Part shown: positions 1 to 64,000 of the stretch, piece after piece
Numbering within the stretch: the stretch's first letter is position 1
Layout of the letters: the number at the start of each line of letters is the position of its first letter
NCBI GenBank assembly: GCA_022496805.1
Contig: CM040103.1
Coordinates: forward strand, 23,846,820 to 23,910,819
Length of the DNA: 64,000 nt
Reading direction: 5' to 3'
Source: Pohlia nutans
Taxonomy: Eukaryota > Streptophyta > Bryopsida > Bryales > Mniaceae
The notes under the pieces: generated by a model
Told to the model about the DNA's origin: nothing
What the model saw: only the letters and a program-made list of their open reading frames with translations
Databases searched by the model: none
Translations under genes and position numbers: made by a program

Positions 1-85
1 TAAAAAAATGAAAATATCCACGGTTATAGGAACCCTTACCCTAAAAAAGACTGCAAAAATCATTAAAGTCTGCTCTTTAATTTCT

Positions 86-117
<32 letters not shown>

Positions 118-142
118 ACCGCTCGCATACGAACTTTCCCCT
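1..142. mobile_element. Right terminal region of a MULE-like element (M4), rest off-window
   Basis: This stretch ends in repeated CTCTCCG octamers followed by GCTCGCATACGAACTTTCCCC. The right end of element M3 is built the same way (octamers, then GCTCGCACACGAGCTTTCCCC at about 62092-62113), so this should be the right end of a close relative. A CCACGGTTATAGG motif near base 18 recurs about 100-190 bases inside the ends of M1 and M2. The sequence after base 142 joins in mid-unit to the 127-bp array of the surrounding element, so the insertion went into that array. The presumed 9-bp duplication is CCCAAGGAG at 143-151; the left copy is off-window, so this is inferred. No gene is visible. Confidence 0.7.
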
Positions 143-1130
143 CCCAAGGAGCACCAAACTCAATCCCATTCAAACACACAAGGAACAGAATTGACTCATC
201 CACGGATCATCCTAGGCTTCCATGGGCCCTTGGATGCAGCCTGAAGAACGTCCTCGTAGCGGAGGACGTCCCAAGGAGCACCAAACTCAATCTAATTTAC
301 ACACACAATTAACAGAATCGACTCATCCACGGATCATCCTAAGTTGCCACGGTCCCATGAATGCAGCCTGAAGAACGTCCTCTTAGCCGAGGACGTCTCC
401 ATAAGCACCAAACTCAATCTGATTCAAGCACACAATGAACAGAATCGACTCATCCCCGGATCATCCTAAGTTGCCACGGTCCGATAGATGCAGCCAGAAT
501 AACGTCATCGTAGCCGAGGACGTCCCAAGGAGCACCAAATTCAATATGATTCACACACACAATGAACGGAATCGACTCATCCACGGATCATCCTAAGTTG
601 CCACGGTCCTATGGATGCAGCCTGAAGAACGTCGCCGTAGCCGAGGACGTCTCCATGAGCACCAAACTCAATCTGATTCAAGCACACAATGAAAAGAATC
701 GACTCATCCACGGATCATCCTAAGTTGCCACGGTCCTATTGATGCAGCCTGAGGAACGTCCTCGCAGCCGAGGACGTCCCAAGGAGCACCAAACTTCATC
801 TGATTCAAACACACAATGAACAGAATCGACTCATCCACGGATCATCCTAAGTTGCCACGGTCCCATGGATGCAGCCTGAAGAACGTCCTCGTAGCCGAGG
901 ACGTCCCAAGGAGCACCAAATTCAATCTGATTCACACACACAATGAACAGAATCGACTCATCCATGGATCATCCTAGGCTTCCATGGGCCAATGGATGCA
1001 GCCTGAAAAACGTCCTCGTATCCGAGGATGTCCCAAGGAGCACCAAACTCAAACTGATTCACACTCACAATGAACAGAATCGACTCATCCATGGGCCTAT
1101 GGGCGGAGGATGTCCTACTTGCCCCCATAG
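143..1130. repeat. Tandem array, about eight 127-bp units, with a 9-bp-arm dyad
   Basis: The unit runs through ACTCATCCACGGATCATCC, a CCATGGATGCAGCC segment and ACGTCCTCG-TAGC-CGAGGACGT, a perfect inverted repeat with 9-bp arms. Unit starts fall roughly every 126-127 bases (about 196, 322, 448, 576, 703, 830, 957, 1084). The same unit returns at about 19880-20395 and 26553-26960, which places all three stretches in one outer element (M0). Short ORFs read through the units but are by-products of the repetition. The dyad could be a protein binding site; that is inference. Confidence 0.9.
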
Positions 1131-1144
1131 AAAAAAATATTCAA

Positions 1145-1576
1145 TCACTCGACACGCAAGAAGAAACCTCCGTAGAGTATTCTGAACATCAGTTTCGTTA
1201 CCTCTGTCCCATTTTCGTTACAATCCGGCGGTGGTTCGTCCTGCTCATCATTTTCGTGGTCTCTGTCCTCGGTCGAGCCATGGCCATTGTTGCCGTGGTC
1301 CTCAGTTGTTTGCACGCTCCCAGAGTCACGATTATCTTCCTCTACCTTCCCGGACTCGACCTCGTCTTGGGCTTCGTCCTCCGCATCCTCGGCATCGTCC
1401 TCGCCTTCCCCGGATTCGGCATCCCCATTGCATTGCTCGGCGTGAACCTCCGACTCAGGCAACTCGTCCACGCCACCAAGATCTACCGATGGTCCATCAA
1501 AGATAGTCCTGCTCATCTTCTGAGCATCCGCCCCCACTGCTTCGACTGACGCGTCTCGCCCCTGCGGCTCCATCAC
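1145..1576 (-). CDS. Acidic low-complexity ORF of element M0
   Basis: I do not recognise a family for this 143-residue ORF. It is very rich in Asp and Glu from about residue 50 to 120 (runs such as EGEDDAEDAEDEAQDE) and has no obvious fold or signal. It lies on the same strand as the basic helper ORF at 2685-3182, as the acidic ORF at 44993-45511 does relative to its helper in element M3. I therefore take the two as positional equivalents, although their residues do not align clearly. It might be a first exon of the methyltransferase gene expected further left, because the known methyltransferase N-terminus is also acidic. It may not be expressed. Confidence 0.35.
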   Translation of the reverse strand: MMEPQGRDASVEAVGADAQKMSRTIFDGPSVDLGGVDELPESEVHAEQCNGDAESGEGEDDAEDAEDEAQDEVESGKVEEDNRDSGSVQTTEDHGNNGHGSTEDRDHENDEQDEPPPDCNENGTEVTKLMFRILYGGFFLRVE

Positions 1577-1639
1577 GAATTCTCTCAGTCACGCGCACAA
1601 TTCAAATTGTAGGATGGCGGGGAGTCAAATGCAATAACG

Positions 1640-2600
1640 AGCACTAGGGTACAGTGCCCGATGACCTACGGCGCCCAAAGCCGCTAAGCCCGTCGACATC
1701 CTCGGTTCCATGGATGCCCAGTTGCCTCTACTGGCCCCATTGCCTCTACTGGCCACATTGTCTCTCCTGGCCCCTAAACCCCCTTACGTCCTCGGCTCCA
1801 TGAATGCATCCTCGGTTTCATGGATATCTATTTCAACCGTAATTTTTTGTTTACCTTCAGTGGAAGGCACAGTATGTTATAAAAACACCCAGCCGCAAAA
1901 AAAATTGTTACAGGATAAAAGCTGGATTTTTAATAATCAGTTTCAAAAGTTCCGACCTACATTGTTTAAACGTCTACTATCTATTCGACATGGAAGTGCC
2001 GACACTCCCTACGTTATTAATTTAACTCCATAGTATGTCCTGACTCTCTAACCTACTATGATACGGGTCACACGCCACACTGCCCGCTGAACTACAGCGC
2101 CCATGCCCGATGACCTACCCGATGACCGCCCGAAACCGCTAATTCCAGTTTCATCCTCGGTTCTATGGATGCCCCGTTGCCTTGACTAGCCCCACTGCCT
2201 CTACTGGCCCCTAAACCCCTTTACATCCTCGGTTCCATGAATGCATCCTCGGTTCCATGTATGTATCCTCGGTTCAATGGACATCAGTTTCAAGCGTATA
2301 CTTTAGAGTACATTCAATGGAAGGCATGGCTGGCAGGATTTAATTTCTCATGAACCTGCCGGAAATGATATGAGTTCATTAAGTAGTTGGTCGAAAACAT
2401 CAACTACAAAGTCAATGAATTATTGTACAAAATAAATTATGAAAACGTCAGGCCTTAGAAAAAATAAGGTTACTTATTAATTGCCGAATATTTAATATAT
2501 AGTTTTGAAACTGCCGACATACATTGTTTAAACATCTACTATATATTTGACATGGAAGTGTCGACACTGCCTACTACGTTATCAACTTAACCCCACAGTA
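1640..2600. repeat. Direct duplication of a ~500-bp non-coding segment
   Basis: Two diverged copies lie end to end. Each has the landmarks GCCCGATGACCTAC, CATCCTCGGTTCCATGGATG, a run of CTCTACTGGCCCC, then ATTGTTTAAAC followed by a TTCGACATGGAAGTG-like stretch and a TTAAC(T/C)CC(A/C)(C/T)AGTA end. First-copy landmarks are near 1660, 1690, 1960 and 2030; second-copy landmarks are near 2100, 2150, 2523 and 2590. No credible gene is present. The segment separates the acidic ORF from the helper ORF of M0. Confidence 0.65.
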
Positions 2601-2684
2601 GATGTCCAAACTTTCCTATCTTCAAGGTTTGGCAAATTGGAATTATAGATATGAAGCTCTTCACGATACGACTACGACCAAGCT

Positions 2685-3182
2685 TCACAAGACACTTCGA
2701 ACATTCATAGATTTCCAACTCCACCCAATTACCTCCGTAAGTTCGCCACCATTCTTGATTTCCGTATCTTCGTCTGCAATCTTGAATTGATCCTTATTGT
2801 AGTTGTTGTCAAGCCAGGACCGGACGTTCATATTTGAACGGCTGCGATCGACTTTCCTCGTTTTTCGCTGATGATCAGACATTAGATCGACTATGTCCAA
2901 AGGCAAAGTTTCTCCTAATTCCGTGCACTCTCGGTCGTCTTCAATTCCCTCGTCAATTGAACCTAGCGTTAGTTTGTTGATGCTACGATGCTTTCTACTC
3001 TTCAATCCTACGTCGTCAACATCCACCTCACGTTGCTTTCTAGGAGTACCTAGAAGCAAGCTCTCGAGCTTCAACCTCCTCGCTTCCTTTCTTCGCTTTG
3101 CCTTGCCGCCACTAAAGTCCGTCTGAACACGTCTCCTCTTCTTCTTTGGTGTCACGTTCTTCGGAGGTGCTGCTTGCTTCAT
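2685..3182 (-). CDS. Basic helper ORF of element M0 (nuclear, unknown function)
   Basis: This 165-residue ORF starts MKQAAPPKNVTPKKKRRR and is strongly basic for its first 40 residues, with two nuclear-localisation-like clusters (KKKRRR and KAKRRKEARR). A middle SRKHRSINKL segment and a NVRSWLDNNYN motif follow near residue 130. The same protein, with these motifs kept, is encoded at 43769-44242 in element M3. In both elements it is transcribed divergently from the transposase gene, about 500 bases away. Retention in two elements suggests a real accessory protein, by analogy with the second genes of MULE elements. I recognise no known family. Confidence 0.6.
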   Translation of the reverse strand: MKQAAPPKNVTPKKKRRRVQTDFSGGKAKRRKEARRLKLESLLLGTPRKQREVDVDDVGLKSRKHRSINKLTLGSIDEGIEDDRECTELGETLPLDIVDLMSDHQRKTRKVDRSRSNMNVRSWLDNNYNKDQFKIADEDTEIKNGGELTEVIGWSWKSMNVRSVL

Positions 3183-3701
3183 GTGTACCCTACAACAATC
3201 TTGTCCTCTCTCATTCTATCACATTCTATCTAATTGCAGCGGTTCTCTACATTGATCTAGTTTAGTCACGCACAGGATATATACTCAAAGCTGGGGAATC
3301 AAACTGTTCCAGAAGATGCTAAATAATGCCAGGCCCATGTGCTCGTGTCTATGACCGTGCCATTATATTTCTGTATTGACACATTTCAAAAAGTTCCGCA
3401 ATTCCTACATCTCAAGAGATCGGCAAAATCTAAATGTAACCCCTTTTTCTAAACAGGTCTGTCCTCAATCGAATGTTTGCAAATTAAGAGAATGCTTAGT
3501 TGGGGTGTTGAGAATTTCGGCTGCAACCTTAAGTTGGTGTTTAGACTACAATGATTGAGTCAGTGATGAACGCATTCATCAACATTAGTTCTCAAAACTA
3601 TTGATTCCAACATCGTCCAAGCATCCACAATTTAGTATTTTATCGTCAAAACCTTCCAGTCTGAACAATCATCGCATTCTTTGATCTAGGCGATCTTTGT
3701 C
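3183..3701. promoter_or_regulatory. Divergent intergenic region between helper and transposase A
   Basis: About 520 bases separate the two divergent start codons, so both promoters of element M0 should lie here. A matching region of about 510 bases lies at 43260-43768 in M3. The two share recognisable stretches, for example around 3480-3560 (AACTAAG-like, ATTTCGGCTGCAACC) and the reverse complement at 43430-43460. I cannot name a specific factor site or a convincing TATA box. Confidence 0.4.
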
Positions 3702-6034
3702 ATGGCATCCACTACTATATCTGAGCTCCCTTTGCAAGCTGCAATCCTTTCAGCGTATGGATCAAATGCTCCGGTCTCGTTCCTAGTGAATGGCGAGGGA
3801 GTTGCTGTTGTGTCCAATAAACATCTCAGTATGAGATTTCATTTTGACAAATCGAGTCTATATGTCGAGAAGCACGTCTTTGATGATTCTAATCAGTCGT
3901 CCCCGTCTCACACAGTTATCCAGCAGCCACACCAGAGCCCGACTCAAAGTCTAGTGTGGGAGCTTGGGCCTGGAAAGTATGATGTCTACGGTCTCCCTAT
4001 GACGATGGACAAGGGTAGACCAAATCAGTCATCCACGTGCACAATCCATACTCCTCTTCTTAGAAATGTCAAAGTTGAGCATGATGCAGATGTGGAACTC
4101 ACTCCCCTTTTTGGATCATCCACTTCGGTCAAGCCTGAGTCGGAACCAACTTCGTACATTGCTCTCTCCAGTGATTCGTCTGATACTGAGACGGTCACTG
4201 AACGTCCTCCCATTCACAATCTGAGCTCTCTGTCATCAAAGTCTTATGCCACTCATAGTTTTGAATCGGCCGCTCATAGTCTGGAATCCATCAACTTGAA
4301 CGATATTCCATGTCCCTCTCCCTCTGCCAAGGCACTCACCGCTGCAAGTATCTTATCCAAGTTGAAGAGACTAGCTACCCTACATGGGAAGAAGAACATG
4401 CTCAAGAAACTTGATTACGACCCGATCACAACGATCAAGGTGGACTATCTTCCTCCCAAATTCGACGGTGACGTAGTGTACGAGTTTCCTGCCACTGCGC
4501 TTCACACGTCTCACACAACCGCAAGATCTATGCAGGGAATGGATAAGAGGTACGATGGCCATGTGTGGACTAGAACTATGACAACTAACATCGCCAATCC
4601 ATTGGGCTTGTCGTTCCGATTTTTGATCTGCGTAGGTCATTTCGAGTGTCGCAACAAGGAGTGCGAGTATTTGAAGCGTGCCCACCGCACCTCTCCATTA
4701 AATGATACGGAGTTTGAAGGCTGCACGTGGAGGCCATTCATGGTGGAGGAGTCGCCTCCAAAGAACTCCACTTTGGTCTGCAAGGTCTGCAAAGAGCCTC
4801 CCACCTGCGTGAACAGCTGTAGCCCTAAAATATACTACGTCCATGGTGGGCCGAACGTCACAAGGGCTTGCATTCATCTTGGACATCACAAGCACCCAGT
4901 GAAGGTTGGGGACTACCGAGATACCAAGTCCAAGATCAACACTGTCATCAAAGAGCAAATCTAGAGAACACCATCCGCAACCAAGAGTGCAGTTGTTCTT
5001 GAGGCCAGCAAGGAACTATTAGGTGAGTTTCTTCTACGTTCTGAAGAGGAACGGCCCAAAACTCTTAGTTTGGAAGATCTCGTGATAGGTTCAAAGACAT
5101 GGGATCTCCTAGCATAAGAAATAAAGTTGTCACATTCAAATACCTCAGGAGGTATGGTGTCATGGACAGTAGCACCAAACTTAGAGGGCTCAGCAATTGG
5201 GCGTTTGTCCAAAAAAACATGTTCCCTGGACAAGGTGAAGATTCCGACAAGGTCTTCATTTTCAAAATGTCTGAGATGGGTCCGGGTAGTGGTGTGGATT
5301 TGGTCAAGAGGATGCAAACGGGAGGAGATCTTGAGAACTGTTGGATCATGTTTGACCATGTCAAATGCGTAAAACATTGGACTACAATGGGTTGCCATAT
5401 TTACGACTCTACATATTGTCGTGTCATGACCATTGCATGCTGTGACATGCAATCGGAAGACACATATGCTCAGATTGTCTTCTGGAAGAACCTGAATGTT
5501 GTCATGGAGAGGCATGACATTCCCAACCCACAATTCATGGGATTCATGGCGGATAGTGCACAAGCCAATTGGAATGCACTGAGGATCATTTACGGAAATG
5601 GGAATCCGAAAGATCCAATGGTGGATCGGGAGAGGACGTGCTACTTTCATTGGTCTCAATCCTTCGAGAAGCATAACAAGCAGTACATTGTCAAAGAATT
5701 TCGAGAACAGCACAAGCGCCTTTGCATGCAGTATAGAGATTCCACGACCATGGCTGAGGCCGATATGAGATACCTAGCCATAAGGGCTTGGTGGCTGTCT
5801 TCTGGAGCTGCATCCGAGACATCGTTGAGACACTTGGATCTTTGGCTAGCCTTCTGGCACTTCAGATATCGACAATGGGGTAGCTGCATACAGTTCGTGA
5901 GTACATACTCCCCTTCACTATTTCTTTCCAAAGCCGTGCTTTCTAATATTTTCAATTGACCTTCATTTTTATGGACTTCTACATAACCTTGACGAAGAGG
6001 CCTTGGCGGACATGCCTTCCTGCAACCTTGCGGA
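3702..6034 (+). pseudogene. MULE-like transposase A, 5' part (M0), split by element M1
   Basis: The first 420 codons are open and encode the N-terminal domain ending PGKYDVYGL (about residue 95), a Ser-rich linker, and a Cys/His zinc-binding region with CVGHFECRNKECEYL, LVCKVCKEPPTC and CIHLGHH. A TAG at 4962-4964 ends this ORF. A frameshift near 5080 separates it from a second open stretch that holds the DDE-type core: MFDHVKCV, CHIYDSTYCRVMTIACCDMQ, GFMADSAQANWNALR and SSGAASETS, ending in YRQWG. The intron acceptor near 5970 appears lost (AT instead of AG). The last bases encode SCNLA and stop exactly at the 9-bp duplication CCTTGCGGA (6026-6034). The gene resumes at 18166. Confidence 0.85.
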
Positions 6035-6035
6035 C

Positions 6036-7032
6036 GGAAATGCTAGGATGTGAGCCTAGAGAGGAGAGCCTGAGGGCCTGAGAGCCTGAGAGCCTAGAAA
6101 ATTTTCAATTTTTTTTTGTTTTTTTCTGTAAGAGACCTATAACCGTGGATTCAATATGTATTGCATTTGGAGTATAATTGAACTACAAATTTTCCATTTA
6201 CATACATGTATGCAAATAGTGTATGAAAAATTTAGAGTTTAGGGTTTAGGGTGTATCGTTTAGACGTTGAAAAATTATACATGAACAAGAGAGTATACAA
6301 ATCAATGAGGTTGGATAGTAAAGTTTAGGATTTTAGCAAAGTGAAGTACAACACGGATGGCATTTAATTGGAGTGGTTTAGAGCTTAAATGTGAAATCGG
6401 TGTAATTCAGATACTACATCTATGCAAATTAAAAATGAAAATTTGAGGAATTAGGGTGTAGAGATTGAACTTTCAAAAATGCAACATTCCCAAAGGTTTG
6501 AACAAATCAATGAGGTAGGAGAATAGAATTGTTAGCAATGTGGAGTACAACACATTTGTAAAAATCCAAAGTAGTGGCCCTTTTAGTCTCACTACAAATA
6601 TAAAATAGAAAGTAGTACAAATATGTGGAGAGAACATCGAAGTTCCTCTCAATCATCACTAGAATTACTGCTAGCAATAGACCCTGAGCAAGAACTAGAT
6701 GTAGAGCGGCTCGGTGAACTAATACCATTACGATCAGACTCTTCAGCCTCAACATCAAAGTATACAAGTGCGTCAGAATTCAACACCTTTGGCTTTGGAA
6801 TGTGATCCCTCATACCATGTCCTACAAGAGCCTGTGCAACTCACTCAATGTAGCATGGCAACTGAAAAGGTTTGGGTGGGCTCTCAAGAAACTCTGGCCG
6901 TGCAAAAAATGGCCTGTGCACGGTAGAATACGTGGTCTTCATTTTTCTGCACAAACAAAAATGAAAATGAGATCAAAGTGATCAAGAAATCATCAAACAA
7001 AACTGTATCAATTGGAATGATTTAATTCAAAC
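6036..7032. other. Left subterminal region of M1, non-coding
   Basis: After the terminal GAGAGCCTGAGAGCCT octamers come an AAAATTTTC/T-rich stretch, the reverse of the CCACGGTTATAGG motif at about 6138-6150, and a short TTTAGGGTTTAGGG tract near 6238. The rest is AT-rich. A small Ser-rich ORF near 6620-6805 has no recognisable motif or conserved counterpart, so I do not call it a gene. Confidence 0.6.
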
Positions 7033-10000
7033 TTACTTACTGAATCGAGATTTCTTCAACACTCGAACGACCGCTGATGGAACTGCGTCTGGATCCTCTG
7101 TTGCAGATGATGATGCAATGATTGGCGCGGGTTCGGGTTTAGGGACATGTCCCATAGACAAAAGCAGTCCATCATATAGCTCTTGGTCGTCTTCCAGTGC
7201 CACAATGTGGCGTTGCACGCGGCGGCATGCCAACAACGACGCACCTAAAAAAAGGCATAGATAAACAAAACATATAAAAATTAGCCCGAGTAAGTGAAAG
7301 AGAAATTGAAACAAATAGAAAGAAATAACAAATAATAGAAGAAATAAAACCCAAGTAATACCGAGAAAGAATGTTAGAAATGTAAACCTGTCATAGCGGT
7401 GCAATCCAAGACAACATCATTGGGGCGAGAAGAAGCCTCAATCAGCATCTGTATGAACTGGCTATCCTTCTCACGAGGACCTCGCCAAGGCTTGATTCCA
7501 TTCATTTTTTGTGAACTCTTGGTGGTGAAATTCTGTAACATGTCATCACATCCCACATCTAATCCCATAGCCTCAAGCGCTGGAATAGATCGAAATGCAA
7601 ACCGTGCAGGAGCACCCTCGGGCAACACACGAATCAAGAGGTAAATGCCAAAACGCTGAGTCTACAACATATAGAACCAAAAGAGTTAGCTAATAGTAAT
7701 AGCAAAATAATAATGAATTTTTAAATACTAGGTAGTGCACGAGAGTTTACCGTCTTCAAATGGTTGACTGGTGATGCTAAATGGAGTGGATTCATGCAAG
7801 TCCAATCCTTGTACAACGTAAAACCCGTTGCATTACCGTAACCAAGTATGTTAGCCTTGGTTGATTGCCTATATGGATGCACAATGATGATAGCGCCATC
7901 ATCAACTAAGTAATTGTCTGCAAAATCAAAAATGGGATCAAGCCAATCGTCCTCTGCTGCATTCCATGGTGGAATCTGTCCCGGCGGATCCGAGATGGTG
8001 GGAACAGGCAGGTTCTCGGGCATGTCCACAAGAATTAAATCTACACATGGATCCTTGCACGAATGCCCTTTGAATACTTGTGGGCGGTCCGCTTTGTGCT
8101 ACAAGAAACAAAACATACACATGTAAGTAAATTAAAACTGCCAGACAAGCTTCAACAAAATAAATTGAAGTATAAAGAGTCCAAGAAGTATGTGAAACCG
8201 CATACCTCATCCAAAAACCTCTGAATCTCCTCAAACATCTTTGGAACAAGGTCATCTTCATCCTCTGGAAGAGTAGCTGCAAGTGAAGTGTTGAGTACCA
8301 ACTCATCGATGTCCTGGTCCTCTCCTAAGTCCACCACATCACGAATTTGGCCACAAAAGGCCTTATCTTGCGATAGCTCCAAGTACCCAGAATCCCTCTT
8401 GGTACCCCGCTGCTCCTGGCTCTGGTGCTGAGATTCTGCATCAACAATACTAGAAGAAGAAGGCTTTGGGACTTCTTGTACCTTTGGATTCTTCTTTTTC
8501 TCTTCCTTCTTGGCAATCTTCTCTGCTTGTTTCTCAATCTTGGCTTGCTCCCGGGCGGCCACCTTCTCTTCATGTTGAGTAATCTTCAACGCCTTCTTCT
8601 TGTCTTTAGCCTCAAACTTAGCAATGAGTTTACGCCGCGCCTCCTCATCAAGCTTCTCCAATTCACCAACCAACAGGGCAGGTGTATCGGCAGTCTCAGC
8701 TGAGGATTTGAGATCCTTTTCCTCTGCATGTACATAACCCAACCCACGGTCCAAATACCACCCAATCCCTTGAGATGTGTGCTGGTCCACGTCTTCAACT
8801 GTTGCGGTGAGAACATGCAATACTCAGAAGAAGGATCCATCCAACTCTCAAAGAACACGGGAAGATCTGTCTTGGCAATTGCCTTCTTCTCGAGTAACTC
8901 ATGCTTGAAATACCTAGTATTATCATTTGATGCAATATTATGTGTAACTTTACAGAAGTAACGGTTTACTTTAAAACAAGTTAGACAAAAATACCTGTAG
9001 ACTACACGTTTGACCACGAGATCAGAACCCTTGAAATCCTTGAAGGCAATTGATTTCTTGAAGGCTTCAGCCCCCTTGAAAACGTTAACAAATGCCCTGT
9101 CCCAAATCTTCACTCGCCAATACTCTATGAATTGGGAAAGTGTCCTGGGCCCTGCTGGGACATCCATGTTCAAAGGAACATTGTCTTTGTGGACAATAGT
9201 TTCAAACAACTCCACGGCGCAGTCCTCAATCTACAGAAAATATAGTTATGAAATTGAAACAATAAAATTACAAAGTATGATAGTAGAGACAGAATGTAAA
9301 CAAACTAAATCAATATTGATAGAGAAACTCACCCCTCCCCACCAGGCGGCCTTCAGAATAAAGGAATTGAGGTCCAGAGCGTTAACCGGCCTCAAAGGAA
9401 AACGAATTGCCTCTCGTGTGTGCACAGAGGAGTTCCACCACTTCAGCCATCGGAGCTTGTGGTGAGGAGGACCAACTGTTGTAGCAATGATCTGAAGCTT
9501 GTCCAAAGTGAGCTCCAACTGCGAGGCATTCATAGTCCAATGCCTCTCAATCTGAAAAAAGAAGTGAAAATCAAACCGTGAGCAACAGAAATACAAGCAA
9601 CTTTAAGTTAAAATGAAAGAAATGAATTGATGTATACCTCTTGTAGAAACTCTGGACCGTGCGCTGGATTCGCCACAGCTGTCATCTTCCCTAACTTAAC
9701 AATCAGTTTTGAAGTCCTCTCCTTGATGCCCATCTTCATAGCAGCCACAATGCCTTCCCGAGTCACATCTTCTGGTTTGGTCTCCTCACGATAAACAAGC
9801 ACAGCTAAGTCACCAGCAGCAGCAATGTCTTGCTGAAACAAGGTCCCAAAGAAAAGGATATTAGAGGTACAAATTTTAATACTAAAATGCACAAATTCAC
9901 GTGAACAAAAAATGCAGTAGAGGAGTGAAAGCAGAAATATCACCCTAAACATGAGAGAAGTAAAAACGTCCTGTTGTAAATTTGTCCATCCTCTCTTTAC

Positions 10001-10906
10001 GGAATTACGACATCTTTCCATTTCCTCGGGGCTCAGTAGCTCTGAGAAATAACTCAGCGGCATTGACCCAAACTTCCGAACCTGATAGAGCTGATGAACA
10101 AGATTTGTCTCGACGTGGGAATACTCTGTTTGCCTAAAGGTCATGGACCACATCAATCATAATAAAAAGACGTATATAATCAAAATCTAGTAAACTTTGA
10201 AATTTGAAAGAAAGGATTTTTGTAGGAAATCGTTTACTCACTTGTTTATGTCATTCATGACGGTCATGAGAACACCAAATTGACCCTTGGTCTCCAAGAT
10301 AATTGTGTCCATGGAGTAATGCCAAGATGGAACGTCATTGTAGAGTCTAGTAATATGGTTCATCCAAGCTATACGACGGTGATTTCCATCGCATATGAAG
10401 AACATATTCCCTTTCAAGAAACGTAATGAATCGTGGGAATCAAGATACTGATCAAATTTCTCGCTCTCAGAGTGCCAAATTGGTCCCCAATCACTACGGT
10501 CTTTGGATGACACGAGCTCCCCTTCACCTTGCTCGTTTGTTAGGGACACATAAAAAACACAAGCACCTTCACGATAGCCATGGACGAATTCCTGCTCCAG
10601 CTTGACAAGATCACTTTGCAGAGTGGGCCTTACTATCGGCATGACAACAAGCCTGCACAAAGGAATGTTGTGGCGAGAAATATTAAGCGGTTGCAAACGT
10701 AGGGCTGCAAGTGCAGCAACAGTGTTGATCTTCTGTGATCGCCGAATATCATCCTCATTAAAACCATCCACAGTGGTGATGATTGGAGATTCTTCCTCCT
10801 CATCATCATCCTCATCTCCAATCGGGGATTGAGGGGTCTCAACAATCTCGTTTGCAGTATCATACTCCACCTGAGGAACCTGTAAAAGAGGAATTGAGAA
10901 GAACAT
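7033..10906 (-). pseudogene. ParB-like / N4-N6-type DNA methyltransferase, M1 copy (one frameshift)
   Basis: The gene reads right to left through about nine exons with GT-AG borders; the best first border seen is the acceptor TTTTACAG before 10879. An acidic start leads into a ParB/sulfiredoxin-like domain with PLCRLVVMP and ICDGNHRRIAW. A middle domain follows, with WWNSSVHTREAIRF and a WRVKIWDRAF motif. After it come a Lys/Glu-rich coiled region and the methyltransferase. Its motif IV reads DMPENLPVP (canonical DPPY) and motif I reads VLDCTAMTG (canonical DPFxGxG), in the order IV then I, as in beta-class enzymes. The last exon starts at 7244 (ASLLACRR, IVALEDD). One base is missing near 8770 between THLK and GIGWYLD, which breaks the frame. 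The intact relative is at 48771-54896. DNA modification is inferred from the fold. Confidence 0.78.
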
Positions 10907-11019
10907 GAATAAAGAGCCAAAAATCTAGATGGACGACTAAACCTGTGTGTTCCTTACATGAGACACATGATCCTATTGACAAGGTGTAGGAAATTTGCAC
11001 TCCCCACAGGACACAAACT

Positions 11020-13640
11020 TGTGACGTGACGAGCCATCAGAGACCCTCGAGACAAGACATCGGCCCCATCGCAAAACCCTGGCCCCATAGATGTGGAGAA
11101 TATTGAGAATAGTTTTGTGAATAGTTCGAGAATTTGCCCTCCCAACTCACACCCCCGCTCGTCACGTGACGAGTACTAATTGTGAAACCTGGACCCTGGG
11201 AAATAGGCCTCGGCCACGACGCCTCACCCACCCCCCAACGAGTTCTAGAATTTTGCCCTCCCCACTCACACCCCAGCTCGTACGTGACGAGTACTAATTG
11301 TGAAACCTAGACCCTGGGAAATAGGCCTCGGCAACGACGCTTCACCCACGCCCAACGAGTTCGAGAATTTTGCCCTCCCTACTCACACCCCTGCTCGTAC
11401 GTGACCAGTACTAGTTGCGAAACCTGGACCTTGGGAGATAGGCCTCGGCCACGACGCCTCACCCACGCCCCAACAAGTTCGAGAATTTAGCCCTCCCCAC
11501 TCACACCTCAGCTCGTACGTGACGAGTACTAATTGTGAGACCTGGACCCTGGGAAATAGGCCTCGGCCACGACGCTTCACCCACGCCCAACGAGTTCGAG
11601 AATTTAGCCCTCCCCACTCACACTCCAGCTCGTTACGTGACGAGTACACATTGTCAACCCTGGCCCTGGGAGTTAGGCCTCGGCCACGACGCCACCCACA
11701 CGCCCCAGCGAGTTCGAGAATGTCGCCCTCCCCAACTCACCCCAGCACGTACGTGACAAGTACTAGTTGAGAAACCTGGAACCTAGGAGATAGGCCTCGG
11801 TCACCACGCCTCACCCACGCCCAACGAGTTCGAGAATTTAGCCCTCCCCACTCACACCCCAGCTGGTCACGTGACGAGTACACATTGTGAAACCTGGACC
11901 CTAGGAGATAGGCCTCGGCCACGACGACTCAACCACGCCCCAACAAGTTTGAGAATTTAGCCCTCCCCACTCACACCCCAGCTCGTACATGACGAGTACT
12001 AATTGTGAAACCTGGACCCTGGGAAATAGGCCTCGGCCACGACGCCTCATCCACGCCCAACGAGTTCGAGAATTTTGCCCTCTCCACTCACACCCTAACT
12101 CATCACGTGACGAGTACACATTGTGAACCCTGGCCCTCGAAGTTAGGCCTCGGCCACAACGCCACCCACACGCCCCAGCGAGTTCGAGAATTTTGCCCTC
12201 CCCAACTCACCCCTGTACGTACGTGACAAGTACTAGTTGTGAAACGTGGACCCTGGGAAATAGGCCTCGGCCACGACGCCTCACCCACACCCAACGAGTT
12301 CGAGAATCTTGCCATGCCCACTCAAACCCCAGCTCGTCACGTGACGAGTACACATTGTGAACCGTGGCCTTGGGAGTTAGGGCTCGCCCACGACGCCACC
12401 CACACGCCCCAGTGAGTCAAGAAATTTGCCCTCCCCAACTCACCCCTGCACGTACGTGACAAGTACTAGTTGTGAAACTTGGACCCTTGGGAAATAGGCC
12501 TCGGCCACGACGGCTCGCCCACGCCCAACGAGTTCGAGAATTTTGCCCTCTCCACTCACACCCAAACTCGTCACGTGACGAGTACACATTGTGAACCCTG
12601 GCCCTCAAAGTTAGGCCTCCGCCACGACGCCACCCACACGCCCCAGCGAGTTCGAGAATTTTGCCCTCCTCAACTCACCCCAGCACGTACGTGACAAGTA
12701 CTAGTTGTGAAACCTGGACCCTGGGAAATAGGCCTCGGCCACGACGCCTCACCCACGCCGAACGAGTTTGAGAATTTTCCCCTCCCCACTCACACCCCAG
12801 CTCGTACATAACGAATACTAGTTGTGAAACCTGGACCCTGGGAGATAGGCCTCGGCCAGGACGCCTCACCGACGCCCAACGAGTTCGAGAATTTTGCCCT
12901 CCCCATGCACACCCCAGGTCGTCAGGTGACGAGTACAAATTGTGACCCTCGGCCCTGGGAGTAAGGCCTTGGCCAGGACGCCACCCACACGCCCCAGCGA
13001 GTTCGAGAATTTTGCCCTCCCCAACTCACCCCAGCACGTACGTGACAAGTACTAGTTGTGAAACCTGGACCCTGGGAAATAGGCCTCGGCCACGACGCCT
13101 CACCCACACCCAACGAGTTCGAGAATTTTGCCCTCCCCACTCACACCCCAGCTCGTCACGTGACGAGTACACATTGTAAACCGTGGCCCTGGGAGTTAGG
13201 GCTCGCCCACGACGCCACCCACACGCCCCAGTGAGTCAAGAAATTTGCCCTCCCCAACTCACCCTTGCACGTACGTGACAAGTACTAGTTGTGAAACCTG
13301 GACCCTGGGAAATAGGCCTGGGGCACGACGCCTCACCCACACCCAACGAGTTCGAGAATTTAGCCCTCCCCATTCACACTCCAGCTCGTCACGTGACGAG
13401 TACACATTGTGAACCGTGGCCCTGGGAGTTAGGGCTCGGCCAGGACGCCACCCACACGCCTCAGTGAGTCAAGAAATTTGCCCTCCCCAACTCACCCTTG
13501 CACGTACGTGACAAGTACTAGTTGTGAAACCTGGACCCTGGGAAATAGGCCTTGGCCCGGACGCCTCACCCACGCCCAACAAGTTCGAGAATTCTGCCCT
13601 CCCCATCGACACCTTAGCTCGTACGTGACGAGTACACATT
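11020..13640. repeat. Tandem array, ~23 units of ~115 bp with a G-box dyad
   Basis: Each unit combines CGAGTTCGAGAATTTTGCCC, CTCACACCCCAGCTCGT and a central CACGTGAC or TACGTGAC, then a GGACCCTGGGAAATAGGCC stretch. The fullest form of the centre is the perfect 16-bp palindrome CTCGTCACGTGACGAG (for example near 11156, 12330 and 13155). It contains CACGTG, the plant G-box core bound by bZIP and bHLH factors. Variant units alternate TACGTGACAAG and CACGTGACGAG. The array fills the whole space between the divergent methyltransferase and transposase genes of M1, so it sits where their promoters must be. Confidence 0.9.
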
Positions 13641-13728
13641 GCCCCTCACAATCCATCTTCTCGTGTCTTCTTTGTTGATTTATTTCTCTTGCTTAACCAA
13701 GTAGTATCTCTCTAGCCCGATTTTTTCT

Positions 13729-16700
13729 ATGGCCAGCATTTCTGTTAGAGATGACGAGGTCCCACTAGTTCTACCCGTAGGTGAGACTGGCTTTGTCAAA
13801 GTCACCTCTAACCTCCTCTACATTAGGTTCGGTCTAGCTGAAAGCTCTATGATGGTCGAAGAAGAGGTCCTTAAGAAGTATGGAATAGTAAAAGAGGGCA
13901 TTTTACAGTCTAGATGTGAAGATGACGAGGGTTTCTACTGGCTCCTCCATCCGGGTCAGTACAAAGCATACGGTCTTATCCCGCAGCAACTGGCTGCATA
14001 CATTGAAATTTTAGCCCCTGCCTCTGATACTTCCACTGTAGAGTTGCCTCACGCACGTCGTGATAGGAGGCAATTTGCAGATCCAACTCGTTCCGTTGCA
14101 GATATAATGGTCAATCTTCGTAATGTGAAACGCGAGAGTCTAGACCCCATCATTGAGTTCTCCAGTGAATCTGAGGGGGAAACACCATCACTACCCTCGC
14201 AACTTCCAAACTTGAATGAACCAGCTCCTTTTGTTGCCAGTCAAGCTACTGTCCGCACCCCGGCTAATAGTCCATCTTCCTCCTTATTCTCCCTCCTTCC
14301 TCTATATCCTAGTAGTTCACAAGATTGTCCTAGTGTTATGCAATGTTTGCGGAAGCTGTCTAGTGTTCCTGGCTCTCGTAATGAACTTGCTCAAATAGAT
14401 TTTGATCGCATCGAATATTTCAAGGTGCAGTTCCTTCCCTCGCAGTTAGACGGGGATGTGGTCTTTGAGCTACCACCGGTTTCTGGGCGTGTACACTCTT
14501 CCGGAGCCCGGAGCATGGAGGGAATGGACAAGCGTTATGATGGCCACACATGGTGCCGCACCACGACGTCCAACATCCACAACCCCTTCGGTTTGAAGTT
14601 CAGGAGGTCGGCGTGCGTTGGACACTTGCGTTGCGACAACGAAGACTGTGACTATCTTGCTAGAACGTATAAGAAGAATGAGACAGAGTGGACTGGTACA
14701 ACTAACTTCCCGTTCGATATTCGTCAAAGCCCTCCTCCGGAATCTTCCATTGCATGTAGAGTCTGCAAGAAAGCCCCTTCTTGTCGTGACTCTTGCACGG
14801 CGCGCGTGTATTACGTGCTCAATGTGAACGACAGGTCTCGTGCATGTATCCATTTGGGCTTCCATTGACATCCCGTCACTGATGGACCGTGCAGAGAGTC
14901 CATGGAGACCATTACTGGCTTGATTGCATCGGAGGTGGCGAAGACTCCCACCGCCAAAAACTCGGCCATCGCTCTTGCAGCTAGCAAGGAGTTCCTCGAG
15001 ACGTTTCTTGTCCACAGTGGGCCAGGCCCAAAAGAGATGCTCCAAGGACAAGAACTGGACAAGGTGATGGACAAGTTCCGCATGCTTAGGTCTCCGAACG
15101 TTCGAAACATGATCGCCACTATTCGTGCTCAGGGCAAAGGCAAAGTCGAGATTGATCAAATTCTAGAGATGAAGCGGCATGCGAAGATCGAGTTTATACA
15201 CGACAGCGTATTCCCGGGACAATGCCAGGAAAAGGTATATCTCTTCAAAATGCTCGTGCATGGCCCCGGGAGTGGCGTCGACCTTGTGAGAAGAATGCAA
15301 CCTGGAGGTGACCTCCAAAATTGCTTCGTCATGTTCGATCACGTGAAGAGAGTGAAGCCATGGACCACCATTGCCTGCCATGTTTATGACTCCACCTACT
15401 GCAAAGTGATGACCATCGCTGTCTGCGATATGCAAACGGAAGGCACTGAGGGACAACTTATATTTTGGCGTTGCCTGAACAAAGTCATGGACAACAATGG
15501 CGTACCGAATCCAAACTTCAAAGGTTTCATGTGCGACAGCGCACAAGCAAACTTCAATGCAGTTCGCATTGTCTATGGCTCGGGCAATCCTGCCGTGCCT
15601 ATGGTAGACCGTGAAAGGACTTGTCTATTCTACTGGGCAACGAGCATGCACAAGCACACTGAGAAGCTGATCGCCAAGAACTTCCAGAATCAACACATCA
15701 GGCTTTGCAAACAATATAAAGATGCCCAAACAATGGACGAATCTGACAGGATGTACCTTGAGTTGAGAGCGTGGTGGTACTCGTCCGGTGCTGCTTCAGA
15801 GGATGCGATTCGCGAGCTTGAAGACTGGCTGGGCTTTTGGCATTTTTGCTACCGTCAATGGGGCGGTTTCATGGAAACGGTAAAATATCAAAAGCACCCT
15901 TTCATTTCACGTGGATGTTGAGAATATGTTGTAGTCCCTCGATGTCGATGGCCCTTCCCCCGTACTTGCCTGCATGTTGACGGGGTCAAGTATTGACCCC
16001 TCGGGCCCGACGGTTGCTTGGACACCTACCACTGTAAATAAATTTAGAGGAACAAAGGGCACTTAGATAATAGCCGTCGGCCACGACGGCTATTTTTCTT
16101 AAATATTTATATATTTTTTTTTTTCGCAAATCAGAGTAAAAAAATAGAACTTGAAAAAAAAAAAAATCCTTCAAACGCGATTTTTTATACATCTATTACC
16201 CCAACGTAATTATTATTAAAACTTTCCTAAACCATGAGATCAAAATTGTTTTGTGCAATAAGATAAATTGGGTGATGCCATTTCTGCAGAATCTTACCGC
16301 AGATGAACTAGCAGACATCCCAACATGCAACCTTGCAGAGACCGTTCACAACAAGTGGATGCAAGCCTCCGGGAAGCGAGGCTCGGACCTCTTTGTCGCC
16401 ACCACCGATGATTGGGCCCGTGCGTTCATGCAGATGACCAACTACAGAACATTTCTATGTGGAGGTCCGTCTGGAACTGGTCCGTCCAAGCACGATCTAA
16501 AATTGAAGAGGGCTATGGCATCCCATGACGGCAAGAAGATCGCCGAAGCAATTAACAACATACCTGGGGCTGCGGAGGTTTCTACACGAGTTCCACACTT
16601 GGAAGGGGAAGAGGTGTTTGGATCGTCCAAGAGAAAGCTCTACATGCCAGTGGGTTGCGAGGGAGATTCTCATCGCCCTGACAAGGTGAACTTCTCGCAT

Positions 16701-17669
16701 CCACGTGTCCAAACACGATCTGCCTCTGCTAGAATGAACTCGGAGCAATCACCAAGATCTACTTCCCCGGTTCCATTCACAACTAGGGTGTTGGAGACTG
16801 ACTATGACACTTCAAAATGGCACATTGCAAGGATGTCACACAAGTCCAGAAAGCAGTGTCACGCTGTGCAAGCGGGGAATGGCAACAAGTGCAAGATGTT
16901 GATTGTGAAGGGCGGAAAGGCTACAGCTGCCCCAACCTACCGAGGGACTAGGACGGAGTACAAAGGGACTAAACCTCAGACGGCTGATTTCTGGTTCTGT
17001 CCTGACCAAATCGCACAATGTGTCACGGGTCCGAAGCGTTTCTTTGTCATAGATCGCCCGGAACTCCCGGACGTTTGGCCCGTCCTCTCTGGTACAAACC
17101 TCACGCGTTCGGAGATCCTAGAGCTCCAGGAGGCCGGGTTTCGTCTGCAGTCCACTACAGCCCTTTCGCCTCGACGCCTCTTTACGACGTCGAAAGTGCT
17201 TGAGCCGGTGCTCTGGACTCATCCACGGCCATTGCATGCTGACAGAATCCCATCATCTCGAAACGGCAAAAACGTGCGTCGGAACACCAAGGCTCCCACG
17301 GAAGCTCACCGGAATCAATGGGAGAGTGCTAGAAACGTGAAGGCGAATATTCTCCGCGTTAACCTCCTCCCCTACCCCGGGCTTGGTGCCATCATCGTGC
17401 TCCAGTCCGGGGTGGAGCCCGATGATAATTTGTACAATATTACATTGTGCAATTTTCCGTCATGTACGTGCCCTCATTACGCCAACATGAACTCTGCAGC
17501 TGTTGGGAGGCGTGGCCAGTACGTCAACTGCAAACACCTTTACTATATCTTTCGTTTCTTTTGCAAGCTGGACTATAAAGTTGATACGTACATCCATGCT
17601 CCTACTCTCAGTTTGGACGAGGTTAAAAATATTCTGCTGGCAGCTGGGATCATCAAGACCGAGGAATGA
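13729..17669 (+). pseudogene. MULE-like transposase C of M1 (near-complete, one stop codon)
   Basis: This is the most complete transposase here, about 1176 codons in two exons (13729-15879 and 16290-17669, both phase 0). In order: N-terminal domain ending PGQYKAYGL (residue ~85); Cys/His zinc-binding region (CVGHLRCDNEDCDYL, CRVCKKAPSC, CIHLGFH); DDE-type core with MFDHVKRV, CHVYDSTYCKVMTIAVCDMQ, GFMCDSAQANFNA and SSGAASED; then a SWIM zinc finger (CTC, cysteines at 17463 and 17469, and CKH near 17529-17537). The SWIM finger and core are typical of Mutator-like transposases. The only lesion seen is an in-frame TGA at 14866-14868, between the zinc region and the core. It is divergent from the methyltransferase across the 115-bp array. 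Confidence 0.85.
16068..16095. repeat. Dyad inside the transposase C intron
   Basis: The intron carries ATAGCCGTCG, four spacer bases and CGACGGCTAT. This is the same dyad that forms the centre of every 158-bp unit in element M2. Its presence in M1 links the two elements and suggests a shared recognition site rather than a chance palindrome. Confidence 0.75.
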
Positions 17670-18165
17670 AGAATGAGGACCAGTCTATGTTTAGACGTGG
17701 AGACTAGAACTAGCTGCAATATCTTCCTACTTAGAATAGATGATGCCCTATATTGAATTGGTTGAAGTACTTGCATGATAACTTTGTCCACTATAACTAT
17801 GTATTAGAAAAAAAACAAAAAATAAAATACTACATATAGATCCACATGTTATCTTTCCGTTCTTTGTCTCTTTTAAAAAAGCTCACGTGATGGGGTTCAG
17901 TTTCACCCATGTACCCTATAATTTTCCACCTCTTTACCCTAAAACTTTAACACTGAACTACCCTAGGAAGTAACCCACGGTTATAGGGGCAGCGGTCATA
18001 GGGTACCAAAATTTACTATTATTAGTAAAACCCTAAAAATAGTATTTTATTTTCTAAAATTAGTGTCATTTTTAAAATTTAGATGGATCCTATGCTCTAG
18101 GCTCTCCAAATCCCCGCTCTCCGGACTTGGGCTCTCCTCTCTAGGCTCGCAAGGTAGCGTCGTTG
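17670..18165. other. Right subterminal region of M1
   Basis: No gene is visible after the transposase stop. The segment holds the CCACGGTTATAGG motif near 17976, AT-rich sequence, and then the right inverted repeat with CTCTCC and GGGCTCTCCTCTCTAGG blocks ending at the target duplication. The layout mirrors the left end of M1 and the left end of M2. Confidence 0.7.
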
Positions 18166-19597
18166 CCTTGCGGAGACTATGCACAACAAGTGGCTTCAAG
18201 CGTCAGGCAACAGAGGTAATGACCTCTACATTGCCACTGTCGACAACTACATACGCGCGTTTATGCAGGTAGTGGCATACTACCAATTTCTAAAGGGAGA
18301 CGTTCGAGGATCCGATCCCTGCAAGAACGAGCTCAAACTAAGAAATGCACAACGGCGCGCCAGAAACACAGGCGACCCTAGAGTGCTTAAAGAGGCATTG
18401 CTGGACATGCCCGGAGCTGATGAGTTTTGCATCCGTGATCCTCACCTAGAAGGAGAGGAGGTATTCGGCTCAACCAAGCGCAAGCCAGACCTGCCACTTC
18501 GAGACGACGGTGAGTCCCATCGGCCGGATACAGTGAACTACTCTCGCCCCCGTGGATTGAAGCGAGCTGCTCGAGAGAGAGTAGCCTCTCTGCCAGTCAT
18601 AGCCGAGGAGGAAGAATCCAAAGCTCTAGAGGTCATTGCATCTCCCGTGATTCCATCCTCACCACCTGTCCTGGAAGGTGGTATTCAGCATATTACTGCG
18701 GTCCAGGAATCCACTGTGAAAGAGCGACTTTGGCACATTGCTTGGCTGTCCAAAACAAGTGCCAAGTCGTGTTGGGCAATGAGAGCAGTAACTAAGAAGA
18801 AGTGCGATGCCAAAATTGTCCGGAATTCGACTAACACCCCCGCTCCAACATACACCGGTGAATGGCTGAACGTGAGGTTGGGCAGGGAGATATCCGAACA
18901 ATTCTTCTTTTGCCCTGATGACATCGACAGGTGCGTGAAGGGCACTCGACGCAAGTGGGTGAGGCACTTTTCGTCCACGGAACCAAGGCCGCCAATTCCC
19001 GATGTGTGGCCCGTGAAGCTGGGAACGAACCTCAAGCTCAAGGAGATTCAAGTGCTCGAAGCTGCAGGATTTCAGCTCCCACAGAAAATTCAAGTGTCTC
19101 CCAGGAGGCTATTTTCCAATGCACCGCTGCCTTCAGATATGTCCACTGTCCCAGTGCCAAGTGATGCAGACTGGTATCCAGGAAAGCGGAAGTCCAAGAA
19201 AGTTTGCCGTCAAGCCAACGTTCCCACCTCCAAGCAGTGTCTCAGCATCGATTCCTCCAAGATTTTGAAGGCCAGACTCTACGGCGTTACGATGGTACCG
19301 CACCTAGGGTATGGGTGCATCATTGCTCTGGACTCTGGAACTCCACCTGCTGTGACACAATACCAGATTACAGTGAGCTCGAAACCTGCATGCACCTGTC
19401 CTGCATTCAAACAAACCATGGTCAAGTTCGGTAAGAAAGGTGGGTATTTCAGCTATTGCAAACACATTTATTACGTCTTCATAAAGGTGTGCAAGCGTGA
19501 CCCCAACGTCGACCTATTCATGCATGCCCCGACTTTCAGCTTCAACGAAATTAAACTCCTGCTCGAGAGTGGAATTTTGACCCGATCTAACTCATAG
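18166..19597 (+). pseudogene. MULE-like transposase A, 3' part (M0)
   Basis: This is the continuation of the gene broken at 6034. It resumes ETMHNKWLQASGNRG at the second copy of the target duplication and stays open for 472 codons to the stop. It carries a TVDNYIRAFMQ segment, a conserved DPHLEGEEVFGSTKRK stretch, and a SWIM-type zinc finger near the end (PACTCPAF then YCKHIYYVF). It matches the C-terminal half of the transposase-derived ORF at 40692-43064 almost residue for residue. Together with 3702-6034 it once made a transposase of the same plan as the one at 13729-17669. Confidence 0.85.
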
Positions 19598-20395
19598 GCA
19601 TTTTATTTAGTATATGGACAAAGTCTACATTTGATTATCAACAGTCATATTAAGTAGACCTTTTCTCCGGGTTTTAATGATAATCATTGATCTCAAAGTA
19701 ATATATTAATCTTGAGTTCGCGCATTTTAAACGAGTGCCCTCTGCTTGTTTTAGCCTGCATGCGCGTCTCAATCTTTGCGCAAACCGCTTTATAGAACTC
19801 ATGTATGGACAGGCTTCCATGTTTTTCAACCGCGGATCCTTCAATGCCTTAGGTTAGTCATTGCCGTGGTTCCCTGGTCGATTTGTTTGCTGTGGTTCCA
19901 TGGTCTGTTTGGTTCGAAGTCCTGGGTTCCATGGATGCACGACTAGGATGGACTGGTGCTCGTGGCTGATGACGACCAGCAGCCCCCCAAACTCAAAAAT
20001 ATTCAAACGCTTGACTTACAGGAAAAATACCCCGCGGTAAAAGCCCCAAGTGGATTATAAACCTCCTTGGTATTTCCAAGGTTTGTGGCAGCCCATGGAT
20101 GCAGCTCACATGTCGTCCTCGTGGCCGAGGACGACCAGCAGCCCCCTAAACTCAAAAATATTCAAACGCTTGACTTACAGAAAAACAAAAACCCTGCGAT
20201 AAAAGCACTCGGTGGATTATAAACCTCCTTGGTAACTCCAAGGTTAGTGACAGCCCATGGATGCTGCCAGTAAGTTATGTTGTCCTCATGGTCGAGGACG
20301 TCCAAAAAAGCACCAAAGTCAATTTGATTCAAACACAGGATGAATAGAAACGACTCATCTATGGAACATCCAAGGTTTCCATGGACCCATGGATG
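19598..20395. repeat. M0 non-coding tail with 127-bp array units
   Basis: After the transposase stop about 280 bases show nothing recognisable. From about 19880 the DNA repeats CCATGGATGCAGC, GTCGTCCTCGTGGCCGAGGACGACCAGCAGCCCCC and ATTCAAACGCTTGACTTACAG elements, which are variants of the 127-bp unit at 143-1130. The run is cut at CCATGGATG by insertion of element M2. Confidence 0.75.
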
Positions 20396-20562
20396 CAACG
20401 ACACTACCGTGCGAGCCTAGAGAGAAGAGCCCAAGTGTGGAGAGCGGGGATTTGAAGAGCCTAGAGCATAGGACCCATCTGAATTTTAAAAATTACTCTA
20501 ATTTTAGAAAATAAAACTCTATTTTTAGATTATATACTATTTATAGTAAATTATAGTATTCT

Positions 20563-23246
20563 CGGCATCCTGAAACCATTCGCGTCACAAGTTCTCTGCG
20601 TGATTGTGTTGGAGCAAGATGCAGACCCTGGACCCTCCGACATGGCCGTCATGGCCGACGGCTATGTCGAAGGGCCAAGGCTTGCTTGCAATGTCAAGGT
20701 TGTGGTGTGGAATTTGAAGTAGGCATCCCGAAACCATTGGCGTCACGAGTTCTTCGCGTGATTGTGTTGGAGCAAGATGCAGACTTTGGACCCTCCGACA
20801 TAGCCGTCGTGGCCGACGGCTATCTGGAAGGGCCAGGGCTTGCTTGCAATGTTACTGTTGTGGTGTGGAATTTGAAATAGGCATCCCGAAACCATTGGCG
20901 TCACGAGTTCTCTGCGTGATTGTGTTGGAGCAAGATGCAGACCTTGGACCCTCCGACATAGCCGTCGTGGCCGACGGCTATCTGGAAGGGCCAGGGCTTG
21001 CTTGCAATGTCACTGTTGTGGTGTGGAATTTGAAGTAGGCATCCCGAAACCATTGGCGTCACGAGTTCTCTGCGTGATTGTATTGGAGCAAGATGCAGAC
21101 CTTGGACCCTCCAACATAGCCGTCGTGGCCGACGGCTACCTGGAAGGGCCAGGGCTTGCTTGCAATGTCACTGTTGTGGTGCGGAATTTGAAGTAGGCAT
21201 CCCAAAACCATTGGCGTCACGAGTTCTCTGCGTGATTGTGTTGGAGCAAGATGCAGACCTTGGACCCTCCGACATAGCCGTCGTGGCCGACGGCTATCTG
21301 GAAGGGCCAGGGCTTGCTTGCAATGTCACTGTTGTGGTGTGGAATTTGAAGTAGGCATCCCGAAACCATTGGCGTCACGAGTTCTCTGCGTGATTGTGTT
21401 GGAGCAAGATGCAGACCTTGGACCCTCCAACATAGCTGTCGTGGCCGACGGCTATCTGGAAGGGCCAGGGCTTGCTTGCAATGTCAAGGTTGAGGTGTGG
21501 AATTTGAAGTAGGCATCCCGAAACCATTGGCGTCACGAGTTCTTCGCGTGATTGTGTTGGAGCAAGATGCAAACCTTGGACCCTCCGACATAGCCGTCGT
21601 GGCCGACGGCTATCTGGAAGGGCCAGGGCTTGCTTGCAATGTCACTGTTGTGGTGTGGAATTTGAAGTAGGCATCCCGAGACCATTGGCGTCACGAGTTC
21701 TCTGCGTGATTGTGTTGGAGCAAGATGCAGACCTTGGACCCTCCGACATAGCCGTCGTGGCCGACGGCTATCTGGAAGGGCCAGGGCTTGCTTGCAATGT
21801 CACTGTTGTGGTGTGGAATTTGAAGTAGGCATCCCGAAACCATTGGGGTCACGAGTTCTCTGCGTGATTGTGTTGGAGCAAGATGCAGACCTTGGGCCCT
21901 CCGACATAGCCGTCGTGGCCGACGGCTATCTGGAAGGGCCAGGGCTTGCTTGCAATGTCACTGTTGTGGTGTGGAATTTGAAGTAGGCATCCCGAAACCA
22001 TTGGCGTCACGAGTTCTCTGCGTGATTGTGTTGGAGCAAGATGCAGACCTTGGACCCTCCGACATAGCCGTCGTGGCCGACGGCTATCTGGAAGGGCCAG
22101 GGCTTGCTTGCAATGTCACTGTTGTGGTGTGGAATTTGAAGTAGGCATCCCGAAACCATTGGCGTCACGAGTTCTCTGCGTGATTGTGTTGGAGCAAGAT
22201 GCAGACCTTGGACCCTCCGACATAGCCGTCGTGGCCGACGGCTATCTGGAAGGGCCAGGGCTTGCTTGCAAGGTCACTGTTGTGGTGTAGAATTTGAAGT
22301 AGGCATCCCGAAACCATTGGCGTCACGAATTCTCTGCGTGATTGTGTTGGGGCAAGATGCAGACCTTGGACCCTCCGACATAGCCGTCGTGGCTGACGGC
22401 TATCTGGAAGGGCCAGGGCTTGCTTGCAATGTCAAGGTTGTGGTGTGGAATTTGAAGTAGGCATCCCGAAACCATTGGCGTCACGAGTTCTTCGCGTGAT
22501 TGTGTTGGAGCAAGATGCAGACCTTGGACCCTCCGACATAGCCGTCGTGGCCGACGGCTATCTGGAAGGGCCAGGGCTTGCTTGCAATGTCACTGTTGTG
22601 GTGTGGAATTTGAAGTAGGCATCCCGAAACCATTGGCGTCACGAGTTCTCAGCGTGATTGTGTTGGAGCAAGATGCAGACCTTGGACCCTCCGACATAGC
22701 CGTCGTGGCCGACGGCTATCTGGAAGGGCCAGGGCTTGCTTGCAATGTCAAGGTTGTGGTGTGGAATTTGAAGTAGGCATCCCGAAACCATTGGCGTCAC
22801 GAGTTCTTCGCGTGATTGTGTTGGAGCAAGATGCAGACCTTGGACTCTCCGACATAGCCGTCGTGGCCGACGGCTATCTGGAAGGGCCAGGGCTTGCTTG
22901 CAATGTCACTGTTGTGGTGTGGAATTTGAAGTAGGCATCCCGAGACCATTGGCGTCACGAGTTCTTTGCGTGATTGTGTTGGAGCAAGATGCAGACCTTG
23001 GACCCTCCGACATAGCTGTCGTGGCCGACGGCTATCTGGAAGGGCTAGGGCTTGCTTGCAATGTCACTGTTGTGGTGTGGAATTTGGAGTAGGCATCCCG
23101 AGACCATTGGCGTCACGAGTTCTCTGCGTGATTGTGTTGGAGCAAGATGCAGACCCCGGATCCTCCGACATAGCGGTCGTGGCGGACGGCTATGTGGAAG
23201 GGCAAGGGCTTGCTTGCAATGTCAGTGTTGTACTGTGAAATTTGTG
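20563..23246. repeat. Tandem array, ~17 units of exactly 158 bp, with dyad
   Basis: The unit starts GGCATCCCGAAACCATTGGC and recurs with an exact 158-base spacing through most of the block. Unit similarity is very high in the middle and lower at both edges, as expected from unequal exchange. Each unit contains ATAGCCGTCG-N4-CGACGGCTAT, a 10-bp-arm dyad. Because 158 is not a multiple of three, each unit restarts a 64-codon ORF that overlaps the next one. These ORFs are a consequence of the repetition and there is no reason to think them translated. Confidence 0.95.
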
Positions 23247-24890
23247 CAGGGCAGCCCAAGACCATTGGCGTCACGAGTTCTCTACATGATTATGTAGGGG
23301 CTGAAATGCAAACCTAAGGCCTTCTCACATTTCCGTTGGCCCCGACGGCTCACCCATCACTCACTAGATCAGAACAAGTGATGCCCAAAATAGCACTCGA
23401 AAACTTTCTTGAGACTTTGTTTCTGGAAGTTTGCCTTCTCATATGTTTTTGGAAAGCTCTTGTCAAGGGCGTTTCATCGGTGTATAGCACATTCAATTTG
23501 GACATAAACTTCAAAAGTTATGCTCAATTGAATTAGTCACACTCATTTTCCAAGCTTTGAAACATTCAATAGGCCATAACTTATGGAGTTTTTGTCCAAA
23601 CTCAATGTGTCTTATACCATTGAAACGCCCTTTGCAAGAGCTTTCCAAAAACATATGACAAGGCATACTTCCAAAAAAACGTCTCGAGAAGGTTTTCGAG
23701 TGCTATTTTGGGCATCACGAGTTACAGTTGGGCGAGTGATGGGATAGCCGTTGGGGCCGACGGCTATATGGGAGGGCCCACGGTTTGCTTCCAATGTCAA
23801 TGTTGGGGTGCGAAATTTGTGGTGCACAGCCCGAGACCATTGGCGTCACGAGTTCTCTATATGATTGTATAAGGGCTGAAATGCAAACGTTGGGCCTTCC
23901 CACATTGCCCCGAGGGCTCACCCATCACTCGCCAGATCAGAACTAGTGACGCCCTGAATAGCACTCAAATATTTTAAGGCATACTTCCAAAAATAAAGTC
24001 TGGAGAAGGTTCTCGAGTGCTATTTTGGGCGTCACGAGTGATGGGTGAGCCGCCGGGGCCGACCGCTATGTGGGAGGGTCCAGGGTTGGCAAGTGAAGGG
24101 CTTTACAACGGTGTATAGCACATTCAATTTGGACATAAACTTCAAAAGTTATGCTCAATTGAAATAGTCATAGTCATATTCTAAGGTGTGAAACATTCAA
24201 TAGGCCATAACTTGTGGAGTTTTCGTCCAAACTCAATGTGTCTTATACTATTGAAACGCCCTTTGCAAGAGCTTTCCAAAAACATATGACAAGGTATACC
24301 TCCAAAAAATGTCTGCAGAAGGTTCTCGAAGGTTTTTTGGGGCGCATTTGTTTCGAAAACTGGAAGTGTTAGATAGTGGTCTCGGGGCCGAGACCACTCT
24401 CAGGGGGTGCAGGGTTTGGAAACAAGATGTTGTTTTCATGTGACTTCTCCGCTCTTTCGTTGCCTCTGGATCCTCTCTGCTATGGTTCCAAGGCGCATTT
24501 GGTTCAAGTCTTGGGAAGGTCAATTAGTGGTCTTGGGGCCGAGACCATTGTGAAGGATGCAAGATTTGGAATGAGGTTGGTGTTTTCATGTGACTCTCCC
24601 GCTCCTTGGTTGCCTCTAGTTCCTTTGCCCCATGGTTCCTGGGCGCATTTGGTTCGAGTCTTGGGAAGGTCAATCAGTGGTCTCAGGGGCGAGGGCTATG
24701 TGGGAGGGCCTAGGGTTTGGACATAAACTTCAAAAGTTATGCTCAATTGAAATAGTCAGACTCATATTTTAAGTTGCAAAGCTTTCAACAAACCATAACG
24801 TTTGGAGTTTTTGTCCAAAGTCAATGAGTCTTATGCTATTAAAACGCCCTTTGCAAGAGCTTTCCAAAAACATATGTCAAGACATCTTTC
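23247..24890. repeat. Higher-order repeats of M2 with GGTCTCGG palindromes
   Basis: A longer unit recurs about every 610 bases. It includes a TTGGACATAAACTTCAAAAG stretch (near 23497, 24129 and 24717) and an ACGCCCTTTGCAAGAGCTTT stretch (near 23622, 24254 and 24845). Between them lie GTGGTCTCGG-GG-CCGAGACCAC near 24374 and a weaker copy near 24520. The same palindrome occurs in M0 at about 27383. No gene is recognisable. Confidence 0.7.
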
Positions 24891-26280
24891 TAAAAAATGT
24901 TTGAAGAAGGTCTCCAATTTGAATCCAATCCCATCACTAGTCTGGATGTTCGTCCAGCTACACACTGTCGCTTGTTGCTTGGTTCCGGGATGTCTTGGCC
25001 AGCGTGAACTTTGATGGAGAGTTCGCGGTGTACTTCCAAAAACGTGCCCATGGCAGGTGGTGTGTTGTGCTTGTGGAAGTGTGCGAGATAGCGCGAAATG
25101 TACGCGGACAGGAAGGGCCCAACCAGATTTGAGTAACTGTCTTTAGTCCGGTAACCCCGCATTTGGATTCTGAAGCTCTGGTCTACAATCAGACCCCAAT
25201 TCACCTTTTCTCCTTGGTCGGCCAAGAGAATTATCTGAGGTGATTAGGCGCCACAGAATTGTAGTCATTTTGGAATAAGATATGGCTGAGTATGCCCCAA
25301 ATGTGCGAAAACTAGGGTTCTGGCTGAACTGTACAGCCGAAGTGAAATACATCGTGTCTCCTCTTTACTAGTGTGTCGCCTACAAATAAACTCAAATCCG
25401 GCTCTGGGTGTCGACAAGAGTCGTTCTAACTGACAACGTCCGTGACATCCCACCCCAAAAACGTATGCAAGTAATCAGGTGTGTATTGGACTAGAATACC
25501 TTCCACCATGCCGAACGGGTGTTCTTCAAGTTTGTCTCTTTGCAACATGGAATCGATGAACTCCTGACAGTGTGTGATGTTGATCTCAGCTTTCATCTGC
25601 TCCCAGTACTGTGTGAAGATTGTTTTGTCGCATCAAATACTGTCAACATAAGTAAAAAGCCGCGGAACGTAAAAAGGGCCGGGGCTCTTGCGCTTCTCTG
25701 AAGATGATACCATGGCTCCAAGTTTAAACCGTGGAGATCTGGAAAATAGTGACTGTGCAACGGCAGCGCGAGAGAGATGAGTGAGGGAATAAGATAAACG
25801 AGAATCGTGAGTTTGATTAAAGGCAAAACTAAGACTGTGTAAAACTAAAAAGTAGAAGGATCAAAAGACAAGGAAAACTGGGATTGCGATGGAAGAATTG
25901 GAGAACTTGAGACATGAGAGGCGTTGGAGGTTCTAAAATGCAACTGGTTTTGGAATATGTTGGCAGTGAATTCGGACTTTATAAACGTCCACCTAAACCT
26001 AGACATGGATTTCGCAGTCTTGGCGGCCTTGGCAAACATGAGTGGACAAGAGCTTTTAGTGGCGGCGGAGGCTGATTGCTGCGAGTTCTAATGGGACTTA
26101 CAGTTGTCCAATTACCATGATGTCTTTGGCTATCGTAATATGTTAGGAGCACTAGGGTAGTTTGGATGTCATTTACATGGACTTCTGGGCTTGGGCGGCA
26201 AGAGATGTTTAGTCTAGCTAGGTGTGACTCGTGTTGACCTGATAGTGGTTGACGGTCACTATCTCTGGATGCCAACGCTC
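24890..26280 (-). pseudogene. Decayed gene-like segment in M2, family not recognised
   Basis: On the minus strand there are several coding-like pieces in different frames: a basic N-terminus MFAKAAKTAKSMSRFRWTF near 26039, an IFTQYWEQMKAEINITHCQE piece near 25600 continuing into PFGMVEGILVQYTPDYLHTF, and a NWGLIVDQSFRIQMRGYRTK piece near 25190. Stops and frame changes interrupt them. This may be a captured host-gene fragment (Pack-MULE style) or a decayed element gene. I cannot assign a family. Confidence 0.3.
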
Positions 26281-26552
26281 CAAGTTCCTATTGTGAACAT
26301 CCCCCAAACAAAGTGTGGGGAAGGCAATCGCAGATGCTGCATGATATTCTACAGCATGATATCTCTACTACACACACTCCATGTTAATTCTATATTACGT
26401 TACTGCGCAAATACACTACAGATCCAATAAATATTGATCCCGCGGTTATAGGTTCTTTTGAAAAAAACTCAAAAAAAATTTGAAAATTTTCTAGGCTCTC
26501 AAGCTCTCAGGCTCTCAGGCTCACGTCCCAGGCTCACATCCTAGCATTCCCG

Positions 26553-27590
26553 CCATGGGTGCAGCCAGAATGTCGTCCTCGTAGCCGAGGACATCACAAA
26601 AAGCACCAAAGTCAATTTGATTCAAACACAAGATGAACATAATCGACTCATCCGTTGAGCATCCAAGGATTCCACGGTCCCACGGATGCAGCCAGAATGT
26701 CGTCCTCGTAGCCGAGGACGACCAACAGCCCCCACAGCCAAAATTATTTAAACACTTGACATACAAAATAAACCTCCAGGATAAATCCGTGGATTGTGGG
26801 TGCCCAAAGCAAGCATGTCATCCTCGTGGCCGAGGAACACGAACAGCCCCACACACAAAAGTATTCAAACACTTGACTTACAATAATGGACCTTTGTGGT
26901 AAATTTAAGGGTCGTGAAAGCCCTTGGATGCAGCGAGCGGGTCATCCTCGTGGCCGAGGACGAGCAGCACCCCCCTACACACAAATATTTACACACCAGA
27001 CTCACAACCTCTGTGGTAAATCCAAAAAACCTCTGTGGTAAATCCAAGGTTCGTGACAACCCTTGTGTTTTGTTTGCCATGGTTCCATGGTCTGCTTGGT
27101 TCGAGAACCGGGAGGGTTGGATAGGGGTTGGTTTTGAGACCACATTCTAGGGGTGCGAGTTCTAGAAACAATTTGTTGTTTCCATGTCAATCCTCGGTGC
27201 CATGGTTGCCCTAGGGTTAATTGTTCCATGGCTTAAGTGGTTCGAGAACCAGGAGGGTCTGATAGTTGTCTGGTGTCCAGACCACTCTCGAGGGGTAAGG
27301 GTTTAGGAAACATGATGCTGTTTCAAGTCCATCCTCTGTGCCGTGGTCGCATGGCTTACATGGTCTGAGAACTCAGCGGGCCAGATAGTGGTCTCGGGGC
27401 CGAGACCACATTCCAGAGGTGAGGGTACTCACTGCTTGTTGGTGCCACAACTTGGGTGCGCAAATTTTCAGACTACTGTCTGACTTCCCAAACTTTATTA
27501 TAGTATGTTGTATTACATTCATGTTTGCAACAAACGCTAGGTAGTATGATTGCCGTCCTGACCTTCCAATACTCTATGGTCATCCACGTA
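26553..27590. repeat. M0 non-coding DNA: 127-bp units and GGTCTCGG palindrome block
   Basis: The 127-bp type repeats continue after the M2 insertion, with GTCGTCCTCGTAGCCGAGGACG cores at about 26570 and 26699, then diverged versions near 26818 and 26943. From about 27100 a different repeat has a GGTTCGAGAACC(G/A)GGAGGGT motif and GTGGTCTCGG-GG-CCGAGACCAC near 27383. No gene is visible until the stop codon of X at 27591. Confidence 0.75.
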
Positions 27591-28388
27591 TTAGAATTTC
27601 TCGCTATTTTCAATTGAGTCCCAAAACGGAGCCTTGTCTGCATCATCAAAGTGTTCCTGCAGTGCAATCGATAACTCCTCCGGAATCACCTCGTTCACAT
27701 CGATGTTGCAAGGGTCCGGTAGGCCTAGCAACTCACATATGTAGTGTGACCACATCAGCCGCCACACCATCCGGTCCCTCGGAGAGTCGTCCCAAATATC
27801 ACACGGAACCCTATATCTATCTAGAACATCTTTGTCTAATAGCATCACTGCCAGATCTATTCAATGAGTTTTGCAATGTGGAAATTCCCACAGCCACAAT
27901 TCCACTGCTCCCTCAACTGAGGCAATAGGGTACTGCATCTGGAACGTGAACCCATTCCTAGTGACTTCGGGATACACTGATTTGTCCCTACCGCCCAATC
28001 CTTCCCATTCATTGTCTGACAAACAATCGTCAATCTGTCGAACTCTATGTGATGAGTTCAACAAGCCGTAAGCTCTGTACTGACCGGCAGAAAGCATCCA
28101 GTAGTATCCTTCCGGGTCGTCCCCCCTCCTCTGTAGCACACCAAATTCTACGGACCCGTTCCTACCACGGACTTCTAGCTCCACAATTATTGATGATGCT
28201 ACTAAGCCAAAACGGACAGCGAGATCTAGGGCCGAAACTCGAGCGTACTTATCCCAACCCATCTCTACTACCATGGAAACCTCGTGACCTGTAACGTAGA
28301 TGCGGGCCATGGAGACAGACGGAACTACGACAGCTGCAGCAGCTAATGGACCGTGATGGAGATCGCCAGCAAGTTTAGGGAGAGGCAT
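27591..28388 (-). pseudogene. Gene X of M0: short protein with the transposase N-terminal domain
   Basis: The protein begins MPLPKLAGDLHHGP, with an internal start MARIYVTGHEV that lines up with the start of transposase C. The shared domain runs from there through AVRFGLVASS to GYYWMLSAGQYRAYGLL; in transposase C the same part reads GFYWLLHPGQYKAYGLI. A unique tail then follows (FQMQYPIASVEGAVELW, LLGLPDPCNIDVNE) without zinc region or catalytic core. An in-frame TGA at 27861-27863 stands where the copy at 39178-39975 has TGG, so this copy is broken by a G-to-A change. It is divergent from Y. Confidence 0.7.
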
Positions 28389-28856
28389 ACCATTTGGACG
28401 GCATATCTATATGCCTTTGCTATCTTTGATTTCTAAAATAGCATCATGATGCCACATGAACTATGCCAACCTAAACTCTAGAATATAGCAAATTCTGCAG
28501 CGTTCACCCCTTAATACTATTGTAGCCGCAATCTTATACATTGTCACTCAGATTAGCATTCTTAGTGCACCTTAAACTAAAATTCAAAAGGCTACCATAA
28601 TTCCTAAAGCCTGCGCTTTTGGATGTATGCATCGAACCTTTGCCCATGTTGCAGTAATGAGGCGCTTTCTATATAAAAATGTCCCCTTGCAATACTCTAA
28701 ACCCAAATATATGATAGACCAGCCGACGGCCTTTTTGTCAAACTAGAGCCTTTTTCTGGCCAAACATCTGGATTTGAGTTCCATAGTCTGAGCCCTTTAA
28801 CAGATTAGAAAACATATACGTCGGTTTGGGAGACTGTCATACTGGTAGTCGTCCTG
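28389..28856. promoter_or_regulatory. Divergent promoter region between X and Y (M0)
   Basis: About 470 bases separate the divergent starts. Nearly the whole region is repeated in inverted orientation at 38716-39177 in M3. Shared landmarks are TAGCATCATGATGCCACATGAACT, TCTAGAATATA and TCAAAAGGC(T/C)-like stretches, and a GCCGACGGCCTTT(T/C)T element. Retention of this non-coding DNA beside both genes supports a working two-way promoter, though no factor site can be named. Confidence 0.5.
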
Positions 28857-29267
28857 TTGGATGGGCGTGGTGTCTATGGTGGGTCTGTTGTTATCATGGA
28901 GAGCTTGTTAGACGAGGTCGTCGACATCACCAGTGTCTGCGATGACACAATACCATTTCAGCCTGCTATTCAAGTGGAGATAGATGGGCAATACGAGCAG
29001 CGCTCTACCGTGGTTGACCGCGGGAAACAACGTGCGAAATTGATTGATTGTGATGAACCAGAGGTTGCGTTTGATTCAGATCACAATGACGATGCACGCA
29101 TCGTCAATCATGCATACTCCAAGGTTGGAAACATTCCTTTTGGTACATATTCCGAAGATTTGCTAGGACACAAGTCTGATCCTGCTATGATGAAACTGTT
29201 CAGTAGGGATTTTTTGCTTGGGAAAATGTCGACCGTTAGGCTGATAGACTCATACAACCGGAATGCA
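28857..29267 (+). pseudogene. Gene Y of M0, 3' end cut by the CACTA element
   Basis: The product is a small acidic protein of unknown family. Recognisable stretches are MDGRGVYGGSVVIMESLLDE, IPFQPAIQVEIDGQYEQ, DDARIVNHAYSKVGNIPF and LIDSYNRNA. The intact relative at 38263-38715 ends RNANVKRRPYG. Here the frame runs into the terminal CACTACTAGG of the CACTA element right after the codons for RNA, so the last residues are lost. Confidence 0.65.
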
Positions 29268-30090
29268 CACTACTAGGAAAACATACGAAATATGACTGCC
29301 TGGGGTTTATGACTAAAAACGGGTATAAAGTGACCTCATGACTAATACCATTTTCAGTCAGCAATCCAGTCGTACCGGACAACAAAAATTACTAAAAATA
29401 CTCTAGTCATATCTGCGGTCATACGTTCCCTGTGGCGCGTTCCCAAAAAAAATTTTGGGACCTCGATTATGGGCAGCCCGACAAATATGACTATGTTTAG
29501 TCATTTATGTGACTAGGAATAGTCAGAAATATCTGACTAGATTTAGTCATTGACGTCAATCTAATGACTAATATGCATAATTTTATGACGTCATTATATG
29601 TCTATCATTGTGGTCCAAATTTGGTAGTGATGACTAGATTTAGTCATCATTTCGGTTTAAATATTCGTGAAGGCTCGTCAATCATTCACATCCACTAGTA
29701 AGCATTTGAGATGTGATGACTATATCCAGTAGTCAGGGATGACTAAAATTAGTCATATGTTAAATCAAACGAATGGTTTCAAACTAATTCTCTACGGTTT
29801 TCATTTATGGCAAATGACTAGTTCTAGTCATAAACTTAAAACATTCCACTACGGTTTCTGATCACTGGTAGTTATCGTTCCCAGATACCTTACCACAAAT
29901 TCTGAGTAGCTGTAATCAGACCTGTACATACTTTCAAACTTTTGCCCAAGGATATGACTAGAGAAAAGCTTTATTTGCGCACAAAATTGTACAAAAATTG
30001 ACTATGCATAGTCATGACTTTCAAGAACGTGACTACACCTAATGACTACTTACAGTCATGAGATCGTGAAAAATTAAGGATACTCCAAAA
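29268..30090. repeat. CACTA subterminal repeats: TGACTA...TAGTCA dyads
   Basis: At least ten copies of a short inverted motif, TGACTA or GACTA, 4-7 bases, then TAGTCA, are packed here. Examples are near 29488, 29512, 29545, 29633, 29723, 29740 and 29815. CACTA elements carry subterminal repeats of this kind that bind the TNPA protein and are needed for transposition. No gene lies in the stretch. Confidence 0.85.
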
Positions 30091-33000
30091 CTAAATATGC
30101 TTTAAGAATTGGCTGGGCCACAATATAAAGCTCTTTACTGCACGTTCCATTGTGCTGATGGGAGGGTCGTCCAAATTTACACTCTTATAGATTTTGTATT
30201 TGTTGTTGTTGCTCTCCTGCACTTCCACGGAGACGCACCCTTCTGGAATTGTTTCCCTATGCAATGATGCCCCTTCCAAGTTCATCACCTTCCCAATACC
30301 AACTACTAGTTCTTCTTCTCCGACTGCAATACCCATGATTTGCACAACATCGAACATCTTGAATTCCGGAGGCAATGAGGCTTCCTCCTTTTCTCCACTT
30401 GTCTGCAATTCCACAAACACTAGTAAATAATGGAATTAATGAGGACTGCCACGACAACTAATCATGAACATTAAGGAAGAACCGAGTGGGTTTAGGGTTC
30501 GGGTGCGCTTACCTTTGATGAGCTCTGGACGATGCTTCGGCAGCGATGGCAAGGCATTGTCCGCCTCGACTTCCTTTCCTGTGCGTACTTCTACTATTTG
30601 CACATCGTCTCTTCCTTCATGCTCCTGTTTACCGCAGTATAACGTACCACACTTAGACATGAAAACATATAGTTAATGGCTGCTCCTCACTACCACTAGT
30701 CAACAATGTAAAGAGTGTGACTAAATTTAGTCATAAATTCTAATACAATGACTAGAACTAGTCATTTCACGGCGGGTACCTCGGTAATTCTCCTCTTCTC
30801 CTCACTAGGTGCACGGATCTCCAGCAGCGTCTGCAATGCAATCTCCTCTACCTCTTTGTCTCCTTTGTTGTCTGAGTCCAACTGCACGGTGTCTCTTCTT
30901 GCAGGCTTCTGTTCCAACATCCCCTCCCCGGTCATAACAACCACGGTGAGTCACAGCAACATTCACAGTGAACAGGGGACTTTCTGACTAATTCTAATCT
31001 AAAGTGTTAAGAACATGACCTTGTTTAGTCATACGTTTCTGAAGTATGGCTAACCTTTTTGGCGCTGATAACATCAGTATGAACCTCCTTCATTGTGGTC
31101 CCCCCGCTGTCACCTCCGCATCCTTTCTCCACGTTATCCGCTGAACTACTCGTAGCTCCGGCTCCTGGCTCTACAGTTGGAGGAGGTACGCTGCCTCCCT
31201 GCTCAATCTTCAAGGCAGCTAGAATCAGCTTCATATTCTCTTCTAACCCATCCATGCGTTTGTGTATGTCTGTATCCGACCCCATCTTTGACTGCCTGCT
31301 GGACAGAGAGCCGCGATCATATCTGCTTCCTCCTTGCTCTACCTGATTTGCTGCAACCTCATCTGATAGTTGTGCTGATGTGGAAGCCTTCTTCAATTGA
31401 GCCCGATTCCCTCGTAGCTTTTGTGCCTCCTTTATCTTTCTCTCTTCCGAGATCAACTTGGAGAGGTTCAGCCAATGGTCTTGACGAATGTGCTTAGGCT
31501 TGGGCTTATTGGCTACTAATGCCTTCTTGAGCTGATATCTCTTAGTCTTCAGCTGGTTCTTCAACAACGAGTGGAAGGCCTCCTCCGTGACTCGGCCAAG
31601 TCCCCCCTCATAATCAAAGGTGTTGTCGACCCGTTGCTTGATGGCGAGCAACATCGTCGTGCTATGATGGTTATAGTTGTCAACGCTGAAGTCCACATCT
31701 TGGGAATGGCCTCGCAAGCATGACATCCAAAGCTGCCGGTTCTGACCGCAGGGGTTGCCCTTCATGTCAACCTCCACTACGTACCTCTTCTTGCCATGGT
31801 GCTCTCTTTCCGAAGCCCCCAACAACAGCTGCCGCTCTACTTGTCGTCTGCAACTACGTTGCTCTGAGTCCTCCGTTCGTCTGTCACCGCCATGTCCCTG
31901 GCTTTGTTGCGTTGTACCTCCACGCAACTGTCTTTCCGCAGGCTGTCCACCTTGAAGACGACGTTGTGCGACTAACATCTTCGCCTTCTTTAACTCCAAT
32001 TTCTTGATTTCCAGTTCCAGGGACTTGGCTTCCGAATCGCCCTCGTCACTTTCTGAATCACTGTGGTGATCATCAATATTTGAAGATGGAATCGCCACAT
32101 CGTCCATAAGCGGTTCATCTGCATAGAAATCGTGCTCCGCCGACTCGCCAGGCCATGATGCCTGCGACATCTTCACGGCGGGTGCGCTTTTCGAGCCTGC
32201 CAATTCTAGGGTCACACGCTTTGGCACCTTGAATGATTGATTCGTGGATGGAAAGGGACGCTTTCTTACTTCCCACTGTACTGGTTCCGATGTCTTCAAC
32301 TTTTCCTGTTGACATGAATATCGTGAAAATATCAACAAATAAAGATTTGGATATTTCAGTGACTAATTGTAGTCATCGATGTGGAGAAGCTGACTAACTA
32401 TAGTCATATAGTTCATAAGCATGGCTAGCTTTAGTCAGGTATTCCATAAGCATGACTAGCTATAGTCATGTATTCCATAAGCATGACTAGCACTAGTCAT
32501 TACGTGCTTGCATGACGTGAAGATCAAATACATTCAAATGACTAGAGTTTTTGGCTAGTAAGGAACCAAGCACTTGTAGTTTTCGGGCAAATACCTTGGC
32601 CTTTGGCTACGGTGGCACTGCAGCCTCCTCCTCCTCTGCAGACTCCTCCTGCTCTGACTGAGTGTCCTCGTCCTCTGTCTCCGTCTTCTCGTCGTCAAAA
32701 GAAGACTCTGAATCTGAGGCCCTCTTTTTGGATTTTGTGCTCGACCTTGTTGTCCGCTTACTGGGGCGTGGGCTGGACGACTGGGTAGACAGTACGGCAA
32801 GCCGAGTGGACCTTCGCGTACTTGGAACAGGCACCTCCCTGGATTCCTCAAACATGTCAGACATTACGTTTGCCATGCGATTCAAGACACAACTCGTTAT
32901 CTGTGGCATTCTACAGACTCCTTGGAATACCTCTTCCACACGATCGTCCGGTAAGTTTGCCACCAACCTCATTATTTTTTCTACAGAGGTAGTATGGGGA

Positions 33001-33916
33001 TCATACATTGGCTTTCTATACAAAAAAATTTGGTGCTGGAATAAGAGGTAGAGAAAGAAAAAGGGACATCAATAACGAAGCCCACGTACGAAGTAGAGCT
33101 GCGGCGGCTTTTCTTCTTTGCAGGCTGCGAGACCTTCTCTGGTGCTTGAGGAGACGTGGTGATCTGCCCAGCCGTCACCTCCGTGGCGATGCCGCTGATG
33201 CCCAAGGTGCGAAACACCTCGAGATTACGCTCGATGTTCTTCTGTCTCTCAAGCTCGTACGGGGTTAGTTTGGCGGTGGCAGATGACTTTTTGGCTGCAA
33301 TCGGCTTGCCATTCTTCTTCCCCCTTGCTTCAGAGTTGTCGCTGTCGGTGTCTCCGTCGCTGCCCTCTTCCTCGTCGCTCTCCTCCCTGTTGCTCTCCTC
33401 CCTGTCGCTCTCTTCCTCGTCGCTCTCCTCGTCGTCGTTCTCCTCCTCGTCGCTGTCCTCTTCGTCAGACTCAGCCTCCTCGTCGCTCTCTTGGCTCCCC
33501 TGGTCGTCGACCTCCCCGCTCTCCTGCTCCGACCCTAAACCCTTGCTCGCGATCACCGACTTCGCCGACTTCTTCCCCACGATCGCCGACTTCGCCGCCC
33601 GCGCAGCTCCGGTCGACGAACTGATCTGCTTCCCCGACTTCGCCGCCCTCGCGGGCGCAGTCGACGGAGTCGCCTTCCGCGCTGACTTCCTCTTCTCCGC
33701 GATCTCCGCGTCCCCGCCGATTTTTCCGCTGCCGAACTCCAACTTCCTCGCCGCCGTATCGTGTGCTTCGGAATCCTTGCTACCCCCGCTCTCTTGCTCC
33801 TCGTCAGACTCAGCCTCCTCGGACTCTTCCTCCAAACTCACTTCTTCTTCACTAGATTCTTCCTCCTTCGACGGCTCCTGCTGCTCAGACACTGTGGGCT
33901 TCGCCGATTTGGCCAT
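30091..33916 (-). CDS. TNPA-like second protein of the CACTA element
   Basis: Several exons can be placed: 33916-33090, 33015-32595, 32305-31055, one near 30944-30778, one near 30637-30507, and about 30414-30091. The first encodes a long Glu/Asp/Ser-rich region with Lys/Arg patches. The third holds a segment DHWLNLSKLISEERKI then RGNRAQLKKASTSAQ, which resembles the plant transposase family PF03004 (Ptta/En/Spm). The last encodes GIAVGEEELVVGIGKV, CVSVEV and SFILWPSQFL, resembling the DUF8039 domain found in the same kind of protein. An in-frame TAG at 32607-32609 lies just before the donor of exon 2, so the gene may be broken or two proteins may exist. The expected role is binding of the subterminal TGACTA repeats. 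Confidence 0.7.
32340..32560. repeat. TGACTA/TAGTCA repeats within a TNPA-like intron
   Basis: The intron between the second and third exons is almost entirely built of the motif seen at the element end, with copies near 32360, 32392, 32423, 32452 and 32483. Other introns and gaps of the element hold it too (30715-30765, 34196-34240, 35295-35440, 37117-37135, 62430-62520). Here the motif is dispersed through the element, not limited to its ends. Confidence 0.8.
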
Positions 33917-34279
33917 GGCGACAGAGCCTCCAAGCGCGCCGACCTAGAGCAAGTGAAAATCTCGCAAGCGCCGCTATCTTTCTAACCACAGCAAGATTAG
34001 GGTAAGATCACCTGCAAATCTTACGCAATTATGATTGAAAAGATCTGCAGAGGGAATGGGGAAGTGGAGTGAAAGTGAAAATCAGAGGCATTAGGGTTTC
34101 GTAATGAAGGGGTGGCGGCTGCGGGAGTTAAAAGTTCGCGCCGACTCTGCCCTAAACCTTCGTAGGCTATTTATAGCGTTTAGGTCATCCATCGATGACT
34201 AGGTGTAGTCAGCCTTTCTGCTTCGATGACTATTCGTAGTCAGATGTTCTACATACATGACTAGAGTGAACTGAAAGTT

Positions 34280-35202
34280 GTGTTTATTCTTTTTAGGTGG
34301 ACCACGGAATTGCTAATGGATCCTACGTCCCGAGAGGATCTTCTGCATTTGCAACTGTGGGAAATCGAAGAGAAAGAAGCAGACAGACAATGTCTTAAAA
34401 GTTACCCTTGCCCATGTAAGAAATGCATGGGTGCAAAAATAGTATCAAGCACAACCATCCGCAAACATCTCCAGAAGCACAAGCGAGATCCTGAATTCAA
34501 GACATCCATCCTGGTATGTTATCCACCAGTTTAGTCTGATATCTTGGTTATTAAATATGTGGGTGCCAATGCGCTTGCCTTACTTTGTTGCGATGATACA
34601 TGTAGGAAACACAGAGATATGTTGTTCTGGCCGCAGCAGCTGCTGCATTAAATTCAGTAATTTCAGCCCCTCTACCGCTTCAAAGGAGCACAGAGAGTAG
34701 TTTGTATCCCAACCATCAAGCATCTGTGGATACTGTTCAAACACATATGGATTATGGGCAGTGGCGCATACGCACGATCCCGAAGCTCATAATTTTCACA
34801 TTTTGGGAAAGAAAGTGGGAGGTTAGGGTGTCAACACATCCGCACATGGGATGGGGCCTATATGCCATGGAAGCAGCCAAATCTGGTGATGAGTTATTGC
34901 CATTTGTTGGGAAGAGATTCTCAAAGGCTGAGTTCCACCGTCATTGTGAGGCAGACAAACGTTTTGTGAAGTATGCAATACGTGTGAAGAAAAATGTGTA
35001 CCAAGATGGAGATGTGTTGAATGGAAATGTTGCAGAGTTTATTAACAGTTCCATTGGAAGAGAGCATATAGGGAATGCTATTTGGGAATACGTGTCATTG
35101 CCTGCCCCATGGAACCCGAAAACTTGGGGGTATATTATGACTGTAGCAACACGTGACATTGACGTGGGAGAGGAACTTTTCACATATTACCCTCTTAATT
35201 GA
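34280..35202 (+). CDS. SET-domain ORF with transposase-associated zinc exon, in the CACTA element
   Basis: Exon 1 (34280-34513) encodes CPCKKCMGAKIVSSTTIRKH, like the transposase-associated domain that starts plant TNP2 genes. A GTATGT donor and a CATGTAG acceptor give a phase-0 junction to exon 2 (34606-35202). Exon 2 encodes a SET domain: GWGLYAMEAAKSGDELLPF, NVAEFINSS, AIWEYVSLPAP, and VATRDIDVGEELFTYY before the stop. The final Tyr-containing motif is canonical (GEELxxxY), but the usual NHSC site reads NSSI, so lysine methyltransferase activity is uncertain. SET proteins normally methylate histone lysines. A SET ORF is not a standard CACTA gene; capture is the likely origin. It could instead be a separate gene from TNP2. 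Confidence 0.75.
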
Positions 35203-35569
35203 CAGGTCGCTTAGATTGCATCTAGGAAATGGGTAACAATACAAGAAACCGCTGTAATACTTTAGTGATTGCTTGTCTGTCAAGGAAGAACCACGACTAA
35301 ATGTAGTCATTGTTTTTGTAGAGAGGACTAGCTGTAGTGACAACATTTGCAAATATGACTAAACCTAGTCACTGTGCGTGCAGAGATGACTACATCGTAC
35401 TCACTGTTTGTCTTGAGATGACTATTTGTAGTCATAGTTATCAGATACATGACTACTGTACATATGGATGAGCTACAATTATGAAAGTTTGTTTACATAC
35501 TTGTAAGCTATGCAAGAAACGTGACATACTAACATATAATTGGGGGGGTTGTGAATATCATCTGTGTAG

Positions 35570-37865
35570 TCTGGTTTTGTGTACGAAAGTGAGCAAGATT
35601 GTCCAATCCTTCCTGAATCCAACGAAGCGCACGAGGAAAATCCGACAATGCGAACCGGATCAGAAGAATTTGATGTTGCCCGAATGATCACAGACTGCCT
35701 TGGGGGATACGACAATATCCCTCCCGCTACTGATGACGTCTCCGATGAGGATGAAGATGACATTGGTTTCAACGACGACAACTTCCATGATGTAGGCCGT
35801 GCGAAATTCTTTGAAGAATCAAATATCCCACTCTACGAAGGTTGTCAGACAAAGCTTTTAGTTGCAGTGCTCCTCCTGTTCAATTGTTTCACGGTATTTG
35901 GAGTCACAAACTCAGCCGCAAATGAAATCTTGAATGTGATCAGCGAACTTCTTCCCGAGGGTAATAAACTGCCCAAATCTCACTCGGCTGGGAAGAAATT
36001 CCTACGCCACTTGGGGCTGAATTACAACTCAATCCACGCCTGCAGAAACGGGTGCTGTTTGTTTCGAGGAGAGTTAGCAGATGCATTGACCTGCCCAAAA
36101 TGTGGAGAGCTGCGATACACTTCGAACAGTAGTACAAGGGCAGTGAAGATACTAAGGCATTTTCCACTTATCCCCCGACTATTGCGAATGTATCGATGTA
36201 CGAGGATTGCAGAGTTAAACAAGTGGCACACATTGAGAAAAGACATCAGCGGTAAAATAGAGAGTGTTCCAGACTCAAAAGCTTGGAAACACATCAATGA
36301 GCTCTATCCGGAATTTGCGTCTGAGGAGAGGAACATACGATTGGGGATGGCTCTGGATGGTGTGAACCCTTACTCAAACCAATCATTAAGCCACTCAACA
36401 TGGCCAGTAATATTGTTGAACTACAACCTTCCTCCCTGGCTAAACACGAAACGTTTCTTTCTAATGTTGGTTCTCCTCATCCCAGGAAAAGAAAGCGTCA
36501 CATCGGAACATATAGATGTGTACTTGGCCCCACTTATTGAAGAGTTGCAGCAACTCTGGCACGGAGTCGATGCCGTCGATGTCTCCGATGACAGTGAAAA
36601 CCAAAATTTTGTACTCAAAGCAATATTGATGTGGTGCATCCACGATTATCCAGCGTATGGTCTTGTTTCTGGGCAAGTGACAAAGGGTTATAGAGGATGT
36701 GTTGAATGTGGCCCTAATGTTACTACTCGTCGATCAGCCGCACTGGGTAAAAACGTATATTTGGGACATCGGAGATACCTACAAAGGAATCACCCGTATC
36801 GACGACTCCGAAGAGCATTTGATGGCACGGAGGAAATTAGAGCACCTCCTTGCTCTCTAACTGGTCGAGATATCGTGCGGCATGCTAAAGCGAGAGAAAA
36901 ATGGCTAAATACCTCTAGTGAGAACAGACCAGGGGGGGAGAATGATCCAGTGCACCAAACTGGAGTGAAGAGGTTGTCAACCCTGTACAGTCTTCCGTAT
37001 TGGCAAGTTAGTCTACCATTTCAACTGACCCCTTTTCACTCTCAAGAGACATGTTGTTGTATTGTGTGCCTACTGAGTAACATGTATGATCAATAAGTTT
37101 GAGAATAAAGAGAATATGACTAGTTTTAGTCATGAAAACCGAATGTACGACTACATTTTGTATGCTGTAGTGAGCGCATTTACAAGTATGTTCTAACATG
37201 GGATGTGCACCACTGGCAGTGTCTCATGATCCGCCACGTGCTGGATCCAATGCATTGCGAAAAAAACTTGTGCGAAAACATCATGAAGACAATATGGGGA
37301 TTGAAAGATACTCTAAAAGTGCGACTAGACTTGGAAGAGGCAAACATACGTCCTGAACTCCACCCAAAACATGTTGGAAATGATACCATCGCACTACCGG
37401 GTGCTCCTTATGTGCTGTCAAAGGTAGAGAAGGCAAAATTCATCAAAACCATCCGGAACCTAAAGACTCCCAGCAATTACGTGGGGCAGTTGTCCAAGAG
37501 GATAACCGTTGACGGAGACCTTCGTGGGCTTAAGTCACACGACTACCACATAATGATGCAGCAGATTCTTCCTTTATGTGTGCGAACACTTCTACCGAAG
37601 GATGTTCGGGCAACAATAATCCGGATTAGCAGAGTGTTCCAGCGTTTATGTGCGAAGTCTGTGGATCCATCAACAATGCAAGAGTTGATGGAAGAAACAG
37701 CAGTAACTATGTGTATGATGGAGAAGGTATTTCCACCGTCATTTTTTGATGTCATGTCACATCTTCCGATCCACTTAGTGCAACAGTTAGCCATTTGTGG
37801 TCCGGTCCACACACGCTAGATGTACCCAGTGGAACGGTATCTGAAAACGTTGAAGGGCTACGTAC
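35570..37865 (+). pseudogene. TNP2-type CACTA transposase, 5' part, split by element M3
   Basis: The first exon (35570-37006) follows a TGTGTAG acceptor and encodes the classic TNP2 core: PLYEGCQTKLL, LLPEGNKLPKS, HACRNGCCLFRGE, RLGMALDGVNPY with the first catalytic Asp, STWPVILLNYNLPPWL, DYPAYGLVSGQVTKG, and YLGHRRYLQRNHPYR. A 213-base intron ends in GGCAG before 37220. The second exon gives LMIRHVLDPMHCEKN, then the DUF4218 domain (GLKSHDYHIMMQQILPL, FPPSFFDVMSHL, LAICGPVHTR). A TAG at 37817-37819 stands where relatives have Trp. The frame then reaches GYV and is broken by M3 at the duplication GCTACGTAC. Confidence 0.9.
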
Positions 37866-38262
37866 GAGGGCGGCTACCGTGCGAGCGGTGGATGGGAGAG
37901 CGTTAGCGGAGAGCGGAGAGCAGAGCGGAAAATGGAGAGCGGAGAGCGGATAATTGTCAGACTTTTTGCCAAAAATAACATAATATTCGAATATTCTCTG
38001 AATTATTCGAATATTCTCTGGCAGATTCGAATATTCTCTGACAGGTTCGAATATTCCTATGGTAAATTCCCGTCGAAAACTGTTTTTTTACCACAGTAAA
38101 AATTAAAATGCAGTCATTTTTTATATTTTTAGTGTGGTAAATTTGAATTTCCTGGTCGAAAACATCATTTACAGAGGTGAGAAACAAACATTTCAATAAA
38201 TCTCTTTATGAAAAGTTGAGATACATGTTGTCCAACCGGACAAGGCAAGTCTGATTTAGGAA

Positions 38263-38715
38263 TCAACCGTATGGTCTACGTTTCACATTTGCATTCCGGC
38301 TGTACGAGTCTATCAATCTGACGGTCGACATTCTTCCAAGCGAAAAATCCCTACTGAACGGTTTCATCATAGCAGGATCAGACTTGTGTCCCAGCAAAGC
38401 CTTGGAATATGTACTAGGAGGAATGTTGCCAACCTTGGAGTATGCATGATTGACAATGCGTGCATCGTCACTGTGATCTGAATGAAACGCAACCTTTGGT
38501 TCATCACACTCAATCAATTTCGGACGTTGTTTGCTGCGGTCAACGACGAGAGAGTGCTGCTTGTATTGCCCGTCTATCTCTACTTGAATAGCAGGCTGAA
38601 ATGGTATAGCATCATCGAAGACATTGGTGATGTCGATGACCTCGTCTAACAAGCTCTCCATGATAACTGCAGATCCACCATAGACACCACGCCCATCCAA
38701 CAAGACGTCTACCAA
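38263..38715 (-). CDS. Gene Y of M3 (unknown small protein)
   Basis: The 150-residue ORF is intact and matches the copy at 28857-29267 closely, including IPFQPAIQVEIDGQYKQ, DDARIVNHAYSKVGN and STVRLIDSYSRNANV. It starts with VDVLLDGRGVYGGS upstream residues not separately resolved in the other copy. No known domain is recognised. The coding sequence and the spacer to X are both retained in two elements, which argues that it is a real gene of this transposon family. It lies about 150-400 bases inside the left end of M3 and points toward that end. Confidence 0.65.
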   Translation of the reverse strand: MVDVLLDGRGVYGGSAVIMESLLDEVIDITNVFDDAIPFQPAIQVEIDGQYKQHSLVVDRSKQRPKLIECDEPKVAFHSDHSDDARIVNHAYSKVGNIPPSTYSKALLGHKSDPAMMKPFSRDFSLGRMSTVRLIDSYSRNANVKRRPYG

Positions 38716-39177
38716 TGTGACAGTCTTCCAAACCGACGTATATGTGTTCTAATCTGTTAAAGGGTTTAGACTATGAAAATGTCTATGGAACTGACATCCA
38801 GATGTGTGGCCAGAAAAGGCTCTAGTTCGATAGAAAGGCCGTCGGCTGGTCTATCTTATATTTGGGTTTAGGGTATTGCAAGGTGGCATTTTTTTATAGA
38901 AAGCGCCGCATAGTTGCAACATGGGCAAAGGTTCGTTGCATACACCCAAGAGCGCCGGGTTTAGGAATTACGGTATCGTTTTGAATTTTAGTTTAAGGTG
39001 CACTAAAAATGCTAATCTGAGTGACAATGTATAAGATTGCGGCTACGAGTATTTAGGGGTGAACGCTGCAAAATTTGTTATATTCTAGAGTTTAGGTTGG
39101 CATAGTTCATGTGGCATCATGATGCTATTTTAGAAATCAAAGATAGCAAAGGCATATAGATATGCCGTCCAAATGGT

Positions 39178-39975
39178 ATGCCTCTCCCTAAACTTGCTGG
39201 CGATCTCCATCACGGTCCATTAGCTGCTGCAGCTGTCGTATTTCTGTTTCTCTCCATGGCCCGCATCTACGTTACAGGTCACGAGGTTCCTATCGTAGTG
39301 GAAATGGGTTGGGATAAGTACGCTCGAGTTTCGGCCCTAGATCTCGCTGTTCGTTTTGGCTTAGTAGCATCATCAATAATGGTGGAGTTAGAAGTCCGTG
39401 GTAGGAACGGGTCCGTGGAATCAGGTGTGCTGCAGACGAGGGGGGACGACCCGGAAGGATACTACTGGATGCTTTGTGCTGGTCAGTACAGAGCTTACGG
39501 CTTGTTGAACTCATCACATGGAGTTCAACAGATTGACGATTCTGTGTCAGACAATGAATGGGAAGGATTGGGCGGTAGGGACAAATCAGTGTATCCCGAA
39601 GTCACCAGGAATGGGTTCACGTTCCAGATGCAGTACCCTATTGCCTCAGTCGAGGGAGTAGTGGAATTGTGGCTGTGGGAATTTCCACATTGCAAAACTC
39701 ATTGGATAGATCTGGCTGTGATGCTATTAGACAAAGATGTTCTAGATAGATATGGGGTTCAGTGTGATATTTGGGACGACTCTCCGAGGGACCCGATGGT
39801 GTGGCGGCTGATGTGGTCACACTATATATGTGAGTTGCTAGGCCTACCGGACCCTTGCAACATCGAGGTGAACGAAGTTATTTCGAAGGAGTTATCGATT
39901 GCACTGCAGGAACACTTTGATGATGCAGACAAGGCTCCGTTTTGGAACTCAATTGAAAATAGCGAGAAATTCTAA
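39178..39975 (+). CDS. Gene X of M3: transposase N-terminal-domain protein (intact)
   Basis: The 265-residue ORF has the N-terminal domain of the transposases (MARIYVTGHEV from residue ~28, AVRFGLVASS, GYYWMLCAGQYRAYGLL), then a unique C-terminal half with GFTFQMQYPIASVEG, WLWEFPHCKTHWIDL, and LLGLPDPCNIEVNEVI. The codon that is TGA in the M0 copy is TGG here. It lacks the zinc region, catalytic core and SWIM finger. A truncated transposase-domain protein could act as a partner or an inhibitor of the transposase; this is inference. It is divergent from Y across about 460 bases. Confidence 0.7.
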   Translation: MPLPKLAGDLHHGPLAAAAVVFLFLSMARIYVTGHEVPIVVEMGWDKYARVSALDLAVRFGLVASSIMVELEVRGRNGSVESGVLQTRGDDPEGYYWMLCAGQYRAYGLLNSSHGVQQIDDSVSDNEWEGLGGRDKSVYPEVTRNGFTFQMQYPIASVEGVVELWLWEFPHCKTHWIDLAVMLLDKDVLDRYGVQCDIWDDSPRDPMVWRLMWSHYICELLGLPDPCNIEVNEVISKELSIALQEHFDDADKAPFWNSIENSEKF

Positions 39976-40691
39976 TATGTAGATGACCTTAGTGTATTGG
40001 AAGCTTAGGGGTGCAATCATACTACGTAGCGTTTGTTGCAAACATGAATGTACTACAACATACTATAATAAAGTTTGAGAAGTAAGACAGTAGTCTGTAA
40101 ATTTGCCCAAGCTTTGGCACCAACAAGTAGCTAAGACTTCGAAGCTACCATAGTGGATGCTACAACTTAGCAATCCAGACTGCGATTTGCACTAGAAAAG
40201 ATACAATATAGTCATCACTGCTGCTGGCACGAACCAATATAGACACAACATCTGTGGTATCAAACGAAGTGGAGAGTAAAGGATTTGCGAGATAGAAGTA
40301 GACCTTCGCGGCCCAAAGCCATTATGACATAGTCATAAAAACTATCAGAGCGGATGGTCTAAGACTATAAGGAATTGGTCCTTGTGCCCAAAAAGATGGA
40401 CCCAAAAAAATGATAAAATTATCTTGAGATCAATCATGAACATCACAATTGGAAACAGTCCACTCGTGACTGTTGATAATAAACAATAGAACACATGAAT
40501 ATCGGTTTTAGCGGAGTAGTATCTAGTGTTGAACCACGGGTGTAGTGCAATTGTATCTCCAACAAGTGCATTGCTAGTGGCCCTCTTTGGCTAACAGTCT
40601 TACTCACACTCATTGACTATTCCCAAACAAGTGATAATGAAGCGTGAGGGATAATCAAGCGTGGACTTCGTCCATATACTAAATAAGATGC
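39976..40691. other. Convergent gap between X and transposase B
   Basis: Both neighbours end here, so the stretch should hold two terminators. The first 110 bases are shared with the M0 copy downstream of X (GTAGCGTTTGTTGCAAACATGAATGTA-like sequence). I see no gene and no array, in contrast with the 127-bp units found at this place in M0. Confidence 0.55.
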
Positions 40692-43064
40692 CTACGAGTT
40701 AGAACGGGTCAATATTCCACTTTCGAGAAGGAGCTTGATTTTGTTGAAGCTGAAAGTCGGGGCATGAATGAATAAGTCGACGTTGGGGTCACGCTTGCAC
40801 ACCTTTATGAAGACGTAATAAATGTGTTTGCAATAGCTGAAATACCCACCTTTCTTACCGAACTTGACCATGGTCTGTTTGAATGCAGGACAGGTGCATG
40901 CAGGTTCGGAGCTCACTGTAATCTGGTATTGTGTCACAGCAGGTTGAGTTCCAGAGTCCAAAGCTATGATGCATCCATAGCCTAGGTGTGGAACCATGGT
41001 AACGCTGTCGATTCTCGCCTTGAGAATCCTGGAGGAATCGATGCTGAGACTCTGCTTGGAGGTGGGAACGTTGGCTTGACGGCGAACTTTCTTGGACTTC
41101 CGCTTTCCTGGATACCGGTCTGCATCACTTGGAACTGGGACAGTGGACTTATCTGAAGGCAACAGTGCATTGGAAAATAGCCTCCTAGGAGACACTTGAA
41201 TTTTCTGTGGGAGCTGAAATCCTGCAGCTTCGAGCGCTTGAATCTCCTTGAGCTTGAGGTTCGTTCCTAGCTTCACGGGCCACACATCAGGAATTGGCGG
41301 CCTTGGTTCCGTGGACGAAAAGTGCCTCACCCACTTGCGTCGAGTACCCTTCACGCACCTCTCGATGTCATCGGGGCAAAAGAAGAATTGTTCGTGAATC
41401 TCCCTGCCCAACCTCACATTCAGCCATTCACCGGTGTATGTTGGAGCGGGGGTGTTAGTCGAATTCCGGACAATTTTGGCATCGCACTTCTTCTTAGTTA
41501 CTGCTCTCGTTGCCCAACACGACTTGGCACTCGTTTTGGACAACCGAGCAATGTGCCAAAGTCGCTCGTTCACAGTGGATTCTTGGACCGCGGTAACATG
41601 CTGAATACCACCTTCCAGGACAGGTGGTGAGGATGGAATCACGGGAGATGCGATGACCTCCGAAGCTTCGGTTTCTTTCTCCTCGGCTATGACTGGTAGA
41701 GAGGCTATCCTAGAGAGAGCAGCTCGCTTCAATGCTGGGGGGCGAGAGTAATTCACCGTATCCGGCCGATGGGACTCACCGTCATCTCCAAGCGGCAGGT
41801 CCGGCTTGCGCTTGGTTGAGCCGAATACCTCCTCTCCTTCTAGGTGAGGATCACGGATGCAAAACTCATCAGCTCTGGGCATATCCAGCATTGCCTCTTT
41901 CAGCACTCTAGGGTCGCCTGTGCTTCTGGCGCGCCGTTGTGCATTTCTAAGTTTGAGCTTGTTCTTGCAGGGACCGGATCCTCCAACGTCTCCCTTTAGG
42001 AATTGGTAGTATGCCACTACCTGCATAAACGCACGTATGTAGTCGTCGACAGTGGCAATGTAGAGGTGCTTGTGATGCCCAAGATGAATGCAAGCCCTTG
42101 TGACGTTCGGCCCACCATGGACATAGTATATTTTAGCGCTACAGCTGTTCACGCAGGTGGGAGGCTCTTTGCAAACATTGCAGACCAACGTGGAGTCCTT
42201 AGGAGGCGACTCCTCCACTGTGAATGGCCTCCACGTACAGCCTTCAAATTCGGTATCATTAAGTGGAGATGTCCGGTGGGCACGCTTCAAGTATTCGCAC
42301 TCCTTGTTGCGACACTCCAAATGACCTACGCAGATCGAGAATCGGAACGACAGGCCCAATGGATTAGAAATATTAGTTGTCATAGTTCTAGTCCACACAT
42401 GGCCATCGTACCTCTTATCCATTCCATGCATAGTTCTTGCGGTAGTGTGAGAGGTGTGAAGCGAGGCGGCAGGAAACTCGTACACTACGTCTCCATCAAA
42501 TTTGGGAGGAAGATAGTCCACCTTGATCGTCGTGATCGTGTCGTAGTCAAGTTTCTTGAGCACGTTCTTCTTCCCATGTAAGGTAGCTAGTTTTTTCAGC
42601 TTGGGTAAGATACTTGCAGCGGAGAGTGACTTGGCCGAGGGAGAGGGATATGGACTCTCGTTCAGGTTGATGGATTCAAGACTACGAGCGGTTTTTAGAA
42701 GACTATGAGTGGCACAAAACTCTGATGACGGAGAGCTAAGATTGTGAATGGGAGGACGTTCAGTGACCGTCTCAGTATCAGACGAATCACTCAAGAGAGC
42801 AATGTACGAAGTTGGTTCCGACTCAAGCTTAACAGAAGTGGATGATCCATAATGGGGAGTACTTTTCACATCGAGATCATGCTCCACCTTGACTTTGCTA
42901 AGAAGAGGAGCCTGCATAGAGGACGTGGAGGATAGAAGTGGTGTTCCAGAGGACTTCGATTTCGGAAGTCCGTATACATCATACTTTCCTGGTTCAAGCT
43001 TCCACAGTAGACTTTGATCCGGACTGACATCTGGTTGTTGAATAACGGTGAGAGACGGGGACAA
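40692..43064 (-). CDS. Transposase-derived ORF B (M3): zinc region fused to SWIM half, DDE core deleted
   Basis: The 790-codon ORF is open from 43064 and in frame with an ATG at 43259-43257, but a TAG at 43098-43100 (TAT in copy A) interrupts codon 54, so the true start is uncertain. It encodes the linker and zinc region (CVGHLECRNKECEYL, CNVCKEPPTC, CIHLGHHKH), then jumps directly to LYIATVDDYIRAFMQ, DPHLEGEEVFGSTKRK and the SWIM finger (PACTCPAF, YCKHIYYVF). Compared with copy A (3702-6034 plus 18166-19597), the whole catalytic core and the intron are missing. The junction falls at a shared ACC trinucleotide and keeps the frame. The product, if made, would keep its DNA-binding parts but be unable to cut. 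Confidence 0.8.
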   Translation of the reverse strand: MSPSLTVIQQPDVSPDQSLLWKLEPGKYDVYGLPKSKSSGTPLLSSTSSMQAPLLSKVKVEHDLDVKSTPHYGSSTSVKLESEPTSYIALLSDSSDTETVTERPPIHNLSSPSSEFCATHSLLKTARSLESINLNESPYPSPSAKSLSAASILPKLKKLATLHGKKNVLKKLDYDTITTIKVDYLPPKFDGDVVYEFPAASLHTSHTTARTMHGMDKRYDGHVWTRTMTTNISNPLGLSFRFSICVGHLECRNKECEYLKRAHRTSPLNDTEFEGCTWRPFTVEESPPKDSTLVCNVCKEPPTCVNSCSAKIYYVHGGPNVTRACIHLGHHKHLYIATVDDYIRAFMQVVAYYQFLKGDVGGSGPCKNKLKLRNAQRRARSTGDPRVLKEAMLDMPRADEFCIRDPHLEGEEVFGSTKRKPDLPLGDDGESHRPDTVNYSRPPALKRAALSRIASLPVIAEEKETEASEVIASPVIPSSPPVLEGGIQHVTAVQESTVNERLWHIARLSKTSAKSCWATRAVTKKKCDAKIVRNSTNTPAPTYTGEWLNVRLGREIHEQFFFCPDDIERCVKGTRRKWVRHFSSTEPRPPIPDVWPVKLGTNLKLKEIQALEAAGFQLPQKIQVSPRRLFSNALLPSDKSTVPVPSDADRYPGKRKSKKVRRQANVPTSKQSLSIDSSRILKARIDSVTMVPHLGYGCIIALDSGTQPAVTQYQITVSSEPACTCPAFKQTMVKFGKKGGYFSYCKHIYYVFIKVCKRDPNVDLFIHAPTFSFNKIKLLLESGILTRSNS

Positions 43065-43259
43065 CTCGTGAGAATCATCATAGATGTTCTTCTCTACCTA
43101 TAGACTGGATTCATTAAAATGAAATCGCATGATGAGGTGTTTACTAGAGACAAGAGCAATTCCTTCGCCATTCACAGGGAATGACACAGGAGCACTTGAG
43201 CCATAGGCTGAGAGGATCGCAGTCTGAAAGGAAAGGTCGGAAGGTGGAGGAGATGCCAT
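43065..43259 (-). pseudogene. N-terminal start of transposase B, cut off by a TAG
   Basis: From the ATG the frame gives MASPPPSDLSFQTAILSAYG, then FPVNGEGIALVSSKHLIMRF, matching the N-terminus of transposase A, and runs into TAG in place of Tyr. It shows that the ORF below it is a decayed version of a full transposase, not a gene with a new start. Confidence 0.7.
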
Positions 43260-43768
43260 GAGAAACACGTCCTAGCATGAAGAAGAAGAGAATGGGTCAC
43301 ACTAGAAGGTGGAGTGTATAAGAATACGCATTCTGTTTAGTAGAATGATGTTGGCCACCACATGATTGAGAACATATGCAGATGAATGCTTTCACTGACA
43401 CAATCATTATAGTTCAAGCACCAAGTAAAGGATGTAGCCGAAATTTTGAGCACGCCAACTAAGGATTGTCTGAATTTGCGAATATAAAATTGAGGAAAAT
43501 ATTGATTAGAACAAGGGGTGAAATATAGAATTCGGCGATTCATTTTTTATTTGAAGTTGGGAAACTCTTTGTATTTGGTCAGTTGTGTATAATAATGGCA
43601 AAGTCATAATTATGAGCACGTGGGGATTAGAAGTATTTAGAATAGATTGGAGTAGTTTGAATCCTAGCGTTGAGTATATATCATGTGAATAACACAACGA
43701 AAGCCATGTAGAGAAACGATGCAGTGATATTGAAAGTGCTAGAAAGAGATTGTTGTAGTGTACACATG
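43260..43768. promoter_or_regulatory. Divergent intergenic region, transposase B / helper (M3)
   Basis: This is the counterpart of 3183-3701 in the outer element, in inverted orientation and of similar length. It must hold both promoters. I cannot name individual sites. Confidence 0.4.
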
Positions 43769-44242
43769 AAGCAAGGAGCACCATCGAAGAACGTGACACC
43801 AAAGAAGAAGAAGAGACGAGGACAAACGGATTGGGCCGGCACAAAAGCAAAGCGAAGGAAGGAAGTTAGGAAGAGGTTGTTGCTCGCGAGGAGTACTCCG
43901 AGAACGCAACCCGAGGTGGATTCAGAAGATGTAAGAGTGACGAGTAGGAAACATTGTAGCATCAACAAACTATCGCTAGGATCAATTCACGAGGGAGTTG
44001 ATAAGAACCAAGAAGGCAAAGAGTTAGGAGATACATTGTCTTTAGACCGGTCGGATCCAATGCCTGATCATCAGCGGAGGCGAGGCGATCGAAACTGTCT
44101 TTCAAATGTGAACGTTTGGTCCTGGCTTGACAACAACTACAACGAGGGTCATTTAGAGATTAGAGAAGACATCCAGTGTGCTGGCCATAATGAGGTAATG
44201 TATTGGAGTTACGAATCGAAGCGTGTCTGGAGTGTCATATAG
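43769..44242 (+). CDS. Basic helper ORF of M3
   Basis: The protein begins MKQGAPSKNVTPKKKKRR, and the open frame extends 45 bases upstream without a better start. It is about 157 residues long, basic at the N-terminus, and keeps SRKHCSINKLSLGSI, a MPDHQRRR segment and NVWSWLDNNYNEGH as in the M0 copy at 2685-3182. The two copies differ at many positions but keep frame and motifs, which suggests constraint on the protein. A nuclear, nucleic-acid-binding role is plausible from its charge. No family is recognised. Confidence 0.65.
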   Translation, partial: KQGAPSKNVTPKKKKRRGQTDWAGTKAKRRKEVRKRLLLARSTPRTQPEVDSEDVRVTSRKHCSINKLSLGSIHEGVDKNQEGKELGDTLSLDRSDPMPDHQRRRGDRNCLSNVNVWSWLDNNYNEGHLEIREDIQCAGHNEVMYWSYESKRVWSVI

Positions 44243-44992
44243 AGTCTTGTCATACACGAATCCTGTAGAGCTTCAAAATCTGAAGTTCAAACTTAAAATA
44301 CTGCTAACTTGTAGGAAAAAATTACAACAGCAATTTCCTGAATTATTGTTATTTTGAAAGTTCAAACAGTTGAAGTCGGCACTGTCAAAAGTATTTATTA
44401 TAAACTCCGCTATTATTGACAACCTTTCAAAGATTTCTAGTGGCTCGGGAATTCAATGCCTCGACGAAATGTGATAACCTTTTCAAGTATCACTTTTAGA
44501 TTCCCAGGAAATTTTCCATATTTTGTCCATTTATATACACGTCTCACTTTTGCATGAAACAAACATTTTAATGGATTTGTCTACAATAAGTATGAGTGCA
44601 GATGCTTATAAAGCATGAGTTTGATCTATTAGTAAGTTACCTGCGGTAAGTTAGTTGAATATCTGTCTTAAAATTATAACTCTATAATTTGGCATTTGTG
44701 AGATTTTCAAAGTTTTGTCTAATTCCAAGAACTTGACTGCTGTACAAGGTGATGGTTAAGTTAGGTGATTAGCTGTACTAGTGTACACCTTAAGTACACG
44801 AATAGAAGTATATATGGGTGTAAACTGATTGTTCTACAAGGGTTCAGCGCATGTGGGGATTGAGAGTCCATGGAAGGGTTCAACCCATGTGGGAGAGATA
44901 CATGTTGGTGAGCCCTTACCCTAGGCATTTGTCTTGGACACCAGCCCGTCGAAGTCGGTGGCGGAGGGCCACCCCGTTGAAGTAGTGAGAGA
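44243..44992. other. Non-coding gap in M3
   Basis: The stretch is AT-rich up to about 44750. I see no gene, array or strong palindrome in it. It separates the helper from the acidic ORF, which are on the same strand. Confidence 0.5.
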
Positions 44993-45511
44993 ATGGCAGA
45001 TCTTGGGGCGGAGGGCCACGATATCGTCAATCTAGCGCACTCGGCAGAGCTGCAAGTGGAGCGCTCGGAGGAGGAGACGCGGTCTGAGGCTGGGACGTGG
45101 TCTGAGGCGGGGACGCAGTCTGAGGCAGGGACACGATCAGAGGCGGAGACAAAGGAGAAGGACGAAGGAGCTCATTTCGCAATGGCCGACGACGATGAAG
45201 GAGACAATTTTCAAGGGAATGTTTTCGGTCGTCGTGAAGAGGATGATGATCGAGAGGATGCGGAGAATGAGGATGCCGTAGGCCTTGAAGAAGCAGACGA
45301 CAACAACGTGGGACGTCGAGACGAGCAAGGAGAAGGCGATGACGGAATTGCAGATGGTGAGGACGACGACGACCCAAATAGTGAAGAGGGGGCGAAGGAA
45401 CCAACTGTCACTAAATCGAATGATTCGCGGAAGCAGCAACTGCAGGTTCGCAAGCTTCATTCGATCTCTCCTCTGATCAAAGCTCTAAAGGATTTAGGGT
45501 TTAGGGCTTAA
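44993..45511 (+). CDS. Acidic repeat-containing ORF of M3
   Basis: The 172-residue ORF has four SEAGT-type pentapeptide repeats near residues 30-50. An Asp/Glu-rich middle follows (REEDDDREDAENEDA, DGEDDDDPNSEE), then a basic C-terminal tail ending RKLHSISPLIKALKDLGFRA. The plus-strand methyltransferase follows after the hairpin block, so this could be an upstream exon of that gene or a separate gene. The acidic ORF at 1145-1576 has the same position in M0. It has no known domain. The DNA right after it contains TTTAGGGTTTAGGG, too short to be telomeric. Confidence 0.4.
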   Translation: MADLGAEGHDIVNLAHSAELQVERSEEETRSEAGTWSEAGTQSEAGTRSEAETKEKDEGAHFAMADDDEGDNFQGNVFGRREEDDDREDAENEDAVGLEEADDNNVGRRDEQGEGDDGIADGEDDDDPNSEEGAKEPTVTKSNDSRKQQLQVRKLHSISPLIKALKDLGFRA

Positions 45512-45559
45512 GACCTTAATTTAGGAATTTAGGAAATTTTAAGATTTTAGGGATTTAGG

Positions 45560-48500
45560 GATTCATAAACATCAGCAAAAACACGACTATGAGCACAAAC
45601 AGCATGAATTCAATTAGACGACTATGAACACGAGCAAGAACACGACCAGCATGAACACGAAGACCATGAACACGAAGATGAACACCAGCACGAGCTGGTG
45701 TTCATCTTTGTGTTCATGGTCTTCGTGTTCATGCTGGTCGTGTTCTTGCTCGTGTTCATGGTGTTCATCTTTGTGTTCATGGCCGTGATGCTGGTGGTCA
45801 TCATCGTGTACATCTTCGTATTCATGGTCTTCATGATCTTGCTGGTGTTGATGGTCGTGTTCATGGTGATCGTGTGAATTACCTCTGGGTCTAGCACTGG
45901 GATTAGCATTGGCTATGTCAGTGGGGGTATAGCTCGTGTACGAGCACTAGTTCAGTGAGGTGCAATTCACAAGGGCAGGGATCCCTATTTTTGAAATGGC
46001 ACCAGAAGATGAACACCAGATGATGAACACCATGAACACGACCATGAGCACGAACAACATGAATTCAATTGGACGACTATGAACACGAGCAAGAACACGA
46101 CCAGCATGAACACGAAGACCATGAACACAAAGATGAACACCAGCACGAGCTGGTGTTCATCTTCGTGTTTATGGTCTTCGTGTTCATGCTGGTCGTGTTC
46201 TTGCTCGTGTTCGTAGTTTTTGTGTCTTTGAGCTCGGGGATTAGCTTTGGGTATAGCTCTAGATATATAGCTCGGGCACGAGCTATACTCGTTTGAGGTG
46301 CCAGCCACTCTGGGGTATACACGAGTAGAGGACCTTGAACTCCAGAAAGAATACGACCAGCATGAGCACGGAGACCATGAATACGAAGATGAACACTAAC
46401 AGAAATGAAAAAAGTAGAAATAAATACTATTAGTGTCACTCCAGATGTATAGCTCATGTACGAGCTCTAGTTTTGGGAGGTGCTAGCCACTAGGGGTGGG
46501 ATCTCTATATTTGTTTTAGACACCTCGATTTCGTTGCTGTCCGGGTAGCTCTCGTGTACGAGCCCTTGGTGCTGCCTGTTCCTGGTGCTCTCGGATGTTC
46601 CTGGTACTCGGGGGTGGCACGTAGAGTGGGACCTGCGAAAGCACTGAGAATATTTTAAGACTAAAATAAATCTACTTGGTTTCGCTCTGGATGTATAGCT
46701 CGTGCACGAGCTCAACTTAGAGAGGTGCCAGCCATCGGGAGGAGGATCCAAATTTTGTGTTGGACACCAGTCAATCGTGGTGGCACGAGTATCGCTCGTG
46801 TACGAGCACGCCACGCAAAGGCTGCCTCTTACTTGGGGATAGCGCATTATGAGTCACATATTGAGCCTCGGGCCATCCCAACGGACTAGTTATGATACAC
46901 CAGCGCCCTCAAATAGATCAATTTTTGGATATAGAACTAAACAAGAGAGCAAGCGCACTACCGACGTTGTTTATTGTTGCAAATTAACTATCACGCATGC
47001 GGGGAAGTATATAATCATCGTCAATAAATTCAATTATCCGTTTTGACCCAACTAGACCGCGTGTACAAGAGGGTCCACCATAAGCACTGGTGTCGTTCTA
47101 GATGTATAGCTCGTGTACGAGCTCTAATTTTGTGACGTACCAGCCGCTGGGGTAGAAGACCATGATAACCAGCAAGAACACGAGTTCATGGTGTTCCTGT
47201 CCCTGAGCTCTGGGTTTAGCTTTGGGTTTAGCTCTGGATGTATAGCTCGTGCACGAGCAATATAACTGTGAGGTGCGAGCTACTGGGGGCTGAACAAGAG
47301 TGGAGGACCATGATCACAAGCAAGAACACGACCAACAAGGACACGAAGACCATGAACACGATGATGAATACCAGCACGAGCTGGTATTCATCTTCGTGCT
47401 CATGGACTTCGAGTTCTTGCTGGTCGTGTTCTTGCTCGTGTTGAAAGTGTTCGTGTAATGGAGCTCTGGGTTCAGCTCTAGGTTTAGCTCTGGATGTATA
47501 GCTCGTGCACGAGCTATGTACTTGTGAGGTGCGAGCCACTGGGGGTGAACAAGAGTAGAGGACCATGAACACCAGCAAGAGCACTACCAGCAAGAACACG
47601 AAGACCATGAACACGAAGATGAACACCAGCACAAGCTGGTGCTCATCTTCGTGTTCATGGACTTCGTGTTCTTGCTGGTCGTGCTCTTGTTGGTATTGAT
47701 AGTGTTTGTGCCGTTGAGCTCTGGGTTTAGCTCTAGGTTTAGCTCAATATGTATAGCTCGTGCACGAGCTATGTACTTGTGAGGTGCGAGCCACTCGGGG
47801 TGAACAAGTGTAGAGGACCATGAACACGAGCAAGAGCACGACCAGCAAGAACACGAAGACCATGAACACGAAGATGAACACTAGCACGAGCTGGTGCTCA
47901 TCTTCGTGTTCATGGACTTCGTGTTCTTGCTGGTCGTGCTCTTGCTCGTGTAGATATTGTTCGTGTCGTGGAGCTCTAGGTTTAGCTCTAGGTTTAGCTC
48001 TGGATGTATAGCTCGTGCATGAGCTATGTACTTGTGAGGTGCGAGCCACTGGGGGTGAACAAGAGTAGAGGACCATGAACACCAGCAAGAGCACTACCAG
48101 CAAGAAAAACGAAGTCCATGAACACGAAGATGAACACCAGCACGAGCTGGTGCTCATCTTCGTGTTCATGGACTTTGTGTTCTTGCTGGTCGTGCTCTTG
48201 TTGGTATTGATAGTGTTCGTGTCGTTGAGCTCTGGGTTTAGCTCTAGGTTTAGCTCAATATGTATAGCTCGTGCACGAGCTATGTACTTGTGAGGTGCGA
48301 GCCACTCGGGGTGAACAAGTGTAGAGGACCATGAACACGAGCAAGAGCACGACCAGCAAGAACACGAAGACCATGAACACGAAGATGAACACCAGCTCGT
48401 GTTCATGGTCTTCGTGTTTTTGCTGGTCGTGTTCATGCTGTTGTTCATGGTCTTCGTGTTCTTGCTGGTGATCTTGGGCGTGTTCATGGTGTTCATCTTC

Positions 48501-48750
48501 GTGTTCATCTTCGTGTTCATGGTCTTGTTGGTGGTCATGGTCGTGTTGATTGTGTTTGTTTTCGTGTTCATCTTCACGTTCATCTGCGTGTTCATGTTCT
48601 TCGTGTTCTTGCTGGTGAACATGGTCGTGTTCAAGTTCTTCGTGTTCTTGCTGGTGAGCATGGTCGTGTTCATGGTCTTCGTGGGGTTTAGCTCTGGGTG
48701 TACCACTGTTGGTATAGCTCGTGTACGAGCTCAAGTCTTGTGAGGTGCTA
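45560..48750. repeat. Hairpin repeat block A: GAACAC/GTGTTC arms and GCTCGTGCACGAGC dyads
   Basis: Units of about 256 bases (clear at 47243, 47501, 47757, 48009 and 48266) consist of a GAGCTCTGGGTTTAGCTCT lead, the dyad GCTCGTGCACGAGC, a GAGGTGCGAGCCACTGGGGG stretch, and a long inverted repeat. The inverted repeat has arms of 45-65 bases made of GAACAC, AAGAACACGA and ATGAACACGAAG words around a short CACGAGCTGGTG centre. The arms are nearly perfect, so RNA or single-stranded DNA from here would fold into strong hairpins. ORFs full of MNT and CSS repeats arise from these words on both strands and are not genes. Confidence 0.9.
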
Positions 48751-48770
48751 GCCACTTGGGTGCGATCCTA

Positions 48771-51700
48771 ATGTGGACAGGATTTGAATGTTTTGATCAG
48801 CTAGAAGAAGAAGAGCCTCTTAGCAAATGCCCTGACGATGTTACTACCATTGCCCAAAGTCAGATACTACACAGGAAGAATCTCAAGGTTGATTTCAATA
48901 GTGTGATTAATGACATGCGAATCTTGCCAATCAAGAATGCCCGCCTTCAGGTTCCCTTGTGCCGCATGATTGTCATGGATGAAGTACGAGCAGTTGGTGA
49001 AGTAGACGTGCAACGTCTCGAGAGCGAATTTGTCAACGGCTATCGTGATGGTGATCGTGTTCTGTACTTATCGGTGTACAATAACCTGGAAGTATCACGG
49101 GACGTTACGGACCAAATCACCTCCCAATGGAGCCCTCTCTGGCAGAAGGTCAATCTAGAGTTTGAGCGCGAGCTAGAAGCAGATGATGATCTTGCCAGTC
49201 TGAGGGGCAAGATGTTTTATGTATGGGATGGAAATCACCGTGTCACTACGTGGACGCGCTATATCAAGAACTTCCACGCAGATGAAGAAAAATGGCATTA
49301 CAGAGTTCATTGTATGATGCTGGATCCAAGAGGACAAGTGGCGCTCTTGCTGAATGCAATGAGTGATGTTAACTGGTGCAGTATCTTAACTTTTCTATCA
49401 TTTAGTTCTTCATGTTTTCTAACTTGAGCGTTTGACCAAACTATTACTTGGTTTTGTAGGTCAACGAAAAATGATCACGTTAAGAGCACGCTACGAGCCA
49501 AATTACGCCGCGTCAGAACATTTGGTGTTCTCCCACTTACGGCATTCAAGGACCTCATTACCCCGGAAGAATATCAATACTGCGAGAAAGTTAAACCCAA
49601 ACACCCTTCTTGGTACTCGCTCACGATCACGATCTTCATTACATTCCTATACCGGGTGAGCAACTTCTCATTCAATACCTTAACCTTGTGCTTTAATTGC
49701 AATTGATCGTGACATACTTATCGCATTTTACCTCTTGCAGAGAGAGATATCGATTGCAGCTGACGATGCAGCTCGTGAATACCAGAAGAATACTCGTCCT
49801 GAGGAAAGGACCCCAAACGGAATATGGGAGGCAATGAAGGAATCGACTCGAAAGTTTGTGAAAGCCGTGAAAGGGAACTTCTTTGATAAATACATGTCTG
49901 TGGCAAATCCAGCAAATGGAGAAGACTTCATGAAAGAGGTGCGTTAGAGTAATTCCTTTATTACCCGTATATTGGTCGCGATTGTATGTTTTTCAAAACT
50001 ACTGACCTTTTCAAATCCTGTCTATAGATCGATCGGCACTTTAGCGAGAACGTCCCATCCGAGATGACCATTGAGAAACTACAGAAACTTGCGACATCTA
50101 TTACAGATGGGAAGTACAAGGCAAGGTGGTTGCGCTGGTGGAATTCCTCTGTTGACGCAAGGCGTGCGTATCGATTTTTAGTTGGAAAGCATAAGGATCA
50201 TGTCTGGGACAGCTGGGTGGACAAAGCAACCATCTGGGCAGAGGTGAATTTCTTTAGCTTTGTTCTATTGTTTACTTTTGCATTTGGATCCGGATTTGAT
50301 AATCAGACGCACGATAATGAGCAGAGCTCGTACTAGAGACTAAGTTTTCAAGAGTGCCAGCTAATAGAGGATGGAACATATATTCACTTACATTGTCGAT
50401 TTGTAGTGGTGGACTGTGATGCTCAAGAGTGACATGTATCGCCATGGTCTTCGTGATCTTGCTGGTGTTCATGGTCGTGTTCATGGTGTTCGTGTCCTTT
50501 AGCTCACGGATTTACTCTGGGTTTAGCTCTGGCTGTACCACTCGGGGTATAGCTCGTATACGAGATCTGGATTTGTGATGTGACAGCCACTAGGGGTGAA
50601 CACGAGTAGAGAACCATGAATACCAGCAAGAACAAGAAGACCATGAACACGAAGATGAACACCAGCACGAGCTCGTGTTCATGGTCTTCGTTTTCTTGCT
50701 GGTGTCCATGGTCGTGTTCATAGTGCTCATCATCTCGTGTTCGTGGTGAACACCAGATGATGAACACCATGAACACGACCATGAACACCAACAGCATGAG
50801 CACGAGTAGACGACCATGAACACGAGTAAGAACACGACCAGCAATATCACGATGACCATGAACACGAAGATGAACACATGCACGAGCTGGTGTTCATCTT
50901 CGTGTTCATGGTCTTCGTGTTCTTGCCGGTCGTGTTCTTGCTGGTGTTCATGGTCGTGTTTATGGTGTTCGTGTCGTTTAGCTCTGGGATTTTCTTTGGG
51001 TTTAGCTCTGGGTGTACCACTCTGGGTATAGCTCGTATACGAACTCTAGTTTGTTGAGGTGCCAGCCACTAGGGGTGAACACGAGTTGAGAACTATGAAT
51101 GCCAGCAAGATCACGACCAGCAGGATCTCGACGACCATGAACACGAAGATGAACACCTGCACGACCTGGTGTTCGTCTTTGTGAGCATGGTCATCGTGTT
51201 CTTGCCGGTCGTGTTCTTGCTGCTTTTTATGGACGTGTTCATAGTGTTCATCATCTGGTGTTTACCACGAACACCAAATGATGAACACCTTGAACACGAC
51301 CATGAACACCAACAGCATGAGCACCAGTAGACGACCATGAACAAAAACAAGAACATGACCAACAAGAACACAAGGACCATGAACACGAAGATGAACACCA
51401 GTGCGAGCTGGTGTTCATCTTTGTGTTCATGATCTTCGTGTTCTTGTTGGTGTTCATTGTGTACGTGTTGATGGTGTTCATCTTCTCGTGTTCGAGGTGA
51501 ACACCTGAAGAAGATCACCATGAACACGAAGACTATGAACACCATGAACACGACCAACTGGTGTTCATCTTCGTGTTCATGGTCTTCGTGTTCTTGCAGG
51601 TGATCATGGTCGTATTCATGGTGTTCATCTTCGTGTTCACCTTCGTGTTCATGGTCCTGTTCATGCTGGTGTTCATGGTCCTGTGAATTAGCTCTGGGTT

Positions 51701-54700
51701 TAGCTTTGGTTTAGCTCTGGCGATTTCACTGGGGGTATAGCTCGTGTACGACCTCTAGTTTTGAGACGTGCAATCCACGAGGGGTGGGATCCCAATTTTT
51801 GTTCTGTCACCAGAAGATGAACACCATGGACACAACCATGAACACGAACCGCATGAACACGAGTAGACGACCAGCATGACCACCAGCAAGAACACGACCA
51901 GCATGAACACGAAGACCATGAACACGAAGATGAACACCAGCTCGCGCTGGTGTTCATCTTCGTGTTCATGGTCTTCGTGTTCTTGCTGGTGATCATCGTC
52001 GTGTTCATTGTGTTCATCATCGTGTTCATCTTCGTGTTCATGGTCATGTTCTTGCTGGTGTTAATGGCCGTGATCATGGTGTTCATCTTCGTGTTCATCT
52101 TCGTGTTCTCGCTGGTGTTCATGGTCGTGTTCATGGTGCTCGTGTAGATTAGCTCTGGGTTTAGCTCTTGGTTTAGTTTTGGATGTATAGCTCGTGCACG
52201 AGCTCTATTCTTGTGAGGTGCTAGCCACTGGGGGTGAACACGAGGTCCATTGCATGCAGAACTCTAACTATTGGGATTTTGGCAATAGTTGGAAGAGGCC
52301 GTCGTGAAGATGGTTGATGAAATTCTCAAAGACGAGAACATCACTGTTGATTGGACAATTTTTGGTACACGGAAACCAGGCAATTATGTAGAGAGTTGGC
52401 GAATTCTGCTATGGGACAAGGCCTTTAGCAATTTCTTTGGCACAAAAGACAACAAGCTTTACATTAAGAAGACTCCGTTCAAAGATTACCCAGGAACAAC
52501 TCAAGCGGTCAAGCGTGTTGTCTACAGGTTTGCGCTCAATTAGAATACGTCTTCCATTACTCTTGTTTCTTTTGTAGCATGATCATCATTATTGTGTTAT
52601 CATTCATTAGAACTCATATTGTTGATCTTTCTAATGCTAGGTACCTAGTCCGTATGCTGGTCGCGAAGAAAGTCATTTCAAAGGATGCATTACCACTCTA
52701 CTTTGAGTCCTGGCTCCAGAAAGGCTCGGACATGGCCATGTTCACGTTCGAGCAGTTCAAGAGATTTAATGCAAAGCATTTGGATTCTGGATGCTGGTAC
52801 CTGGATTGCAGTCGAAATTATACTCCATTGACAGGGGTTGTTGAGCGGACTGCCATTGACGGAGGTCAAGCTCCAGTGGAAGCCGTGGATGACATCTCAA
52901 ACGAAGAGTACCTTCAGGTTATCCAGCCTCCCAAGGAGAAGAAGAAGCGACAAACCAAGGCAGATAAAGAGAAGGCTGAGAGAGAGAGAATCGAGAAGGA
53001 GAAGGCGGAGAAGGAGGCAATCGAGGAGAAGGAGAGTGGAGCCAAAGAGAAAGGAGACAAAGAGAAGGGAGCCAAAGAGAAGGGGACCAAAGAACAAGGA
53101 GCCAAAGAGGCCTTGGTTGCAACGGAGGAGGCTGGCAACGAGGACTCTGGTAGAGACGACGAGTCTCCATTAGACGCACCCTTTGTCAGTCATGACACTG
53201 CAGGTCGTTCGGAGGATCTGGCTCTCGAATGTACCACACCATTGGCGCCAGATTCATCCATTTCGAATGGGTTTCATGCATCAGTGCACCGCTTGCGAAA
53301 GAAGAAGCAGTCTCAGTTTCCATGTGCCAGCTCATCTAGGGTTGAACAAACGTCATTGCGGGTGCATCTGGAGTGTACATCTCTACAAGAGCTTGCGGAT
53401 AATGCGCAAAAGTCTTTAGCGGTTGATCCTCGATGGGTACAGCTGCACGACTGCATCGCAAAGGTGATTTTAATTCCCACGATCCATCATGTTCAATTGG
53501 CTCACATCTCTTTTCATTGCTACGCTAACTTGGATTATTGTTTAATGGGTAGGCAAATTCCAGTCGCCAGCGACATGTGTCATCAGAGGTTTGCAAGAAA
53601 TTCAAGCACACAGGGATAGATTTAATTATTGCAGATATCCCTGAAAACTTGCCCGTTCCTGGCATCTCAACAACTGTTCCAGATTGGAACTCGCGTGTAA
53701 CGAATTATATAGAATACGTATTTCAGATGGCTGACAATATTCTTCACGACGACGGTGCACTGGTTCTCATTCATTGTGACGATCGTGCCTTGATGATGGA
53801 AATCGATGGGAGGGCTGACCAGTATGACATGAAACTCCTCAAGGATTGGTGGGGCATTAATGAACTCTGCTTGGCATTGCCTCGAGATCCAACTCTCACG
53901 GTAACAACTACACTGTAATTGCTAGATTCCATATGATTTTCTCGTTCCATAATTATATCTTCATTCTTGGTTTGTATGTCAACTAATTTGTGTCGTATGT
54001 GATGGGGAGAAATGCCAGTCGGTTCGTTTTTGGATCCAGCTCTTTGTACGAAGCGTGATTCCTTCGCGCTTCTCTTTCTCTGAGAATCGAGGTGCACACT
54101 ATGGTGGTGACCCTGTTGAGAAGAACGACGCGCTGTTTAATCTCACGGATGACGATGTGACTATGAACAATGGCATACCGTGGCGTGGAGCACGTGAGAA
54201 GAACGAGCCATTTTTTCGCTTGCTAATTCAACAATTTTGCAAGCCTGGTGACATCGTACTTGATTGCAAAGCTTCCACTGGTATGACGTACATTCTTTAC
54301 TATGATATGCATTAATTGAGTTTTCTTCAATATTTGAACACTTTGCCTAATTCCTGATATTTTTATGATATAGGCACATCTGTGAAGGCGTGTATCGCAA
54401 CCGGCCGTCACGTCATTGCTTTGGAGGACGATCGTCTAATTTTCGACGCCCTGCTTGCACCCTTGGCACCTGCAAAAGTCCATGATTCTGCTGCGAAGGC
54501 AAAGATTACTACTCCACCAGTAAATCCCAATCCGGCTAAAAAACCCAAGAGGCAGTGGTTCACCACCACTTGTGCGTAAGTTGTGAAATTTGGCTTAAAT
54601 GATTTGGACTTGTCTAAATAATCATCACGGTTTCTCGTCCCATTCTACTCGTCTTATTCTACTCTAACTCGTTATACGGCTTGTGCAGAGAGTTTACCAG

Positions 54701-54896
54701 GGATCTAAAACTTCTTAGTTCGCCTTCATCATTCAAACTTCCTGAATACGCGGAAGAGTTTGCAAAGGCGTATGTCGCAGTATCTCCTAAATCACGTCGT
54801 AGTAGACGTTGCTATAATCCCAGAGTTCGTGAATTTGTAGATGACGAGGCTGATCAAGGTGAAGAATTCGAAGATGACTCCTCTGCTTCTAGTTAA
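48771..54896 (+). CDS. ParB-like / N4-N6-type DNA methyltransferase of M3 (ten exons, intact)
   Basis: Exons are 48771-49375, 49460-49655, 49741-49938, 50028-50243, 52289-52527, 52641-53463, 53553-53900, 54019-54280, 54374-54575 and 54689-54896. All phases agree, giving about 1098 residues. The ATG is the first in the open frame; earlier exons are possible. Domains: ParB/sulfiredoxin-like with DGNHR at 153-157; a conserved middle region (WWNSSVDARRAYRF, WRILLWDKAF); a Lys/Glu coiled region near 560-640; then the methyltransferase. DIPE (787-790) stands for DPPY, and DCKASTG (957-963) for DPFxGxG. IV precedes I as in beta-class DNA amino-methyltransferases, with GRHVIALEDD after motif I. The tail is Ser/Arg- and acid-rich. 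ParB-methyltransferase fusions are known from phages and bacteria; the eukaryotic introns here argue against contamination. Activity is not certain. Confidence 0.82.
50330..52250. repeat. Hairpin repeat block B inside methyltransferase intron 4
   Basis: The 2-kb intron between the fourth and fifth exons is filled with the same inverted repeats as block A, with dyads near 50551, 51029, 51738 and 52191. The other introns of the gene are only 57-118 bases. The intron boundaries (GAG|GTGAAT and CAATAG|TTG) lie just outside the repeats, so the array expanded within an existing intron. Confidence 0.88.
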
Positions 54897-56040
54897 GGGC
54901 AAGGTTATAGAATGTTTTGTGGTCAGGATATCACTCCATCTTCAGGAACCACTCCGCAATGTTTATGTTTTATAATGAGAATTATGGCATTGATTATAGT
55001 AGTTACCATGCTCACACAATTTCTTCCTGGTAGTGCTTGCCACTCTTGGCTCCTTCATGTTGATAATCTAAAATTGCTTTGGGCACGTTCCGTTGGGTAC
55101 GTCACTTTGGGTGGCAAGTTGCGGGTCTCCAGAGGGTCACGACCATGAACACCAGCAAGAGCACGTCCAGCAAGAACACGACCACCAAGAACACGACCAC
55201 CAAGAACACGAGGACCATGAACACGAAGATGAACACCAGCATAAACTGGTGTTCATATTCGTGTTCATGGTCCTCGTGTTCTTGCTGGTGTTCATGGTGT
55301 TCGTGTTCATGGTGTTCATCTTCTGGTGTTCATGGTGAACACCAAAAGAAGATGACCATGAACACAAACACCATGAACACGACCATGAACACCAGCAAGA
55401 ACGCGACCATCAAGAACACAAAGACCATGAACACGAAGATGAACACCAGCTCGAGCTCGTGTTCATCTTCGTGTTCATGGTCTTCGTGTTCATGGTCTTC
55501 GTGCTCATGCTGGTCGTGTTCTTGCTCGTGTTCATGGTGTTTGTGTCCTTGAGCTCTGGGTTTAGCTCTATATGTATAGCTCGTGCACGAGCTATATTCT
55601 TGTGAGGTGCCAGCCACTGGGGGTTGAACACGAGTAGAACACCATGAATACGAGCAAAAACACGACCAGCAAGAACACAAAGACCATGAACACAAAGATG
55701 AACACGAGCTCGTGCTGGTGTTCATCTTCGTGTTCATGGTCTTCGTGTTTTTCCTGGTCGTGTTCTTGATGGTCGCGTTCTTGCTGGTGTTCATGGTCGT
55801 GTTCTTGCAGGTGTTCGTGTTCATGGTCATCTTCTTTTGGTGTTCACCATGAACACCAGAATATGAACACTAGCAAGAACACGAAAACCATGAACACGAA
55901 GATGAACACAAGCTCTTCGTGTTCTTGCTGGTCGTGTTCTTGGTCGTATTCATGGTGTTCATCTTCTGGTGTTCTGTGAACATTAGAAGATGATCACCAT
56001 GAACACGAAACCATGAACACCACGGAAACTTAGTGTTATT
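54897..56040. repeat. Hairpin repeat block C downstream of the methyltransferase
   Basis: About 230 bases of unremarkable sequence follow the stop. From about 55130 the GAACAC/GTGTTC inverted repeats resume in several units, with a GCTCGTGCACGAGC dyad near 55579. The methyltransferase gene of M3 thus has this repeat upstream, in one intron and downstream. No gene is visible. Confidence 0.85.
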
Positions 56041-56373
56041 TGAAGGGTAGTGCTTGTACTTGAGCGCGACTCTTGGGATGTGACAAGAAAATTTCATGGA
56101 AGTCAACTTATTGTTGTAGGAGTAGTGGTAAGAACCGAACAATACCATTACGAAAAAGAGCCCGATTATAGTTTTTAATCAAAGATCCGTACACGTTGCA
56201 ATAGCTCCGTCCTGAATTTATTATGATGGAGTCCAGAGGATGCACATTTTGATACTATCACCGATACTATTCATTTTGATACTATCACCGATCCATTCAT
56301 CGATACTATTCAGCACACTGCGTTTCACCAAGTTTCCTAGGACTATAACGTCTGCACACAGAGATGTTCTGAA

Positions 56374-57523
56374 TTAAAGCCCATATCCAATGCTCATCGA
56401 GGACATATTCTGTTCACGACGAATGGCGAGTATGAACCCTTCGTAAACAGCTGATTGCTTCACAGAGCGCATCATATCGTCAACTGTTGCGATGTAGAGA
56501 CCCGTCCCTCTACTCTCCGACAGCCGTTTCCAGTGGCTATATGCGGTTCCGCCTAGATTACACGATGGTAAATCCGCCTCCACGCAGATTTTGAGATCCT
56601 GATCACAAGATTAAAAAGGGTCAGTGACATCGATAATCACATTACTGACATTTGTTTCAGCAATATATTCTCACAGCATCGATTCGAGAAATTACCAGGT
56701 GAAAGAAGCCGCCCCATTGACGGTATCTGAAGTGCCAGAATCCTAACCAATTATCCAGCAGTCGCACTCCATCTTCGATAGCAGCTCCTGAAGACAACCA
56801 CATATCTCTTACGCAGTGGTACAGCTCTTCAGACTCCCAAGCGGTCTTGGCCTCTTTGTAATCTTTACAAAGTTTCTTGTGGAACTCTTGACTGTTTGGC
56901 TGAATATTCTCCAGTGTCACCCGTTCCAATGAACCGGTCCAATCCATATCAAGACATCTCTCCCTACCAACCAACTTACAGTTTGGATCCCCATTCCCGT
57001 ATATGACCCTCAAAGCCTCCCAGTTAGCTTCATGTCGGTCCGCTATAAATCCTTTGAAGTAGGGATTGGGAACCCCGTTTCTTTCCATTACTTGATTAAA
57101 AGCTATCCACATGTGCTTCTGCGACTCCGCATCATTGTTGGTAATCTCACAAGTGGCTATGGTCATCAATCGACCAAATTCTGCATCAAAAACATGACAG
57201 GACATCGTCGTCCATCCAACCACTCTCTTGATATGGTCAAACATGATCCAGCAACTCGCTAGATCTCCTCCTGGCTGCATTCGCCTCACAAGATCAACCC
57301 CACAGCCCGATCCATCTTCCGACATCTTGAACAAGTACGTCCGCTCAGTGCAATCATCAACGATGTCGCACTGCTGAATGAACGAGTAAGGGCACTCGAT
57401 TCTCAACCGTTCTACGTCATCGTCTAAACCTAGGTCAGCCTCCACAGCCGAGTCGACGCTCACAGCATCCCTTTTGTATTGAGAATGAAACCTAGCAAAG
57501 TGCTCGATCATGGCTAGGTACAT
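56374..57523 (-). CDS. Isolated MULE-like transposase catalytic core (third subfamily)
   Basis: Exon 1 (57523 to about 56699) encodes MSEDGSGCGVDLVRRMQPGG, MFDHIKRV, CHVFDAEFGRLMTIATCE, GFIADRHEANWEALRVIYG, LSSGAAIEDG and WLGFWHFRYRQWGG. A CACCTG|GTAATT donor and a TGATCAG acceptor join exon 2 (about 56603-56374), which encodes EADLPSCNLGGTAYSHWKRL, YIATVDDMMRS and then stops. It has the core residues of transposases A and C but no N-terminal zinc region and no SWIM finger. A TAG lies in frame just before the first Met. It could be a remnant, or it could supply the catalytic part missing from ORF B in the same element. Confidence 0.7.
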
Positions 57524-57567
57524 CTAAGTCCGTGTTGGTACCCACGGACTTGGCCTATCTGCTACAC

Positions 57568-57924
57568 TCATGGTATCGAAATCTGTGCTACAATCTCCCG
57601 AGTATATGCTAGCCATTTGCGCATTACAACTATGAAGGTAATAAGCACACAAGATTGACTTAGAAGAGTGATCCTGCTATGGTAATGCAAACCGTGAATT
57701 CGATATATAACTACCATCAACATCCATGCACTTAGGTCATATCCTAGACCCTCAAAGTCAATATTGGTGAGCCCCATTTCAAAAGCGCATCTGTGAAGTA
57801 GACTCCAATAAATCAATTTTAACTTTCTGCAACTTTGGCATACCTGACATGGCCCCAGCAATGATCTAAAAGCGCTGTCCCAAATTCTAATCCAGACATT
57901 TTCTCTGATCTCTAAGATTGACAT
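57568..57924 (-). pseudogene. Possible fragment of the methyltransferase middle domain
   Basis: The ORF begins MSILEIRENVWIRIWDSAFR and then SLLGPCQ. This resembles the segment WRVKIWDRAFVNVF of the M1 methyltransferase and WRILLWDKAFSNFFG of the M3 copy, up to what may be an intron donor. The rest does not align. The match is short, so this is a tentative relic of a third copy. Confidence 0.35.
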
Positions 57925-58719
57925 CCGCCGCAGAATTGGCTACCACAATCTCCTATACTTCTTGATCTTCCATTCAAACGCGCAATTATTATAATCGCTG
58001 ATAACTCGATTGCTATTGTTTCATGATTGACTCCACCATGCTGATTACATTGGGTCAATTGTAATGGGTTCTAATAATAATTGCCCTTGGTACGCAGATT
58101 CGGAACCATTTACCGTGACAGCCCGGCAGCGCTCGCGCGCCAACCTAGGATAAGGAAGAAGCTCATGAAAGACCTTCCAATGACCATAATTATGAATGAT
58201 AAGTGTCTCTATCATCACGCGCGTCAGTGCCGTGATATAGTACAAGGGATGTCTTAGGGTTTTGGACCACGAGCAGAGAGAGCTGGATGGATTACATACC
58301 CATCGTTGTTCCGTAGTCTAACTTTCAACACGAAACAGTTTAAGACGACCACAGCGGGCCGACCTTCCGATCATGTTTGAGACTGGCTCCTAAGAAACTA
58401 GCGTGTTTGCCAACAGAACGGAACTGTGGGCGTACCTGGAGCTGTTGGGCACGGGCTTGCCGATGGAGACGCGGAGATGCGACGTGAGCGACGACTTCAA
58501 GGAACATGGAGGCCATGGACCAGGCCCACCACACCACAGGCACAAGGCTTCATCAGCGAATGGGGTGCGGAATCACAGCCCCAGACGAGCGGAATCAAAA
58601 CAAAGGCGAGCTGAATCACAGCGACAATGCGCAGAACGATGGGAGAACAATACATGAGCGGTGCCCCAGAGAGACACCAAAGAGATCCACAACCGTAAGA
58701 TCGAGAGATGTGATCTGCA
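57925..58719. other. M3 segment without a recognisable gene
   Basis: Several short overlapping ORFs occur on both strands, but none has a motif or a counterpart elsewhere in the window. The stretch near 58600-58640 has AGCGGAATCAAAACAAAGG-like purine-rich words. It may belong to the captured host-gene fragment that follows, as an untranslated part or introns. Confidence 0.4.
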
Positions 58720-58724
58720 TTAAT

Positions 58725-58990
58725 CTCCACCGTCAAGAAAATCCAACGGATGATCGTTGTCTACAAGCTTGGTCAGGTCTTGCACGTCGTGGAAGTCCAG
58801 GTCCAGGCAGCCGCTTTGATCCGTTACGGCCCTCCATGTTTGCCGACAACGTCGCGATCCATCTTCAATCTCCACACTCACCACCACGTTCAATTTGATC
58901 CCCACCTTCAGAAGAGCTACTTCCGCACCTCCAAACCCTGGAAACAGAGTCAAAACCTTGATCCCCTTGGGATACAATCCAATCCCTGCC
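58725..58990 (-). pseudogene. Captured fragment of a DRM/DNMT3-type cytosine methyltransferase (copy 1)
   Basis: Reading right to left, the frame gives GLYPKGIKVLTLFPGFGGAE, then VALLKVGIKLNVVVSVEIED, a QTWRAVTDQSG stretch and FHDVQDLTKLV. This is motif I (LFxGxGG) and motif II (VVSVE) with the following DVQ segment of plant DRM and animal DNMT3 cytosine-5 methyltransferases. The frame ends soon after, before the PCN motif, and no further exons are seen, so it cannot make an enzyme. It is a captured exon, as in Pack-MULEs, and unrelated in fold order to the element's own ParB-methyltransferase. Confidence 0.8.
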
Positions 58991-60130
58991 CGTTGGCGCG
59001 ACAACACAATCAACAGCGCGGGCAGCAGCGGTGGCGCGACAGCGCGGGAAGCAGCATTGGCGGCAGCGCGGGCAGCAGCGTTGGCGCGACAGCGCGGGCA
59101 GCAGCGGTGGCGCGACATCGGGAGCAGCAGCGTTGGCGCGACAGGGCGGGCAGCAGCTTTGGCAGCAGCAGTGGCGCAACAGCACGGGCGACCGCGCGGG
59201 CAGCAGCTTTTGGAGTGGATGGACGAGCTTCACTCTAGCTGTGATTGTGCTAAACATATGCGGGGAAATAATGAAGAACCTCAGGAGACATCTTGAAGGA
59301 TTATGAGTTCCGCCTAGAAGTGATTGACGACGAAATTGGTGACATATGCACATGTCCCGGCAATCAAAACCAATGGCAAAGAAGGGCCTTTGATAAGCGA
59401 TCCTTCTTCAATCTCCACACTCACCACCACGTTCAATTTGATCCCCACCTTCAGAAGAGCTACTTCCGCACCTCCAAACTCTGGAAACAGAGTCAAAACC
59501 TTGATCCCCTTGGGATAGAAGGGCCTTTGATAAGCTTCTTCCTTCCTTTTGTCCGTGCAGCCATATGCGTAGCTGCATGCGTTGCTACGACAGCACGGGC
59601 GACCGTGCGGGCAGCAGCGTTGGCGCGACAGCACAGGCAATCGCGCGGGCAACACCGTAGGAGCGACAACGCGGGCAGCACCGTAGGTGCGAGAGCACGA
59701 GCAACAGCGATGGCAGCACCGTAGGCTGCGTTAGCGTTTGCGCGACAGCACGAGCGAACTAGGAGGTAGAGAACCAACTACTCTAGGAAATGAAAATGGG
59801 AAATTGCATCCACCTCCTAAATCTTGGAAGTCCTAATAGTCTGTCTAGCGAGAAGCACATGGTTTCATCGGAGTATCATCATCTTCCTCAAGATAGGTGG
59901 AATCAGCAACAGTGTCAACATTGCTGGTTTGTAGCCGCAGCATGTACTCTTCAATTTCCATCTTCATTGAACGATTACAGACTAACTGCTCCTCAACCAA
60001 GATGCTACGGCAATATGCATTCCTGATGCGCAATTGCATGCGTTGCCGCGACAGAACGGGTGACCCTGCGGGCAGCAGCGTTGGGACGACAGCACAGGCG
60101 ACCACGCGGGAGGCAGCGTCTGTACTGGAT
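58990..60130. repeat. Degenerate GC-rich repeats GCGGGCAGCAGCGTTGGCGCGACA
   Basis: A word of about 24 bases built from GCGCGACAGC and GCGGGCAGCAGC recurs with many changes at 58998-59210, 59580-59760 and 60045-60115. It surrounds the two DRM fragments. Frames through it give ARAAALARQRGQQRWRDS-like products on one strand and Cys/Arg/Ala-rich ones on the other; none looks like a gene. Confidence 0.75.
59398..59520 (-). pseudogene. Captured DRM-type methyltransferase fragment (copy 2, duplicated motif I exon)
   Basis: About 120 bases repeat copy 1 with few changes: KGIKVLTLFPEFGGAEVALL and NVVVSVEIEEG, with Gly-to-Glu in the LFPGFGG loop. After VEIEEGS the similarity ends abruptly, so only the first part of the exon was duplicated. 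The two copies are direct repeats about 540 bases apart, with GC-rich repeats between them. The changed loop would also weaken cofactor binding. Confidence 0.75.
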
Positions 60131-60279
60131 TGACGAGCTGCGATAAAACTCCAACCTTTCACTTCCGGGTTTGAATTACGAGTAGATGTGATTTGCATGG
60201 ACTAGATGACTTGTTGTCCTTATTCGTGATACTTTCCAAAGTAAGCTCTCTTTTGATCGCCGCAATGTCGAAGTCCTTA

Positions 60280-61810
60280 GGGCTGTCCCGCCGGTTGGTC
60301 CCGGGACTGCCCGGGACTGCCTAGAGGGCTGTCCCGGTGGTTGGTCCCGGGACTGCCCGGGACTGCCTAGAAGCTGTCTCGGTGGTTGGTCCCGTGACTG
60401 CCCGGGACTGCCCAAAGGCTGTCCCGGTGGTTGGTCCCGGGACTGCCCGGGACTGCTTAGAGGGCTGCCCCGCCGGTTGGTCCCGGGACTGCCCGGGACT
60501 GCCTAGAGGGCTGTCCCGGTGGTTGGTCCCGGGACTGCCAGAGACTGCCTAGAAGCTGTCCCGGTGGTTGGTCCCGGGACTGCCCGGGACTGCTTAGAGG
60601 GCATTCCCGGTGGTTGGTCCCGGAACTGCCCGGGACTGCTTAGAGGGCATTCCCGGTGGTTGGTCCCGGGACTGCCCGGGACTGCTTAGAGGGCTGTCCC
60701 GGCGGTTGGTCGCGGGACTGCCCGGGACTACCTAGAGGGCTGTCTCGGTGGTTGGTCCCGGGACTGCGCGGGACTGCCTAGGAGCTGTCCCGGTCATTGG
60801 TCCCGGGACTGCCCGGGACTGCTTAAAGGACTGTCCCGGCCGTTGGTCCCGCGACTACCTAAGGGCTGTCCCGGTGGTTGGTCCCGGGGCTGCCCGGGAC
60901 TGCTTAGAGGGCTGTCCCGCCGGTTGGTCCCGGGACTGCCCGGGACTGCCTAGAGGGCTGTCCCGGTGGTTGGTCCCGGGACTGCCCGGGACTGCCTAGA
61001 AGCTGTCTCGGTGGTTGGTCCCGTGACTGCCCGGGACCGCCCAAAGGCTGTCCCGGTGGTTGGTCCCGGGACTGCCCGGGACTGCTTAGAGGGCTGCCCC
61101 GCCGGTTGGTCCCGGGACTGCCCGGGACTGCCTAGAGGGCTGTCCCGGTGGTTGGTCCCGGGACTGCCGGAGACTGCCTAGAAGCTGTCCCGGTGGTTGG
61201 TCCCGGGATTGCCCGGGACTGCTTAGAGGGCATTCCCGGTGGTTGGTCCCGGGACTGCCCGGGACTGCTTAGAGGGCTGTCCCGGCGGTTGGTCGCGGGA
61301 CTGCCCGGGACTGCCTAGAGGGCTGTCTCGGTGGTTGGTCCCGGGACTGCCCGAGACTGCTTAGAGGGCTGTCCCGGCGGTTGGTCGCGGGACTGCCCGG
61401 GACTGCCTAGAGGGCTGTCTCGGTGGTTGGTCCCGGGATTTCCCAGGACTGCGTAGGAGCTGTCCCGGTCGTTGGTCCCGGGACTGCCCGGGACTGCTTA
61501 AAGGACTGTCCCTGCGGTTGGTCCCGGGACTGCCTAAGGGCTGTCCCGGTGGTGGGTCCCGGGACTGCCCGGGACTGCCTAGAGGGCTGCCCCGCCGGTT
61601 GGTCCCGGGACTGCCCGGGACTGCCAGAGGGCTGTCGCGGTGGTTGGTCCCGGGACTGCCCAGGACTGCCTAGAAGCTGTCCCGGTGGTTGGTCCCGGGA
61701 CTGCCCGGGACTGCCGAAGGGCTGTCCCGGTGGTTGGTCCCGGGACTGCCCGGGATTGCATAAGGGCTGTCCCGGTGGTTGGTCCGGTGACTGCTGAGGA
61801 CTGCCTTAGG
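60280..61810. repeat. Tandem array, ~33 units of 46 bp with GTCCCGGGAC palindrome
   Basis: The unit is GGGCTGTCCCGGTGGTTGGT followed by CCCGGGACTGCCCGGGACTG and CCTAGA. It contains the 10-bp perfect palindrome GTCCCGGGAC and a second CCCGGG. Some units are shortened or altered in phase. The array ends about 300 bases inside the right end of M3. ORFs with VGPGTARDC repeats come from it and are not credible genes. Confidence 0.95.
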
Positions 61811-62114
61811 GCGAATCTAAACCGATGTGACTTCCCGGGACTAGGTATCGTTGATGAACCCTAACTTTTACCGGCATAAATGTTCCCTAAACCTTTAAAA
61901 TAGTAAATATACTATTAAAAGAAAATTACCATGAGGTAAACTCCTATTTTTAGGTGGGGTAAAAACCTAAATATAGACCACTTTTTACCGAGTTTTTCCT
62001 AATCTAGGTTAAAAATTGTTCGAAATTTACTAGGTAAATGTGAATTTTCTGCTCTCCGCTCTCGGCTTTCTGCTCTCCGCTCTCCGCTCTCTGCTCGCAC
62101 ACGAGCTTTCCCCG
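61811..62114. other. Right subterminal region of M3
   Basis: The stretch is AT-rich, with TAGGTAAA and TAAAAACCTAAA words, and then changes to the terminal CTCTCCG octamers and the end sequence CTTTCCCCG next to the target duplication. No gene is visible. It is organised like the M4 end at the window start. Confidence 0.7.
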
Positions 62115-63475
62115 GCTATGTACGAGAACGAGCACAACCGGAGGGGTCGATGGCAAGGGGGTACATCATGGAGGAGGCGATTGGATTTTGCACTGAGTAC
62201 ATGCAAAATTGTACTATGACAGCACGCTGTGTTTGGGACGACAAAGAGGAGCCCAGTATGAATGACGAAGTGTTGCAAGGGAAGGGGAGACGACGCATAT
62301 TGTTGCCGGAACTGCAATAGTGGATTCATGAGTTCGTGAATAACAACGCTGAAATCCTTCAAGATTACAGACAGTAAGCTTCTGTGCAATATGATTTCCA
62401 CATAGCTATATAAAATAACCAAAGCACTACGTCTGGTCATCATTTTAGATTAAAAGAGTAGCTATTAGCACGAGACAGACGGGACAGTCAGAATAGTGGA
62501 ACAAACGACTACGTGTAGTCACCATTCTGGAAGCACTTACTAACTTCTGTGCACATGAGGTTGTCTTCTAAAAATTTAGGAACAATGACGGACTGGAGGT
62601 GATGTGTATATTGCAGGCGGTACACGAGTGAAATGAGTCGACGAGAAGAGGCTTGAAAAGAATTCCGAAAACGAAGCAGGAGAGAACTTCCAGATTATCC
62701 CATGGATATACGACATGAATCCTTCAATACGTGGTTCAAAACTGCTGCATCTGAAGACGTTGCAATGGGCATTGATGTCTCTGGGGATATACTCGCACTG
62801 GTACTGCCTCCTAGACGAGAAGCGAAGGGATACAAGGCGATGTATGCATACGGCAATCATATACAAGTACGCTCTGCAGAAGTAGATATGTTGACATGCG
62901 ATAGTGGAGTAGCGGCTACGTTTCTGCAATCGTGTCGCGCTAGCTCTAGTGACAGGAACATGAGGACAACAAATCTGGAGTATGTGGGGTGGGTGGACGA
63001 AATTATCAGCGTAGACTACGGCAAATTTGAAGTGGTGGTGTTGTATTGCACATGGGCCCAAGCAAACAAGAGGGGAGCTCGCGCTACAATGAAATGTGAC
63101 GAATATGGGTTCACGTTGTTCAGATTTGATCGATTGATTCCATATTCAGCGGACTCCTTTGCATTCCCTCTTCACGTACAACAAGTTTTTTATGTAGACG
63201 ACGAGGACAGCAGTGGATGGAAGATTGTGTTACGACGACAGCCGCGTGGCGCAAGAGTCGAGTCAAGTGATGGCGGAAGAGATGATCTGCAGAGTGTGCA
63301 GTTAGGTAGAGATGAGGAGCATGTAGGCCTACGGCCTGAATACACTACCGTGGAAAGGGAACTAGACACTCCTGATTTGAGAAGCTGTAGGAGACTAACC
63401 ACAGAAGATGTAAACCAAGCTTTGGTCGCTGCAGAGGAGGATCTAGAGGTGGGACATGATTTGCCATCAGAGTAG
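62115..63475 (+). pseudogene. TNP2-type transposase, 3' part (DUF4218 end and DUF4216)
   Basis: The frame resumes at the second target duplication with YVRERAQPEGSMARGYIMEE and AIGFCTEYM, the usual sequence after the DUF4218 domain. Exon end 62373 (GTAAGC donor) joins 62617 (TTGCAG acceptor); the intron holds TGACTA repeats. The last exon encodes DIRHESFNTWF, AYGNHIQVRSAEVD and YVGWVDEIISVDYGKFEVVV. DEYGFTLFRFDRLIPYSADS and QQVFYVDDEDSSGWKIVL follow; these mark a DUF4216 domain. Stops occur at 62318-62320 (TAG) and 62654-62656 (TGA). With the TAG at 37817 there are three nonsense codons in the split gene. Confidence 0.87.
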
Positions 63476-63637
63476 GAAATGAGGCCAAATGCATGGCATA
63501 GCCCATTGTATTAGCAAACCAAGTACAAACCATAATATGTAGTAGTTGTGGTATCGGTAATCTTGATGACTATACTTAGTCAGTGATTCTACATGCACGA
63601 CAAATATGAGTCATTCGCTCGTGTTTACCGTCTACAG
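63476..63637. repeat. CACTA 3' subterminal DNA with TGACTA motifs
   Basis: After the TNP2 stop the DNA contains GATGACTATACTTAGTCAGTG near 63563 and a weaker ATGAGTCATTC near 63606. These match the left subterminal repeats and show that the 3' side of the CACTA element begins here. The element is then interrupted by mitochondrial DNA. Confidence 0.7.
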
Positions 63638-64000
63638 GGTTTTGGGGCCTTCAGGCTTTGATTCGATGGTAAATCAGATAATGCACCAACTAGCCTAGTA
63701 CTTGCAAGCTGCTTCATTTGAAAAAAAACATCAAAGATATGCTAGTAATTAAGAGGAAAAATAACCATAAAAAGATTCCTCGTGTAGAATCTGTAGCAAA
63801 ACTATGAACAGAAGTTAGCAATCCAGAACGTACGAAAAAAGTTCCTAAAACACGACATAGAGAAGTGACCATATTAAGAAACAAAGTCCAATAATTCAAT
63901 TTAGGTAAAATTACTGAATGAATACAAGCTGTAGCTAATAGCCAAGGCATAAAAGAAGCATTTTCTACAGGATCCCAAAACCACCAACCCCCCCACCCTA
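63638..64000 (-). pseudogene. ccmF: Nuclear insertion of mitochondrial ccmF fragment (NUMT)
   Basis: Read on the minus strand, the window end gives [20 protein letters not shown], then [37 protein letters not shown], and [20 protein letters not shown]. The first stretch holds the [12 protein letters not shown] signature of CcmF, the cytochrome c haem-lyase subunit encoded in plant mitochondria. One T is missing from a T run near 63721, shifting the frame; in the restored frame the match continues through [17 protein letters not shown] to about APKP, where homology stops. The fragment has no start or end, so it is not functional. Its high conservation suggests a fairly recent transfer. It may extend beyond the window. 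Confidence 0.9.

Follow-up and report, generated by a model that had tools for sequence, protein, structure and literature searches.

A spliced gene for a ParB-like and methyltransferase-like protein carried by Mutator-like elements in Pohlia nutans

Results

The gene and its relatives

The stretch of Pohlia nutans DNA analysed here, 64,000 nucleotides in length (the window), contains a gene whose ten exons (Table 1), when joined, can be read without interruption through 1098 codons to a terminal stop; the borders of all nine introns are GT-AG. The gene predictions P0001, P0002 and P0003 read through introns and depart from the coding frame at the modelled borders. A second, damaged copy in the same window (copy 2) is likewise divisible at nine introns, seven of which match the target gene in alignment column and phase; the other two (introns 6 and 9) keep the phase but are displaced by 6 and 12 columns, in poorly aligned stretches. 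Copy 2 shares 189 of 524 aligned residues (36%) with the N-terminal half of the target protein and 161 of 522 (31%) with the C-terminal half. Identity between the two copies at codon positions 1, 2 and 3 is 0.51, 0.62 and 0.37 in the N part and 0.47, 0.52 and 0.33 in the C part, and is thus higher at the first two positions than at the third, the pattern of coding DNA.

A third member is encoded as an unbroken 1136-aa frame on L004, a GTDB contig labelled as part of a cyanobacterial MAG; its identity to the target is 33% (348 of 1047 aligned residues). Five of its six introns fall at the target's column and phase, and the sixth lies 15 columns away with equal phase; because introns occupy conserved positions, we read L004 as mis-binned eukaryotic DNA rather than cyanobacterial DNA. 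The contig stops before reaching any transposase. All three members are full length at 31–39% identity, and the target and L004 are intact. Since intron positions and phases recur in copy 2 and L004, the target model is more than chance, and the sequence comparison confirms the intact ten-exon frame with consistent GT-AG borders that an earlier note on this DNA had claimed.

Scans of GTDB contigs yielded no relative in the first pass and one (L004) in the second, and three scans of viral contigs yielded none. With the full 1098-aa protein as query there was no match at E≤0.001 among 7995 scored, a null result that is no proof of absence, since narrower queries returned 2 and then 345 matches. 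Drawn from 3712 candidates, the latter were proteins matching exon 1 of either copy at E≤1. The best 120 of these 345 all have E below 1e-61, come from contigs no longer than 17.4 kb and carry neither Pfam domains nor functional names; 117 of the 120 contain [DE]GNHR, 115 contain the motif that ends exon 1, and 102 terminate exactly there, as would be expected were a phase-2 donor such as AA/GTGAGT to follow and give a stop.

Table 1. Positions within the window of the genes, domains, repeats and elements described in the text
Feature	Position	Strand	Description
ParB / methyltransferase-like gene (target)	48771..54896	+	ten exons, 1098 aa
Exon 1	48771-49375	+	predicted ParB/sulfiredoxin-fold domain
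Exons 2, 3, 4	49460-49655, 49741-49938, 50028-50243	+	
Exons 5, 6	52289-52527, 52641-53463	+	
Exons 7, 8	53553-53900, 54019-54280	+	
Exons 9, 10	54374-54575, 54689-54896	+	
DGNHR motif	49227..49241	+	aa 153-157; alignment of 89 sequences
Middle region and charged linker	49460..53463	+	exons 2-6; family-specific region to about aa 545
Permuted amino-methyltransferase-like domain	53553..54575	+	exons 7-9
Degenerate catalytic motif IV	53634..53660	+	DIPENLPVP; alignment to phage DLPY/DLPF
Start of motif I	54262..54280	+	DCKASTGTS; rest in exon 9 from 54374
Copy 2 of the gene	6640..10906	-	tblastn within window; one frameshift and one stop
Element M3	37865..62113		Mutator-like, 24,249 bp, carries target gene; terminal inverted repeats, direct repeat, restored empty site
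M3 left target-site duplication	37856..37864		GGCTACGTA
M3 right target-site duplication	62114..62122		GGCTATGTA
M3 transposase-like gene	40692..43259	-	N and C parts, catalytic part missing, one nonsense codon, weak SWIM
Tandem repeats directly upstream of exon 1	45600..48760		palindrome-rich
Transposase catalytic-region fragment	56657..57523	-	convergent with target; 47-49% identical to M1/M2 catalytic parts
Element M2	6035..18165		second of the Mutator-like elements, inserted in M1 transposase gene; 12,131 bp
117-bp tandem array	11123..13635		between 5' ends of the divergent M2 genes; CTCGTCACGTGACGAG palindromes in some units
M2 transposase	13705..17669	+	divergent from copy 2; one in-frame stop

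A ParB-like domain followed by a family-specific region

The AF2 model of exon 1 (pLDDT 83.7, pTM 0.75) matches Srx, ParB and Noc structures by Foldseek and VIA-align, and exon 1 is accordingly modelled as an alpha/beta ParB/sulfiredoxin fold, the outcome that the earlier note had expected when it proposed a ParB-like domain with a DGNHR motif. Across the 89 aligned sequences the N and H of this motif are invariant (89 of 89), with G retained in 88, R in 87 and D in 83; we take it to be the equivalent of the G-x-H-R type pocket motif of the ParB/sulfiredoxin superfamily. No ParB family of Pfam is among the matches of the 89 members at E≤0.1, and five of them match DUF1015 weakly at that threshold. 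Searching BFVD with the ParB model returned nothing at E≤0.001; the matches at weaker E include many ParB-like proteins alongside others, one of them annotated as a phage DNA methylase.

Between target residues 202 and 545, 124 of 325 aligned positions are identical to copy 2. No plasmid match was found for target residues 1–540, nor a phage match for the N-terminal half of L004. As far as our sequence searches reached, the middle region, the introns and the D-x-P-E motif described below appear specific to this family.

A methyltransferase-like domain with altered catalytic motifs

PF01555 (N6_N4_Mtase) scores 29.2 bits against the domain of copy 2 (cut-off 26.7) and 24.1, just under that cut-off, against the target, with no match to a stretch of L004 that ends at motif I. 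The best match of the target to a PHROG methyltransferase family reaches 1.4e-8. Among the 308 phage records that match the target domain, at least 14 span 80% or more of it, at 20–24% identity and E from 5e-5, and a profile–profile comparison with three of those phage enzymes gave a probability of 97.5. The three-member profile also matches the solved structures of DpnA (1.2e-5, over the motif X–I part) and CcrM (8.8e-5, positions 17-232). Motif IV stands before X–I, which is the order of permuted, beta-type enzymes. This homology identifies the C-terminal part as an amino-methyltransferase domain of the permuted N6/N4 type, in agreement with the earlier note.

The motifs themselves have changed. 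Where the phage enzymes have DLPY or DLPF at motif IV, each of the three members has D-x-P-E-[ND]-LPVP, and DPPYNISV of DpnA aligns to the target's motif IV in a sub-alignment that lacks significance when taken alone. The catalytic tetrapeptide [DNS]PP[YFW] is thus absent from all three members, with D-x-P-E in its place, as is the SAM-binding FxGxG, replaced by A-x-T-G, with the acidic residue after motif I retained. Because two of the three members are intact and the domain is only 39% (copy 2) and 36% (L004) identical to the target, the alignment identifies D-x-P-E as a family trait and not the decay of one copy. The replacement of [DNS]PP[YFW] in every member makes methyl transfer doubtful, and activity is likely to be weak or nil.

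Two delimited elements carry the gene

The target gene lies within M3, whose terminal inverted repeats (37893-37955 and 62043-62101) are 76.6% identical over 64 columns (E 8.8e-5). Its ends carry a 13-bp direct repeat with one mismatch, for which the chance expectation is about 0.003 in the positions compared; from it a 9-bp duplication with one mismatch was picked by eye, because the lengths of the inverted repeats then agree. M3 splits the transposase gene of a CACTA element that we take to be of plant type, leaving Pfam Transposase_21 and DUF4218 on the left and DUF4216 on the right, and joining the flanks (MYPVERYLKTLKGYVR to ERAQPEGSMARGYIMEEA) restores the CACTA TNP2 frame across the junction; the old gene itself contains stops, 16 codons before the junction and 64 codons after it. 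The boundaries of the 24-kb MULE-like element proposed earlier are thereby borne out. Units at 40.4–44.4 kb and 38.3–40.1 kb show no convincing inverted repeats as separate ends. The order within M3 (transposase remnant, array, target gene) mirrors that of M2. M3 also holds further captured or nested, unrelated fragments, and a cytochrome c assembly fragment in the window is read as mitochondrial DNA. That fragment and the CACTA element would point to a streptophyte source.

Copy 2 occupies M2, which is flanked by an exact 9-bp duplication (CCTTGCGGA, at 6026-6034 and 18166-18174) and has inverted ends (6042-6085 and 18116-18158) of 79.5% identity (E 0.033); joining its flanks restores the frame of the older M1 transposase with no stop. 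Since copy 2 sits in a separate delimited element, the gene is a recurrent component of such elements. A probable short element of the M2 type, M4 (about 20.4–26.6 kb, its ends set by similarity only), bears no trace of the gene.

None of the M1, M2 and M3 transposases matches MULE in Pfam, a SWIM finger falls under its cut-off (E 0.007–0.014), and the structure model of the catalytic part is poor (pLDDT 44). We base the Mutator assignment on the 9-bp duplications, a length within the 9–11 bp of the superfamily, and terminal repeats together with the hint of SWIM. Identity between M1-type and M2-type transposases is 34% in the N part, 55% in the catalytic part and 42% in the C part, and M1-type transposase DNA is 93% identical to that of M3 over the C part. 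Transposase divergence at this level (34–55% identity) is near that of the ParB–methyltransferase proteins (31–36%), which fits joint inheritance of the two genes, though a comparison of two lineages is suggestive only.

Repeat arrays adjoin the gene

Positions 44900-48770, which cover the tandem repeats upstream of the target and include a 255-bp repeat at 47191-48396, hold 14 palindromes with an arm of at least 7, compared with a mean of 1.1 and a maximum of 3 in 20 shuffles. Palindromic repeats precede all three ParB–methyltransferase genes, with CTCGTCACGTGACGAG in M2, AGCTCGTGCACGAGCT in M3 and GGGTCTCGGATCCGAGACCC in L004. The palindrome count exceeds the largest of 20 shuffles in 6 of 9 array stretches and in 1 of 5 controls. 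Within four arrays tested for covariation, a set that includes an M2 palindrome other than CTCGTCACGTGACGAG and leaves out the M3 upstream and L004 arrays, palindrome columns were not clearly better conserved than the remaining columns, and compensatory changes were seen in 0 of 733 pair cells. We regard the palindromes as candidate binding sites and nothing beyond that.

Discussion

Because M2 and M3, both with target duplications and restored empty sites, each carry the gene, we think it rather probable that it is a native accessory gene of a family of large Mutator-like DNA transposons, serving element-specific DNA binding and probably protection from silencing. We suggest that the protein enters the nucleus, where its ParB-like domain would bind the repeated palindromic DNA of its own element, perhaps under NTP regulation as in other ParB/Srx proteins, and that the C-terminal domain, with its altered active site, would mainly recognise DNA or a base rather than methylate efficiently. 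A coated element might then keep its promoter region active, or have its transposition regulated. Such an action would resemble that of the VANC proteins of VANDAL elements, with other domains, and by this analogy an anti-silencing role for the ParB–methyltransferase protein is plausible. Several observations weigh against this account: M3 includes further sequence that was captured or is nested, and is without the catalytic part of its own transposase; the palindromes of four arrays show neither clear extra conservation nor compensatory change; and one of five controls is palindrome-rich, with three of nine array stretches not above shuffles.

The earlier note had proposed that the element may mark or read its own DNA. 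Binding or reading now appears the likelier half of that proposal and marking the less likely, because the catalytic tetrapeptide is absent in three members. An active amino-methyltransferase, guided by the ParB-like domain to place 6mA or 4mC on the element as a self-mark or to counter 5mC silencing, would accord with a domain that is homologous to DpnA, CcrM and phage methylases and arranged as IV...X–I, with the retained motif IV Asp and following Pro, motif X Lys and acidic residue after motif I, and with the bdelloid N4CMT, which is described as a captured enzyme of bacterial origin that acts on eukaryotic DNA (PMC8885841). Against this, each of the three members has Glu in place of the catalytic aromatic residue, Ser or Met replaces the first Gly of the SAM loop, and the bdelloid enzyme is reported to retain SPPY (PMC8885841); we therefore judge an active enzyme unlikely.

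Alternatively, the protein could be a second subunit needed for transposition, acting in DNA binding, at the target site or in nicking, and its ParB-like domain could then serve as an NTP-regulated nuclease or DNA clamp. The pairing of the gene with a transposase in M2 is compatible with such a role, as are the description of ParB/Srx domains as NTPases or DNases and the nicking activity given for a ParB–methylase of B. cereus (PMC5512222). The probable short element M4, however, is without the gene, so that supply of the protein in cis is not required, and we hold a transposition subunit to be quite unlikely. Capture of a host gene as a passenger, in the manner of a Pack-MULE, would account for a spliced gene within an element that also contains other unrelated fragments. 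Pack-MULE passengers are usually partial and recent, however, and here a full-length gene with a common intron pattern occurs in two elements that have diverged to 36% and 31% identity, which leaves passenger status very improbable, although the short contigs of the best 120 exon-1 homologues leave room for a host orthologue. Finally, an artefactual gene model drawn from a repeat in decay, as the damage to copy 2 in the same window might suggest, is exceedingly improbable and already largely refuted by the intact frames of the target and L004 and by the 102 of 120 listed homologues that stop at the modelled exon-1 boundary.

We also put forward a rather unlikely generalization, in which eukaryotic transposons would have adopted a module resembling those of plasmid partition. 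A ParB-type, nucleotide-switched DNA clamp would recognise element-specific palindromic iterons between divergent genes, and a pseudo-methyltransferase, its DPPY turned into D-x-P-E in the whole family, would read bases without methylating them; each lineage would evolve its own protein–iteron pair, and the module would occur in unrelated superfamilies (Sola1, Mutator-like and perhaps red and green algal elements). If this picture is right, a single type of accessory protein, bacterial in ancestry, is common to unrelated transposon superfamilies in algae and in plants, and was retained in one branch or more long after the methyltransferase signature had gone. The delimited elements and the intact frame provide a defined gene, in a lineage with strong host DNA methylation, with which two ideas become testable: escape from silencing by self-recognition through repeat arrays, with a ParB-type DNA-binding domain in place of VANC, and a pseudo-methyltransferase as a reader of DNA.

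Comparison with known systems places these features in context. VANDAL elements belong to the Mutator superfamily, and the domains of their VANC proteins are not known to be related to those found here. VANC proteins are described as binding the noncoding DNA of the element at tandem repeats that contain short motifs (PMC10398659), and the two systems are alike in an element-encoded accessory gene, a Mutator-type element and tandem-repeat noncoding DNA. Like the prokaryotic and phage ParB–methylase fusions such as Bce_0392 of B. cereus, the protein joins the two domain superfamilies in one chain (PMC5512222); unlike them, it has an N-terminal half unmatched in phages (for the L004 half) or plasmids (for the target half), along with the middle region, introns and D-x-P-E that appear particular to the family. 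The gene for N4CMT of bdelloid rotifers is likewise eukaryotic and spliced and encodes a permuted PF01555 domain, but is presented as a host gene with a chromodomain and an intact SPPY rather than as transposon cargo (PMC8885841). Transposons with DNA-methyltransferase domains are also described among retrotransposons of Symbiodinium and, in a charophyte, Klebsormidium, which bear DNMTs, and among DIRS elements with Dam-like domains; in contrast to the protein studied here, those domains are of C5 or Dam type and reside in retrotransposons, and the passages that describe them mention no ParB domain (PMC5890265).

The closest counterpart is an accessory protein of algal transposons. A two-domain ParB–methyltransferase protein inside a delimited DNA transposon is what we find here, and the 21.5-kb Sola1 transposon Sola1-1_Ec32 of Ectocarpus is reported to encode a 1104-aa protein with ParB and N4/N6 methyltransferase domains on the strand opposite the transposase, a protein interpreted there as an accessory of the transposon; transposons of green and red algae are stated to carry similar ones (PMC12477816). 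The earlier note had called a eukaryotic, spliced version carried by a Mutator-like element unknown; as regards the kind, that view fails in the light of this publication, which makes ParB–methyltransferase cargo of eukaryotic transposons a known one. Compared by description, the two proteins are alike in length (1104 and 1098 aa), in both domains, in residing in a giant DNA transposon and in being encoded opposite the transposase strand; they differ in their carrier, which is Sola1 there and Mutator-like here (PMC12477816). In the open-access literature that we searched, we saw neither the D-x-P-E change nor such a gene from a streptophyte or from a Mutator-like element, and a 6mA survey (PMC12695648) had no bearing on the matter. 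Within that literature, three features therefore appear to be new, namely the Mutator-like carrier, the spliced family of streptophyte type and a catalytic motif lost in all members.

Genomic context of M3 and neighboring elements

Our analysis shows that M3, the Mutator-like element carrying the ParB/methyltransferase-like gene, interrupts a CACTA TNP2 gene and divides it into two parts (see table). Sequences at 27432-29267 and 38290-40130 are duplicates in inverted orientation (92%), and a frame at 39160-39975 contains an 85-aa stretch with 49% identity to the N-terminus of the transposase of M2, the second Mutator-like element, fused to other sequence. Both copies of the M1-type transposase (M1 being the older transposase gene into which M2 is nested) have a small reading frame on the opposite strand (2685-3215 and 43712-44242), the latter without a match in a Pfam search.

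Features of the window
Feature	Position	Strand or orientation	Remarks
M4	about 20400-26570	inverse	Ends placed by similarity only
SET-domain reading frame	34606-35202		Pfam E 3.2e-9
CACTA TNP2 gene, two parts	35570-37819 and 62657-63475		Transposase_21, DUF4218, DUF4216
46-bp array near M3 right end	60279-61806		GTCCCGGGACTGCCCGGGAC in many units
Cytochrome c assembly fragment	63700-64000	-	Pfam E 4.6e-15

M4 is a probable short M2-type element. Most units of its 158-bp array contain ATAGCCGTCGTGGCCGACGGCTAT, and a near-identical palindrome lies at position 16069, between the M2 transposase reading frames. The cytochrome c assembly fragment is probably nuclear mitochondrial DNA.

The GTDB contig encoding a third, intact member of the ParB/methyltransferase-like family (positions 1-4691) is public contig CADCWO010000058.1, labeled Synechococcales MAG81. 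This contig seems to be of eukaryotic origin and to have ended up in a bacterial genome through a binning error.
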